A stretch of 64,000 nt of DNA from Dromiciops gliroides (taxonomy: Eukaryota; Chordata; Mammalia; Microbiotheria; Microbiotheriidae), in NCBI RefSeq assembly GCF_019393635.1, contig NC_057861.1:543130211-543194210 (forward strand), read 5' to 3'. Of the stretch, positions 1-64,000 are shown piece by piece (positions within the stretch are counted from its first letter, which is position 1; every line of letters begins with the position of its first letter). The notes under the pieces were generated by a model. It did not search any database and was not told where the DNA came from. It was given only the letters and a program-made list of their open reading frames with translations. A program made the translations under genes and the position numbers.

Positions 1-2327
1 ATGAAGAATCACCACCAAGCAATCATAATGACCAAGTTTACCCCCCACCTCCACCCAATACTTCTTGATTCTTTGTAGGGTTCCATACGAACTTGTTCCA
101 TACGAACAAGGCAGATCATGTCAGATTTGTTTGATCCTTTGAGTAGTTCTGCTAAATTTTTTTCCTTCTATTTATAATTCTTTATTATAAGGGGTAGTTT
201 TTTGGGATAAAGTAGGGGAAGAGTGTGTATGTATGGGAAATATAGCTGATGTAAAAACAAAAGATTTCAATAAAAAATATTTTTAAGGGACAGCCCTACC
301 TGATCTATTGCCCAACTAATCTTAACACTTTCTATTACAAATATGCCCACTTTATGGGTGGGAAAAACCACGGACAAGTCACACCTTAGTCATTGCTAGA
401 ATTAAAAAAAGAGAATGGCTGTTTTGAATCTAATACTCTAGTTAATGATGCTACCACATTTTTTCTTAACTTCAGCTATAATAGCAGTCTAAATTAAGGA
501 CTGATTTTGAATCTTCAGTTCTTGAATGTCAGGCTTTTATTTTTCTTAAATGGTACAGATCAAGTACAGTCCTTTACAGAGGTCATACAGAGAGACTCTT
601 TACCCTGTGTCATAAGAACACTACAGTAGCACCTTGTAAGTATCAGAATAGAACAGATTTTGGTTTAAAATTAGGAGAGCTGAATACTTTCTAAGGAAAG
701 AAAAAATTCTCAAACATTTCATTTTTTTATTAATGTTAAGAAATAAAGACGAGAACAGGAAAATAAGAAAAATCTTGGCACACCAAAAGTCACATTCTTA
801 ACCTTCCATATAAATTTATTGCTTACTCCTCAGCTGCTGCTTCTCATTAGAGAATTTCTTTGGGTCAGTTGATAGTCTACATGTTTAGTCACCTCTTTTT
901 GAACTTCTCTTGATGTAATCCCAAGTGAAAGAAAGAATATAATGGTGACCTCCAAAATCTTGTAGGGTGGATCAAGATGAAAGATTTCAATTTACAAAAA
1001 TAAAAAACAAAAAACTTTTTAAAGAGTTTCGATTGCATTCCACTTCTTTTAAGTAGATATAAATTGCTCCAGAATGTCCTTCATGGATCTTTTCTTCCAT
1101 CATCCTTTCCACTTTGCCTGCTTTTCATTTATGCTCAGAGAGTAAGCATCTGAGGTCTCTGGTTTTGCCAAGGCACACAGAACCTCCCCAGTACAGGAAA
1201 AGAGAACCATTACATTTATTCCCCACCCCCACCCAAAATCCAGAAACAACTTCTTCTTTGAAAAGACACCAGCCAGTAGCTCACACACAAGAGCATTTTA
1301 AAAATCTCAAATTTTTATGATCTTTCTCTAATGTTGTTTTAGCTTTTAGGGGCCACTGAATTAAAATCAGGAAAGTTTACCATATATCCTAAACTCCTGA
1401 AAACTTCACGCTACTGATTACAGTCTTTTCCCTCCTGACCCATTTTATCAAACTATAGCATTTATTTTCAGATTTTACATAAATATAAAAGAAGTTCATT
1501 GCATTATAAAAGTAATTTGTTAATTCAAATACTACTGAAGTCATAAACTTAACTTGATTATTATGCTTATCTGGCTATTTTGCCCTATCTTTCTTGCCAA
1601 GGAACCAAAATTCCTAATTTATATATGAGTGAGAAGAAAAGGAAAAGTTTCTGCCGAAACTGTTGTGCTGACTTCCAGATGATGAATCAGAACACTCAAA
1701 CACTTCAATAACAAAACAACAATATCTAAAGATTCTTCTAAGTTTACAATTTTCTTAACTCAATAGAACAATTTCCCAAACATGGAAGGAAAGGCAGATG
1801 CCAAAGATGCTGTGAGATCTGAATTCTCATTCTGTTTATCTAACTATAGCATACAACTAAAACCATACAACTAAAGCCAAAGCACGGGTCTCAGCATTGT
1901 TCACTTCCTGAAGAGTAAACTGAGTATGCATTCTAACTACTAATTAGCTTGCAAGTACTACAACGTGCTTTACTAATCAGGTTACAAAAGAAGTACTGCT
2001 TGTCCAACAGGCCAAAAAATGCCACACCAGACAAGTTCTGTTTGTGGGTGTTACAGGAAAACACCTCATAGGAGGTCAGTCATGATAGTTCTTGGCAAAA
2101 GTATAAAAAAAAGACTGAAAGCAAATAGAAACTTTACAACAGTTCAGTAAGTCTATTTTCTTTGACTGGCTAACTTACTCAGTACCTGAAGTGACAAATC
2201 TACCTTTAACTGTGGTAGGGAAAATGATAGAATTAGCAGGCAATAAAAATAGTATTCTTTCTAGTAGGAAAGAACTGGAAACAAAGGCCCCGCAATTGGA
2301 AAACAGCTTTAAAAAAACCCCATAGTA
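1..2327. other. Unassigned flank, possibly distal 3' UTR
   Basis: AT-rich sequence with no convincing exon, RNA gene or recognisable repeat. Small frames near 1.1-1.3 kb lack family motifs. It lies downstream of the ankyrin exons on the minus strand. Confidence 0.3.
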
Positions 2328-2790
2328 TAGGAATGTAAATAAAATATTATTATGCAGTAAGACATGAGAAATGAGGACTTCAAGGAATCATGGAAGATAA
2401 GTGCTAAATGATACTGAATGAAATAAGCAGAACCAAGAGAACAGAACATTCAACAACAACCATTTAAATGAAAAAAAATCCTATCACTAAAAGAAAGTAG
2501 AACTCTAACTACCTGAGAAAAACAATGAAAATCCTAGAGAACAGATAATGAAACAGATCTTCCCACTCACAACAGAGAAGAAAAGAATGACTATGACAAA
2601 ATAATGTATGGATCATCAGATATGGTCACTGTATCAAATCTTAATGCTTAATTGTTTTCTTTGAAAGAAGGTAGGGTTAAATCTAGAGGGCAGAGTATCT
2701 ATGATGAAGAATAGTAGACATTGATGGAAACTCATAAACCTTCCCTTTTTTTACTTAGAGACAAAATGCATCAATAAAATGCATTTTAAA
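2328..2790 (+). mobile_element. Old L1 3' fragment
   Basis: It contains decayed forms of the marsupial L1 tail ('gaatgaaataagcagaacc', 'aagagaacagaacatt', 'acaacaacca'). A TA microsatellite follows at about 2792-2830. Confidence 0.6.
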
Positions 2791-2834
2791 AATTAATATA
2801 TATATATATATATATGTATACACACATATAAACC

Positions 2835-3955
2835 TTTCCTCTTTCCATCCATTAGACTTTTAAATAGCAAAATGGAAGTGGTTAGATTATAAGAATTAAA
2901 GCAAATACAATGTGGTGAAAATTAGCCAGGTTTCACTGGTAGTTGTAAGCAAGCACTAAAATAAAAATTTTCTCTTAAAAAAGGGAAAAAATAATACAAA
3001 GAGTAATAACTGTTGGTTATTCATGTCTTCTATTTTGTAGGCCTTCCATAAAATTATTATTTTGCAAAACACAAATGGCAGTTGCTTTCAGACTATGATC
3101 TATCCTGAAGTTGGCCTTAATTAGTTTATTCTGATGACAAAATGAATTAAACTTGTTTTCTTATTGAAGAACACAAAGGGCAGGGGGAAATAAAGATAAT
3201 ATATAAGTTAATTAGATCAACTGTAAGACGGGCAGTACATGTAACAAATTTAATTTCATTCCTAGCTACTTCTTATGCTTGATAAAAAGCAGCTTCCAAT
3301 ATCTATCCAGTTAATTGTTAGTTACTTAGGGGATTAAAATCCAATTTATAGATTATTCACGTCTTGCTGACTGATTCTCCTGCTCTTCCTTTTGCTGCCT
3401 GACTTTTGGTAAATTCATTGCTTATAAACAACTCCACAAGAAGGTGAGAATGGGAAAGAAAATGACATTCTCAAATTAGCCAATCTGACCACAGGTAACA
3501 GGCATCTATCCGATTTAGTGGGGGTAGGGGGAAGAGGGTCATGGAGGAGGAGTGAAAACCATAATATTGATCAAAATGAAGATCCAGAATTACCTTTGGA
3601 TTTTATTTTTTCCTGTTATCCCTGTCTCTACTACCAGACAATTCAGAGTTAATTGAGGTTAAATAATCTTTGGACATGCTTCCTTTTGAAGCAATACATA
3701 CAAAATAGGGAAGTTGTCTAAGTTTCCATCAATGTCTATTTAAATTGGTAGCTTGACCTTTGAAGTTTCTTTTTACTTCCACCTTCTGCAACAAGTATGA
3801 ATTCTGTTGCATAGTTTACTTTTTTTAAAAACAATAACACATAATAAAGCTCAGTAAGGATCATTCTTTTAGGTGAAAAATTTAATAAGACACACATTTA
3901 TTTATAGATCTTGCATCTGCCTGGCCTGGAGGCTTGAGAACAAAGTGCCATTTAG
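2835..3955. other. Unassigned AT-rich stretch
   Basis: No exon or recognisable element is seen. Minus-strand AATAAA hexamers (for example near 3896-3901) could serve as poly(A) sites for the ankyrin gene, but nothing distinguishes one. Confidence 0.25.
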
Positions 3956-3959
3956 AAAA

Positions 3960-4235
3960 TCCAGGCCAGTGTTTTATTTCTAATAGCAAAAAACTGGGAG
4001 TGATCTATTATGTCCAAACACTATATAAACTGACATTATCAACATCACTGAATGTTATTATACCATAAAAAATGACAAATATGAAGAAATATGGATAAAT
4101 ATATCAGGTGATATAAAACAGAAAACAGAATTAGAAGATAATACCCCTTAAATGATTATACTAAAAACAACAATGCAACTGTCTATGTATTTAAGTGGAA
4201 AAGATTGGGAAGGAGACACAGTAAGTTGTCATTTT
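3960..4235 (+). mobile_element. Old L1 3' fragment
   Basis: It resembles the L1 end-of-ORF2 region ('agcaaaaaactgggag', 'gaatgttattataccataaa', 'aatgacaaatatgaag'). It is strongly decayed. Confidence 0.5.
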
Positions 4236-4254
4236 GTTAAGATTTATATATTCC

Positions 4255-4375
4255 CCCCCCACCACCTTTTTTTAATGTTACCTACAAAAATTTAAGCTCC
4301 TTGAGGACATGTCTTTGTACCCTGTCCTAGCACCTAGAACAGTGCCTTGCACAGAGTAGATACAAAAACTTCCAA
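4255..4375 (+). mobile_element. L2 3' end fragment
   Basis: The stretch 'aagctccttgaggacatg...gcctagaacagtgccttgcacagagtag' type sequence (4295-4365) is the classic L2 terminal segment, here slightly decayed. It is preceded by a C-run. Confidence 0.65.
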
Positions 4376-4810
4376 TTGAAGCAAGTTCTGTATATCCTGC
4401 TCAGATACTTTGTTGTTGCACAGAAGTAATTCTCGGTCCTTGAAGCCCAAGCTCTGGTTCTGAGCATAATACTGGAGAAAAAAACATATCTCTGTTCTCC
4501 TGAAAACAGGCTCGCTAATTCAGAGGGAGGCTTATCACCAAGTCAAGCAAGGAGTGGAAGGAAGGCTGCCGCAACCCTCCAAGACCACTTCTAATTTATG
4601 GAGCAGTTAAAAATCTTCACTTCTACACTGACAAAAGTTACAGATCCTTCAAATACCAACATATAAACACTGTGTGATTTTATGTTAGGTTTATTCCTCA
4701 CTTTTTGATTGTTCACATTTCTTTAAAAAATGGAAACAAACTATGCCCAACAACTGGGGAATGGATGATTAAGCTGCCATATGAATAGAGGGAAAAGGTA
4801 ACACAACGTA

Positions 4811-4960
4811 ATGAATGGCAGGCTGCTTTTCCAGTCACAAAGCTCTGGGTTCAACTTAATCTGTCAGGCAACTCACTTAGAGCAAGTTACAGATAAACTG
4901 CCCATTACATTGATGGAAGGAGATTCCACAGTTTCCTATACTGATGAAATCACAGGTATA
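4811..4960 (+). mobile_element. CORE-SINE (THER1/MIR-like)
   Basis: The sense copy has 'gctctgggttcaactt', the core-like middle, and the tail 'actgatgaaatcacaggt', which is typical of mammalian CORE-SINEs of the THER1/MON type. It splits L1 sequence. Confidence 0.6.
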
Positions 4961-5150
4961 TACCACCACCCCCCCCAAATGAAAATAATGGAATATTACT
5001 GTAGAATGAGATATGATAAATATGAAAAATTCAAAGAATAATGGGAAGGCCTATATTAAGTGGTATAGAAAAAAAAGTAGATCCAAGAGCATGTACACGA
5101 TGACTTTTGGGGGTAGGGGAGTCATGAATGTGAGGGAGCTCCAAATGTAG

Positions 5151-5340
5151 AAATTCCTCCCATTGATCTAGACTGGTACAGTACCTTGTCTAGATCTTGC
5201 CATTAGAAAGTTGCTGTTGCACTGAAGTCAGGGATTTGCCCATGGTCACAAAGATGAAATGTGTCTGAGGCAAAATCTGAACCTAGGTCTTTCTTGCTAT
5301 TCACTAAGTCCCACTACCATAAATGGGTATAGTTCCATGT
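5151..5340 (-). mobile_element. MIR-like SINE fragment
   Basis: Antisense MIR features are visible: 'gggatttgcccatggtcaca', 'tgtctgaggcaaaatctgaa' and 'cctaggtctttcttgctatt'. Confidence 0.55.
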
Positions 5341-5769
5341 GTATTTGGTCACAATCATTCTTTTTAGTTGTCTTGCTTAACCATTTTGGAGAATTACACT
5401 TGTAGGGGTGGGATGTATATTTGTATGTCTTTGCAAAACAAAATTTTTCAATAAAAAAGATTATTAAGTGTATTATTTTTAAATGGGAGAAAAAGAAAAT
5501 CCAGGTTAGGTTAATTACTATAGGATTCTAACTTTCTAGGGAAAGGAAGTTCTACAAAAGAGAAAAGAAAGGATAATACAACAGAATTTCTATCACTTTG
5601 ATTATAAAATAATATGATAGAATAAATAACTTGTTATCATCTGGGATTTTCTGAATAGTGAGCACTCACATTAGTAAATGAAAACTGTGTTGGAAAAACT
5701 CTGTAATCTGTAATTTGACAAAAAATCTACTGCAAATGATATGGCACAAGAGACTAATTTAGTTCTATG

Positions 5770-6010
5770 GTGTTCCAGAGCTAGAACAAGGAAGTGGAAA
5801 AGGCTGAATTTTGCTCAATATAAAGGAGAACTTTCTGATAATTAAAGCTATCTAACAAGGGAATGGGCTACCTCATGAAGCAGTGAGATGCTTATTGCTG
5901 CAAATATTCAAATAGAGCCTGAAGGAACACCTCTCTGAATGTTATATATGAGACACAGATGAGTAACTGAACTGGAGGGTCCCTCCTTGAGTCTAAGATT
6001 CTGGAACTTT
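5770..6010 (+). mobile_element. L3/CR1 LINE 3' fragment
   Basis: The order 'gggctacctcatgaagcagt', 'tcaaatagagcctgaaggaa' and 'gagggtccctccttgagtct' then 'aagattctgg' follows the L3/CR1 terminal consensus (shift from edge-quality phrase to 'ggtcccttcca..ttctg'). Confidence 0.55.
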
Positions 6011-6117
6011 TCAAATTACTAAAGAGGCAAAATGACAAGTATTAAACAAAACACCATTCTACATATCTTTGGTGGAGAATGGATTTAAATTCCTTGTTAT
6101 GTTTAAGTTAATATTAA

Positions 6118-6318
6118 AATTGGGACCGTTGGTTTTAGAGACTTAAGACAGATCATCCAGTCCAATCCCTTTCCTTTAACAGATAAGAAAATTATAGCCC
6201 AGAAAGGGTCACTGATATATCCAAGTCCAACGACAAGTGAGTAAGCAGAGCTGATACTAGAAGCCAAACTTTTTGTCTCAAGACCAATGATGTTTCTGCT
6301 GTACCAATAAGATAGCAT
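6118..6318 (-). mobile_element. MIR-superfamily SINE fragment
   Basis: 'gatcatccagtccaatccc', 'aacagataagaaaattatag' and 'cccagaaagggtcactgata' match the antisense side of a common mammal-wide MIR-type element. Confidence 0.5.
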
Positions 6319-6627
6319 TTCAACCTGTATAAACTAAACAAAGGGTAAGTGAGGGAAGCTCAGAAACTTGCTGGGAAACAAGAAATCCAACCTACCCATT
6401 GCCATGGATAACCACAAATTGGATAAGGATTGATTGCATTTCACATAACCCCAGTACAGATTCTGTGGCATTATTTCTAAGAATAAATAAGTCTTAATGG
6501 AACAAGACTGCTGTTTTCCTATGGTATAATCTTTACTAAGATGTGGAGAGAAAAAACTGAATTTTTAATGAGCAAAATAAAGATTAGTGGATCTAGTATA
6601 CTTTTAGTTTTATAAAAACTATATAGA

Positions 6628-6779
6628 GGGCAGCTAGGTGGTGCAGTGGATAAAGCACCGGCCCTGGATTCAGGAGGACCTGAGTTCAAATCCGACTTCA
6701 GAAACTTGACATTTACTAGCTGTGGGACCCTGGGCAAGTCACTTAACCCTCAATGCCCTGCCAAAACAAAAACAAAAAC
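6628..6779 (+). mobile_element. WSINE1-type SINE
   Basis: Full-length sense copy of the 'gataaagcac / cttgaca' subtype with an A-rich tail (aaaacaaaaacaaaaacc). Confidence 0.88.
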
Positions 6780-7432
6780 CTATATACACACTATACTACA
6801 CAGATTCAATAACTTACCATAATCCTGAAGAGCTATTGTTTTTCAAAATGAGCAAAAGCTCTACAAAACAATTAAGATCAAATTTAGCAAAACTAGAAAG
6901 CTCATAAAGTCTTAAATATTAACTTGATGCATCACTTTTCTTAGTTTACTTTTATCTCCCTCCTCTGCCACTTGGTGAACAGAAAGAAATGTTGCTATAT
7001 TTCAGAACAAGTTGAACAAGATTTAAGTTGATCTTCAGACATCAAGAAGGGATGTTTAAAAACAGAACTTTTATCTTTTCAAAAAAAGCAAGGCGGTAAA
7101 ATTCAAGATTAAAAAGCAAAATTTCAAAGCTGTTTGAGGGTTTTGGTTTTAGTTTTAAATTTTTTAATATTTCTTTACCAAAAAACCCACCCCAAGAAAC
7201 AAAGTCGCAATCTGGATGTGATTAGACAAAACCAGGAAGAAGATAAAATAACAGAAGGAAGTGGCTTTTGATATAAGAATTTTCTGCTCTGTACAAGGGA
7301 TTTGGGCACTTAAAAAAAGGTATGGGCAAGTTGCCATACTTAAAAACAACAACAACAATAACTGGTTGAAATATAAAATGCATAACGGGGGAAAAAGGGT
7401 TGGGATTTTAAATTTCCTGTTTTGAAAATGTT
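6780..7432 (-). other. Presumed 3' UTR of the ankyrin gene
   Basis: This lies directly after the TAA at 7433 on the minus strand and holds no recognisable repeat or exon. The UTR length is unknown. Confidence 0.35.
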
Positions 7433-7590
7433 TTATTTTCCTTTTTTCAATTTGTTAACATGAAACCTTACTAGGCTTTCTATAGCTGTATTACCCATTT
7501 GCTGAGCAAGTTGCAAAGGTGTCATTTCTCCCATTGGAATTTCTGGATTAGCTGCAGCTTTTAGCAACAAATAACAAATATCCAGATGTC
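7433..7590 (-). CDS. Final ankyrin exon with stop codon
   Basis: The acceptor is a T-run ending ttag. With the G carried over from the previous exon it reads GHLDICYLLLKAAANPEIPM, GEMTPLQLAQQMGNTAIESL and VRFHVNKLKKGK, then TAA. GHLDICYLLL and MTPLQLAQQMG complete the previous repeat and start a further one. The predicted protein would be about 479 residues if counted from the ATG at 27128 with the 10.6-kb exon open. The stop codon overlaps an AATAAA hexamer (minus strand, near 7432-7437), too close to the stop to be an obvious main poly(A) signal. A weak internal donor-like GTAAGG exists, so I cannot exclude a further exon. Confidence 0.82.
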
Positions 7591-7984
7591 CTAAAAAAAA
7601 GAAAAAGATGGTAAAAACATTCTAGATAGAATGTTTCATCTACATAGGCACAAAAATGTCTATAATCCAATATCATATTTTAAGTTAGTGAAAGAGATAG
7701 ACAAATCAATGGAGGGACTTTCATTCACCTGATTGTAGACTCTCTCAAGTATCTTAGATTGTTGTTCTTAAGTTTTAGATTTCGCCTACATTTTGAAAGA
7801 GTTGAGCAGATAGATGTGTGTTGTCATATACCACAAGTTCAAAAACACTTTTGGTTTTGGTACTTTGCTTATTTTACAGAAAATGTGTTATAGTAAAGAG
7901 GGTAGTAGAAACTAAAATATATTAAGTCAATCTTAAGTCCTGATATATTTCCAAATATTTATTTACAAAATTCGCTGCTAAATT

Positions 7985-8442
7985 GCTTTTACCTATTTAT
8001 TACCTCCAGGATCAAATGTAAAATCTTATTTGACTTTTAAAGTGCTTCACAAGGGAGCAGCTAGGTGGTGCAGTGGATAAAGCACTGGCCCTGAATTCAG
8101 GAGGACCTGAGTTCAAATCTGACCTCAGACACTTGATACTTACTAGCTGTGTGACCCTGGGCAAGTCACTTAACCCTCACTGCCCCATACCCCCCCCCCC
8201 CCAAAATAAATCAAGTGCTTCACAACTTGGCCCCTTCCTACCTTTCCAATCTTCTTACACTTTACTCTCCTCAAAGTTCTCTAGGATCCATTTGGTCTCT
8301 TGGGTGTTCCTTGCACATAGCACTCAACCTACAAGCTCGGGGTAATGGTCTCCTTCCTCAACTTGGTCCCTCCTGGCTTCTTTCAAGGCTCAGCTAAAAT
8401 CCCACCTTCTGCAAGAGCCTTTTTTGATCCCTCTAAAGCTAG

Positions 8443-8474
<32 letters not shown>

Positions 8475-8635
8475 CTACATACAAAAAGTTGTTCAATGAT
8501 TGATTGCAAGTCATCTTCCTCAATAGAATGTCAGGCTCCTTGAGAGCTGCAGGCTGTTTTTGCATTTCTTTGTATTCTAGTCTTAATAGAGTGCCTGGCT
8601 TTTAGTCAGTGGTTAATAAATGTGTATTGTTGTTG
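7985..8635 (+). mobile_element. L2 3' end split by a SINE
   Basis: 'acaacttggccccttcctac', 'ggcttctttcaaggctcagc' and 'atagagtgcctggcttttag' then 'ttaataaatg' are L2 3'-end landmarks. A (TCTG)n run of about seven units lies at 8445..8472. The SINE at 8053..8212 interrupts it. Confidence 0.75.
8053..8212 (+). mobile_element. WSINE1-type SINE inserted in L2
   Basis: Full-length sense copy with a C-run and short A tail. Duplications aagtgcttcacaa lie at 8040..8052 and 8213..8225. Confidence 0.92.
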
Positions 8636-8639
8636 TAAC

Positions 8640-9037
8640 TTAATGAAATCCTATTTCAATAATCCCAAAAGCTAAAGATTCTAAATAGGAATAAAATACT
8701 ATTTTATAGGCCCTAAGTTATCTTAAAATAACCACTCTAATGTTGGCATACTATTTCCCTAAGTAAAGGATTTATTCCCTACTCATAAGTAAATCATTTA
8801 TTTATTTAAATTGTTTATTATTTCATTTAATTAATAGTTAAGCATCAAGTTCTTCATGAAATCCCTGAACACTATCTCTATTATCTTATATCAATGAAGT
8901 GATATTCATTCTATTTCTAACAATCAGAAAAACCAAGACTTAAGCTTTAGGATAGTAATTCTTCCAATGCAATAATGTCAAAAATAACTATCTAAAATGA
9001 GATGAGACTAGAATAAATAAAATGTGAACAGCTTTAC
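8640..9037. other. Intron sequence without recognised element
   Basis: AT-rich intron between the ankyrin exons at 7433..7590 and 9038..9218. Nothing further is seen. Confidence 0.3.
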
Positions 9038-9218
9038 CATAAATGATAGCAAGATGTAAAGCTGTTGCTCCATTACACTGGTGATTAGGGGCATTGACAT
9101 CAATTTCAGCAAAACGCAAAAGAAGAGACATGATATCTGTCTTTCTAGTGTTGACTGCAGCATGAAGTGGAGTATTTCCATTTTCTGCTGCTTGGTTTAC
9201 ATTGAGAACAGGAGGCTC
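9038..9218 (-). CDS. Ankyrin-repeat exon
   Basis: This 181-bp exon lies between a strong acceptor (tttctcttccag) and a TATG/gtaaag donor. It reads EPPVLNVNQAAENGNTPLHA, AVNTRKTDIMSLLLRFAEID and VNAPNHQCNGATALHLAIIY. The motifs NGNTPLHAAV and NGATALHLAI are textbook ankyrin-repeat signatures. It enters in phase 0 and leaves in phase 1, which suits the exon at 7433..7590. Ankyrin repeats mediate protein-protein binding, but the partner cannot be told from sequence. Confidence 0.88.
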
Positions 9219-9404
9219 CTGGAAGAGAAATTGGGGGGACATTATAGGCTGTGAAGAAGAAATGACAAAAATCTTTTTAAAAGGACATTGGTGCTATTTT
9301 TCACAGAAAAACTATGAGTTTAGATACATCTTGCTTTCTAATTAAGCAACAACATATTTCAAGATAACAAGCATTCAGTATTTATGGAAATAACTTGTCT
9401 ATGT

Positions 9405-9610
9405 GAGGCAATACTGTACAGTGGATAAGAGTGCTAGATTTGTAGTCATTGGACCTGAGTTCAAATCCTGACTCTTACTTATCACCTGTGTGATCTTGGG
9501 CAAATTATCTTCTCTGGGCCTTTGTACCTCATCTAAAGAAATCTAAAACTTGAGTGGGACTAGATAGCCACCAAGGTTGCTTCTGGCTCTAGATGTATCA
9601 TCTAAGATGT
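9405..9610 (+). mobile_element. MIR-type SINE
   Basis: Sense MIR layout: tRNA-like head with 'gagttcaaatcctgactctt', core 'ctgtgtgatcttgggcaaat' and 3' part 'gggactagatagccaccaag'. Confidence 0.7.
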
Positions 9611-9770
9611 CATCTCCCTTTTATAACTCCTTTGTACAGAGAAGCAGATTACAACCCATCGTGATGAAATTGCCTAAAGCTCAGGTTGCCTGAGATGAAG
9701 TGACTTGCCATTGGACCCCTAGGTAGGGATGTATAACTTAAGCAGGATTTGAAAACCAGGTCTTCCTTAA

Positions 9771-10035
9771 AAGTTGTTGTTTTCCTTTGTTATTGAAGAG
9801 GACTATGACAGATGTCATGACTTTCAGTGAATTGGATTTAAGTGAAGGAAGGCTGTGTAAGCTCAACAACCTCACTCTCTCCTCCACAGCCATCTGGGTC
9901 CAGTGGCAAGATATACAACAGGACAACTGGAGATAGCCCTGGATTTTTAAGGCCAGGATTACACAGCTAGTAAGTGTCTGAGGTGAAATTTGAACTCAGG
10001 TCGTTATGACTCCAGGGCCAGTGCTTAATCCACTA
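9771..10035 (-). mobile_element. tRNA-headed SINE with an 'aagaggac' tail
   Basis: Read antisense it has a tRNA-like head ('ctccagggccagtgcttaat') and B-box region ('gaaatttgaactcaggtcgt'). Its 3' part contains 'ttattgaagaggactatgac' and 'ccatctgggtccagtggcaa'. The same 3' motif recurs at 13026..13310 without the head. Confidence 0.55.
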
Positions 10036-10134
10036 GTAGGACCCAACTGAAGTGACTCAACAACTTCCTTAAAAGTACAGCATTCAAATCACTATGCCTC
10101 CGGTCTCTCAATAAATAATAATTAGTAACAATAA

Positions 10135-10345
10135 CAATAGTAGGTGTTTATATAGCACTTTAAGGTTAATAAAGTCCTTTACAGCCATTATCTCATTTGT
10201 TCCTCAAAGCTTATCCCAAAAGGTAAATGCAACAAGTGTTATAAGTCTCATTTTATAGAGGAAACAGGCTCAGAGCAGTTTGTGACCTGCCCCAGGTCAT
10301 GGACCAAATAAATGTTAGAGATGGTATTTAAATGCAGGTCCTACC
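10135..10345 (-). mobile_element. MIR-type SINE
   Basis: Antisense MIR features: 'tatagcactttaaggttaat', 'cagccattatctcatttgtt' and 'attttatagaggaaacaggc'. Confidence 0.65.
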
Positions 10346-10574
10346 TTGCTATCAGTTTAGCACACTTTTCTATTTAAAATACAATGAAAATTATCATAAT
10401 TTTTTATCAAAATCATATATTACCTTTAAAATCTCTCCTGGATTGTTAGTTAGTAAAGTCTACTGCCCCACTGACTATCAGGAGTTTGAATTAGTATCTT
10501 CAGTTTCCACTTAAGATAATTTTATGGTATTCTAAGATCTTAATTAACTACTTTAAACATCTCTCTCAACTGAC

Positions 10575-10736
10575 CATGTCCAAAAAGTACTCCAGAATCT
10601 TTGGTTGATTATATATGACGGATAAAAATATCATATTTCGGTTGTTCTCATCTACAACATAGAGGTCAATCTGGTGGCTTTTTATTAGATAGTGTAAGAC
10701 ATCGATGTATCCCAACTGAATGCACTGAAAAGCTCT
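10575..10736 (-). CDS. Ankyrin-repeat exon with an apparent frameshift
   Basis: The acceptor is ccttttag and the donor ATG before gtcagt. From the expected phase it reads AFQCIQLGYIDVLHYLIKK, a typical second half of an ankyrin repeat. It is then out of frame after a run of seven A and would stop within about nine codons. One frame back, it continues SHQIDLYVVDENNRNMIFLS and VIYNQPKILEYFLDM, again good ankyrin sequence, and leaves in phase 0 for the exon at 9038..9218. An exon one base longer (eight A) would be fully open. The run is preceded by the third base of an ATA codon, which gives the pattern A-AAA-AAA. This may be an assembly error in a homopolymer, a real inactivating change, or slippage. 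Confidence 0.7.
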
Positions 10737-10739
10737 AAA

Positions 10740-11290
10740 AGGATAAAAGACAATAGTTTAATTATTTGAAATGAACACAAATACAGACCAAATGGAAACA
10801 TAGGCAAGAAGACACTATGATAAATGAACAAAAATAATCATGGCCATGCCTTCTAAAAGTGTCATTAAAAGTACCAAATGAATCACTGAAAGAGAAAAAT
10901 GGGGGGAGGGAATAGAAATATGAGGACCCCAGGCCTGGGATTTTTGTGGAAAGCTATATAAGCTATATAATTCAGTTTCACTTATTTTTTACATACTAAA
11001 CATTTCTCATATATAGAAGACTCGTATTCTCTAGTAAAACACAACAGTTACAGAATAAAAATTTCCCTTTTCTGGGCTAGACTTGTGTTCAACATTTCAT
11101 TGTGATGAACTTTATGAAAAGTTATTTAAGGGAAAATAACTTAGAGATAAAGACTATTATACATGAATGACCCATTTTATTTTTAATGTGGGGGAATTGG
11201 TTTAACATGTGCTATGGTCTCAATCCTTCCTCCATTAAAACTAAGTACCATCTTAGAATATTCTGATAAAAAAAAAGACTTCATATAAAC
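10740..11290. other. Intron sequence without recognised element
   Basis: Upstream (minus-strand) side of the ankyrin exon at 10575..10736. No exon or repeat is recognised apart from short homopolymers. Confidence 0.3.
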
Positions 11291-11904
11291 CAAAATATTA
11301 AAGAAGCATTTTTTTTCATGGTAGCAAAAAATGAAACAAAGGAGATGCCTGTCAGTTGGGGAATAGCTAAACAAATTGTGGTATGTGGATGTAATGTAGT
11401 ACAGTTGTCCCTTCCACAATGTGACTCTCCCCTTGGGTCGCCATAAGAAGATGGAATGTTTTGGAAGTTTTACAGAACTGCAGATGACACATGAAGGTCA
11501 GCAGACAACACAGAGCCTATGACCAAATACTTAACCCAAATTTAAAAATAAGTTACTGTAAACACCCCACAAAAAGAAAGAAAACAATCAGACTTCTCTG
11601 GTATAAAGGGAGGGCCAAAAAATGTTACCAAGATTTTCTGGATTGGGGGGGGGGTCCACACCTCTAACCCCTTTCCACATCAGAAGGGATAATTATATTA
11701 TTATGCCACAAAAAAATGAACATGATAAATACGCATGTAAAAAGTCTTACATGAACTTATGCAAAGTGAAATAGAACACAATTACTCATTAAAAAAAAAA
11801 CAACCCAACTTCAAAAACAAAGTGAAACAGAGACAGGAAAACAATATACACCATGATTACAGCAATGTAAATGAAAAGAACCACTTACAAAATAATCAAA
11901 ACTA
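11290..11904 (+). mobile_element. L1 3' fragment split by a Tigger-like MITE
   Basis: 'gatgcctgtcagttggggaa', 'gtatgtggatgtaatgtagt' and, after the inserted MITE, 'cttacatgaacttatgcaaa' are L1 ORF2-end and 3' UTR sequence. Confidence 0.72.
11402..11695. mobile_element. Tigger/pogo-like non-autonomous DNA transposon
   Basis: The left end CAGTTGTCCCTTCCACA and the right end GTGG-type inverted sequence (reverse complement TAATTATCCCTTCTGATGTG) form imperfect terminal repeats. TA duplications lie at 11400..11401 and 11696..11697. The 294-bp element cleanly splits an L1 sequence, has no coding capacity, and its CAGTTGTCCC end resembles Tigger/MER2-type elements. Confidence 0.65.
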
Positions 11905-12070
11905 GGGGCAGCTGGGGCATCTAGGTGGCACAGTAGATAGAGCACTGGTCCTGGAGTCAGGAGTACCTGAGTTCAAATCCGGCCTCAGACACTTAACACT
12001 TACTAGCTGTGTGACCCTGGGCAAGTCACTTAACCCCAATTGCCTCACTAAAAAAAACAAAACAAAAACA
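11905..12070 (+). mobile_element. WSINE1-type SINE (first of a tandem pair)
   Basis: Sense copy with a small duplication in its head (ggggcagctggggcatctag). It ends in an A/C-rich tail and is followed after seven bases by a second copy. Confidence 0.88.
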
Positions 12071-12077
12071 AAAACTA

Positions 12078-12224
12078 GGGGCAGCTAGGTGGCACAGTGG
12101 ATAGAACACCGGCCCTGGATTCAGGAGGACCTGAGTTCAAATCCGGCCTCAGACACTTAATAACTTACTAGCTGTGTGACCCTGGGCAAGCCACTTAACC
12201 TCAATTGCCTCACCAAAAAAAAAG
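12078..12224 (+). mobile_element. WSINE1-type SINE (second of a tandem pair)
   Basis: Sense copy starting after aaaaacta, the same flank that precedes the first copy (caaaacta at 11897..11904). This suggests insertion at the duplicated target or tail of its neighbour. Confidence 0.88.
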
Positions 12225-12689
12225 GGGGGGATCTCTCTGGAAAGGGGAGGGAAAAGAATACAGGGGAAATACTGGATGATGTAAAAATAAAAGATGTCAA
12301 TTTTTCTTTAAAACAAAACCAACATTCATACCTTCAGTCCTAAATTAATAATAATTTTTTAAAAGCTTCAAAGTCTTCCTTTACCTTTTCTTCCTCCCCA
12401 GTCCTTAACTCTATGACACCCCCACCATTTATCTTCTCAGCTTCTGCTTCTTAATTACTAAATGGAGGATTCAGTACCACACAATCTTTCCAATTGTGTC
12501 TACTATGGATCCATGTTATCTGATCAACAGAGCCCTTGTTACTTGAAGGCAGTTTTTATTTTTCCCTGATTAAGTATAATATTTTTTATGTCCTGAGTAG
12601 TCTTACCTCTCCCACTCCATTTCTCAAGCCTCTTTATATTGCCACCTGCCCAGATCTTTCCTCCTTTGCTCTACTATCTATTGGTTTTT
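12225..12689. other. Intron sequence with probable L1/L2 remnants
   Basis: The first 90 bases look like an L1 tail ('aaaggggagggaaaagaata', 'ggatgatgtaaaaataaaag'). The pyrimidine-rich remainder may be old L2. No exon is seen. Confidence 0.35.
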
Positions 12690-12842
12690 GTCCTTTCTTT
12701 TTTTTTTCTTTTTGCAAGACAATGGGGGTTGTGACTTGCCCAGGGTCACAAAGCTAGTAAGTGACAAGTGTCTGAAGTGGGATTTGAACTCAGGTCCTCC
12801 TGACTCCAGAGTGGGTGGTCTATCCAGGGCACCACTTAGCCT
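12690..12842 (-). mobile_element. Diverged WSINE1/MIR-like SINE
   Basis: Antisense copy with 'gacttgcccagggtcacaaa', 'tttgaactcaggtcctcctg' and a changed head. It is older than its neighbours. Confidence 0.7.
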
Positions 12843-12861
12843 TTCCTGTCTTTTGTGGGTT

Positions 12862-13025
12862 TTTGTTTTTTTTGTTTTGTTTTGTTTTGAGTGAGGCAAT
12901 TGGGGTTAAGTGACTTGCCCAGGGTCACACAGCTAGTAAGTGTTAAGTGTCTGAGGCCAGATTTGAACTCAGGTACTCCTGAATCCAGGGCTGGTGCTCC
13001 ATCCACTGCACCACCTAGCTGCCCC
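12862..13025 (-). mobile_element. WSINE1-type SINE
   Basis: Full antisense copy from a T/G-rich tail to gctgcccc. It abuts an 'aagaggac' element. Confidence 0.9.
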
Positions 13026-13310
13026 TGTCCTTTGTTTTTGAAGAGGACTAATAATGTCATAGCTTGATATCTTAACTTGCTTATCAATTGGATTTAAGTA
13101 GGCGGAGCTGCATAAAGTCGGATGGGGCAGACATCCACCTAACTCACCACCAGGTTTGAGGCCTGTTGGTTACTCTCAACCTGGTTTAGCCCATCTGCCA
13201 AGACAGTTTTACTGGGGGTGTGGCCACCGTGCATGCTTCTTGGAGGCACAGGTGAGATTTGGGTGAAGGTGGATACCAAAGGTTGTTGAGCAGCCCTGAA
13301 AAGGGTTCAG
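13026..13310 (-). mobile_element. Element sharing the 'aagaggac' 3' end
   Basis: It starts 'tgtcctttgtttttgaagag' like the SINE at 9771..10035. It then continues into unrelated sequence ('ggcggagctgcataaagtcg', 'tactgggggtgtggccaccg'). It may be the partner LINE or another SINE using the same tail. Confidence 0.4.
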
Positions 13311-13560
13311 CAATGCTAGTCTGAAGTAGAGTACCAGGCCTGAAATGAGGAAGACTCTTCACGAATTCAAAACTGGCCTCAAACACTTACTAACTGTGTG
13401 ACTCTTGGCAAGTCACATAACCCAGTAAGACCCAGTTCCTCATCTATAATATGAGCTAGAGAAGGAAATGGAAAACCACTCCAGTATCTTTGCCAAGAAA
13501 ACCCTAAATGGGGTCACAAAGAGTCAGATACAACTGAAAGAACTTAACAGATCTACTATC
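13311..13560 (+). mobile_element. MAR1-type SINE with RTE (BovB-like) tail
   Basis: A tRNA-like head is followed by 'tgagctagagaaggaaatgg', 'accactccagtatctttgcc' and 'ggggtcacaaagagtcagat' then 'acaactga'. This end is shared with RTE/BovB LINEs (compare 'agagtcggacacgactga'). Confidence 0.75.
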
Positions 13561-13569
13561 CAAGGAAGA

Positions 13570-15385
13570 GGCAAGCCCTCCTTCTTATCTAATTATCTTT
13601 TTACCTTTGACAGCATTCTCTCCTGTCTATTCCCAGAACTTACAAGTTTTCATTTTTCCCTTCGTTGATCTCTCCCTAGCTCTTAGCTCCTCCATTTCTC
13701 CACTTGTAAAGATGCTCATCTCCCCTATGCTTAAGGAGGGGGGGGGGGGCGCCGCGGAAACCATTCCCTTGATACTATCAACCTCTCAAACTGTCCTACT
13801 TTTTCCCTCCTCCCTTTTACTATGAAGTTCCTGGAAAGAGTTGTCTATCCTCACCATCCATTCATTTCTCAAGCCCTTAAATCTGGCTTTTGATCCCACA
13901 GCTTTACTGGAACCATTCTCTCCAACTTTACCAAAGATAACTACTAATTTTTTTCTTAGTCTTCATCCTTTTTAATCTCTTTGAAAATTGTGACACTGAC
14001 TACTATACCTGGCTCCTAAATACTCTCCTAGGTTTGTTTCCTTGAGGCTGCACTCTCATTTTCTTCCTATCTGTGACCATTCCCTCTTTTGTTTTTTTGG
14101 TGAGGCAATTGGGGTTAAGTGACTTGCCCAGGGTAACACAGCTAGTAAGTGTCAAGTGTCTGAAGCCAAATTTGAACTCAGGTCCTCCTGAATCCAGGGC
14201 CGGTGTTTTATCCACTACACCACCTAGCTGCTCCAGTGACCATTCCTTCTTAAATCACCTTTCCTAGATTATCATCCAATTTTTCACACACACCCCAAAA
14301 ACATGGGTGTCCCTTCAGGCTCAATCCTAGAAGACTTCTTTTGTCTTCCTTGGTAATCTCATCGGCAACCCTGGATTCAATTATCAACTTTATATAGTTG
14401 ACTCCCAAATCCAGCATATTACCAGAATTCTTTCCAAAACTGTCATTTATTGACAGTTGCCTATTATATCTCTTCTTTGATGTTGTATCAGCATTTCAAA
14501 GTTAACATTTCCAAAGATGAAAATAACCTTTCCCCCTACTCCAAACTATCATTTCTGGGGAGGGTACAACTGTCCTCTCATTTGCCCTCAATTCTTGATT
14601 CCCTATTCAATCAGTTGCCAAATCCTGTTGATTCAATCTCCATAACTACTGCATCTTTTCCCCTTCTCTTTACTGTCCACGTGACCACTGCTCTAGTTCA
14701 TGACTTATCACCCCTCACCTAAACTATCATAATATTGTCCTCAGAGGTCCCCCTGCTTCCAGTCTTTTCCCCTCCAATCTATCATCTCTACAAAGGCACC
14801 AAAATAATGTACTTAATACACAGGCCTGGCCATGTCACTCATCTGTTCAAAAACGCTTAGTGGTCGCTTCACAGCCTCTAGAATGCCACCCATCTATTTA
14901 AGGCCCTCCATAATCTGGTTGTAGCCTATTTCATGACACACCCCTTCATATGCTAGTATGAACTGTAGAGGCTCAAAACTCAGCATTTTTCACTTCTTGC
15001 ACGTGTACATTCATACAAGCTATTCCCCATGCCTGGACTATACTCCTTCCTCAATCCTACTTCTCAAATCTTTGGTTTTCGTCAAGGCTCAGTTTAGGTA
15101 GATACTTCCTCTGTGAATCCTTTCCTGATGTCCCCAATTGTTAGAATTCTCTCCTTCTTCACTAGACTTGGGTCTTTCTCAAATCTCACTGTGATTCCTA
15201 TTGTGTAATACTGGGCAAGTCACCTAACTTCACTATTTCCTCCTTGATAGATTATATGGCCTCTAAGGAGTCTTCCAGCTCAAAACCTCTGGTTCTGACA
15301 GGGATTACATCAGTGTTCTGCTTTGTATCCCTAGTGCTTATCAGAATGCCTTACATGTTAAGAAGTACTTAAATATTCATTTTAT
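13570..15385 (+). mobile_element. L2 LINE, decayed ORF2 and 3' end
   Basis: 'gttcctggaaagagttgtct', 'tctcaagcccttaaatctgg', 'gggtgtcccttcaggctcaa' (GVPxGS-like reverse-transcriptase motif), 'caaaaacgcttagtggtcgc', 'tccccatgcctggactatac' and 'gtcaaggctcagtttaggta' occur in L2 order. It has many stops and is broken by the SINE at 14084..14235. A G-run lies near 13739-13749. Confidence 0.75.
14084..14235 (-). mobile_element. WSINE1-type SINE inserted in L2
   Basis: Full antisense copy. Duplications gtgaccattcc lie at 14073..14083 and 14236..14246. Confidence 0.93.
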
Positions 15386-15479
15386 TTTATTCATATGCTA
15401 TGATGATTTACTAATATAAACTCAAAACATAATTGGTGACATGATGATTGGTTAACACTTAAGCCAACAATTTATGGCC

Positions 15480-15660
15480 ATTTAAAGTCCTTCTGAATAT
15501 TTGGCTCTGGCCTACCTTTGCAGAATTATTTAATGTTACTTTCTTCACAAACAAAGCTGGTCTACTTGCTGTTGCCCAAACTCAGCATTTCACCTTTCAC
15601 CTCCAAATGTGTGCTGAGGCTGTATCCCATGCCTGGAATGCACTCACTCTCCCCTTACCT
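15480..15660 (+). mobile_element. L2 3' fragment
   Basis: 'ctggtctacttgctgttgcc', 'ccatgcctggaatgcactca' and related phrases are the L2 3'-terminal region. It is cut by the SINE that follows. Confidence 0.65.
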
Positions 15661-15807
15661 TTATTTATTTATTTTTTTAGTGAGGCAATTGGGGTTAAGT
15701 GACTTGCCCAGGGTCACACAGCTAGTAAGGGTCTGAGGTCACATTTGAACTCAGGTCCTCCTGACTCCAGAGCTGGAGCTCTATCCACTGCACCACCTAG
15801 CCACCCC
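15661..15807 (-). mobile_element. WSINE1-type SINE
   Basis: Antisense copy with a TTTA-rich tail and a small deletion in the core. Confidence 0.9.
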
Positions 15808-15811
15808 TAGT

Positions 15812-16060
15812 TCAATTAAATTTAATAAAGATATATTGAGAGCCTACTATATGCAAGACAAAGGAAAAAGAAAAAAAGTCCTGTCAAGGAACTTATACTC
15901 TACTGGTGAATGCAACTTATAAACTATTAGGTTAAAAACAATATAATATGAGTAGAGAAAGAATACTAATAATTTAAGGGAGATCAGGAAAAGCTTCCTA
16001 TAGGAGATGGTGTCTGAGCTGAACTTTGAAAGAAGCTAAACATGCCAAAAAATAAAGGTA
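15812..16060 (+). repeat. Old interspersed repeat, 'tattgagagcctactatatgc' family
   Basis: It begins like the others at 36925, 48310 and 56260: 'gagcctactatatgc', 'caaggaacttatactctact' and 'aaagcttcctataggagatg'. I cannot assign the class. Confidence 0.5.
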
Positions 16061-16065
16061 AGGGG

Positions 16066-16224
16066 GGGGCAGCTAGGTAGTTTAGTGGATAAAGCACCAG
16101 CCCTGGAGTCAGGAGTACCTGAGTTCAAATCCAGCCTCAGACACTTAACACTTACTTAGCTGTGTGACCCTGGGCAAGTCACTTAATTCTGCCTCTCCCC
16201 ACCCCCCAAATAAAATTAAAAAGT
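16066..16224 (+). mobile_element. WSINE1-type SINE
   Basis: Full sense copy with a head change (aggtagtttagtgg) and an A-rich tail. Confidence 0.88.
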
Positions 16225-16380
16225 TAATTGAACCAAAAAACAGGTTTCTAATTGGTAAGACATTCTGTCATATCAAGAAGAAACCAAAATGAAAAAAGAA
16301 TGACAAACATTTACATATTGTTTTTCCAATGGTCACATTAATTTTTAAGATTCACAGATAAGTATAAAAGTAGGTACTTC

Positions 16381-16528
16381 GGGGGCAGTTAGGTGGTGCA
16401 GTGGATAGAGCATCAACCCTGGATTCAGGAGGACCTGAGTTCAAATCCGGCCTCAGATACTTGACACTTACTAGCTGTGACCCTGGGCAAGTCACTTAAC
16501 CTTCATTGCCCCGCCCTCCCCGCCCAAA
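16381..16528 (+). mobile_element. WSINE1-type SINE
   Basis: Full sense copy. Duplications aaaagtaggtacttc lie at 16366..16380 and 16529..16543. Confidence 0.94.
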
Positions 16529-16544
16529 AAAAGTAGGTACTTCT

Positions 16545-17788
16545 ATGAACTAAGGATTTAAAAAAAATAATATCAAAGATCTTCATCACCACAAATAGGT
16601 TGCCATTTTTCTGTCCACTTATATATGGTATGTCTAAAATCCAAACTAAGCCTAATCTGAATTTAGCTACAGGTCACCATAACTGGCATTAGCCAATGGT
16701 GACCATCACCCAGGTATGTTTACCAAAAAAAGTTCTAATTCAAGAAGTAAGCATTCCTACAAACTTGTATTTATGACAGGGGGAAACTGATGGGAGAGAA
16801 GTAAATGAGAGAATATATGATGTTTGCCCAAATAACAAACAAAAGTTTTTGAAATATAAATTTTGCTCAACTGAGACAGTTTAATGTGATTTTTAATTAA
16901 GTGTGATGCAGTTGATAAGCCACAGTCAGTTACTTAACCAGCTGCCTTTTAGTAAACAGTTATTCTCACCCTGTTAAGGGAAGAGTATATTTAAATTTTT
17001 TTTTTCTTTTTGCTCCCTTGCTTTTAGAAATACAGCTGAAAGTAAATGTGACTGCCTTTTCCCCATAAGTAACCTATTCAGTTAGTGATGTTTTGGTTTC
17101 TTTTAGAGTCCGTCAAATAGAAATTAAAAATTTGTCAAATATAAATAAAAACCAAAAATAATTTATCCCTAGCTGGCTTCTTCTGGACTACACAATAATG
17201 CCAGTAACATCTCAACCTTAGAAGTAATAACCTGACTGATAATTTCATAACAGAATGCCAACAGTTTAAAGGAAATATGATTTGAAACTCCATACTGACG
17301 TTAATTGAATTCACCTCCAGATACCAAATTTTGGTAAAGTACAATTTAAAAACCAAGGACACACATTGTGGATTTAACAAGTTCATATTCTTTTTCAAGG
17401 ATTTTTCAGGTCCTTTTACTACTTCCACTATCTTTCATTCCCTACAAAGTTTTTCTATCCAGCAACTAATTGCTATCCAGTTTAGCAGTAAAGTGATGTC
17501 AAACCAAATTAAAATCTCCAATTTAGCATTTAAAGTCACTAAGCTCCAACTTAGTTTTTAATGGCAGGCATATCAGAAAAGAGGTGCAAAATCTCTGATT
17601 TAAACTAATTTCATGTTTGAGATAATTTTTCTTTCTAAAATATATTATGCCACAGCTGGACTCAGGGAAGACCGAAATAGGATATATGCCATGAAGGCAA
17701 GGAAAGCAACTATCACCTTTGGTTTAAGTATCTCAGTTATCTGAGTACTCACTAACTACAAGGAACTGATTCAAGAATAAAGAGAAAT
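16545..17788. other. Unassigned intron sequence
   Basis: No exon or element is firmly recognised. A minus-strand frame at 17135..17428 lacks motifs and proper splice sites. Confidence 0.3.
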
Positions 17789-17941
17789 GGGGCAGCTAGG
17801 TGGCACAGTGGATAGAGCACCGGCCCTGGAGTCAGGAGTACCTGAGTTCAAATCAGGCCTTAGACACTTGACACTTACTAGCTGTGTGACCCTGGGCAAG
17901 TCACTTAACCCCAATTGCCCCCCCCCCCGCCCCACACACAA
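17789..17941 (+). mobile_element. WSINE1-type SINE
   Basis: Full sense copy. Duplications aagaataaagagaaat lie at 17773..17788 and 17942..17957. Confidence 0.94.
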
Positions 17942-18249
17942 AAGAATAAAGAGAAATATACCAAGTTGCCACCTTCAGGAGCTTCAATTCAGGGAATAAG
18001 ACAAGTAAAATGAGAAGATAAAATAAAAAGTGTCAGAGAGTAATCAGTGTAAGTTGTAAGAAGAGAAAATAAGGACCATAAAAATTCAAAATCAAGATCA
18101 TTTCCAGCAGGCCTGGTAAGAACATTCATGGAGAATGAGATATGGGCTAGGTAAGATTTGGATAGGTAGGGAGAACAGTAGAAAGAAGCATTTCAAACCT
18201 GAAAAGCATTTTTATTTCAAATATTATTTTGCAATTTGTTATTGCAAAT

Positions 18250-18316
18250 ATACAGGGTATCCCTGTATCTTAAGCTATTTAAGCTTAAAACTGCACTAAG
18301 ATTTTTGGCCATTCTA
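18250..18316. mobile_element. Mariner MITE remnant
   Basis: 'tacagggtatccctgtatct', 'ttaagctatttaagcttaaa' and 'actgcactaagatttttggc' form a partly palindromic unit. It resembles a short mariner element with TACAGGGTGTCC-type ends. The right end is lost. Confidence 0.5.
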
Positions 18317-18559
18317 CACTTCAAGCTTCATCTTAAGTTCCTCCTCTCCATGGTGAATCGTAACTTCCTGTTTGTTGTTTACAGTACATTTAATGGCACT
18401 TAATTGTAATCTACATTGCACTGCTTTCCAATATATTCAAATATCTAAGTACTGTCTCTCCAGCTAAATTATGAGGACAGGAACTACTATATCATGCTAG
18501 CACACAACACAAAATATCTTAGGGCCTAACAAGTTTGGACTGAATGTGACATTAATGTT

Positions 18560-19290
18560 AAGTAGAGCTGCATATTCTTTGACAAAGTGAAAGTTGGGCA
18601 TACACCTCAAAGAGAACAAAGGAAGAAAGATTTATATCTAGAAAAATACTTATAGCAGCACTTTTGGGGGTAGGAGTGTGTGTGGGGGGAGGCAATGAGG
18701 GTTAAGTGACTTGCCCTGGGTCACACAGCTAGTAAGTATCAAGTGTCTGAGGCCGGATTTTAACTCAGGTGTTCCTGAATCCAGGGCCGGTACTTTATCC
18801 ACTGTGCCATCTAACTTCCCCCAGCCCTTTTTATTATAACAGAGAACTGGAAAATAAGAGAGTACTAATCAACTCAAAAATGGCTAACAAATTATTGTAT
18901 ATGAATGTAAATGAATGCTATTTATTGTGCTGTAAGAAATTATGAAAAGGACGGTTTCAGAGAAATCAAAGACGACTTGCATGAAATGATGTAGAGTGAA
19001 ATAAGAATAATTTCTATATAGCTAATCTAGTTGGAGACAAGACAGACACATGAGAAGAATTTATACAATGATTACAACATCATAAAGGAAAACGATTGTA
19101 AAAGGTTCAGTAACTAATCAATAGAATGACCAGCCATGACTCCAGAAGACTGATGAGGGTAATGTGTGGATTTATTTTGCTTTAATATGATCATTTATTA
19201 CAGGGGTAAGCAGGGAGCTAGTGGCAGTGACACACACAAAAAAAATGTCAATGAAAAAAAATTTTAAATGCATAAAAGGGAAAAGAAGGA
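18560..19290 (+). mobile_element. L1 3' fragment split by a SINE
   Basis: 'ttatagcagcacttttgg' before and 'tgtgctgtaagaaattatga', 'gcatgaaatgatgtagagtg' after the SINE are L1 ORF2-end and 3' UTR phrases. Confidence 0.7.
18665..18821 (-). mobile_element. WSINE1-type SINE
   Basis: Antisense copy inside L1, from a G/T-rich tail to ccatctaacttcccc. Confidence 0.88.
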
Positions 19291-20000
19291 AGTTCAGAGA
19301 GAGATACAGAAAAGTAGGACAGCTTTGGAACTAATACTTTGAATTTATTATACACTTTTAAAAAACCAAACTGTAAATAATAAACATTGTTTTATATACA
19401 ATTATCTTTTTCTGCCCTTACTTGTATATGGAAATGTTCATGTTGGTCAAAGTTGGTCAAGTTCATGATAAATAAAATTGGCATTAAAATCTTGAAAAAA
19501 AATGTTTTAATTGGGCAGTGTTCTAAAATTGTGTATCATAACAGTGTATTTACAGATCCCACAAGAACTTTCAAGAAAATATGATGAAATAGCCTCAAAT
19601 TTCCTGAGAATGAGAATTCTCTCAACTATCTCCTGAGGATTTCAGACTTGGTCGAGAAACCCTAACATCCTGCTTACGAGTACAAGCTGTATGTATTTTT
19701 TGGTAGAGTACAAATATGAAATCCTAATTTTATGAGAAGGCATTTCACCGGGATAAGGCAGAAAATGGGAAAGCAAATCACAGGACAAAAGCTTGTGACA
19801 TCAACAAGAATGCTCTAGGAGGATATATCTTCTGAAGATATGCTTTAAATAAGTAGGAAATTTCTGATATTTTAATCATCCACAGAACTTCCTGATCTTG
19901 CAAGCTTCTCCACACTGTAGGGTACATGATCTTCTTATGAATCATCCTAGATGTGATTAACTGCCATGTTCTGATGCACAGATGTGTCATCATTTATCCC
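19290..20000. other. Unassigned intron sequence
   Basis: A minus-strand frame at 19778..19993 shows no family motif. No repeat is recognised. Confidence 0.3.
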
Positions 20001-21054
20001 AATATACAACTTCATAATTGAATCTTTTCTTTAAAAGACTTTAGAGAAAAAACTGACAGCAAGTCACTTAACTTCTGTAGTGTCACAGGAAATGCTCAGA
20101 CTTGAAAGTCACAGAGCAAGTCAAAAAAAGGGGGGGGAAAAAGAGAATGGAAGCTTATTTTCCCAATGGGAAGTAAAATGTAAAAGGACAGTGAATTTTA
20201 TATAATAAGCTCAGTTTTAGGTTATATATACTCCAAACTACTAGTTTTCTGAAAAAAATTTTTCCACATATGATTTTAATATCGAAGTGGCATTAGTGTC
20301 ACTTAACAATTATAGGAAGAACTTTCAAAATAAGATGTTTGTGGATTATGAAGATCTTGAGTCATTCATTTTTTGTTTAATTAAATGATGAATGGGTCTC
20401 ATCCCAATTTCCACAGTAGCACAGAATGGAAATTAGAAGAAACTAGAGTTGATTCAACAAGAATTATTTTCAAGCTCTAAGCAGTACTCATAAGTTACTA
20501 AGAAGTGAATCACTTTCAACCTAAACATTTTGTTTTCCAAATTTACACTATAAAAATTCTAAAACTATTTAAAAACAAAGCCCCATTAGAACCATAATGT
20601 ATAGAGTTGATAAACAATTAAAAAATCTTAACGAAAGCAATATTTGACATAAAGCTACATTTCAATCATTTTAACACACTCAAAGATGAGGATTTTGTAA
20701 AAGTTAGATAGTACATATTGTATGCCAATTTACTCTTCAAATGTTTCCAAGAAGCCCTCATAAAAGGCCACACATCTAAAGGGGGGAAAGTATTCCTAGA
20801 AATCCAGTGACCAATGGATGAATTAGTGTGGAATAGCACCCATTTTTGGTAGGAAAAAGATGTGTAGAAAAGGAAATTTAGTGAGGCAAACCAACTATGG
20901 AGATATATGAATGAGAGAAAAAATAGTAAAAACAAATACATTTCAGAAAAGATCTATATGCTAATGTAGAATATCAACATTTTACATTTAAATTGTTTTA
21001 TATTTTAATGATTCTCCATGCAAAAGAAACATACATAATATTTTTCCAACACAC

Positions 21055-21060
21055 TTTATT
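21055..21060 (-). promoter_or_regulatory. Candidate poly(A) signal for a long SMIM10L1 3' UTR
   Basis: AATAAA on the minus strand is followed by GTGTGTTGG and then TGTATGTTTCTTTTG, a plausible GU/U-rich downstream element. It lies about 6.1 kb past the start of SMIM10L1 exon 2, at the edge of a repeat-poor block. It could end an unspliced SMIM10L1 transcript that does not proceed to the ankyrin exons. Confidence 0.4.
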
Positions 21061-22715
21061 TTCCTTTTTAAAAAACACCTCAACAGAACTATCCATTGAC
21101 TTTGATTTAACAGTTACAATGTTACTGTAAGGTTTTATACATTACACTCAACAAAGTCCAATCCATATAAGGTAAATGCAGTTTTTGTTGTTATGAATTT
21201 GGATCTAAGAACACCAGAAAAAAAACAACACAAGGCCATCACTTAGGCAAATAAGCTGAAAACTGAATGCCTGGCTCCCTCTTGTGGCACAGATTAGCAT
21301 TATCACAAGTCCTTTATAGCATTCAGTATTGTGGAATGCACTATTGCAAAAAGGACTACATTTACATATGAACAATAAATCTTAAAGTTACTACAGAAAT
21401 AAACTGGCATTTCATTAAAAAATGTGTTAGATAAACTACTAAAAATCAATACAAAGTTGTAAACATCTTTTTGTGTAGACAAAAATCAACCTTAATTCAA
21501 TGTGGCTGCTTACGAGTGCTCTAAATGAACACGTAAAGTCTATACAAATTCACCAATTATGGCTTGTTCCAGTTGTTTGAGCTAAATAACCAACTTGAAT
21601 TTGGTGGGAGTAACAAGAAAAAAAAAACACTTCAGAATTTACAATGGTAACAATTAATGATAAAACTTGATAATCTCATGTGATTAAATATAACACAGGG
21701 TTTGGCTTTGACCCTAACAAAGAGTTACTAAAATCAAACAGCATGGGAAGAAAATCAGATTATATGCCTAGTACAATCCCTCCCTCCCCACAGAACTAAA
21801 AAAAAAAAACCAAAGAAAACCCACCAAACAACAAACTTGACATTAAGCAAGAATATTTGACAAAAGAAATCTTATTTTCATGCTAAGAGGTGGATTAAAA
21901 AAGATATCCAAATATGAAAAAGCCAAGGACGCTTCCTCTTTTACCAATGAAGAAAAAGTCTACTGAAGAGGATTTTTAAAAAATATGTATCCTTTATACA
22001 TTTGATAAAGAGTATTACCACATGAAGGATATTCACTCAGTATTATTATACTAGGCATTTTTATCCCTATGGTTTCCCCTCCCATGACTCCTAAAGGACT
22101 CACATCAAAAAGAACAGCAATTGTATTAACTTTACTTCATCAGTGTTAGGGTTGACAGATTAAATTACTTTGGTCAACCTATGAAAAATAAAATTCAATC
22201 TATCCCTTCTGAGACAATTTATTTAAAAAATAAGTTGTGGTGGAATATTTATGACTTGAAGCAAATTATGACAAAATGAGCTCTGTTCCTGATAGAGATA
22301 TCCTTCCAGAATTCTTTGACTGAGCTATAAAATAAGATTGAACCTTTTCTGATTAAAAAAAAAATTCTTTACTATAATGACACTGGGAAAAGGAGCTGAT
22401 TTCAAAGGAACCTCCAAGTGTGGTTGTAACATTGTATACTGAAAAAGCATCAGATTCTAAAGTATTCAGTCACCAGACCATAATTTTGGAAAATTGGCAA
22501 AAAATGTAAAGAAATTCCATTATGAGCTCTGCTGCTTGAATGGACATCAGAAATACAACAGTTTAAATAACATACTCCTCAAAAAATTCTATAAAAGATG
22601 AAAACTTTTTATTCCAGTTGTAATTTCTGCTGCCTTTTTTATTTTTACATAAATAATGACCTGAAACCAGTGAGCATGTGAGAGGCACCCACCAGTCACT
22701 TAGAATACAAAATCT

Positions 22716-22864
22716 GGGGCAGCTAGGTGGCGCAGTGGATAGAGCACCAGCCCTGGAGTCAGGAGTACCTGAGTTCAAATCTGGCCTCAGACACTTAACA
22801 CTTACTAGCTGTGTGACCCTGGGCAAGTTGCTTAACCCCAATTGCCTCACAAAAAAAAAAAAAA
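22716..22864 (+). mobile_element. WSINE1-type SINE
   Basis: Full sense copy. Duplications agaatacaaaatct lie at 22702..22715 and 22865..22878. It is the only SINE in the repeat-poor block. Confidence 0.94.
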
Positions 22865-23235
22865 AGAATACAAAATCTATTTATATTTTTAAAAATTATC
22901 CTTTTCTTGAACCATTCCCAGAAGATGACTGACATTGTTTTTAGTTCTTAATCCTTGCCAAAGTTAGCAAAAGCAAACATTCTGAAGGACAGCTACAAGT
23001 ATAGCAAACATTAAGTACCTATGATCTAGTAGGAATAAATCTTCTGAAGGTTTTATAAGGAATAAAACTATCAAAATAACCTGAGATTTTAAATGAAATA
23101 AGATCCTGAAAACACACGGACACTGTATAATTATATTTTAAATTTATTTTTAAAAGGAATGGTGCATCATTTTTGTAATCTCCCATATGATAAAGGGCAT
23201 ACTCTTAAAAGTCAGAACAAGGACAGTTTTCTTAC

Positions 23236-23336
23236 CTTTCTTTAAACGGATCACTTTTTTGTTTTCTAGTAGCAGAAACAGAACTCTTGCTAGGTAGTCC
23301 AAGAGGAGGCTGGCTACTGACCACTGCCTTATAAAA
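23236..23336 (-). CDS. Ankyrin-protein linker exon
   Basis: This 101-bp exon has an acceptor (gaaatttag) and a strong donor (GAAAG before gtaaga). In phase 0 it reads FYKAVVSSQPPLGLPSKSSV then SATRKQKSDPFKE with two bases left over. It follows the upstream exon, which ends ...NLWHAVVK. The serine- and lysine-rich stretch looks like a linker. Its last bases (AG) join with the first A of the exon at 10575..10736 to make an arginine codon, so the two could be spliced directly, though I cannot exclude another exon in the 12.5-kb gap. Other frames are less convincing. Confidence 0.68.
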
Positions 23337-26291
23337 CTAAATTTCAAAAAGCATCAAACAGTTAACCAGAGTGTTTTATTTTGTTAATACTGTGATGATC
23401 CACAGCTGCTCTAGAAAAATATTCCCTATGTTATTAGGTAACCAAACAATTTAAAAATAAAATTTACCATATATTCTATACAGAAGTACAGTCAATCTGA
23501 AAATGCTATAAAACTACAGCTTGTGCTCTATCTAGTAAAAGACATTCCATTCATCAGGAATTTTTCAGTCTTAGTAGGTAATGAATGTACTGTCAAGAAT
23601 AATTCCCATGTCTGACTTTTATCAAGGCTATAAAGTTCCATACCAACTAATTCAAAAGATTTTTGTTTAAAAAGTATTTTCCCCAAATACAACAAGCCTC
23701 AGAGCCAGTAAAGGCATATACTTGTATTTTTAAAACCATCTTGTAAAAATGAATGAAAGCTTATTCCATTGAGATTATTTTCCCAAGCATTTTTCCTTGG
23801 GAGTCATGACCACTGAAATTAACTTTTTTTCAGTGAAATTATAGTAGTGCAAACATACTGTTTTCAATGAATAGGATATGTAGGATAAAGTGCAATGTAA
23901 GTAAACATGGATTTTAACCTAATTAGACTTTCTTAGTCCTTGATAAACATGAAATGTTAAGAAGAAACGAATTAAAATTGGAAAGAAAAGAAGATTCCAC
24001 TAGGAGTAATAACTCTTTAGACTTTAAATAAGCTTCAGAATTCAGGACTACTCTGCATTCTCTGTCACTGCCAAACTGGGGAGTGGGGGGGATACTTAGG
24101 CACTATAGCTTCCATTCCTAGTCCCTCATACTTTCTACAAACTAGAGACTACAGAATTACTGCTGTTTCAGACTATAAATTCAGGCACTTTTCAGCAAAG
24201 GCCTTTATTTTCTTCTGCTCAAGATGTCAGAAAAAGAGGATTTTTTGTTTGTTTTGGTTTGGGGTTTTTTGGTTTATAAATCTGAGGAAATATACAGAGA
24301 AAATTCTAGAGAATATTTCATATTATGCATGTGAAAATATTGTAGTGTAAAAGTCCCTTCTGAATTTAGAGCAGTAAGAAATTTGGGTTAAGGCCTAAAA
24401 CATATTTTGCTTCCCTATTTATAAACGAAGCAGACATAAAAGTAATAATGACCTAATTTTTAAAAGTTAACAGTTTCTCAATTGCCTTTTATTGTATACA
24501 GGTTTGTAACTTAGTAATTATCCCTCCAATCATCTGCTTTGATGTGACAAAAAAGTGATAATGATTTCCAAACATAAACAAGAACTCCCTAATAAAAATC
24601 TTATTTTTATATATTATGTCTTAATTTAAGAAATGCTATTTAACCTTCAAAAAGTCATCCAATGAGATAATCAGTGAAGTCACTGTTAAAAAGCACACAT
24701 TTTAATAACTACAATTTCTCCAAAAGTAGTTTCTTTAACATCTATACTGTCAAGGCTATAAAGTTTGAAGTGGGTTTTATATAAATTAAATGTGGAGGCA
24801 ATTTGGCTAAGAGAATCCCACCTTAGGACTTCTGCAGTTATGGCCTCAAAGTCAAATGTTTATACCAAATAACTTTACTTTGAAAAAATGAAGAGGACTC
24901 ATACAATTTCACAGAGTTATCACCTGTATTTTTATGGACTGTCAGCCCTTGGTTTGGGTACCAACTGCTTTCCCAAACTGCCTTTTTGTTGGTATGTAAG
25001 TGCAGTATAACTACAGCTGAGCTGTCCTTAGTGCTACCAGGTAGGATTTAATACAGAAGTTTTCACATGATACAGTGACCTGCTGACAAGGATGTGTGTG
25101 GACCTAGTAACCTGTTATATTATCAAAAGAAAAATGAGCAGCTAATGCATTAAAAAGTGAAGATGACTTTTTTTTTGCCCTCCCACATTTTGAGCTTTCA
25201 TTTAAAAGGACATACTTTATTCTCACAGAGCCACAAGTCAAATTTCATTTCAGCATTGAATGCTATGTAAGAAATTCTACTGCTTTTTGGCAAATGAGTT
25301 TAATACATTTCTACAATTTACAAGGCCAATAAAATGTTTAAGAACCAAAAGAGAAAAGATCAGAAGGAAAAGAATTGGAAATGAAAAAAGAGTTTGGCAA
25401 GAAAACATTTCCCATTTTAAACCACACAAGACTACTGTTTTCCCTTATTTCATAATACATCACTGACACTGGGGAGAATCTCATAGACCTTAAATTAATT
25501 GCTGAGGCAAGTCTGTTGTTAACAAAAAGGACCTTCTGAAAATTTAAATGTTTCCATGCAAAACACATTTCAGTCCCAGAAAATTGGGCCCTTTATAATG
25601 GAAACACTGGATAGGCCAACCTATATGTAAGCTATTGCCACTCAAATCCACTTTCAAGTCACCTTTTCAATTAACGTAATACTATAAGGTTTCTGAGAGT
25701 CAGAGAAGTGACCATTCTAGAAAAGTTCAATACTGCAATTTTAATCTTAGGACCTCCATTTAAATTTTTTAAGTTTGTTAGAAAAAACATATTTAGAATA
25801 GTGAGAAAGGAAGTCAAATTTTACTGCAGGTTAAAACATTTCCACAAAACAAAAAAGCAACTTAATGTTAACCCAGCCAAGCCAGTAGTAGATGAATTTA
25901 ATTTTACATGGGTCACAAGCAAAAAGATGCTGAAGACTGAATTTTGACAGTAGCCCTTTAAAATGGAAATTGAAGAGTACCTTATGTCCAACAGTTCTAG
26001 TTAGAAATCAATGCTGGCAAAGACATTAATATTCTAAGGCTTACCCAAATCTGAATACATTAGCACAATTTAAATGCTTCAAAAAAAGTTTCCTAATATA
26101 AAAATGATTCCTTGTTTTAACAGTTGCAACAAAACAATTCCAGTTCTACTTCTTTGAAGTTTTCCTAATCACACAAACCTAAGAAGAAACTTTATAACTG
26201 TACTGTTTGCATCTAAATTCAATTAGAAACATTCATTTTAAAGAACCAATTTTATATTAAACTCACTACTGTTTCTTATAGTTGTTTTTAC

Positions 26292-27128
26292 CTTAACTAC
26301 TGCATGCCAGAGGTTTGCTAATGCAAAAGCTCGTAGAGCTAGCAACCACAGCGCTATCTGAACATTGTTTGTTGTACATTTTAAACTTGAAAGCATTTTC
26401 TTATATTCTATTGTTTGCTCTGAAGACATGAAGTTTAGATAGTCAAGGAAAACATATTTTGTTTCATCATTCAGAAGCACTTCAGGGTATTCACACAGTG
26501 TTGCAGAAAGGACGGAATGCAGGTAAGAGAGTTCCAACTCAGTGCCTACCTCCTCAAAAAATGCACTTTGCAGTTCATCCTCAAAGATTCCCATTTCTAA
26601 CCGTAGCAAGTTTACTTTTTGTTTGTATGGTAGTTCTGAGAGCCAGAAATTTGCAAACCGTACAAAATTATGTCCTACGTGACACCACTCTCTGAGGTCA
26701 TTAATAGAACAGATAGCTCTTTCCAGCCAGTCACTCACTATTGCTTCATTAATACCACAGAAAATCTTAGTAAAATGTTCTTTTGCAGGAAAAACCACAT
26801 TAACTGACTCTTTCTGAGCAGCTGCTTTAGTTGAATTTCTTCTTGATTTTCTCAAATAAGGAGGCATTTTGTTACCAATGTGTGGCAATGGATCAGCCTT
26901 ACTCAAATAATTCTTCATCTCAGAAGAGAATAGCTCTTTGTGTAAACTTCTGTTAAAATCAACTCCAGGTTTACTTGACCAGGAGCATGTGTCTGATAGA
27001 TGAGGGATCTCCTTCTGCTGTCTTATATTAACTTTACAAAATGGTTTGCTGGAATCAACATCTTCTTCTCCTTTCATGTTAATGAGGCAACTGCCCAGAG
27101 TAGTTCTTCTGTCTCTCATAGTTTCCAT
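26292..27128 (-). CDS. Second ORF in SMIM10L1 exon 2: N-terminal 279 codons of an ankyrin-repeat protein
   Basis: An open frame lies 54 bases after the SMIM10L1 stop, in the same frame and the same exon. The first ATG has a strong context (AAGATGG). Residues 1-110 look disordered and basic near the end (MPPYLRKSRRNSTKAAAQKE). Residues about 115-279 look helical and globular, with WLERAICSINDLREWCHVGH, YVFLDYLNFMSSEQTIEYKK and ALWLLALRAFALANLWHAVV. I do not recognise the domain. The coding part ends GTTAAG at a gtaaaa donor in phase 0 and fits the exon at 23236..23336. Without splicing, the frame runs on to a stop at about 26238. Its length, codon-like composition and matching exon phases argue that it is a real gene part and not a chance UTR frame. 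How it is translated is open: reinitiation, read-through, or another first exon. Confidence 0.78.
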
Positions 27129-27182
27129 CTTAGGAAGCAGTAAACCCAGAAATAGCACTTTGTTACAGTCAGCTGAATATAT

Positions 27183-27203
27183 TCAGTGGATCTCAATATG
27201 TAC
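27183..27203 (-). CDS. SMIM10L1: SMIM10L1 coding exon 2 (last six codons and stop)
   Basis: The exon opens after a tttttttcag acceptor and reads V-H-I-E-I-H-stop, the expected SMIM10L1 C-terminus, in phase 0 with the exon at 45906..46091. The intron between them is about 18.7 kb. The stop is TGA followed by ATA, not the CTA favoured for efficient read-through. The same exon continues for over 800 bases with another open frame in the same register, so this is either a long 3' UTR or a dual-coding exon. Confidence 0.9.
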   Translation of the reverse strand, partial: VHIEIH

Positions 27204-27209
27204 CTGAAA

Positions 27210-28060
27210 AAAAATGATCAAATTAATACATTTTTAAAATTATAATCTTAAAATATTGAAAACAAAAACCTAGAACAGCTTTTAAATCTTGATACTTAGG
27301 AATCAATATATTCTTTAAGAAATGTGAAAGATACTAATGGGTGACTCCTATATGTGAAAAGCACAATAGAGGTCTAAATTCAAGTAAAAACCTATCCTAA
27401 ACAAAAGAAAATACGTAGATTTCATAATCTTTAAAGGAACTGTTATTTTTAAAATTCCATTATTTACTCTTATAAGGAAACCCTCAAGCTAAATACATCA
27501 CTACATGATTTGTCCTACTCCCTCCCTCACCATTTACAGTTTAATTTCAAACTCCTTTTAAAAAAATAAGCCAGTAGGTGTTGGAAATGCTGACTAAAGT
27601 CAGGAAGTCAGCATCAACTACGCAATTATTGTAAATATCTTTTATTACCATGTCTATAGGAAATTAATGAAAAAGGAAGTTTTTAGAACAAGTCCTTCAA
27701 ATGCATCTTTGAAACATGTTTTCATGAAGGCTCTGGATGAGTTTTACTAAATATTTTTGAATTAACTTACATAGTTCATGATATCATTCATAACTTATAT
27801 ACAGCTGCCAGAAAGTGCTTCTTTTGGGGAAAGGAGAGAAAGGAAATGTAGCAGCCCTTCAGAATATCAGAACCTGGAGGCATAAATTAAACCTGAAAAT
27901 TAAGTTTAAAAGGAGAAGGCAGTAAAATGTTTCTTAAAAAGCCCCCGGACTTTCCCTGCTATCTGTAGGTACAGTTGCAATAGAACATCCACTTTTCTAT
28001 TTGAATCTGAGGATTCTGATGCATGAGGCCACCTAGGAAACTTGCAGAGACAAAAGTTGA
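27210..28060. other. First-intron sequence without recognised element
   Basis: AT-rich sequence just upstream (minus strand) of the shared exon. No exon or repeat is recognised. Confidence 0.3.
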
Positions 28061-28077
28061 CTAGCCCACACAATATG

Positions 28078-28236
28078 TTTTTTTGTTTTGTTTTGTTTTA
28101 GTGAGGCAATTAGGGTTAAGTGACTTGCCCAGGGTCACACAGCTAGTAAGTGTCAAGTGTCTGAGACTAGATTTGAACTCAGGTCCTCCTGAATCCAGGG
28201 CCAGCGCTTTATCCACTGCACGACCTAGCTGCCCCT
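28078..28236 (-). mobile_element. WSINE1-type SINE
   Basis: Full antisense copy. Duplications tagcccacacaatatg lie at 28062..28077 and 28237..28252. Confidence 0.94.
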
Positions 28237-28550
28237 TAGCCCACACAATATGAAAATCTAGTTCCTCATATCTCTGGAATTTTTTCTGTAAAGAAAAAGT
28301 CAGTATGCCATTGAAGAATTGCTATTTTTGTAAGTCTACGAATACTTTAAATTTGCTCCAAATCATAACTATTTTCTGTAATTTATTGAATTACATAGTT
28401 GCTCATTACTAATCTTCTGAAATAACTAGTCATGTTTAATTCAAATGAAAGCAAGGAAATATACTTGAATTGCCACTTGACATCACTCAGTATCTTCTGT
28501 AAAAAGCAAGTAGATATTAGATAAAATAGCATTTTTACAGTCAGAAATCA

Positions 28551-29420
28551 CAAAATTTCAGAGCTAGAAGCAACTTCAGTGGCCATTTAAATCCATCCCA
28601 TACCCTAAAAATCCTCTTCACATCATCCCTAGATTAATGATCACACAGCCTTCTCCAATGAGAAGGCACCCACTCTACTTTAAGGCAGTCTATTCCACTT
28701 TTGGAAAGCTTTAATTGGAAGGAAGTTTCCTTATATCCAGGCAGCTAGGTGACAAGAGTGGAGAGAGTGCTGGGCTTGGAGTCTGGAAGATTCTTCCTGA
28801 GTTCAGTCTGGCCTCAGACACTTACCAGCTGTGTGACCCTGGGGAAATAACTTAACCCCTATTTGCCTCAGTACCTCTTCTATAAAAATGAGCTGGAGAA
28901 GAAAATGGCAAAACAGTCCTGTATGTTTGCTAAGAAAAACCTGAACAGGATCACAAAGAATCAGACATTACTGAAAACAACTGAACAACAACAACAAACT
29001 CCTTATATCAAATCTTTGAAAATTGCAACCACTGCTTCAAATCCTGATCCCTGAGGCCAAGCTGAATAAATCTAATCATTCTTAGTGACAGTCCTTCAGT
29101 ACTTGAAGACAGCTATTATCCACCACCACCCTGTAACCCCATCCAGTCTTCTGTTCTTTAGGCTAAACATATTGCTTTCTTTGAAATTAATCTCATGGAA
29201 TTCAAGCTTTTACCATACCGCTTAGCCTCCTCTGGACATTCTCCAGTTTATTAATGTTCTTCTTAAAATGAGTTGCCCAAAACTAAACACCATCCTCAAA
29301 GATATGGTGTGACTATGGCAGCGTACAACAGGACTACTATTGAAGGAAGCCACAGGAAATTCTTAAGACCATGAAGGACTAAATGAATTATTCAGTACTG
29401 AAATTTTGCTAAGTTTAAAC
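28551..29420 (+). mobile_element. L3/CR1 LINE split by a MAR1 SINE
   Basis: Left part: 'cacaaaatttcagagctaga', 'agaaggcacccactctactt', 'ggaaggaagtttccttatat'. Right part from about 29004: 'gtacttgaagacagctatta', 'cttagcctcctctggacatt', 'ctccagtttattaatgttct' and 'gacaatgg'-like end. The order matches L3/CR1. The SINE at 28738..29003 separates the halves. Confidence 0.72.
28738..29003 (+). mobile_element. MAR1-type SINE with RTE tail
   Basis: Complete: tRNA-like head ('cttggagtctggaagattct'), B-box region, 'gagctggagaagaaaatggc', 'ggatcacaaagaatcagaca' and an (AAC)n end. The 3' half is RTE/BovB-like. Confidence 0.8.
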
Positions 29421-29425
29421 ATGTA

Positions 29426-29520
29426 ATGGCCTCAAACACTTGACACTTACTAGCTGTGTGACCCTGGGCATGTCACTTAACCCCAACTGCCTCACCAAAA
29501 AAAGAAAAGAAAAAAGAAAA
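29426..29520 (+). mobile_element. WSINE1-type SINE, 5'-truncated
   Basis: Only the 3' half remains (from 'ggcctcaaacacttgacact') with an A/G-rich tail. A second copy follows at 29529. Confidence 0.82.
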
Positions 29521-29528
29521 CAATATAA

Positions 29529-29668
29529 GGGGCAGCTAGGTGGCACAGTGGATAAAGCACTGTCCCTGAATTCAGGAGGACCTGAGTTCAAATACAACTC
29601 GACACTTGACACTAGCTGTGTGACCCTGGGCAAGTCATTTAACCCTCATTGCCTCGCCCCCCCCAAAA
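29529..29668 (+). mobile_element. WSINE1-type SINE
   Basis: Sense copy with a short internal deletion (tacaactcgacacttgacac) and a C-run before the A tail. Confidence 0.88.
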
Positions 29669-29719
29669 GTTTCTACTGCTTTTCGATTCAGCTCACAAAA
29701 AAATGAGCAAAGCTGTTTC

Positions 29720-30540
29720 TTTACAATACCTTCAATACTTTAAATTATTTTAATTACTTTGTAGGATGCAAGGTTAATTTGATTTGCACCTTTGGTTTTT
29801 TTTTTTTATTAGCAAGGTTGAGCATTTTTAAGTGACTGGCAATTTGTATTTCACCTTCTGTAAACCATGTACCTATATTCCTTGATTATTTTATCCATTA
29901 GGAACTCCAAGATATCTTTTAAGTTTTTAACAGTTCCTTATGTATTTTTACTACCAAGTTTTTCCTCTGCCAAATACATTGTGAATTTCTTTTTTTGTTT
30001 GTTGTTTGTTTTGCAGATTTTTTTTCATTTTAATGTAATCAAGCACATCTACCTTGTCCCTAATAATTTCTCCTGTTCGATTAAAAGAAAAATTCTTTTC
30101 CCTAGTGTAACTGATATAAACACATTTCAGTTTCTTCCACATTTTAAAGTTAATTTTTATTTTTAAGACTAACATCCCTAAAAAAAAAAAAGACTATCAT
30201 GCAGCAAGAACACAACAAACTGAAGTACGCTCTATGAGTGTGGGTCTATATTAATTTCCTGACACATTACTAACCAGTTTTCCAAGTAATGTGTTTTTAA
30301 AAAAATTAAACTTTTAGAAAATAAGAATGGGGAGATGAGATGCCAATTTTTGTATTTTGTGGCAAGCCTGATAGCTCTAATTATGTTCCACTGATCTATT
30401 TCTCTTTTTTCCAAGCACCAGAGAGCTTTAATAATAACTTCTGTCTTGGTGCTTAGGCCAATATATATATTGAGAAATAGATCCAGTGGAACGGAGTAAA
30501 AGCTATTGGACATGCAACCAAATAATACAAAAGTACTAAC
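29720..30540 (-). mobile_element. Decayed L1 ORF2 part, inverted
   Basis: Antisense L1 phrases include 'tgttccactgatctatttct', 'taataataacttctgtcttg' and 'gtaatcaagcacatctacct'. It probably belongs with 32690..33410 and was separated by the direct L1 between them. Confidence 0.5.
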
Positions 30541-30698
30541 TTTTTGGTTGTTTTTTTGTTTTTGCAGAACAATGAGAGTTAAGTGACTTGCCCACGGTCA
30601 CACAGCTAGTAAGTGTCAAGTGTCTGAGGTCATATTTGAACTCAGGTCCTCCTGAATCCAGGGTTGGTGCTTTATCCACTGCACCACCTAGTTGCCCC
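30541..30698 (-). mobile_element. WSINE1-type SINE
   Basis: Full antisense copy with a T/G-rich tail, ending cacctagttgcccc. Confidence 0.9.
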
Positions 30699-31766
30699 CT
30701 AAACGTTAGTATATTTTGACTCTTCTTCCCATTTTTTATTTTCTAGAGATTTAAAAACAACACATGAACTTGGAAAAACTTTTTTTAAACACATGTACTT
30801 TGTTAGTGATGTCAAGAAAAGGATTTAGACTTATTATATCTCATCCTTAACACTAAATATCCTTAACTAGAAGAAATAATAAAATTTATATGGAATATCA
30901 AAAAGATCAGGAATCTTAAGATAAATAATGAAAAAAGAAAAGTAGCTATGAAGGGGACCCTAAGATTATAAGATCTCAAACTATACTATAAAGTATATCA
31001 GAATTATTTGTACTAATTTTTAAACATTAGAATGGATCAGGCAGGTGGGACCCAGAAGCAATTAAACACAGTCATCTAACGTTCTGTAAAACTCAAAGAC
31101 AACAACTACTGGGGTAAGGACTCCATATTCAACAAAAATATCCTGGGAAAAGTAGAAAGCAGTTTGGCAGAAGTAAGTTCTAAACCAGCATCTCACACCA
31201 TTTGCCATAATAAGTTCCAAATGGATACATGACTTAAAAATAAGACGTCACATAAAAAAAAATTAAAACAGAAGATACCCTATACAACTAGGCATAGAAG
31301 AAGGATTTTTAACTGAAGAAGGGATAGAGGTTATAAAAGAAGACAAAATAGCCAATTTCAATCACATAAAACTGAAAAGCTTTTGCATAAACAAAAGCAA
31401 TGCTGCTAGAATGAGAAGAAAAGCAGTTTATGGGGGGGGGGGGAGATTTATGCAGCAATTATCTCTGAAAATGGCCTGGAAGCTAAGATATACATGTGCA
31501 TATTGATATCTATCTATATACAAATATATGATGCAAATATATAAAAACAAGGGCTAATCTCCAATAGATAATTCATCAAAGGATATGAAGAGTTTTCAAT
31601 GAAATACAGGCTATCTACAACAGTTTAAAAGACAGCTCCAAATTATTAAGGAGAGAAATGACAAGTAAAAACCACTCTGAGGTTTCATTTCACAACCATC
31701 AGATTGGCAAAGATAAGAAAAGACAAAAATAGCATATACTGGGGAGGCTGTGAAAAGTAGGAGGCT

Positions 31767-31925
31767 GGGGGCAGCTAGGTGGTGCAGTGGATAAAGCGCC
31801 AGCCCTGGATTCAGGAGTACCTGCTTTCAAATCCGGCTTCAGACACTTGACACTTACTAGCTGTGTGACCCTGGGCAAGTCGCTTAACCCCCATTGCCCC
31901 GCAAAAAAAAAAAAAACACAAAAAG
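31767..31925 (+). mobile_element. WSINE1-type SINE inserted in L1
   Basis: Full sense copy. Near-identical duplications gaaaagtaggaggct / gaaaagtgggaggct lie at about 31752..31766 and 31926..31940. Confidence 0.93.
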
Positions 31926-32455
31926 AGAAAAGTGGGAGGCTAATGTATTATTGGTGGACCTATGAATTGGTTAAACAGTTCTGGAAAACAAATTGGAGTT
32001 ATACTAAAAAAATAATTAGGCTGCACACTCCCTTTAATCCAGGACTATTACTACCAGGAATATGCAACAAAATCATCAAACAAAGAACAAAAGGTCCCAT
32101 CTATACAAAAGTATTTGTAGGTATATTTATTATAGTAGCAAAGAAATAGGAGTGTGCTTCCATCAATTTTGGAATGTTATTGTGCTGAAAGAAATGACAA
32201 ATATAAAGAATTCAAAGATGACCTCTATGAACTATATATAGCAAAGTGAGCAGACCTAGGAGAACAATTTACATAATGACTACAACAATGTGAAGGAAAT
32301 CAATACTGAAAGACTGAATCAGTGCAGTTACAATTATGACTTTAGAGGATTTGGTGGTAAAGCATTTAGAATAATGGGGTGAATACTTTCAGACTTAGCT
32401 TATGTCTTGATTTGTTTTTCTTAACTGTGCTTATTTGTTAAAAGGGAGGGAGTCG

Positions 32456-32620
32456 AGGCAGCTACGTGGCAAAGTGGAAAGAGCACTGGCCCTGGAGTCA
32501 GGAGGACCTGAGTTCAAATTTGACCTCAGATACATGACACTTACTAGCTGTGTGACCCTGGGCAAGTCACAACCCCAATTGCCTCACAAAAAAAAAAAAA
32601 AACCCCAACAACAACAACAA
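32456..32620 (+). mobile_element. WSINE1-type SINE inserted in L1
   Basis: Full sense copy with a long A/CAA tail. Duplications aaaagggagg(g)agtcg flank it at 32440..32455 and 32621..32636. Confidence 0.92.
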
Positions 32621-32689
32621 AAAAGGGAGGAAGTCGCTGGAAAAGTGAGTGATACATTTTTTTAAAAGCAACCCAAAAAAATTTTAAAG

Positions 32690-33410
32690 GGAGCAAAAAG
32701 ATAAAATTAACTATATAGCTTTATTTTTAGGGTGTTTTCTTGATCTTTATTACTAATAGAAGAATGTCTATGTTTTTAGGAGTTAATCTTGTATCCTGGA
32801 AACTTGTTAAATTCATTTACTGTTTCAAATATATGGTTGAAGCAACTGAATTTTCTAAATAAGCTATCATGTAATAAAAAACAGTATTTTGACCTCTTCA
32901 TTTCCAGTGTTAATCCCTCTAATGTTTTTTTTTCCTTCTTTTACTGAAACTGCTAGCATTTCCAATACCATGTAAAATAGAAGTGGTGAAAATTAAATAC
33001 TGGATTTGTACCTCTTTCTCATGGGACTGCTTCAAATCTTTCTCCATTGCATAGCATGTTGGCTCAGCTTAAAGTAGATATAGCTTTATTTTGTTAAGGA
33101 AAATCCTATTCTTGTTCTCTTTAGTGATTCATGCTAAATCTCTTAAAGATCCCTTAACATAATTATTTCTTTTTCTTATCAACCCAGATATGTCCTCCAG
33201 TTCCTTCATTTATTTAGAAGACAGTTTAATAAAGTGCAGAGAGAGATCATTTTCCAAAAATACTTTTGCAGGTCATCATAAAAATATAATTGGCTCTAAG
33301 CCTATAACTATTCTTGTCAACCTTTCTCTGGTTTAAGTGTTAAAGATTCCTTTTTCTCTAGTCATAAACAACTTTCAGATATGTCCTAAATATTTAGAAT
33401 CAGTTCATTC
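32690..33410 (-). mobile_element. Decayed L1 ORF2 part, inverted
   Basis: Antisense phrases 'tcttgtatcctggaaacttg', 'ttactgtttcaaatatatgg' and 'aataccatgtaaaatagaag' then 'tggtgaaaat' are typical of antisense L1 ORF2. Confidence 0.6.
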
Positions 33411-34305
33411 TTACTCAAACAGGTGTTTCCTGATTTATAAACAGCCCCCAAATTTCTGCATCTCTGCCCTTCTTCTCCACCACTATTTACAGAGCCCCTA
33501 ATAACAGCTACTATGGGACCCATCGTAGGGAGGAGAGAATGGGGAAAGAAAGCTGAGAAGTTGTGGGTCCCAAAGTGTACAATTTGGGAGAATTTGATCC
33601 CGAGGACATGCTTCCAGGCAATAATGCCCTCTTTATGTAGTAAGTGTCCTGCCTAAAATTATCTGACACTCTATGAGATCTTAATACTTAAGAAATCTGT
33701 GCTATTGAGAATCTTCTATAAATAAACAAATATCTAAGAAGGTCTAGGACTGAGCTATTAATCACATATACTGACAACTCAATCATATTAGCTTTCCTAC
33801 TTGAAAGGTGCTACACTGAGAAGGTAGGAATTCTGCTTGAAGGGGTAAAAAAAAAAAATAGGTACTCAGACCACTGAGAATTTTGACAGTCTTAAAGCTA
33901 GTATTCCTGTGTTGCAAGGATAGAGGGAATTAGTATAATGGATGGAAATGAGAAAAAGGGTCCAAAAAGATGGGGATAAAACCAAAAACCTAACTGTTTC
34001 TTTCAAAATTCTGCAAAAGAGTATCCTTATGCCCAGAAAAATGGATGGAAGCTATGGTTGCCTATGCTTTATTTATCCTAGGGCCTTGTACTTCATAACC
34101 ATAGGTCCTAAAACTGAAGCTAGTATTAATGTAGCTATGTAATTAATCAAATGGGTTTTTGTAATCTAATCTAGAAAATATAACCACCATTTACAGCATA
34201 CTTCAGCAAAAAATGCATTCTGATTTTTTAAAAAATTTACAAATTTTCAAAAGATCTATTCATAAATTGAGGACTACATAGACTAGAAATGTAATGCCAA
34301 AAGTA
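33411..34305. other. First-intron sequence without recognised element
   Basis: No exon or repeat is firmly seen; an A-run lies at about 33847-33858. Confidence 0.3.
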
Positions 34306-34323
34306 AAGTGGTCCAGCTTTTTT

Positions 34324-34560
34324 TGGGGGAGGGGATGGAGCAATGGAGGTTAAGTGACTTGCCCAGGGTCACACAGCTAGTAAGTGTCAAGTGTCTGAGG
34401 CCGGATTTGAACTCAGGTACTCCTGAATCCAGGGCCAGTGCTTTATCCACTGTGCCATCTAGCCGCCCCAAAGGTAGCGAAACCTCTCCGTCGGGGAACT
34501 GAACCCTGGCTTCCCATGTAACTGGGCCGGGATACTGACCACTATACTAAGGAGGAGGGA
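34324..34560 (-). mobile_element. Composite retroposon: pre-tRNA-Asp + WSINE1 + poly(A)
   Basis: On the minus strand the insert runs leader, tRNA-Asp-like sequence, 14-base trailer, WSINE1 body (about 34325..34470) and a short A tail. Identical 15-bp duplications (tggtccagctttttt) lie at 34309..34323 and 34561..34575. The minus-strand target reads TT/AAAAAA, the usual L1 endonuclease site. One retroposition event therefore inserted both parts. Confidence 0.82.
34484..34556 (-). pseudogene. tRNA-Asp pseudogene, 5' part of a tRNA/SINE chimera
   Basis: The minus strand reads TCCTCCTTAGTATAGTGG then TCAGTATCCC, near-identical to the 5' half of eukaryotic tRNA-Asp, and ends GGGTTCAGTTCCCCGACGG then AGAG like its T arm and acceptor. 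The A box (TAGTATAGTGG) is intact and the B box is nearly so. The anticodon arm is altered and one base longer, so the anticodon is lost. Four bases (TCCC) precede the mature 5' end, as in a Pol III leader. The trailer runs straight into a WSINE1 copy without a T4 terminator, and one pair of target-site duplications surrounds both. Confidence 0.85.
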
Positions 34561-34989
34561 TGGTCCAGCTTTTTTAACCCACCCACACTCTGCTGGAGGG
34601 GAGAGGAGTAAGAGTTCATCTAAAAGTCATCCCAAATAATGTCTATGAAAACATCAACAGAAAAAGATGTCATATGTTAATTTGTTCACAAAATTGCAGA
34701 ACAAAATCAAGAAGTACTTTTAAGTTCAAGAGTGTTAAGTTTGGTATGAATAAAAATTACTCATCACATATAGGAAGTATTAGTGCACAGTTCTGACCCA
34801 GGGAAGAGAAAAAGTTGAGAAGTCATAGCCTTGGTCTCTTATTACTACCTGTATTGCCTGAAAATATACAATATAGAATTGATAATCACAGATACCGGAG
34901 TCAAAATGAGTAACTAGAAAAAACTAGGATATGTGGGTATATGACTTGGTCATGTCATTAATCTGCTCCAAATCCTCAGTATTACCAGG

Positions 34990-35590
34990 GTTAGAAGAAA
35001 ATGACCCAGTTGTATAAAAATATTTATAGCAGCATTTTTTGTAGTTGCAAAGGGAATGACCACCAATAGGGGAAAAGCTGAACAAATTATGGCATATAAA
35101 TGTAATGGAATATTTTTGTGCTATATGAAATTATGAAAAGGAGGGTTGCAAAGAAATCTGGAAAGATTTGTATGGACTGACAGGTATAAGTTAGCAGAAC
35201 CAGAACCAGAAGTACAATTTAAACAATAACATTCTTTTTTTTTTTTTTTTAAAGTGAGGCAATTGGGGTTAAGTGACTTGCCCAGGGTCACACAGCTAGT
35301 AAGTGTTAAGTGTCTGAGGCCAGATTTGAACTCAGGTACTCCTGACTCCAAGGGCCAGTGCTCTATCCACTGCGCCATCTAGCTGCCCCTAAACAATAAC
35401 ATTCTAAAGACAAAGAACTTTGAATGACTTAAGAACTGATAAACATGACCAACCATGATTCCAGAAGACCAATGTTGAAGCATGATACCCACCCTCCTGA
35501 GAGGTGAGAGCTTCGCAGTACAGAATGAGACAGATATTTTCTAGATGTGGCCAAAGCTAGAATTTTTTTAAAATAACGAATGTTTGTTTT
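34990..35590 (+). mobile_element. L1 3' fragment split by a SINE
   Basis: 'atatttatagcagcattttt', 'gctgaacaaattatggcata', 'gtgctatatgaaattatgaa' and 'ccatgattccagaagaccaa' are L1 ORF2-end and 3' UTR sequence. Confidence 0.75.
35236..35390 (-). mobile_element. WSINE1-type SINE inserted in L1
   Basis: Full antisense copy. Duplications aaacaataacattct lie at 35221..35235 and 35391..35405. Confidence 0.95.
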
Positions 35591-35740
35591 TGTTTTTGTT
35601 TTTGTTGGAGGGGCAATGAGGGTTAAGTGACTTGCCCAGAGTCACACAGCTAGTAAGTGTCAAGTGTCTGAGGCTGGATTTGGACTCAGGTACTCCTGAA
35701 TCCAGGGCTGGTGCTCTATCAACTGTGCCACCTAGCTGCC
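35583..35740 (-). mobile_element. WSINE1-type SINE
   Basis: Full antisense copy with a (TTTTTG)n tail. Confidence 0.9.
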
Positions 35741-35924
35741 CTATTACATATATTTGTAATAGGGGTTTGTTTGAAGTTTTCCACCCAAAATGGGAAGAAT
35801 GGGCCAGAGAAAAAAATAATTTTTTGTTAGTTGAAAAACATAAAATTCAATTAAAAAATCTTCAGTTTCCCTATAGCCTCCTTAGTAAAAAATTACTTTA
35901 CCTAGCATAAGTGATATAATCTAA

Positions 35925-36190
35925 CTCTGGCTTTGTTACTGTGAATCAGTCATGTCCAACTCTTTGTGGCCTCAATTGGGGTTTTCTTGGCAAAGATGAC
36001 ACTGGAAAGGTTTGCTATTTCCTTTGTCCACCTCATTTTACAGATGAGAAAACTGAGGCAAACAGGGTTAAGTAACTTGCCCAGGGTCATACAGCTGGTA
36101 AGTGTTTGAGGCTGGATTTGAACTCAGGAAGATGATAAGTCTTCCTGACTTCAGGTTCAGGCACTCTATCCACCAAATCTAGCTGCCCAA
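35925..36190 (-). mobile_element. MAR1-type SINE with RTE tail
   Basis: Antisense copy: 'cagtcatgtccaactctttg', 'ggggttttcttggcaaagat', then tRNA-like head ending ctagctgccc. The 3' end is RTE/BovB-like. Confidence 0.8.
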
Positions 36191-36645
36191 CTCTGGCCTT
36201 GCCTTCCATAAAACAATTCAATTCACACTACACTCCAGTCAACCTGAACAACTCTCCCAAATTCATACATTTTTACACTTGAATAACTGTACTAAGATAG
36301 GAATAGAAGCTATATTATATTCCTTCCCATCCTTTAAGACCCAAACCAAATGCCACCTCCTCTAAGAAACTTTCCCTAATTCTCCTCTCCACCCACAAAC
36401 CCCAACTTGGTAAAAACCTCCCTTGGACTTCGATAGCATTTTATTTTCTATAATTCACTTATATAATATTGTACTTACTTCTATTGGTATCTTATCTCTA
36501 CTAAACTATAACCTCCTAAAGGCCAAGGCCATGACTTCTCAACTTTGCATCTTCCCAGAGCATAGAACTATGCTCTGGTACTTAATATTTTTTTTGTTGA
36601 TTGGGGGTTTTATTTCCCAAATTTTATAACAACCTTAAGGAGAAC
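36191..36645 (+). mobile_element. L2 3' end
   Basis: 'aagacccaaaccaaatgcca', 'cctcctctaagaaactttcc' and 'gaactatgctctggtactta' are L2 terminal landmarks. Confidence 0.7.
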
Positions 36646-36731
36646 AAAATATCCCCCCACAAACATGGTAATGTCCCTGTTAGAGCCCGACTACATAGCA
36701 ATGGAAAATTTCATATTAACTGTCTACTTCT

Positions 36732-36877
36732 TTTTTTTTTTTTGCGGGGCAATGGGGCTAAGTGACTTGCCCAGGGTCACACAGCTAGTAAGTGTCAAGT
36801 GTCTGAGGCCAGATTTGAACTCAGGTCCTCCTGAATCCAGGGCCGGTGCTTTATCCACTGCGCCACCTAGCCGCCCC
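36732..36877 (-). mobile_element. WSINE1-type SINE
   Basis: Full antisense copy. Duplications taactgtctacttct lie at 36717..36731 and 36878..36892. Confidence 0.95.
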
Positions 36878-36924
36878 TAACTGTCTACTTCTTATTATGT
36901 TCTGTTTCTAACACCTTACCTTCA

Positions 36925-37192
36925 TTAAGTCATTCAGTCAATAAGCATTTATTAAGTGCCTACCATATACCAGTGACTATGATAAACACTGGAGACATTT
37001 TCTGCTATCAAAGAGCTCACAGTCTAAGAGAGGTGACAATATGCAAACAACTATATTTGTACCAGATATATATATATATATATAGAATAAATTAGAGATC
37101 TTCAACAGAATGAAAAAACTAGTATAAAGGGGGATTGGGAAAAGCTGCTTATAGAAGGAAGGTAGGATTTTAATTTGGAATTAAAAGAAGCT
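36925..37192 (+). repeat. Old interspersed repeat, 'ttaagtgcctaccatatacc' family
   Basis: It shares order with 15812, 48310 and 56260: 'agcatttattaagtgcctac', 'atcaaagagctcacagtcta' and 'gggaaaagctgcttatagaa'. A TA run lies at about 37068-37083. Class uncertain. Confidence 0.5.
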
Positions 37193-37356
37193 GGGGCAGC
37201 TAGGTGGCGCAGTGGATAAAGCACTGGCCCTGGATTCAGGAGGACCTGAGTTCAAATCCAGCCTCAGATACTTGACACTTAATAGCTGTGTAGGGCAAGT
37301 CACTTAACCCCAATTGCCTCACTTAAAAAAAAAAGAAAGAAAGAAAAAAGAAAAGA
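37193..37356 (+). mobile_element. WSINE1-type SINE
   Basis: Sense copy with a small deletion near 'gctgtgtagggcaagtcac' and an A/G-rich tail. Confidence 0.88.
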
Positions 37357-37365
37357 AGCCAGGAA

Positions 37366-37466
37366 GGGGGCAGCTAAGTGGTGCAGTAGATAAAGCACTG
37401 GCACTGGGTTCAGGAAGGCCTGAGTTCAAATCTGACCCTGGGCAAGTCACTTAACCCCAACTGCCT

Positions 37467-37469
<3 letters not shown>
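37366..37469 (+). mobile_element. WSINE1-type SINE, internally deleted
   Basis: The head runs to 'gagttcaaatct' and then joins 'gaccctgggcaagtcactta'. About 35 bases of the middle are missing. The tail has become a (GA)n tract. Confidence 0.85.

Positions 37470-37523
<54 letters not shown>
37470..37523. repeat. (GA)n microsatellite
   Basis: About 26 GA units directly follow the SINE tail, so the tract probably grew from it. Confidence 0.95.
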
Positions 37524-37525
<2 letters not shown>

Positions 37526-37548
37526 CAGAAATTAGAGTCACCTATTGT

Positions 37549-37701
37549 GGTTTTGGGGGTTTTTTTATAGGGCAATGAGGGTTAAGTGACTTGCCCAGGG
37601 TCACACAGCTAGTAAGTGTCAAGTATCTGAGGCTGGATTTGAATTCAGGTACTCCTGAATCCAGGGCCAGTGCTTTATCCACTGCACTACCTAGCTGCCC
37701 C
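37549..37701 (-). mobile_element. WSINE1-type SINE
   Basis: Full antisense copy. Duplications tagagtcacctattgt lie at 37533..37548 and 37702..37717. Confidence 0.95.
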
Positions 37702-37779
37702 TAGAGTCACCTATTGTTGAGAGCTTTCTCTAGGAATTTAACCATGAAGCATAGGAAAGATAAAGAATTATAATTATCA

Positions 37780-38560
37780 GGAATGGATATGTGCTTTGAT
37801 TTTGATAGTTTGATATTAACTTTGTGTATTTTATTTAACCTGGTTTTTACTGCCTGTGTTATGCTTATTTTATATTTTGTAGTCACTGTGTATGATGTTA
37901 GTAATGTATAGAAATAGTGACAATTTTTGAGGATTAATTTTGTATGCTTATAATTTACTGAAACTATTGTCTCAGAAAATTCTGTTGATTCTCTAAGTAA
38001 ACCATAAAATTAAATACAAAAAGGGAGGGGATCCTTTCTTGTGTCATTCAAGGAATCTTGCTTGATTTTTAAAAATATGCATGGGAGGCACCTTATTGGA
38101 AGGCAGTTTTAAAGGAGGCATTTCACTTTACTGAATCAAATTATTTTGGGTGGTAACAAACCAGTGCAGTGATATCTTGAATCCTTCACTAGTTTCAGAA
38201 AATTATGTGACTGTAAAGATGCTGCCTACCAATGAGTATCCTTTACTTTACAAAAACTGCCTGTTCCCTTCATATACCATTAGGGATACCCTTGATGTAC
38301 ACGCAGATTATGCTCAAAGATACAGAAAAGGAAAGATGAGCATCTATGTTTGTAACTATTTGCTCCATCTCCTTTTTAAAATAAAAAACATAAGTGTTTT
38401 TCCCTGAGCATTTTATATTCTCCCATTTTTCAAATATTTTGAGAATTAATCCCTCTCATAACCCTAAAAAGTGTTGCCACCAGGATAGATCATCTCTGTG
38501 AATATATGATAGGATCCAGCAGTTCTAATTATCTGTTTACTTTAGAATGTAGTCACTCAT
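37780..38560. other. Unassigned, probable old LINE remnant
   Basis: T-rich sequence that may be antisense L1 or RTE. No firm landmark is seen. Confidence 0.3.
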
Positions 38561-38599
38561 ACAAGCAATTCAAGTACTACATTAGAATTAATAAGTAGG

Positions 38600-39760
38600 G
38601 ATGAAAAAAGTATGAGAAAAGGCATAGCAATCTTGCTAGAAGTTTTTCATTTTGCATCTATTCTCTTAGAAGTTTCATTCTAAATTAAACTGAGTTTCTC
38701 ACAAGCTTTCTATAAACTTGCTTTTGCCTTCACTGCTTCTCTAGGTTGCTGCTTCTCTATCATCATCATTCTCAAAATTTTAAAAAGTAGTTTATATTAA
38801 AGTGTTGTCTTTGATTACAAGGAAATGAGATATTTGTTGGCATGGTTCCTTGCCCTTGCTTTTGTGACAGCTGATTTACACCAATTAAACTTTCACAAGA
38901 AATGACTAATCAAAATTGATGTTTGTTCCTTTATCTTCCATTTTTCAGTATCAGCAGTTTATTTAGACAGTTCAGGTAAGGTTTTCTTTGAAAATTACAT
39001 TAATCTTATCCTTATCGCCTTTTCCCCCTAATTTGATATTGATTCTGACCTTTCATTTAAAAAACCAATGATTTCACTATACAATGGCAGCATATAATGT
39101 CAATCAATTCAGAATTTACTCCCCTGTTAACTAGTTACTCTGCTAGTAAAGATAGCAAATTAGTTGGGGGGGTTTTGGTGATAGTGTTTCAAGCACCCAA
39201 ATTATGTCACTTCCCAACTTTCTTCTTGAAAAAAAAGCATCCGATTTTTAGTTATAAAACTGCTCTAGCATCTACATGCCTTTGCACCCTCATTTCTTAA
39301 TCCTGAGTCATATATTCCAACATATTTTTCAACACCCTTCTCTATGCTAGACTTTTGATTAAAATCACTGAGAATTAAGGTTGATTTTATTTAGAGTCTT
39401 AGAAAGTTCTTTCTAAACCTATTCTACCTTTTTATTGTCTGCAAGAGGTATTGGTGCATAAGATACCATTATTTTCATGGTAGTACTTTTGCAAATGCCC
39501 ATGAGCCTTGCAATACAAAATGACCAAATATTTCATGATTCTTCTTATTGCCAGCTCCACCAATTCTTATATTTATCCCTCCAAGGAGAAACCTTCCATT
39601 TAGCTCTAATTAATAAGATATAAATGTGTACATTCTGAAACAAACTCTGATTTCACTTATAGTGAGAATTTTATTATTGATATAATTCAATGTCAATCTA
39701 GTATATCATTTCATTGGTAATAAGTCATGGACCTTACATTCAGGGTGAGTTAAATTAATG
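38600..39760 (-). mobile_element. RTE LINE remnant (endonuclease region), inverted
   Basis: In the minus-strand frames near 39290-39480 I read MKIMVSYAPISLADNKKVE and, after a short gap, SDFNQKSSIEKGVEKYVGIY then DSGLRNEG. These match the RTE/BovB endonuclease order 'YAPT', 'GDFNAKVG', 'EKYVGKYGLGxRNERG'. Several stops show decay. The MAR1 SINEs of this window carry an RTE-like tail, so an RTE partner is expected in the genome. Confidence 0.55.
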
Positions 39761-40008
39761 TGTATAAAGACTTTATAAACTGAGATTTCCAACAACCCCC
39801 AACTACTTTTCTTCAGTTCTGCACTATGTTTTAGTAAAGGGAACAACACATTACTAAGGATCATTTTGTATTTTTGGTTTCATGGTTTGTAATAGCCAAA
39901 ATTTTTACCACCTCCTGACCTCAATGATGAGCTTCACCTTAACTAAGCTGGTCTGTGGAAAACTACTTAGAGAAATCATCCTCAAAACCTTTATAAAATG
40001 TCAGAACC

Positions 40009-40172
40009 GGGGCGGCTAGGTGGCGCAGTGGATAGAGCACCGGCCCTGGATTCAGGAGGAACTGAGTTCAAATCCAGCCTCAGACACTTAACAATTACTA
40101 GCTGTGTGACCCTAGGCAAGTCACTTAACCCCAATTGCCTCACCAAAAAACCAAACAAACAAACAAACAAAC
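40009..40172 (+). mobile_element. WSINE1-type SINE
   Basis: Full sense copy (head ggggcggctaggtgg) with a (CAAA)n tail. Duplications aaaatgtcagaacc lie at 39995..40008 and 40173..40186. Confidence 0.95.
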
Positions 40173-40228
40173 AAAATGTCAGAACCTTCCATAGTTTATA
40201 CTCTGCTGATATATCCTTTAAGAAACCA

Positions 40229-40750
40229 GGGCGATGTTGTGGTATATGAATGTAATGTAATAGTACTGTGTTATAAGAAACGATAAGCAAGCAGATTTCA
40301 GAAAAACCTGGAAAGATTTCCATAAACTGATTCAACAAAGCGAAATGAGCAGAATCATGAGAACACTGCACACAGTAACAGCAACACTGTACATTAATCA
40401 GCTATAAATGACTTAGCTCTTCTCAGCAATACAATGATCCAAGACTAAGGACTCATGACAGAATATGCTATCCACCTCCAGATAAAGAACTGATGGAGTC
40501 TGAATTCAGATCAAAGCATATTATTTTTTATTTCTTTTGGGGGGAGGTGGATTTTTCCTTTTGGTCAGTTTCTTTTACAACATGACTAACATGGAAATCT
40601 TTTACATGATTGTACATATATAACCTATATTAAATTCCTTACCATTTTAGGAAGGGGGAGAGAAGGAAAAAAATTTGGAACTCTAAAATGAATGTTAAAA
40701 ATTGTCTTTACATGCAATTGAAAAAAATAAAATACTATTTTTTAAAAAGG
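40229..40750 (+). mobile_element. 5'-truncated L1 3' end
   Basis: 'gttgtggtatatgaatgtaa', 'agcgaaatgagcagaatcat', 'gatccaagactaaggactca' and the 3' UTR with 'caacatgactaacatggaaa' end in an A-rich tail. Possible duplications agaaaccagg / agaaaccaagg lie at 40221 and 40762. Confidence 0.8.
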
Positions 40751-40960
40751 GGAGGGAGGGAAGAAACCAAGGTGACCCACACCACAATTAAGTATCAAAG
40801 TAGAGCTCAAGTCAATAATAAGGGATTAATTTGTGGAATGGATCGTAATCTGCTTTCCAAATTTGCTATGTTTCTGAATTCCATCTCCAAACTAGAAGGA
40901 TATCTGAGTACCTACCTCATGGGGTTGATATAAAGATCAAATAAGTGTCATAGGAATATT

Positions 40961-41160
40961 TGGGTAGCATGGTGTAGTAGAGAAAGTGCTACATTTGAAG
41001 TCAGAACATCTAAGTCCAAACCCAAGTTCTGCCACTTAAGACCTGTTTGATTTTGGGAAACCATTTACCCTCCCTAGGCCTCAGTTTCTTCATCAATAAA
41101 ATGAGGGGATTAGACTAAAATTACCTTTAAGATTAATTTTCAGATATACATCTATGATCC
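40961..41160 (+). mobile_element. MIR-type SINE
   Basis: 'gtagagaaagtgctacattt', 'ttctgccacttaagacctgt', 'ctaggcctcagtttcttcat' and 'aaaatgaggggattagacta' are MIR landmarks. Confidence 0.72.
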
Positions 41161-41404
41161 CCTATTCTGTGCCCTAAACAGCAAAGAAAGTTTCTAAGAG
41201 ACCTAACAACGTCCTACAGGATTCTCAACTTCTCCATCCTAATATCAAATTATGTCACTAAAATTCTATGCAAAAAATCACAAAAATCATCAACTCACCT
41301 CTGTCCTTTGTTCCACTGATCTGATCAGTTTCCAAATCATTCCATTTCCAACTTCTATATTTATTCCCTTGACTGCTGCCTCAGTCTAAGCATGTCATTG
41401 CTCA

Positions 41405-41545
41405 ACAGACTCCATAAATTCCTAGGATGGCACAGCTAGAGGGTACCTTACAAACAATCTGATAGTCAACTCATCTAATTTTATAGATGAGAAAACTCAG
41501 AAGATTAAGTGGGCTGCCCATGATCAACAGTTAGCGGCAGTGCCT
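41405..41545 (-). mobile_element. MIR-superfamily SINE fragment
   Basis: 'ctaattttatagatgagaaa', 'actcagaagattaagtgggc' and 'tgcccatgatcaacagttag' resemble an antisense MIR. Confidence 0.5.
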
Positions 41546-41559
41546 CCATGCCTTACTGG

Positions 41560-42010
41560 AAGGATACAAAATATTCAAAAAGCACATATTAAGTAATACA
41601 AATTCATTTCAAAAGGGAAAGAGTGCTAGTAAGGAAGAATTAGGAAAAGTCTTATGTAAGGATTGGCACCTGAATTATGCTTTAAAGAAAGCCAAAGATT
41701 CTATGAGGCAGGAATACATTCCAGACATGAGGGATCACTTGTGCATAGACAAGGGGGAGGGAGATGGAATGTCTAGTATGGGACACAGATAGCAGGCCAA
41801 ATTGGAACAGAGATTGCACTAAGGGAAATAATAAAATAAATCTAGAAATATAAGCAGGAGCAAGTTTGTGGGGGCTTTTAAATGTAAGTTTGCATTTTCA
41901 GAGGCAACACAAAGGCACTGAAGATTTTTGAGTAGGGGAGTGAAAGAAATGTTCAGATCTATGTTTTAGGAATATCAATGAAGGTACTAGCAAGGCAACA
42001 TTAGATTTCC
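41560..42010 (+). repeat. Old interspersed repeat, same family as 56260
   Basis: 'gaggcaggaatacattccag', 'gtgggggcttttaaatgtaa' and 'tttttgagtaggggagtgaa' then 'agaaatgttcag' follow the later part of the same mammal-wide repeat type. Class uncertain. Confidence 0.45.
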
Positions 42011-42829
42011 TAATTAATAAAATCAGGATATTAAGATTATCTCGAAAGAAATTTCCAGTTCTAATGGGAATACTCAGGAACTGGGGAGAGAAAAGAAGGG
42101 CTGTCTTTCTTGCCCTGATTACCTTATTTCAGGCTACAACTCACATTTCTGTAGTAGGCTGGTAGTCTGAGCATTAAACACCAAGAGGTTAAATGATTTG
42201 GGGATCATAGCGTCAACAATAACATTCAAATGGATCTCATCAATTCAGGAATTCCCTCCAAAGACGCAGACCACAACCATTCCACACTTGCCCATTCTAT
42301 ATGATTCTTGTCAATGTTGACCCACAGCTTTGCCACAAGCCATATAACCAATGTACTAAAAGCCTTCCTCTTAACATCACCAGGGCACATATAGGGCACA
42401 CTGGCTGTCCACCCATCATCTTTTCCTTTTATACAAGTTGCTTGTTGATATCTTTTACTTTTGTTGTTCTTCAGATTTCCTTACTGGTTATACGTTGCAG
42501 CTTGCTCATATCCACTATTGTCCTCTGTGTGATACTCATCTTTAGTTTTTCAGAGGCAGAAGTGTTTAATGTCAGTTAGCATCAAAAAGAAGGGCCTTTG
42601 CTATCATGGGAAGCTTGGGGTCAGTAAAAGAGCTTTGCAATTTTATCTATTTAATAGCAAGAACAGCTAATGTACATATTGTGCCTAGACAAATGGAATT
42701 AGTGATCTTTTGGTAAGTTTTTATCTTTTTTAATTACTCACTTTTGATTCCTTTAATGGTAGGGAGGAGGGAAAATGAGATGCAGGGTGAAGAGGCATAA
42801 ATAATCCAAAAAACATTTTCAGCCATGAA

Positions 42830-43165
42830 ATAAAACTACTGTGCCAGTGTTATCATCCAGAAGTGAGGGAAACAATCCAAGAACAGAGAAAGAACTGATG
42901 GTACCTGAATACAAATGGAAGTATATTTTGTATTTGCTGTTAGTTCCTTTTTCTAAAGTTTTTTTGTCTGCTATGTTTTGCATGACTACACATGTATAAC
43001 TTATATTGAATTGTTTGACTTCTTAAGGGGGGGATAGGGAGGAAGGATGAGAATTTCGAACACAAAGTTTTAAATATCGATGCTACGATTTGTTTTTACA
43101 TGTAAGGTCGGGGAAAAGTCTAAATTAATTAGTTAATTTTAAAAAAAAGAAGCGAGAGAAAGAAC
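42830..43165 (+). mobile_element. L1 3' UTR fragment
   Basis: 'agaaagaactgatggtacct', 'tgcatgactacacatgtata' and 'acttatattgaattgtttga' with an A-rich end are the L1 3' UTR. Confidence 0.68.
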
Positions 43166-43169
43166 TGTT

Positions 43170-44575
43170 TCTCTTTTTCATACAAATAAAGGCTTCTCCA
43201 TGATTAATCCTGAGTAATTTGGATGAATAATCTTCAACAAATGATCCCCTAAAAATGGAAAATTTTGCCTAAATAAGTATTGTATTTAAATGCAGCATTT
43301 TATACAGTCGTAGACCTCTAGAGTAACATTTGAATATTTCTTTCTTAGGACACCTTTAGTTTCTGAGACCGTTGCTTAGATGGGTAACTCTACCTATGCC
43401 TTGATATCAAGCCTGAGATCCTTTTTCCTTTGTTTTGAAGTTCTTACAACTTTCATTATTTTCTGTAGATAGTTCAACCTCTCCACTGCTCCCAGAGTCA
43501 CTCCCTCAAGTCTTGTTGCTCTACTCCTCCCACTTGGAACTTCCAAAAGCAATTCAAAATGTATCTGCAATATTCTCCCTCACCTAGCCTACCCAAATCA
43601 AGAAAGACTGATCAGAGAAGAAATGGCTTCTTCTACGCACCCTACCCTTGACTTATGATATAAATTAGCCCTTTTCCAGTCATGTAGTAATATTTTGGTT
43701 CTGCTGACCACTCTCTTTCCTATACCCATGCATTCACATCAGTTGACTTCTTATATTGCAAGCTTTTAGAATACAAACTTTACTTATGCTGTTGTTTCAA
43801 CAAGGTCAAGTGCGATGATGAAATAGGAAATTTTCGTCTGTGAATCCATCATCAAAACATAACAATTTCTTGCCTTTTTGTATTTTGGAAATAGTTAAGC
43901 TGACCTACCTGTTTAACCAAGAAAAAAAAAATCAAGTAAGCACAGTATTACATACATTCCCATACTAGGAAATGAAAAGTAATATTTCTAGTATAAAGCA
44001 CAGTTATTTTTAGAATTAATTAATGGGGTTTTCTTTCCTGGTTTCTTGTTATCATGAAAAATCACAAGTCATGTAAGTTTATAAGTTCCAAAAAAAAGTC
44101 TCCCTAGCTAGGTAGCTAACTGCTAAATATATGGCCTATTGAATGCCATGGTAGCACAACATGAAAGAACACTCATTGTTTTCTGCCCTAAAGTGATGCA
44201 TAATATTGTTGAGCAACATTGTTGCTCTGTTAAGAGAACTACTCCACTACACCTCTGTAGCAATTTAATATCATTGAGTTATGAATGCCAATTTACCTAT
44301 ATTGATATCAGTAAGGTACAATCAAACAAAATCAAATTGGAGCTGATGATTTTAATTTAGGTTAACATCTAATACAAAGAACCTAAGAAGAATCTGAGAA
44401 ATATTAATGTAGTTAAGAAATGAAAATTCATGACTGAGTGAAATTTCCCTCCCTTTCTCCATAGCTATGATACATGAAAAATGTTTTGAGACAAAGCAAG
44501 TATCTAAATGAAGCCATTAATCATCACTGTTTTAAAAAACAGACATAAAACCTGAAAAACATGTATTACACCTGC
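43170..44575. other. First-intron sequence without recognised element
   Basis: Mostly AT-rich sequence. No exon, RNA gene or repeat is firmly recognised. Confidence 0.3.
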
Positions 44576-44579
44576 TTTT

Positions 44580-44700
44580 AAAAAGCAGTGGACAAGTTAC
44601 TTCTCTGGGCCTCTGTTTCTTCTGTCAACCAGAGGTTTGGCCTAGATTTCTCAGGTACCTGCTAAGTCTAATGGCCTTTTATGATTTTAACCCAACAACA
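44580..44700 (+). mobile_element. MIR fragment
   Basis: 'gtggacaagttacttctctg', 'ggcctctgtttcttctgtca' and 'ggcctagatttctcaggtac' are MIR core and 3' parts. Confidence 0.55.
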
Positions 44701-45599
44701 AGTAAATTATTGGGCCAGTTAGCAAAAACAACCATGAAACATGCTCAATCAATTTGGACCCTGAAATAAGTCAATCAGTTTTATCTGAATTTTCCTGGGC
44801 TCTCTTTCAGAGTTTTCTTTGAATTCCTCAAAAGCTAATGACCCTGACAGACACTTTATAACTAGAAGGGTTCAAACAGTAAAAAAAAATGACAGTCAAG
44901 TACAGCTAAATCAAAAAGAAAAAAAAACACAAAACATAACGAATGCCCAATTAAACTTATCACTACCTAGCACCATAGCCTATAGTATTACTCAAAATTT
45001 CAGCATTCAGCTTAAGGAAACAACTAAAATATCACAACTACTCCCTGATTTTAAAAGATACCGCCACTTGAAATCCTTATGATACAAACTAGGAAGGGGA
45101 TTCATTCATTCTCAACCTTATAACAACTTTCTTTCTGAGCAGAATGAAATTGAGAAACAGTTCTTTCCCTCACCTCTGGTTAACTCTAGGACAGTAGGTT
45201 TATTTCACGACTGAAAATGTCTTTTGGATTATTTTTGCCTTTCACCCTGCATCTCATTTTCCCTCCTCTCTACTACCAAAAGAATAAAAGGGAGTAACTG
45301 AAAGGGATTAAAAATTTGCCCAAGCAACAATAACTCCATTTGTCTAGATAACTTTTTCGCCCATGAAGCCTCCCAAGTACTTCTGTCCTCACTATTTTCC
45401 AATCTAGAATTTAATTACATATTAACTCGCGTTGTTTTTATATAGCTTTATGAGAGTTACATCAAAGCATGAAGACAAGCTATTCCACTTGTGTAGCCCC
45501 ATAATGCCTTAACAGGGTGCTCAGATGGGTTCTGGTAGTGAGGCTGTCATCATTTGAGAAAAGAAAGAGGGTAAGGGAATAACAGACGTTTTACTAATT

Positions 45600-45600
<1 letters not shown>
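44701..45600. other. First-intron sequence next to exon 1
   Basis: No element is recognised up to the CpG island. Confidence 0.3.
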
Positions 45601-46690
<1,090 letters not shown>

Positions 46691-46699
46691 TCCTGGCTT

Positions 46700-48305
46700 A
46701 AGGAAAGCATACAAGCAATTTAAAACCTAAAAGCACTGTCTTGATGTACCCTCTAGTGGCTGCCTTTAAAAAAAATGGAAAGAGAATAAATATCCTTACT
46801 AACGTGATTTTGGGTTATTTTCGGTAGATGGAACAATATAGTTCTAATAAATATGAAGAATTTTTACTTTTAGAATGTATTGCAATTTCTCAAATAAATC
46901 CTGTAATATGTCAAGAATAAAGATCTTATTTTGCTATTATAATTTTAAATAAATAAGTGTACAAGGAATTTATTTGACGGTTTTACGTATTGCTTAGTTA
47001 AGCGTTTCAAGAAATGAACTGCCTTGTATCTGTGTAGACTTTGCAAAGGAGTTAATTAATATTTTGGGATTAAACTTGCACAAGTAAATCCATCCAGCTG
47101 TTCAGCAGGTGAAAACCCAATACAAATATAAATATATAGACAAAAATTAGATTTCAAAGCAAGGGAGAATTTTTCGTGTGTGGTAAATCACGTAGTACTT
47201 AGACGTCCTAGGTTTAGACCCAAGGGTTACTTGTGTAACCCATGTAAGATCTGCCACATCTTTTTTTTTTTTTTTGATCTGCCACATCTTTATCCCTACT
47301 TCCACTTGTACTGATGACTCTGATCCCTAGAGGTAAGTTGGCTATATCTTTCCCCGATCAATCTTAGGGTACCCTTGAGGAGTCAAAGGTAGTTTTCTGA
47401 TGTCATCAGCACACCTGTTGGGTGTGCTTCCATTCAAGAATCATTAAGTCCTAGAACCTTAAGTAGCTTTTAGAAAATACTACATTAAGAAAAATTGGTA
47501 CAAAATATCTGCCTTTTTCTACCATTCCTGGGGTGTTCAGGTTCTTCTTAAGCATAGCAAATCTTTGTCTATTTTTCCTTGGTTATCTTGGAAGACACAG
47601 TTGGGTACACTGCTAAAACACAAATTAGAAGATGAGAAGTCCAAACATCTTTGAAGCTTTTGCAAGCTTCCTCCAACCAATGGAGGTGAAGAGAAGAGAC
47701 CTGGCCAACTCAGAAGTTGAGACCTCTCGTCCCCCCACAAGCAATTGGTTTTTTCAGCTTAGTCTTCACTCCACTTGAATGGTCTTTTCTCACTTTGTCT
47801 TAGGGCTAATTGACTGAAATATGTTCTCAACTAGCTAAGATGCCTAGGCTAAAATGGGGTAGAATGATTTCAACCCTGCCTTTATACTCAGTCACTGGCA
47901 AAATTACTTAATCTTTCTAGAACTCAGTTACATTATCTGTACATTCAAATCTTCCCCATAGGGTTGTTATGAGGTTCAAATGAAATCAAAAAGTAAAGCA
48001 TCTGGAAAACATCCAAGCACTGTGTCAACTCATTACTCCTAATAACAAAAAAATTAAAAAAAAAAAAAACTTTGACAGCAGAACAGCCTCTAGTCACTGC
48101 TAACATCCAAACATTGTTCAGGAATTTCTACTAGTAAATTGGGTTCCAAGGTTTTTCAAAAAAAACTTCTCAAGGAATAGTATGTTGCTTTGAGGGTACA
48201 AAATATTCCATAGATCTACCTATCTTGTTACAAAGAGAATAACCAACCATGTATTCAGTTTCTCCATTTTCTTGTTTTAAGCCAAATTGTGGCTCATTTT
48301 CTTAA
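46700..48305. other. Upstream intergenic stretch
   Basis: It contains short homopolymers (a T-run at 47262-47276 flanked by a repeat of gatctgccacatcttt) and no firm gene. A small minus-strand frame at 47537..47740 has no family signature. Confidence 0.3.
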
Positions 48306-48309
48306 TATG

Positions 48310-48625
48310 AAAACCAATCAGCAAATATTAATCATCTACTATGCACCAGGTACTGGGGATACAAAGTCAAAAAAATGCAAAAATCTCGGGGGCAGCTAGG
48401 TGGTGCAGTGGGTAAAGCACCGGCCCTGGATTCAGGAGGTCCTGAGTTCAAATTTCACCTCTGACACTTGACACTTAATTAGCTGTGTGACCCTGGGCAA
48501 GTCACTTAACCTTCATTGCCCTGCCAAAAAAAAAAAAAAATCTCTGCACTCAAGGAGATTACATTCTACCAAGGGAGAAAATGTGTACATAAATAAATTT
48601 GAGAAGTGAAAAACTATCTTTAAAA
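48310..48625 (+). repeat. Old interspersed repeat split by a SINE
   Basis: 'atcatctactatgcaccagg', 'tactggggatacaaagtcaa' and, after the SINE, 'tgcactcaaggagattacat' match the family at 15812, 36925 and 56260. Confidence 0.5.
48388..48540 (+). mobile_element. WSINE1-type SINE
   Basis: Full sense copy with an A15 tail. Short duplications (aaaatctc) flank it. Confidence 0.9.
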
Positions 48626-48629
48626 AGTG

Positions 48630-49685
48630 CTATCTAAGAAAAAGATTCAGAATTCTGGACCACAGCTTAAAATAAAAGGATTACAAATTCCTGGACAGAG
48701 ATGGGGGTACACCTAACAAAGGGTGATAAAAATTTATTGCTGGATGTCTTGCAAATCTAATCAAAGTGATATTAAACTATAAGGGAGAGGGGAGAGAGAA
48801 GGCTGCCCATGCATATCCCCAAAGCTAGGTACCATAAAAAGTAGCTACAATGAAAAAGAGTAGCAGTTGAGACCCACAGAAGCAAAGGCAATATCCAAGA
48901 AAAGTCAGTAGTAAAACCCATGGCCTTGATAGTCCATACACAAATGCCTAAAGTTCAGAATGCAAACAAAAGGATCTAGAGTTCTTAAAAAGTAGGTAGA
49001 CCAATAAACTTCCTAAGTATTACTGAGAATAGTGACAATCCATGAACAAATAGATTATGGTTATACATGATCAAGTAGAGTAACAAGGTGGGTAAAGAGG
49101 GGGGTAGATTCTGTATTATGAAGACATACTCATATGAAGAAATTCAGGAAACAGAGGGAGAAAGCATGATGGAGATTATTTGGGTGAAAGTCAATGGAGA
49201 GAGAACAAAAGTAATTTTTGTCATTGGAATATAATATGAACCACCTGGGCAAAAAGAACTAAATGAAGAATGTGGGAACTAAATCCCAATTCTGGCACAT
49301 TCACATAACACAGCAGTGATGAGGGTTTTAAATTTAAATTAGCTAGATATTTACTGGAGTCTCCCTTTCCCTTTCCCTCTCCTCAAAAGCACAGCAACTA
49401 TAAAACTTCTTGAGTTACCTTAGTTATAATTTCAGCCTTTAAATGATGGAGAAATTTTATTCACTAACAGAGAACCCTGAAGATGACCGCTCTTTCCTAG
49501 AGTCTGTTATAAAAGAGAAGAAATCTAGACACAGTTTAACATGTAGCCTATATTTTAGGAAAATAGATTTCTAAGGGTTCGGAGAAAAAAAGGATTACAT
49601 GTAGTAAAATGCCTCCAAGGAAATCAGCCCCGGTAGTAATTCTGAAGGCAAAAAAGGGAAAATTCCAATCAGGAGGACAAAAGGG
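48630..49685. other. Upstream intergenic stretch, possible old repeat
   Basis: Purine-rich sequence that may be a decayed LINE or LTR-type repeat, but I cannot assign it. Confidence 0.25.
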
Positions 49686-49697
49686 ATTTATCTAGAG

Positions 49698-49885
49698 TAG
49701 TGGTTCTTAACCTTTTTTGTGGCTCAAGGAGCCCTATGGAAAGACTGGTGAAGTCTATGAACCCCAAGAATAACATTTTTAAATAAATAAAATACACAGG
49801 ATTACAAAAGAAACCAATTATAGTGAAATGTAGTTGCTAAAATATTAAAAACACAAATTCACAGACCCCAGGTTAAGAACCCCTG
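49698..49885. mobile_element. hAT-like MITE
   Basis: The ends TAGTGGTTCTTAACC and GGTTAAGAACCCCTG are inverted repeats typical of hAT-type non-autonomous elements. The left flank is atctagag. The right flank, once the later L1 is set aside, is atctgcag (50638 onward), a plausible 8-bp duplication with two changes. It has no coding capacity. Confidence 0.7.
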
Positions 49886-49889
49886 ATCT

Positions 49890-50626
49890 AAAAAAAGGAA
49901 AATGGCAAATGCTGGAGGGGATGTGGAAAAACTGGGACACTAATACAATATTGGTGCAGTTGTGAACTGATCCAACCATTCTGGAGAATAATTTGGAACC
50001 ATGCACAAAGGACTAGAAAACTGTGCAAACCTTTCCCCCCAATAATGCCAATACTAGTTCTTTATCTCAAAGAGATCAAAGGAAAAGGAAAAAAGACTTG
50101 TTTCTACAAAAATATTTATAGTGGCTCTTTTTGTGGTGGAAATTGAGGGGATGCCCATCAATAGGGAATGACTGGTGGTATGTACTTGTGATGGGAAGTC
50201 TTATATGAACTAATGCAAGGTGAAGTGAGCAAAAACAGGAAAGCATTGTACATAATTGTAATAATGATCAATTGTGAAAGACTTAGCTACTCTGATCAAC
50301 ATAATGATCCAAGAAATTTCAAAGGACCCCTGATGAAAAATGCTATCCACCTCCAGAGAGAGACCTATGAAGTCAGTGCAGAATTAAGCATACTTTTTCC
50401 ACTTTATTTTTGTTTGTTGTGTGTGTTTTCTTTTGCAACATGGCTAATAAGGAAATGTTTTGCATTACTTCACATATATAATTAATATAATATTTCTTGT
50501 CTTCTCAAGGGGTTGAGGAGGGATGAGAGAATCTGGAACTCAACATTTTAAAAAATGTTTAAAAAACTTTAAATGTAATTGGGAAATACTGAACTGAACA
50601 ACAATATCTTCAAAGTAAAAAAAAAT
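49890..50626 (+). mobile_element. 5'-truncated L1 inserted at the edge of the hAT MITE
   Basis: 'caatattggtgcagttgtga', 'ttgaggggatgcccatcaat', 'ggtgaagtgagcaaaaacag' and the 3' UTR end in an A-rich tail. Duplications aagaacccctgatct / aagaacccttgatct lie at 49875..49889 and 50627..50641, and they include the end of the MITE. Confidence 0.85.
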
Positions 50627-50777
50627 AAGAACCCTTGATCTGCAGAGATTCATGTGCAAGCACAAGGAACTCATAAACCAACTCAGATTTTAAAAAGAAA
50701 TATACAGAAAATGGAAGCAAAATCAGGTAACAGAAAATTAATATGTGTGCTATGGACCTGTCAAAAGTGTCATGAAT

Positions 50778-50928
50778 GGGGCAGCTAGGTGGCGCAGTGG
50801 ATAGAGCACCAGCCTTGGAGTCAGGAGTACCTGAGTTCAAATCCGGCCTCAGACACTTAACACTTACTAGCTGTGTGACCCTGGGCAAGTCACTTAACCC
50901 CAATTGCCTCCCTTTAAAAAAAAAAAAT
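50778..50928 (+). mobile_element. WSINE1-type SINE
   Basis: Full sense copy. Duplications tgtcatgaat / tgtcacgaat lie at 50768..50777 and about 50929..50938. Confidence 0.93.
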
Positions 50929-51247
50929 GTCACGAATGCTAAAGCTCTAGAAGAGCTGAGCTTGAAGAGGGAAACAAAGGGCAACCAATAAAGGTTGCTT
51001 TTTTATAGCAATATTGAAAGAAAACAGAGGATTGAAGAAAGGATAGAATCTTCTTAAGAGATGGTAACAAAAGAGACTGGACAAAGATGCTCAATACTTA
51101 TTTAGATTCTACTTTTTTCTATAAAAGAGAATGACTGAAAATGACAGAAACAAAAACGACTCAGACTTGATACTCAAGATGAGTAACAACATGTAATAGG
51201 GCTTTGGAGTTTGCCCAGATTGACTGACATAAGAGTAGCTGACTTTG

Positions 51248-51248
51248 A

Positions 51249-51279
<31 letters not shown>

Positions 51280-51292
51280 GGTGATGATGACA
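51248..51292. repeat. (TTG)n(GGT)n(GAT)n microsatellite
   Basis: A compound trinucleotide tract of about 15 units (ttgttg, then ggtggt, then gatgat). Confidence 0.95.
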
Positions 51293-51294
51293 GT

Positions 51295-51545
51295 GACTAA
51301 CATTTTATAGTGCCTACTATTTGCCAGGCATTCTATTAAGTGCTTTCCAAATATTACCTCAAGTGATCCTCACAACAACCCTGGAAAGTAGGTATTATTA
51401 TTACTTCCATTTTACAGATGAGAAAACTGGGGTAAACAGAGGTTAAGTGACTTACCCAACACACAGCTTGAAACTGTCTGAGGTCAGATTTGAATTTAAG
51501 TCTTCCTGACTCTAGATCCAGTACTCCAATCTACCTAGTCAACTA
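51295..51545 (-). mobile_element. MIR-type SINE
   Basis: Well-kept antisense MIR: 'atcctcacaacaaccctgga', 'ttccattttacagatgagaa' and 'gaggttaagtgacttaccca'. Confidence 0.78.
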
Positions 51546-51619
51546 GCTGTTCAATTAACAGGGGGAAATAGACTTACTCTTTAGAAACTGCTAGACTGGG
51601 AATCTCAGTCTCTCTCATA

Positions 51620-52060
51620 TTAGGTATTTTATTTTTTCCATTACATGTAAAGATAGTTCTCAACTTTTGTTTATACAAGCTTTCCAATTTCAGATTGTTC
51701 TCCCTCCCTCCCTTCTCCCCGCCCCTCCCCTAGACAGCAGGTAATCTGATATAGGTTTTTTCTATATATCTATATACATATAGATATAGATATACACACA
51801 TATATATACACATAATAACATTAATCCTATTTCTGCATTAATCCTGTTACAAGAGAAAGAATCAGAGCAGTGATGCAAAACCTCAAAATAGAAAAAAAAA
51901 AACCAACAGCACCCAAAACAAAAGAAATAGTATGGTTCAATCAGCATCTATACTCCACAGTTCTTTTTTTTTTTTTTCCTTGGATTTGGAGATCCTCTTC
52001 TATCATGAGTTCCCTGGAACTCTTTCAGTCTCTCCCACTCTCTGTATATGTTATTATATT
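51620..52060 (-). mobile_element. 5'-truncated L1 3' end, inverted
   Basis: 'ccattacatgtaaagatagt', 'agacagcaggtaatctgata', 'aatagtatggttcaatcagc' and 'atcatgagttccctggaact' are antisense L1 3' UTR and ORF2 end. They match the inverted L1 at 58233. Confidence 0.78.
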
Positions 52061-53348
52061 TTTGAAGTAAATATTCCTGTGTCAAACTAATCCAACTGTT
52101 AGTGGCTAAATAGAACTGAGGTGCAAATGACCCATGCCCAACACTTGAGAATACCACTGGTCAGGGCTGCAGCAGTTGGTAGAGAGCCCAGACAACCTCA
52201 AACCCCTTAAGGATACTGGAGAACCCTAGTGGAGGGATGAGATGTAACAAACCTGGCCTTCAGGCAATAGAAGTCAGCGTGGTCAGTGTTACAAACCTAA
52301 CTAGAAAGTAGGTAGTCACCTTTGATTAAATTTAAGTCACCTGGCTTAAATGGGGGGGAAAATGCTCTGGATTCAAAAGAACTGACCTGTATGGAGCCAC
52401 TTTCTACCGTGGTAGTAGACTTAGGGTATATCAAGTCTGCTATGGATCAAGTTTATATAGGTTTCAGCAAATGGGTCTGGGTACCTTCTCCCAACTCCCA
52501 GTAGAACTGGAAGGAAGGATATCAAGAGCTCAACACTTTCTTCCCTCAGGAGACTAGAGGTAACCCTGAAGGGTTGTGAAGTCTAATACTGGCACTCATG
52601 AACTTCTACCAGTATGTTCCCAACTGATAAACAATTAGCCAGAAAGACGTAATTAGCTTTGAGAAATTAATATTGACTAAGGTAAAAACAGTTGATATAA
52701 AACATTTCCCCAAAAAGAAGTCTAGGATGTAAACTTACACAAATACATTCAGAAAGCTTAGAGAGTACAGGTGGCAGAGGAAGTAGCTCACAGCTCCTGA
52801 CTGCTAAGATTCTTGTTCTGCCCTTTGTGGTATCTTTATGAAATCGCCCTTAAGTGTGGTGTTGCTCTCAGCTAAGTTACTTATAGGATCCTGAAGCTGC
52901 CTTTCCTCAAGGAACCTAATTTGTTCTCCTCGGCTGCCAATGCAGATGCTGCTGTCACCCACTACACTTCTAGGCACACTGCTAGAATGCCCATCAGCTA
53001 GAATTGCCTATTTGGAATTAACTTACTGTTTTATTCAAGTCCCACAAAGCATGACCTATTCTCCAACTAATCATAATACACTTCCTTGTTACATCATTTT
53101 ATTTCACTCATTGGCTGAAAGTAGAGTCATACCTTGGCACTTGTTGGCTTCAAAACTCAATGAACTAGGCATTCAACACATTTCGAAGAGAAAAAAATGC
53201 TTCAGCACTCAACTCTTGCTCAGCACTCCTCACACTTGCTAAAACCTGAATCAAGATGCCACCCTACATCCCATCTCTCCGGAGGAAACAAAGACCCATG
53301 TGTTAATCTCATAGTAGCTCATCCTCAGTGCATAACCCCACATATTTT
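52061..53348. other. Upstream intergenic stretch, unassigned
   Basis: I recognise no gene, RNA or repeat. Part of it may be an old LTR or LINE, which I cannot support. Confidence 0.25.
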
Positions 53349-53360
53349 GCCACGTACTTT

Positions 53361-53506
53361 TTTTTTTTTGGTGGGGCAATGAGGGTTAAGTGACTTGCCC
53401 AGGGTCACACAGCTTGTAAGTGTCAAGTGTCTGAGTCTGGATTTGAACTCAGGTCCTCCTGAATCCAGGGCCAGTGCTTTATCCACTGTGCCACCTAGCT
53501 GCCCCC
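53361..53506 (-). mobile_element. WSINE1-type SINE
   Basis: Full antisense copy. Duplications gccacgtacttt lie at 53349..53360 and 53507..53518. Confidence 0.95.
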
Positions 53507-53519
53507 GCCACGTACTTTC

Positions 53520-54150
53520 TTGTCCTTTTTTTCTTTTTCCCAGAATGGGGAAAATTCATGAGCATACCACCAAATCCCAGGAATATAACCATCTACTCCT
53601 TTCCCCCTTGAGCTTGGATTTGCTCCTGAACAGACCCTTTTCAACTTTAGATGTTCATTGAATGATTATGGGAAAAATCAAGTTTATTCCATGCCATTGG
53701 AGACAAGGGCTTCTCTCCGAGTAGTCAAATGCCATGGTTAAAAACTCTCATATATCCCTGGAGTATACTGTTGCCTGAGGAGTGTGGGATTTCTAGGATT
53801 TGTGTTAGTGTCTTCTAGAATGCAAGTGGTAACAAAATGTTGGATTGAAAGTGGAGCCCAATTAGACTCATGGAGATACAATCCCAGAGGAAACAGGGCT
53901 GGCAGAGCCCAAAGGAGAATCAGACTGATGAGCTGGCATCAAGAGCAGAAGGGGCAGGGTCCCACGGGCCCAATTCCCCACCAAGATGCAAGGAAGTTGT
54001 GGGGGGGGTGGGGAAGGGTCAGAAAACAATTGGTATAGCCATAGTCAAGTTCCACTTTCCCTGAGAACAAATAAGACCCAAGAGGCAAAGCCCAGACTGC
54101 TGTCAGCCACCCAGAGTACTTTCAGAAAGCCACCACCACAGCCTTTGAGA
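53520..54150. other. Upstream intergenic stretch, unassigned
   Basis: No exon or repeat recognised. Several overlapping small frames here have no family features. Confidence 0.25.
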
Positions 54151-54160
54151 AGGTTTCTTG

Positions 54161-54162
<2 letters not shown>

Positions 54163-54202
<40 letters not shown>
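54163..54202. repeat. (CT)n microsatellite
   Basis: About 20 CT units lie between the left target duplication and the tail of the SINE at 54203..54352. Confidence 0.95.
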
Positions 54203-54207
<5 letters not shown>

Positions 54208-54352
54208 CCTTTTTTTACGGGGCAACTGGGGTTAAGTGACTTGCTCGGGGTCACACAGCTAGCAAGTGTCAAATGTCTGAGGCCGGATTTGAACTCAGGT
54301 ACTCCTGAATCCAGGGCCGGTACTTTATCCACTGAGCCACCTAGCCGCCCCC
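54203..54352 (-). mobile_element. WSINE1-type SINE
   Basis: Full antisense copy. Duplications cttgcttctct lie at about 54157..54167 and 54353..54363. The CT tract grew at the junction. Confidence 0.9.
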
Positions 54353-54870
54353 CTTGCTTCTCTTTTGAGCTCTTCCTCAGTCCTCCCAAGAAAGGGAGCA
54401 GCAGGCTGGGTGTGTTGGAGGAAGTACTTCATGCTGTTCTGACAAAACATTCTCAGGTAATGGGTACTCATTATTTTAGACAGTATGGCAGCAGCACCTC
54501 TTCTATATACAATCCCATCCCATCCCCATGTTCCTGAAGGAAATGAGTGAATGTACTTAAATCTGGTTTGAGGTCCCTCTGCATATCCCATGATGAGTAG
54601 TGGTCGTGGCGGGGTCGTGTGGGGTGTGTGTAAGGGAGCAAGTGACAGGAAGGAGAAAGGGAATTTGAGGGCTAGGGAAATGAAAAAATCAATTTTCTAA
54701 AAGTTGACTTTTGTTATTTAAAAAAGAATAAAAAGGAAACCCCACCCCCATCAATTTATAAATTAACAAAATGTGAAATTTCTGAGGTTCTGTAATGGAT
54801 TGTTTCAATTTACATTACTCCTTATGGGAAAAATTTGTTTGGTACTTGTCATTGTTGCCATTCATGATGC

Positions 54871-55023
54871 CTTTGGTTTTTGTTTTTCTTTGTTTTTTGG
54901 GGGGCAATGACTTGCACAGGGTCACACAGCTAGCAACTGTCAAGTGTCTGAGGCTGGATTTGAACTCAGATCCTCTCAAATCCAGGGCTGGTGCTTTATC
55001 CACTGCACCACCTAGCTGCCCCC
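54871..55023 (-). mobile_element. WSINE1-type SINE
   Basis: Antisense copy lacking about 12 bases of the usual 'gagggttaagtgacttgccc' segment. Confidence 0.88.
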
Positions 55024-55117
55024 CCATCATGTTAACAACAGGTGCTAAGGTACCACTGTATTTTGTTCCTTTAAAATTTATTAAGGACTTTTCAGGAGGT
55101 GGTCTGTGGATCCTTTG

Positions 55118-55273
55118 TTTTTATCTTTTGGGGGGAGGGGGCAATGAGAGTTAGGTGACTTGCCCAGGGTCACACAGCTAGTAAGTGTCAACTATCTAAG
55201 GCTGGATTTGAACTCAGGTCCTCCTGAATCCAGGGCTGGTGTTTTATCCACTGCACCAACTAGCTTGCCCCAC
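55118..55273 (-). mobile_element. WSINE1-type SINE
   Basis: Full antisense copy. Duplications ctgtggatcctttg lie at 55104..55117 and 55274..55287. Confidence 0.94.
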
Positions 55274-55289
55274 CTGTGGATCCTTTGGA

Positions 55290-55725
55290 TAGGCACTTTG
55301 TTTTCTGTGATCAAAAGTTCTGGAAAGCTTTCCTTTATTTATTATATCATGGTGTTCAAGGATTTAAAAAAAAATGTTTCCCTGTTCTTCATGAATGCCT
55401 ATGACTCAATTTATCTCTATATATCCTGTTTCTGAGATCAATGTAGAAATCATGTATTCTTATAAAACTAATTCATTTTGTTTCTCTTTTTCCATACTTT
55501 CACTTAAAGTAAATTTGTTTTCCCAATCAGTTATTCTCTTCTTCTGCTTCTTTGGAGAGACTTACTGTCATGGACTCAAGTTTTTCAATTATTCTAATTA
55601 TTTCTGCTTTATAGGCCATAATTTGTGCTTTTTATTCCTTGTTTAATTCTTCTTTCAATTCTTTTCAAGCTATTTGGATATATCATGTTGTGGTTTCACA
55701 CTTTCTTGGTAATCTACTGTGGTTA
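55290..55725 (-). mobile_element. Possible inverted LINE remnant
   Basis: T-rich phrases such as 'cttctgcttctttggagaga', 'ttctgctttataggccataa' and 'ttgtttaattcttctttcaa' look like the antisense of an A-rich LINE ORF. I cannot fix the family. Confidence 0.35.
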
Positions 55726-55734
55726 GTTAAAAAA

Positions 55735-56230
55735 GGTTCAAGAGACATGTTAATGTAATTTAATCATTTTAATCATTTAGTGTAATATAATAATTTTATT
55801 AATAATGTCAGCATTTATGATGGTCACTTGGCCATCTCTCTTGGATCAAAGAACATCATGGGGTGGGCTCACAATTTATATACGCTTTAAAGAAATAGGT
55901 GTTCCCCAGCATAGCAATCAACCTTGATTGATTAGCAGTTAATAAGAGAATGAATATTACATTGAAGGGCTAGACCTGAACTTCGATTAAATCATTTACT
56001 TCTTAAGTTCCCCCAAGCCTTGAGCAATCTATTAAAAAAAAAACTATGCCTCACCCAAATCTGAGCAGAACACAATACCTACCCTACCTGGGTGGGTGTG
56101 AACAAGAAAGTCCAATCTCATTATAAGGAACTCCCTTAAAGAGACAACTTTGAAAAGCAGGACTTTAGAAAAAGGGGAGAGAGACTCTGGATCTCCTCAA
56201 ATCATTATTTGTTAATAATAATTTCTCTCA
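55735..56230. mobile_element. Possible solo LTR-like fossil
   Basis: A 0.5-kb stretch without coding potential whose composition resembles marsupial LTR sequence. No reliable duplications or primer-binding site are visible. The family is not assignable and the call is tentative. Confidence 0.22.
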
Positions 56231-56254
56231 CTACTAGGTATTCTGTCTTGTCAG

Positions 56255-56820
56255 GTAAGTCAGTTAGATAACAAGCATTTATTAAGAGCTTACTATATGC
56301 CGGGCATCAGGCTAAACACTGAAGATGCAAAGACAAAGACTGCCCTTGTCCTCAAAGAGCTCACATTCTAATGTAAACAGATATGTTCTTGCAAAATATT
56401 AACAAAGTAAATTGGAAATAATCCAAAAGGAAAAGTACTAGCATTAAGAGGGAATGGGAAAAAACCAAAAAAACCAAAAACAACCAGGGGGCAGCTAGGT
56501 GGCACAGTGGATAAAGCAACGGCCCTGGATTCAGGAGTACCTGAGTTCAAATTCGGCCTCAGACACTTGACACTTACTAGCTGTTTGACCCTGGGCAAGT
56601 CACATAACCCCCATTGCCCTGCCAAAAAAAAAAAGAGAGGGAATGGGAAAGTGAAAAAAAGTGAGATTAGAGCTAAGACTTCAAGGAAATTAGAATAGCC
56701 AATAGAAAGAGATGAGGAGAGAGGCACAGTGGTGAAATGGAGTGCTGAAGAAGACACAAGGAGGCCTGTGTCACTGGATCATAGGTTGTCAAGTGTTGGT
56801 TCCATTTCCTTTCAATATTT
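56255..56820 (+). repeat. Old interspersed repeat split by a SINE
   Basis: 'agcatttattaagagcttac', 'cctcaaagagctcacattct', 'aattggaaataatccaaaag' and, after the SINE, 'aggaggcctgtgtcactgga' are the fullest copy of the family seen at 15812, 36925, 41560 and 48310. Class uncertain. Confidence 0.5.
56487..56632 (+). mobile_element. WSINE1-type SINE
   Basis: Full sense copy. The right flank (gagggaatgggaaa) repeats sequence at 56447..56460, leaving about 26 A/C-rich bases between the left duplication and the SINE head. Confidence 0.9.
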
Positions 56821-57083
56821 ATTTAGTGGAGGTGGAGCCAAGATGTTGGAGAAAAGTCAGGAAGGTGCCTGAACTCGCCCCAGTTTCCCTTGAAACTACA
56901 TTAAAATCAAACCTCTAAACAAATTCTGGAGGAACAGAACTCAAAAAAAGACAGGCTGAAACAATTTTTCAACCTAAGCTAACTTAGAAGACTGCAGGAA
57001 ATGTCTATCTCACTTGGATAAAAAGGGAGTGCAACCCAGTGCAGACGGTGTCCAGGCAAGCCAGCAAGAGTCCCTCTCTCTCA

Positions 57084-57231
57084 GGGGCAGCTAGATGGCA
57101 CAGTGGATAAAGCACCAGCCCTGGAGTCAGGAGTACCTGAGTTCAAATCCTGCCTCAGACAGTTGACACTTGCTAGCTGTGTGACCCCGAGCAAGTCACT
57201 TAACCCCTAATGCCCTGCAAAAAAAAAAAAA
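57084..57231 (+). mobile_element. WSINE1-type SINE in L1 5' UTR
   Basis: Full sense copy with an A14 tail followed by a (CT)n tract (about 57235-57266). Confidence 0.9.
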
Positions 57232-57232
57232 A

Positions 57233-57267
<35 letters not shown>

Positions 57268-57275
57268 TTAAATTA

Positions 57276-57427
57276 ATTAATTATTTTTTTGCAGGGCAAT
57301 GAGGGTTAAGTGACTTGCCCAGGGTAACACAACTAGTAAGTGTCAAGTGTCTGAATCCAAATTTGAACTCAGATCCTCCTGAATCCAGGTCTGGTGCTTT
57401 TTTCCACTGCGTCACCTAGATGCCCCC
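57276..57427 (-). mobile_element. WSINE1-type SINE in L1 5' UTR
   Basis: Antisense copy tail-to-tail with the one at 57084, so the two could form a long inverted repeat. Confidence 0.9.
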
Positions 57428-58037
57428 AAGCAGAAGTCACCTAGCCACAGAACAGATCAGCAACTAGAGCCCCGTGATCTTGGCTCAGCAGGGGGGCCAG
57501 CTGTGAGGCCTCTAGCCACAGCAGAGGGGGCAAAATGCCAGTCAAGAAACCCTGACACAACAGGTGTGACTAGGTCAGGCCATCCCAGCACAGTGGGTAA
57601 ATCATCAGCCCTAGAGGCTCCAGTGCAGAAAGTCAGTTGTTAAGCACCCAGCCCCAGCACAAGAAGCTTGGGACAGTGCCCCCTGCACTCCAGGAAGAGA
57701 GCTCAACTTTAAAAGTCATTATATAGGCTGGAAAAGGGACAAAAAACAAACATAAAAAGAACTATGATCATAGAAAGCTACTATGGCAACAAGGAATATC
57801 CAAACACAAACTCAGAAGACAACAATGTCAAAATACCTATATGTGAAGCCTCCAAGAGGAATATGAATTGGTCTTGAGCCCAAAAAGTCCTCTTGGAAGG
57901 GCTCAAAAAGGATTTTAAAAATCAAGAGAGGTAGGAGAAAAATTGTGAAAAGAAATGAGAAAAAATTTTAAATATTAAAAAAAGAAAGAAAGAAATGAAA
58001 TGAGACTTATGCAAGAGAGTCATGAAAAAAGAGTCAA

Positions 58038-58175
58038 GGGACAGCTAGGTGGTGCAGTGGATAAAGCACCAGACCTGGACTGAAAAGGACCTGAGTTCAA
58101 ATCAGGCCTGAGATACTTGACACTAGCTGTGTGAACCTGGGCAAGTCACTTAACCCTCATTGCCCCGCCCCCCCC
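58038..58175 (+). mobile_element. WSINE1-type SINE in L1 ORF1
   Basis: Sense copy with a short core deletion. Duplications aaaaaagagtcaa lie at 58025..58037 and 58176..58188. Confidence 0.93.
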
Positions 58176-58232
58176 AAAAAAGAGTCAATAGTTCAGAAAA
58201 GGAAGCACAAAAATTAACTGAAGAAAACAATT

Positions 58233-59474
58233 TTTAATATATATTTTTGTATTTTATTATTTTTATTTTCTAGTTACATGTAGAGACAGTTTTCAACATT
58301 TGTTTTTATAAGATTTCTAGTTCCAAATTTTTCTCCCTCCCCCATCCCCAAGACAGCAAACAATCTGATATTGGTTATATATGTACAATCACATTAAACA
58401 TATTTCTGCATTAGTCATGCTGTTTAAGAAGAATCAAAACAAAAGGGAAAAACATGAAAAAAGAAAAACAAACAAAAAAATAGTATGGTTCAATCTGTAT
58501 CAAGATTCCACAGTTCTTTTTTCTGGATCTGGAGAGCATTTTCCATCATGAGTCCTTTGAAACTATCTTGGACTACTGCATTGCTGAAAAGAGTCAAGTC
58601 TATCACAGTTGATCAACACACAATGTTGTTGATACTGTGTACAGTGTTCTCCTGGTTCTGCTCATCTCACCCAGCATCAGTTCATGTAAGTCCTTCCAGG
58701 TTTCTCTGAAATCGACCTGCTCATCACTTTTCACAGCACAATAGTATTCCATTACATTCATATATCACAACTTGTTCAGCCATTCCCCAATTGATGGAAA
58801 ACCCCCTAATTTCCAATTCCTTGCCACCACAAAAAGAGCAGCTATAAATATTTTTGTTACATGTGGGTCCTTTTCCCTTTTTTATGATCTCTTTGGATAA
58901 AAGACCTAATAGTGATATTTCTGGGTCAAAGGGTATGCACAGCTTTATAGCCCTTTGGGCATAGTTCCAAATTGCTCTCCAGAATGGGTGGATCAGTTCA
59001 CAGCTCCACCAACAATGCATCAGTGTTACAATTTTTCTACAGCTTCTCCAACACTTATTATTTTCCTTTTTTCTCATATTAGCCAACCTGATAAGTGTCA
59101 GGTGGTACCTCAGAGTTGTTTTAATTTGTTTTAATTTGAATTTCTCTAATTAATAGTGATTTAGAGCATTTGTTCATATGGCAATAGATAGCTTTGATTT
59201 CTTCATCTAAAAACTACCTGTTTATATCCTTTGACCATTTCTCAATTGGGGAATAACTTGCATTCTTATAACTTTGATTTAGTTCCCTATATATTTTAGA
59301 AATGAGGCCTTTATCAGAAATACTGGCTATAAAAAATTGTTTCCCAGCTTTCTGCCTCCCTTCTAATTTTGGATACATTGCTTCTGTTTCTACAAAAACT
59401 TTTTAATTTAATGTAATCAAAATTATCCATTTTGCATTTCATAATATTCTCTATCTCTTGTTTGGTCATAAATT
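58233..59474 (-). mobile_element. 5'-truncated L1 3' end, inverted, inside the older L1
   Basis: Read on the minus strand it gives the ORF2 C-terminal region (CWWSCELIHPFWRAIWNYAQ, INWGMAEQVVIYECN) and the 3' UTR, ending at the T-rich left edge. Duplications aagaaaacaatt lie at 58221..58232 and 59475..59486. It broke the ORF1 of the host L1. Confidence 0.8.
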
Positions 59475-59560
59475 AAGAAAACAATTCTTTAAAAAATAAA
59501 ATGGGCCAAATTGGGGGGGAAATCCACTAGAGAAAACAACTCCTTAAAAAGTAGAATGGC

Positions 59561-59705
59561 CAGGGGCAGCTAGGTGGTGCAGTGGATAGAGCACCAGCCC
59601 GGGAGTCAGGAGTACCTGGGTTCAAATCTGGCCTCAGACACTTAACACTTACTAGCTGTGTGACCCTGGGAGAGTCACTTAATCCCAATTGCCTCACTAA
59701 AAAAA
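59561..59705 (+). mobile_element. WSINE1-type SINE in L1 ORF1
   Basis: Full sense copy. Duplications aaaaagtagaatggc lie at 59546..59560 and 59706..59720. Confidence 0.94.
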
Positions 59706-60266
59706 AAAAAGTAGAATGGCTAAATGGAAAAGGAGGTAAAAAAAGGTCACTGAAGAAAATCCTTCAAAATTAGAATTGGACAAGAGGAAGCTAATTACTT
59801 CATGAGACATCAAGAATCAGTCAAACAAACTCAAGAGGATGAAAAATAGGAGAAAATATAAAATACCTCACTGCAAAAAAAAGTGACCTGGAAAATAGAT
59901 CCAGGAGAGATAATTGAAGGTTTACTGGACTACCTGAAAGCCATGATCAAAAAAAGAGCCTGAAGGAAAGCTGCCCTAATATCCTAGAACCAGAGGGTAA
60001 AATAGTAATTGAAAGAATTCACCAATCACCTCCTAAAAGAGATCCCAAAATGGAAATTCCAAGGAATATTATAGCCAAATCTTCATTTCTCAAGTATATA
60101 GAGAACTGAATCAAATGCATAAAAATACAAATCACTGTCCAATTAAGAAGTGGTCAAAGGTATAAATAGGCAGTTTTCTGATGAAGAAATTAAAGCTATC
60201 TATAGCCATCTGAAAAAATGTTCTCAATCACTATTGATTAGAGAAATGCAAATTAAAACTATTCTA

Positions 60267-60427
60267 GGGGCAGCTAGATGGTGCAGTGGTTAAAGCACCA
60301 GCCCTGGATTCAGGAGTACCTGAATTCAAATCTGGCCTCAGACATTTGACACTTACTAGCTGTGTGACCCTGGGCAAGTCACTTAAACCCAATTGCCTGC
60401 AAAAACAAACAAACAAACAAACAAACA
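60267..60427 (+). mobile_element. WSINE1-type SINE (first of a pair at one target)
   Basis: Full sense copy with an (AAAC)n tail. The flank aactattcta occurs at 60257..60266, 60431..60440 and 60628..60637. Confidence 0.94.
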
Positions 60428-60440
60428 AAAAACTATTCTA

Positions 60441-60624
60441 GGGGCAGCTAGGTGGCGCAGTGGATAGAACACCGGCCCTGGAGTCAGGAATACCTGAGTT
60501 CAAATCCGACCTTAGACACTTAACTTACTAGCTGTGTGACCCTGGGCAAGTCACTTAACCCCAATTGCCTCACTAAAAAAAAATAAAAAATAAAAAAAAT
60601 AAAAATTTAAAAAATGAATAAATA
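60441..60624 (+). mobile_element. WSINE1-type SINE (second of a pair at one target)
   Basis: Full sense copy of the 'gatagaacac / cttaact' subtype with a long A/T-rich tail. It shares the target aactattcta with its neighbour. Confidence 0.94.
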
Positions 60625-60819
60625 AAAAACTATTCTAAGCTACCACTTCATACCTATCAGATTGGTTAATATGACAAAAAAAAAGGAAAATGATAAATGT
60701 TGGAGAAGATGTGGGAAAATTGGAACACTAATGCATTGTTGGTGGATTTGTGAACTGATCCAACTGTTCTGGAGAGCAATTTGGAACTATGTCCAAAAGG
60801 CTTATTATAAAACTGTGCA

Positions 60820-60980
60820 GGGGGCAGCTAGGTGGCACAGTGGATGGAGCACCAGCCCTGGAGTCAGGAGGACCTGAGTTCAAATCTGGCCTCAGACAAT
60901 TGACACTTACTAGCTGTGTGACCCTGGGCAAGTCACTTAACCCCAATTGCCTCGGCAATTTTTTTAAAATAAAAAATAAA
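60820..60980 (+). mobile_element. WSINE1-type SINE in L1
   Basis: Full sense copy. Duplications taaaactgtgca lie at 60808..60819 and 60981..60992. Confidence 0.94.
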
Positions 60981-61206
60981 TAAAACTGTGCATACCCTTT
61001 GACCCAGAAATACCACTACTAGGTCTGCATCCCAAAGAGATAATTTAAAAAGGGAAAAAGATCCACATGTACAAAAAATATTTATAGTTGTTCATTTTGT
61101 GGTGGCAAAGAAGTGGAAATTGAGGGGATGCCCATCAAGTTGGGAATGGCTGAACAAGTTGTGGTATAGGAATGTAATGCAATACTATTTACTATAAGAA
61201 ATGATG

Positions 61207-61357
61207 GAGGGGCAGCTAGGTGGCGCAGTGGATAAAGCACTGGCCTTGGATTCAGGATGGCCTGAGTTCAAATCCAGCCTCAGACACATGACACTTAACT
61301 AGCTGTGTGACCCTGGGCAAGTCACTTAGCCCTCATTGCCCTGAAAAAAAAAAAAAA
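61207..61357 (+). mobile_element. WSINE1-type SINE in L1
   Basis: Full sense copy with an A15 tail. Duplications aagaaatgatg flank it (61196 and 61358 onward). Confidence 0.93.
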
Positions 61358-63441
61358 AGAAATGATGAGCAGGCAGATTTTTAAAAAAACCTGAAAAGTC
61401 TTATATGAACTGATACTGAGTAAAGTAAGCAGAACCAAGAGAACATTGAACACAGTAACAACAACACTGTGCGATGATCAGCTGTGATAGGCTTAGCTCT
61501 TCTCAACAATACAATGATGCAAAACAATTCCAAAAGACTGATAATGGAAAATACTCTCCACATCCAGAAAAAGAACTATGGCATCTGAATGCACACTATT
61601 TTCACTTTTGTTGTTTTTTGTTTGTTTCTTCTTTCTTGTGGTTTTCCCCTTTTGTTCTGATTCTTCTCTCACAACATGACTAACGTGGAAAGATGTTTAA
61701 CATGATTGTAATGTACAACCTATATCACATTGGTTACTGTCTTGGGGAAGGGGGAGGGAAGGGAGAGAGGGAAAAAAATTTGCAACTCAAAATCTTACAA
61801 AAATGTATGTTGAAAACTATCTTTATATGTAATTAGAAAAAAAAATTAAAAACATACTAAAAAAAAATATTATAGCCAATTCCAGAACTATCAGGTCAAA
61901 GAGAAAATACTGCAAGCAGCCAGAAAGAAACTACTCAAATATCAAGGTGCCACAGTCAAGATTACACAAGAGTTAGCAGCTTCTACATTAAAGGATCAGA
62001 GGACTTGGAATATGATGTTCTGGAAGGAAAAAGAGCTTGTAAGCAGGAATCAACCACCCAGCAAAATTGATCTTAATCTTTCAGAGGAAAAAATGGATAT
62101 TCAATGAAATAGGGGACTTTCAAACTTTCCTAATGAAAAGATCAGAGCTGAACAGAAAATTCAATCTTCAAATACAGGACTCAAGAAAAGCATAAAAAGG
62201 TAAACAGAAAAGAAAAAAATATGTTATTCAATAAGGTTAAACTGTTTACATCCCTATGTGGGAAAATGATACTTGTAACTTAAGATGTGCATCCCTATTA
62301 GGGCAGTTAGAAGAAGTATACAGAGACAAAAGGTGTGGGTATAAGTTGACTTTTGATGTGATGATATTTTTTAAAAAGTTAAGGGGTGAAAAAAAAAGGA
62401 CTGTACTGTGAGAAGAGGAAAGGGGGAGGCAGAATGGGTAAATTATAACACATGAAGGGGACAAAAGACCTATTACAGTAGAGGGAATGAAGTGGGGAGT
62501 GGGGTGAGCATTGTTTGAACCTTACTCTCATCAAATTTGGCTCAAAGAGGGAATAACATACCCACTCAGTTAGGCAAAGAAATCCAGCTTACCCAATAGG
62601 GAAGTGGGAGGAGAAGGGAAAAAGAAAAGGGGCAGTCCTGGCAGAAGGGAGGGCAAATTGAGGGAGGCAGTGGTCAGAAGCAAAACACTGGTGAAGAGGG
62701 ACAGGTGAAGGGGAAGAGAGATAAAAGTATAAATGGGGGGAAATAGGATAGAGGGAAATACACAGTAATCATAACTGTAAATGTGAATGGGATGAACTCT
62801 TATAAAGCAGAGTGGATTAAAAATCAGAATCTTACAATATGTTCTTTACAAGAAACATATCTGAAGCAGAGAGACACAAAGAGTAAAGGTAAAAGACTGG
62901 AGTAGAATATATTATGCTTCAGCTTAAGTTTAAAAAAAGAGGAGTAGTAATCATAATCTCAAGCAAAGCAAAAACAAAAGTATATCTAATTAAAAGAGAC
63001 AAAAAAGGAAACTACATCTTGCTAAAAGATATCATAGACAATGAAGTAATATTAATATTAAAATGAAATAGCATCCAATTTCTAAAGAAAAAGTTAAATA
63101 TGTTACAAAAAGGAAAGAGTAAAACTATATTTAGCTGGGGACATCCCCAGGAACTACATAAATCTAGCCACAAAATAAACAAAAAAGAAGTAAAGGAGGT
63201 GAATAGGATTTTAGAAAAGTTAGGTATGATAGACCTCTGAAGAAAACTGAATGGGGATAGAAAGGAATGTACCTTTTTCTCAGTGGTACATAGCATTTAC
63301 ACAAAAAAATGACCACATATTAGGGCATAAAAATCTCACAATCAAAAGCAGAAAGATTAAATGCATCCTTTTCAGATTATGATGCAATAAAAATTAAATG
63401 TAATAAAGGGCCATGGAAAGATAGATTAAAAATTAATTGGA

Positions 63442-63580
63442 GGGGCAGCTAGGTGGCGCAGTGTATAGAGCACCGGCCCTGGAGTCAGGAGTACCTGAGT
63501 TCAAATCCGGCCTCAGACACTTAACACTTACTAGCTGTGTGACCCTTGGCAAGTCACTTAACCCCAGTTGCCTCACTAAA

Positions 63581-63609
<29 letters not shown>
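63442..63609 (+). mobile_element. WSINE1-type SINE in L1 ORF2
   Basis: Full sense copy with an (AAAAAC)n tail. Duplications aaaaattaattgga lie at 63428..63441 and 63610..63623. It interrupts the L1 endonuclease region. Confidence 0.95.
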
Positions 63610-63613
<4 letters not shown>

Positions 63614-64000
63614 ATTAATTGGAAACTAAATAACCTAAACCTAAAGAATAAGTAGGTCAGACAACAAATCAAAGAAACAATCAACAACTTCATCAAATAG
63701 AATGATGATAATGAATCAAAATACCAACATTTATGGGATGCAGCCAAAGCAGTACTTAGGAGAAACTTTATATCTCTAAATGTTCACATCACTAAAATAG
63801 AGGAAAAGCAAATCAATGAATTGGGCATGAATCTAAAAAAGCTAGAAAAAAAAAAGAATTAAAAACCCTCAATTAAATACCAAATTAGAAATCCTAAAAA
63901 TCAAGAGACATTAATAAAATTGAAAGCAAGGAAACTATTGAGTTAATAAATAAAACTAAGAGCTGATTCTGTGGGTAAAAAATAGATAAATATTTGGTTA

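Follow-up and report, generated by a model that had tools for sequence, protein, structure and literature searches.

The 64,000-nucleotide stretch of Dromiciops gliroides DNA analysed here (the window, C1:543130211-543194210 of a host assembly of 3.30 Gb in 17 contigs, which was also used for the genome searches) almost certainly carries the orthologue of SMIM10L3/FAM220A, with one exon common to both open reading frames (ORFs). The fuller proposal, in which this marsupial SMIM10L3/FAM220A gene is bicistronic and its FAM220 product has a predicted ankyrin tail, is judged rather probable. The bicistronic layout has already been published; the possible novelty is an additional tail of ankyrin repeats that its second protein may have in D. 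gliroides.

The shared exon is the second of the gene, lies on the minus strand (26292..27203, 912 bases) and comprises the tail of SMIM10L3 followed by FAM220; by direct reading it is in phase 0 at both ends. Its parts are as follows:

27183..27203, minus strand: VHIEIH and TGA, the last six SMIM10L3 codons and stop (TGA at 27185-27183, read directly)
27129..27182, minus strand: spacer of 54 bases, 18 open codons in the frame common to both ORFs
26292..27128, minus strand: FAM220 coding sequence, 279 codons without a stop from ATG to donor
26238..26291, minus strand: read-through end if the donor is unused, 17 further codons and a stop, giving a 296-residue FAM220 without ankyrin

The exon opens at 27203 behind the acceptor ttttttttcag/GTACATATTGAGATCCACTGA, which is in the top 1.0% of AGs, and is followed directly after 26292 by the donor AAG/gtaaaa, which is in the top 4.7% of GTs; splice sites were scored with approximate matrices, and all percentiles are relative to every AG or GT on the strand. 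The original prediction had called this donor good, and it is usable and fair by this measure rather than exceptional. Direct reading confirmed the remainder of that description, namely six SMIM10-type codons with their stop, the 54-base spacer, and an ATG in strong context that opens 279 codons free of stops. The FAM220 ATG at 27128 (aagATGG) has A at -3 and G at +4, an optimal context, and the frame stays open past the end of the domain up to the donor, with the alternative stop at 26240.

The product of the 279-codon frame matches the Pfam FAM220 family (PF15487) with 403.5 bits (cut-off 27; E 6.6e-121), residues 5-271 aligning to profile positions 1-271 of 271, although this model may already contain marsupial members and the score is no measure of marsupial-eutherian conservation. 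The match begins just past a second FAM220 ATG (27119), and three pieces of exon 2, taken singly, score 118.8, 131.1 and 119.1 bits against the corresponding parts of the profile. A stop-free run of 279 codons was seen in none of 300 Markov-1 simulations of the 64-kb strand under either of two composition models (0/300 in each; maxima 186 and 233), and together with the full-length match to a curated family this argues that the frame is not due to chance. The same simulations, the full length of the family match and the lack of any internal stop leave a practically negligible probability that the frame is a chance open frame or a pseudogene. It had been taken for the start of an ankyrin protein; its main product is instead a FAM220 protein, and what stands of the ankyrin claim is the predicted tail that follows in frame. 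FAM220 relatives were found neither among solved structures nor, as expected, among viral contigs, and an NCBIfam search gave no match. Scoring by codon usage, with human frequencies as the reference, could not tell coding frames from the rest, and failed on FAM220 itself too.

The upstream protein is a 68-residue product of exon 1 and the six codons of exon 2, and it matches Pfam DUF4560 (PF15118), which we take to be the SMIM10 family, with 139.9 bits over profile positions 1-64 of 64. Two further features belong to this end of the gene:

45906..46091, minus strand: coding part of SMIM10L3 exon 1, residues 1-62, with a phase 0 end at the donor CAG/gtaccc (top 5.2% of GTs)
45501..47000, no strand: CpG island around SMIM10L3 exon 1, the presumed promoter, with observed/expected ratios of 0.54, 0.68 and 1.11 in three 500-base bins

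A search of the host genome returned one FAM220 match, at the window locus, and three listed SMIM10-family matches, of which one is strong and lies at the same locus (E 0.23 and 0.33 for the other two). Upstream, at a distance of 83-105 kb from the SMIM10L3 start, RAC1 is represented on the plus strand by four exon pieces (C1:543259581-543281180), which are 79-98% identical to human RAC1 and stand among 118 RAC-like matches listed genome-wide. On the other side, some 165 kb beyond the ankyrin stop, lie four PH exon pieces of CYTH3 (minus strand, C1:542971427-542972382; 83-91% identical to the query and the best of 17 matches listed genome-wide). The resulting order, CYTH3(-), FAM220(-), RAC1(+), is presumably that of human 7p22.1, where the SMIM10L3/FAM220A locus is likewise flanked by CYTH3 and RAC1. 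This position, together with the single FAM220 match and the single strong SMIM10 match genome-wide, identifies the locus as the SMIM10L3/FAM220A orthologue. The gene had at first been named SMIM10L1, which in human presumably lies elsewhere, on chr12; this identity was rejected, since the SMIM10 family has a single strong match genome-wide, which adjoins FAM220 between CYTH3 and RAC1, and linkage and synteny point to SMIM10L3/FAM220A. RAC1 was also sought inside the window, where only chance matches were seen. RAC-like and cytohesin-like exons adjoin at C5:288480905-288569531 of the host genome as well, a block that we take to be probably the RAC2-CYTH4 sister block; no FAM220 or ankyrin-tail match falls there among the matches listed in the genome searches. 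The one strong SMIM10-family match in the host genome compares with five human genes, according to the HGNC 2026 paper (PMC12807706), and the extra human genes may be of later origin, perhaps copies of the SMIM10L3/FAM220A message.

The two-protein layout has precedent. In human and mouse, SMIM10L3 (SAGSIN1) and FAM220A (ACPIN1, SIPAR) likewise share a transcript, on which the SMIM10-family ORF precedes the FAM220 ORF; the HGNC paper places SMIM10L3 in the 5' UTR of FAM220A and cites 2009 work on two ORFs of the Acpin1 mRNA, a layout given for mouse and human (PMC12807706). The expectation that one mRNA would give two proteins was therefore right in kind, and the exon is indeed common to both ORFs, but the arrangement had already been reported in these two species. 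The presence of the layout at the D. gliroides locus suggests that it is older than the marsupial-eutherian split and hence has long been kept. Two unrelated proteins per nuclear transcript are also described for RPP14/HTD2, SNURF/SNRPN, CERS1/GDF1 and the SLC35A4 upstream ORF, and for such known bicistronic mRNAs leaky scanning and/or reinitiation is presumed (PMC4705651, PMC5932603). Unlike these cases, which involve other families, the second frame here is in phase with the first and the exon is shared.

From the sequence and the precedent in mouse and human we infer that the D. gliroides gene is transcribed and spliced and is probably translated bicistronically as well. It is proposed that a CpG-island promoter near 46 kb would give one transcript, of which exon 1 would encode most of the 68-residue membrane protein and exon 2 its last six codons and stop followed by the start of FAM220. 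Ribosomes that bypass the weak first AUG by leaky scanning, with some reinitiation, would then produce FAM220 from its strong AUG. With the 5' part of the transcript modelled from 46500, five AUGs precede that of FAM220 in the spliced model, and a purine at -3 is missing from four of the five, among them the AUG of SMIM10L3 (T at -3), so that the weak context foreseen for the first ATG and the strong context foreseen for the second were both borne out. It had further been suggested that the short first frame would help reinitiation; however, its 68 codons exceed the limit in a prediction cited in a review, by which upstream frames of more than 55 codons prevent reinitiation (PMC4705651), and leaky scanning is therefore the better guess. 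Leaky scanning would in turn be reduced by an in-frame AUG at 45926 with A at -3 and by an overlapping upstream ORF of 33 codons (45919 to 27118) that runs past the FAM220 start. The TGA closing this ORF and the second FAM220 ATG (27119) overlap as ATGA, an arrangement in which stop-start coupling is possible.

Intron 1 is 18.7 kb long and offers room for an alternative first exon, through which SMIM10L3 and FAM220 could be made from separate mRNAs, by alternative 5' exons or donors, and never from one functional mRNA. This is unlikely, as both ORFs are reported on the Acpin1 mRNA in mouse and human (PMC12807706) and as intron 1 is without a second CpG island, that at 45501..47000 being the only clear one in the window.

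Downstream of FAM220 and on the same strand lie three exons, intact and open, that encode ankyrin repeats, and between them and exon 2 a small linker exon is predicted:

23236..23336, minus strand: predicted linker exon (101 bases; entered in phase 0, left in phase 2), with an in-frame TAG directly before it and no Met
10575..10734, minus strand: ankyrin exon 1, starting mid-repeat without an initiator Met (acceptor top 4.6%, donor top 4.2%)
9038..9218, minus strand: ankyrin exon 2 (acceptor top 1.3%, donor top 7.8%)
7433..7590, minus strand: ankyrin exon 3 with the stop (acceptor top 0.8%), detected by Pfam in the spliced model only and not in the raw frame

In the raw unspliced frame Ank_2 scores 49.4 bits, and on the spliced model Ank_2 reaches 70.3 bits (cut-off 27.3) and Ank 62.5 bits (cut-off 21.1). 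Via the linker the five coding exons of the model close in frame to FAM220 plus ankyrin, 478 residues; an ankyrin protein of about 479 residues had been predicted, and an in-frame model of this kind does exist, the figure of 479 counting the stop. Among the ten matches listed in a genome search with the model, four are its own pieces and the other six are generic ankyrins at 30-41%, and bacterial and archaeal contigs yielded no relatives, as expected. The repeat pattern of the predicted tail is like that of ankyrin-1, ankyrin-2 and designed ankyrin proteins, a similarity that is generic only, and no close named relative was found in the collections searched, which were without vertebrate proteins. 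Beyond the ankyrin stop, a Pfam scan of 1-6000 and of the interval from 7200 to the stop gave no match. An AATAAA at 7437-7432 overlaps the ankyrin stop, so that the 3' UTR could be very short. The stretches WLERAICSINDLREWCHVGH and NQAAENGNTPLHAAVNTR are peptides of the predicted products of the locus.

The junction between FAM220 and the ankyrin exons is the less certain part of the model. An extra exon is needed, because the first ankyrin exon requires two preceding bases and the end of exon 2 is in phase 0; the phase fit of the exon 2 donor to the ankyrin exons that had been claimed holds through an exon such as 23336..23236 and not directly. The linker donor is in the top 0.26% of GTs and its acceptor is ordinary (48th percentile), with alternative acceptors at 23327 and 23309 pairing with the same 23236 donor. 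Among 360 open frame-compatible candidates the linker ranks 11th, and the top candidate has the same donor. When the target region was compared with three control regions, candidates scoring at least 12.94 (the top target score) numbered 1 in the target against 6, 2 and 2 in the controls, and those scoring at least 10.1 (the linker's own score) numbered 11 against 19, 7 and 10. The splice signals of the linker are at chance level. Ankyrin homology gives the linker no support either, as a search returned 20 sub-significant matches (best E 0.17) when it was included and 10 (best E 0.092) when it was left out.

The ankyrin exons nevertheless require an upstream coding exon, since the first of them opens inside a repeat, and the linker lacks a Met and directly follows an in-frame TAG. 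Leaving aside the FAM220 exon, a three-frame Pfam scan of the minus strand from 10.7 to 45.9 kb yielded no further domain that passed the cut-offs, and a separate domain-bearing gene between FAM220 and the ankyrin exons was rejected on these grounds; the one sub-threshold match in that interval, PF12117 (E 0.076, 13.7 bits against a cut-off of 25), was taken as a chance match. The need for an upstream coding exon and the lack of any other Pfam domain in this interval together favour the link to FAM220. As a positive control, the same frame scan detected the first two ankyrin exons and missed the third, its sensitivity for short exons being limited, which weakens the case for the junction a little. 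On balance we lean only slightly towards a FAM220-ankyrin junction predicted in this way.

What competes with it is an arrangement in which FAM220 stops in exon 2 as in eutherians, with 296 residues and a long 3' UTR towards 21.05 kb, while a separate gene, its 5' exons devoid of recognisable domains, ends in the ankyrin exons. The in-frame stop 17 codons beyond the donor would serve such a protein, and human FAM220A ends five codons beyond the last aligned residue. Its message could end at the following site:

21055..21060, minus strand: candidate poly(A) signal AATAAA, then gtgtgttgg, where a long unspliced 3' UTR might end

The signal at 21060-21055 is followed by GT-rich sequence, but AATAAA is common in the window (165 against 129 expected, both strands) and a single occurrence is weak evidence. 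The interval 22861-28090 is free of the one SINE type searched and 18822-28090 holds one match, against 44 clusters in the window, although a single SINE-poor gap of that length is by our estimate about what chance would give. The chance-level linker also speaks for two separate genes, as does the third ankyrin exon missed by the Pfam scan, because of which an upstream exon of another gene may have gone unseen. Against this, the ankyrin exons need coding sequence upstream, FAM220 and SMIM10L3 are the only family-level coding exons found on the minus strand between 10.7 and 46.1 kb, and the window lacks a second CpG island. An end of FAM220 in exon 2 is thus a real possibility that falls short of being probable. 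Three stretches are poor in the searched SINE type (18822-28090, 40151-48388 and 1-6627), the first of which could reflect a long 3' UTR.

Under the FAM220-ankyrin reading, exon 2 would probably also be spliced onward via the small linker to the three ankyrin exons, giving FAM220 with its tail (478 residues), and transcripts that do not use the exon 2 donor would give the 296-residue FAM220 that resembles the tail-less eutherian protein. Human FAM220A, 259 residues long, is 43% identical, in an alignment of 271 columns, to residues 4 (the second ATG) to 272 here. The human protein ends five residues after the alignment, a few codons before the donor position, whereas the D. gliroides frame runs to the donor after residue 279. 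This comparison suggests that eutherian FAM220A may have lost an ankyrin tail, and a gain of the tail in marsupials would fit equally well. A literature search, with most subscription journals outside its scope, found no FAM220-ankyrin link in print among the papers listed. We tentatively put forward, as something that may well prove wrong, that marsupial FAM220 is a FAM220-ankyrin second cistron, that eutherian FAM220A (SIPAR) was truncated by a stop immediately ahead of the former donor, and that a SMIM10-ankyrin protein made by exon 2 skipping is possible besides.

SIPAR is taken here to be FAM220A. If the tail is real, work on FAM220A/SIPAR as a STAT3 repressor and acrosomal protein has used a shortened form, and the ankyrin part may reveal a binding partner of the original protein. 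SIPAR is described as a repressor that binds STAT3 and speeds its dephosphorylation through TC45 (PMC6032216).

The possibility of exon 2 skipping arises from the frame. In the spliced model SMIM10L3, FAM220 and the ankyrin tail form one frame, given the phase 0 end of exon 1 and the 912-base length of exon 2, and the sole internal TGA, at codon 69, is followed by 18 open codons. This sharing of a frame may be coincidence, with a chance estimated from stop counts at very roughly 4-10%. Since all three parts are in one frame, some transcripts could skip exon 2, which is in phase 0 at both ends like the end of exon 1, and encode a membrane-anchored SMIM10-ankyrin protein of 261 residues, or read-through of the one TGA could give a fusion of 565 residues. 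Either outcome is decidedly unlikely: two ORFs share a frame by chance in one case out of three and 18 open codons are not rare, the acceptor of exon 2 is strong, and both products depend on the unproven linker. TGA-CTA is a known leaky stop context, and the context here, TGA-ATA, differs from it. Rfam gave no match of any kind at gathering score within the window and hence no SECIS element, which also argues against read-through by selenocysteine. Elsewhere in the window, the open frames 31787-32149 (plus strand) and 58724-59086 (minus strand) presumably represent end fragments of LINE-1 ORF2, which they resemble.
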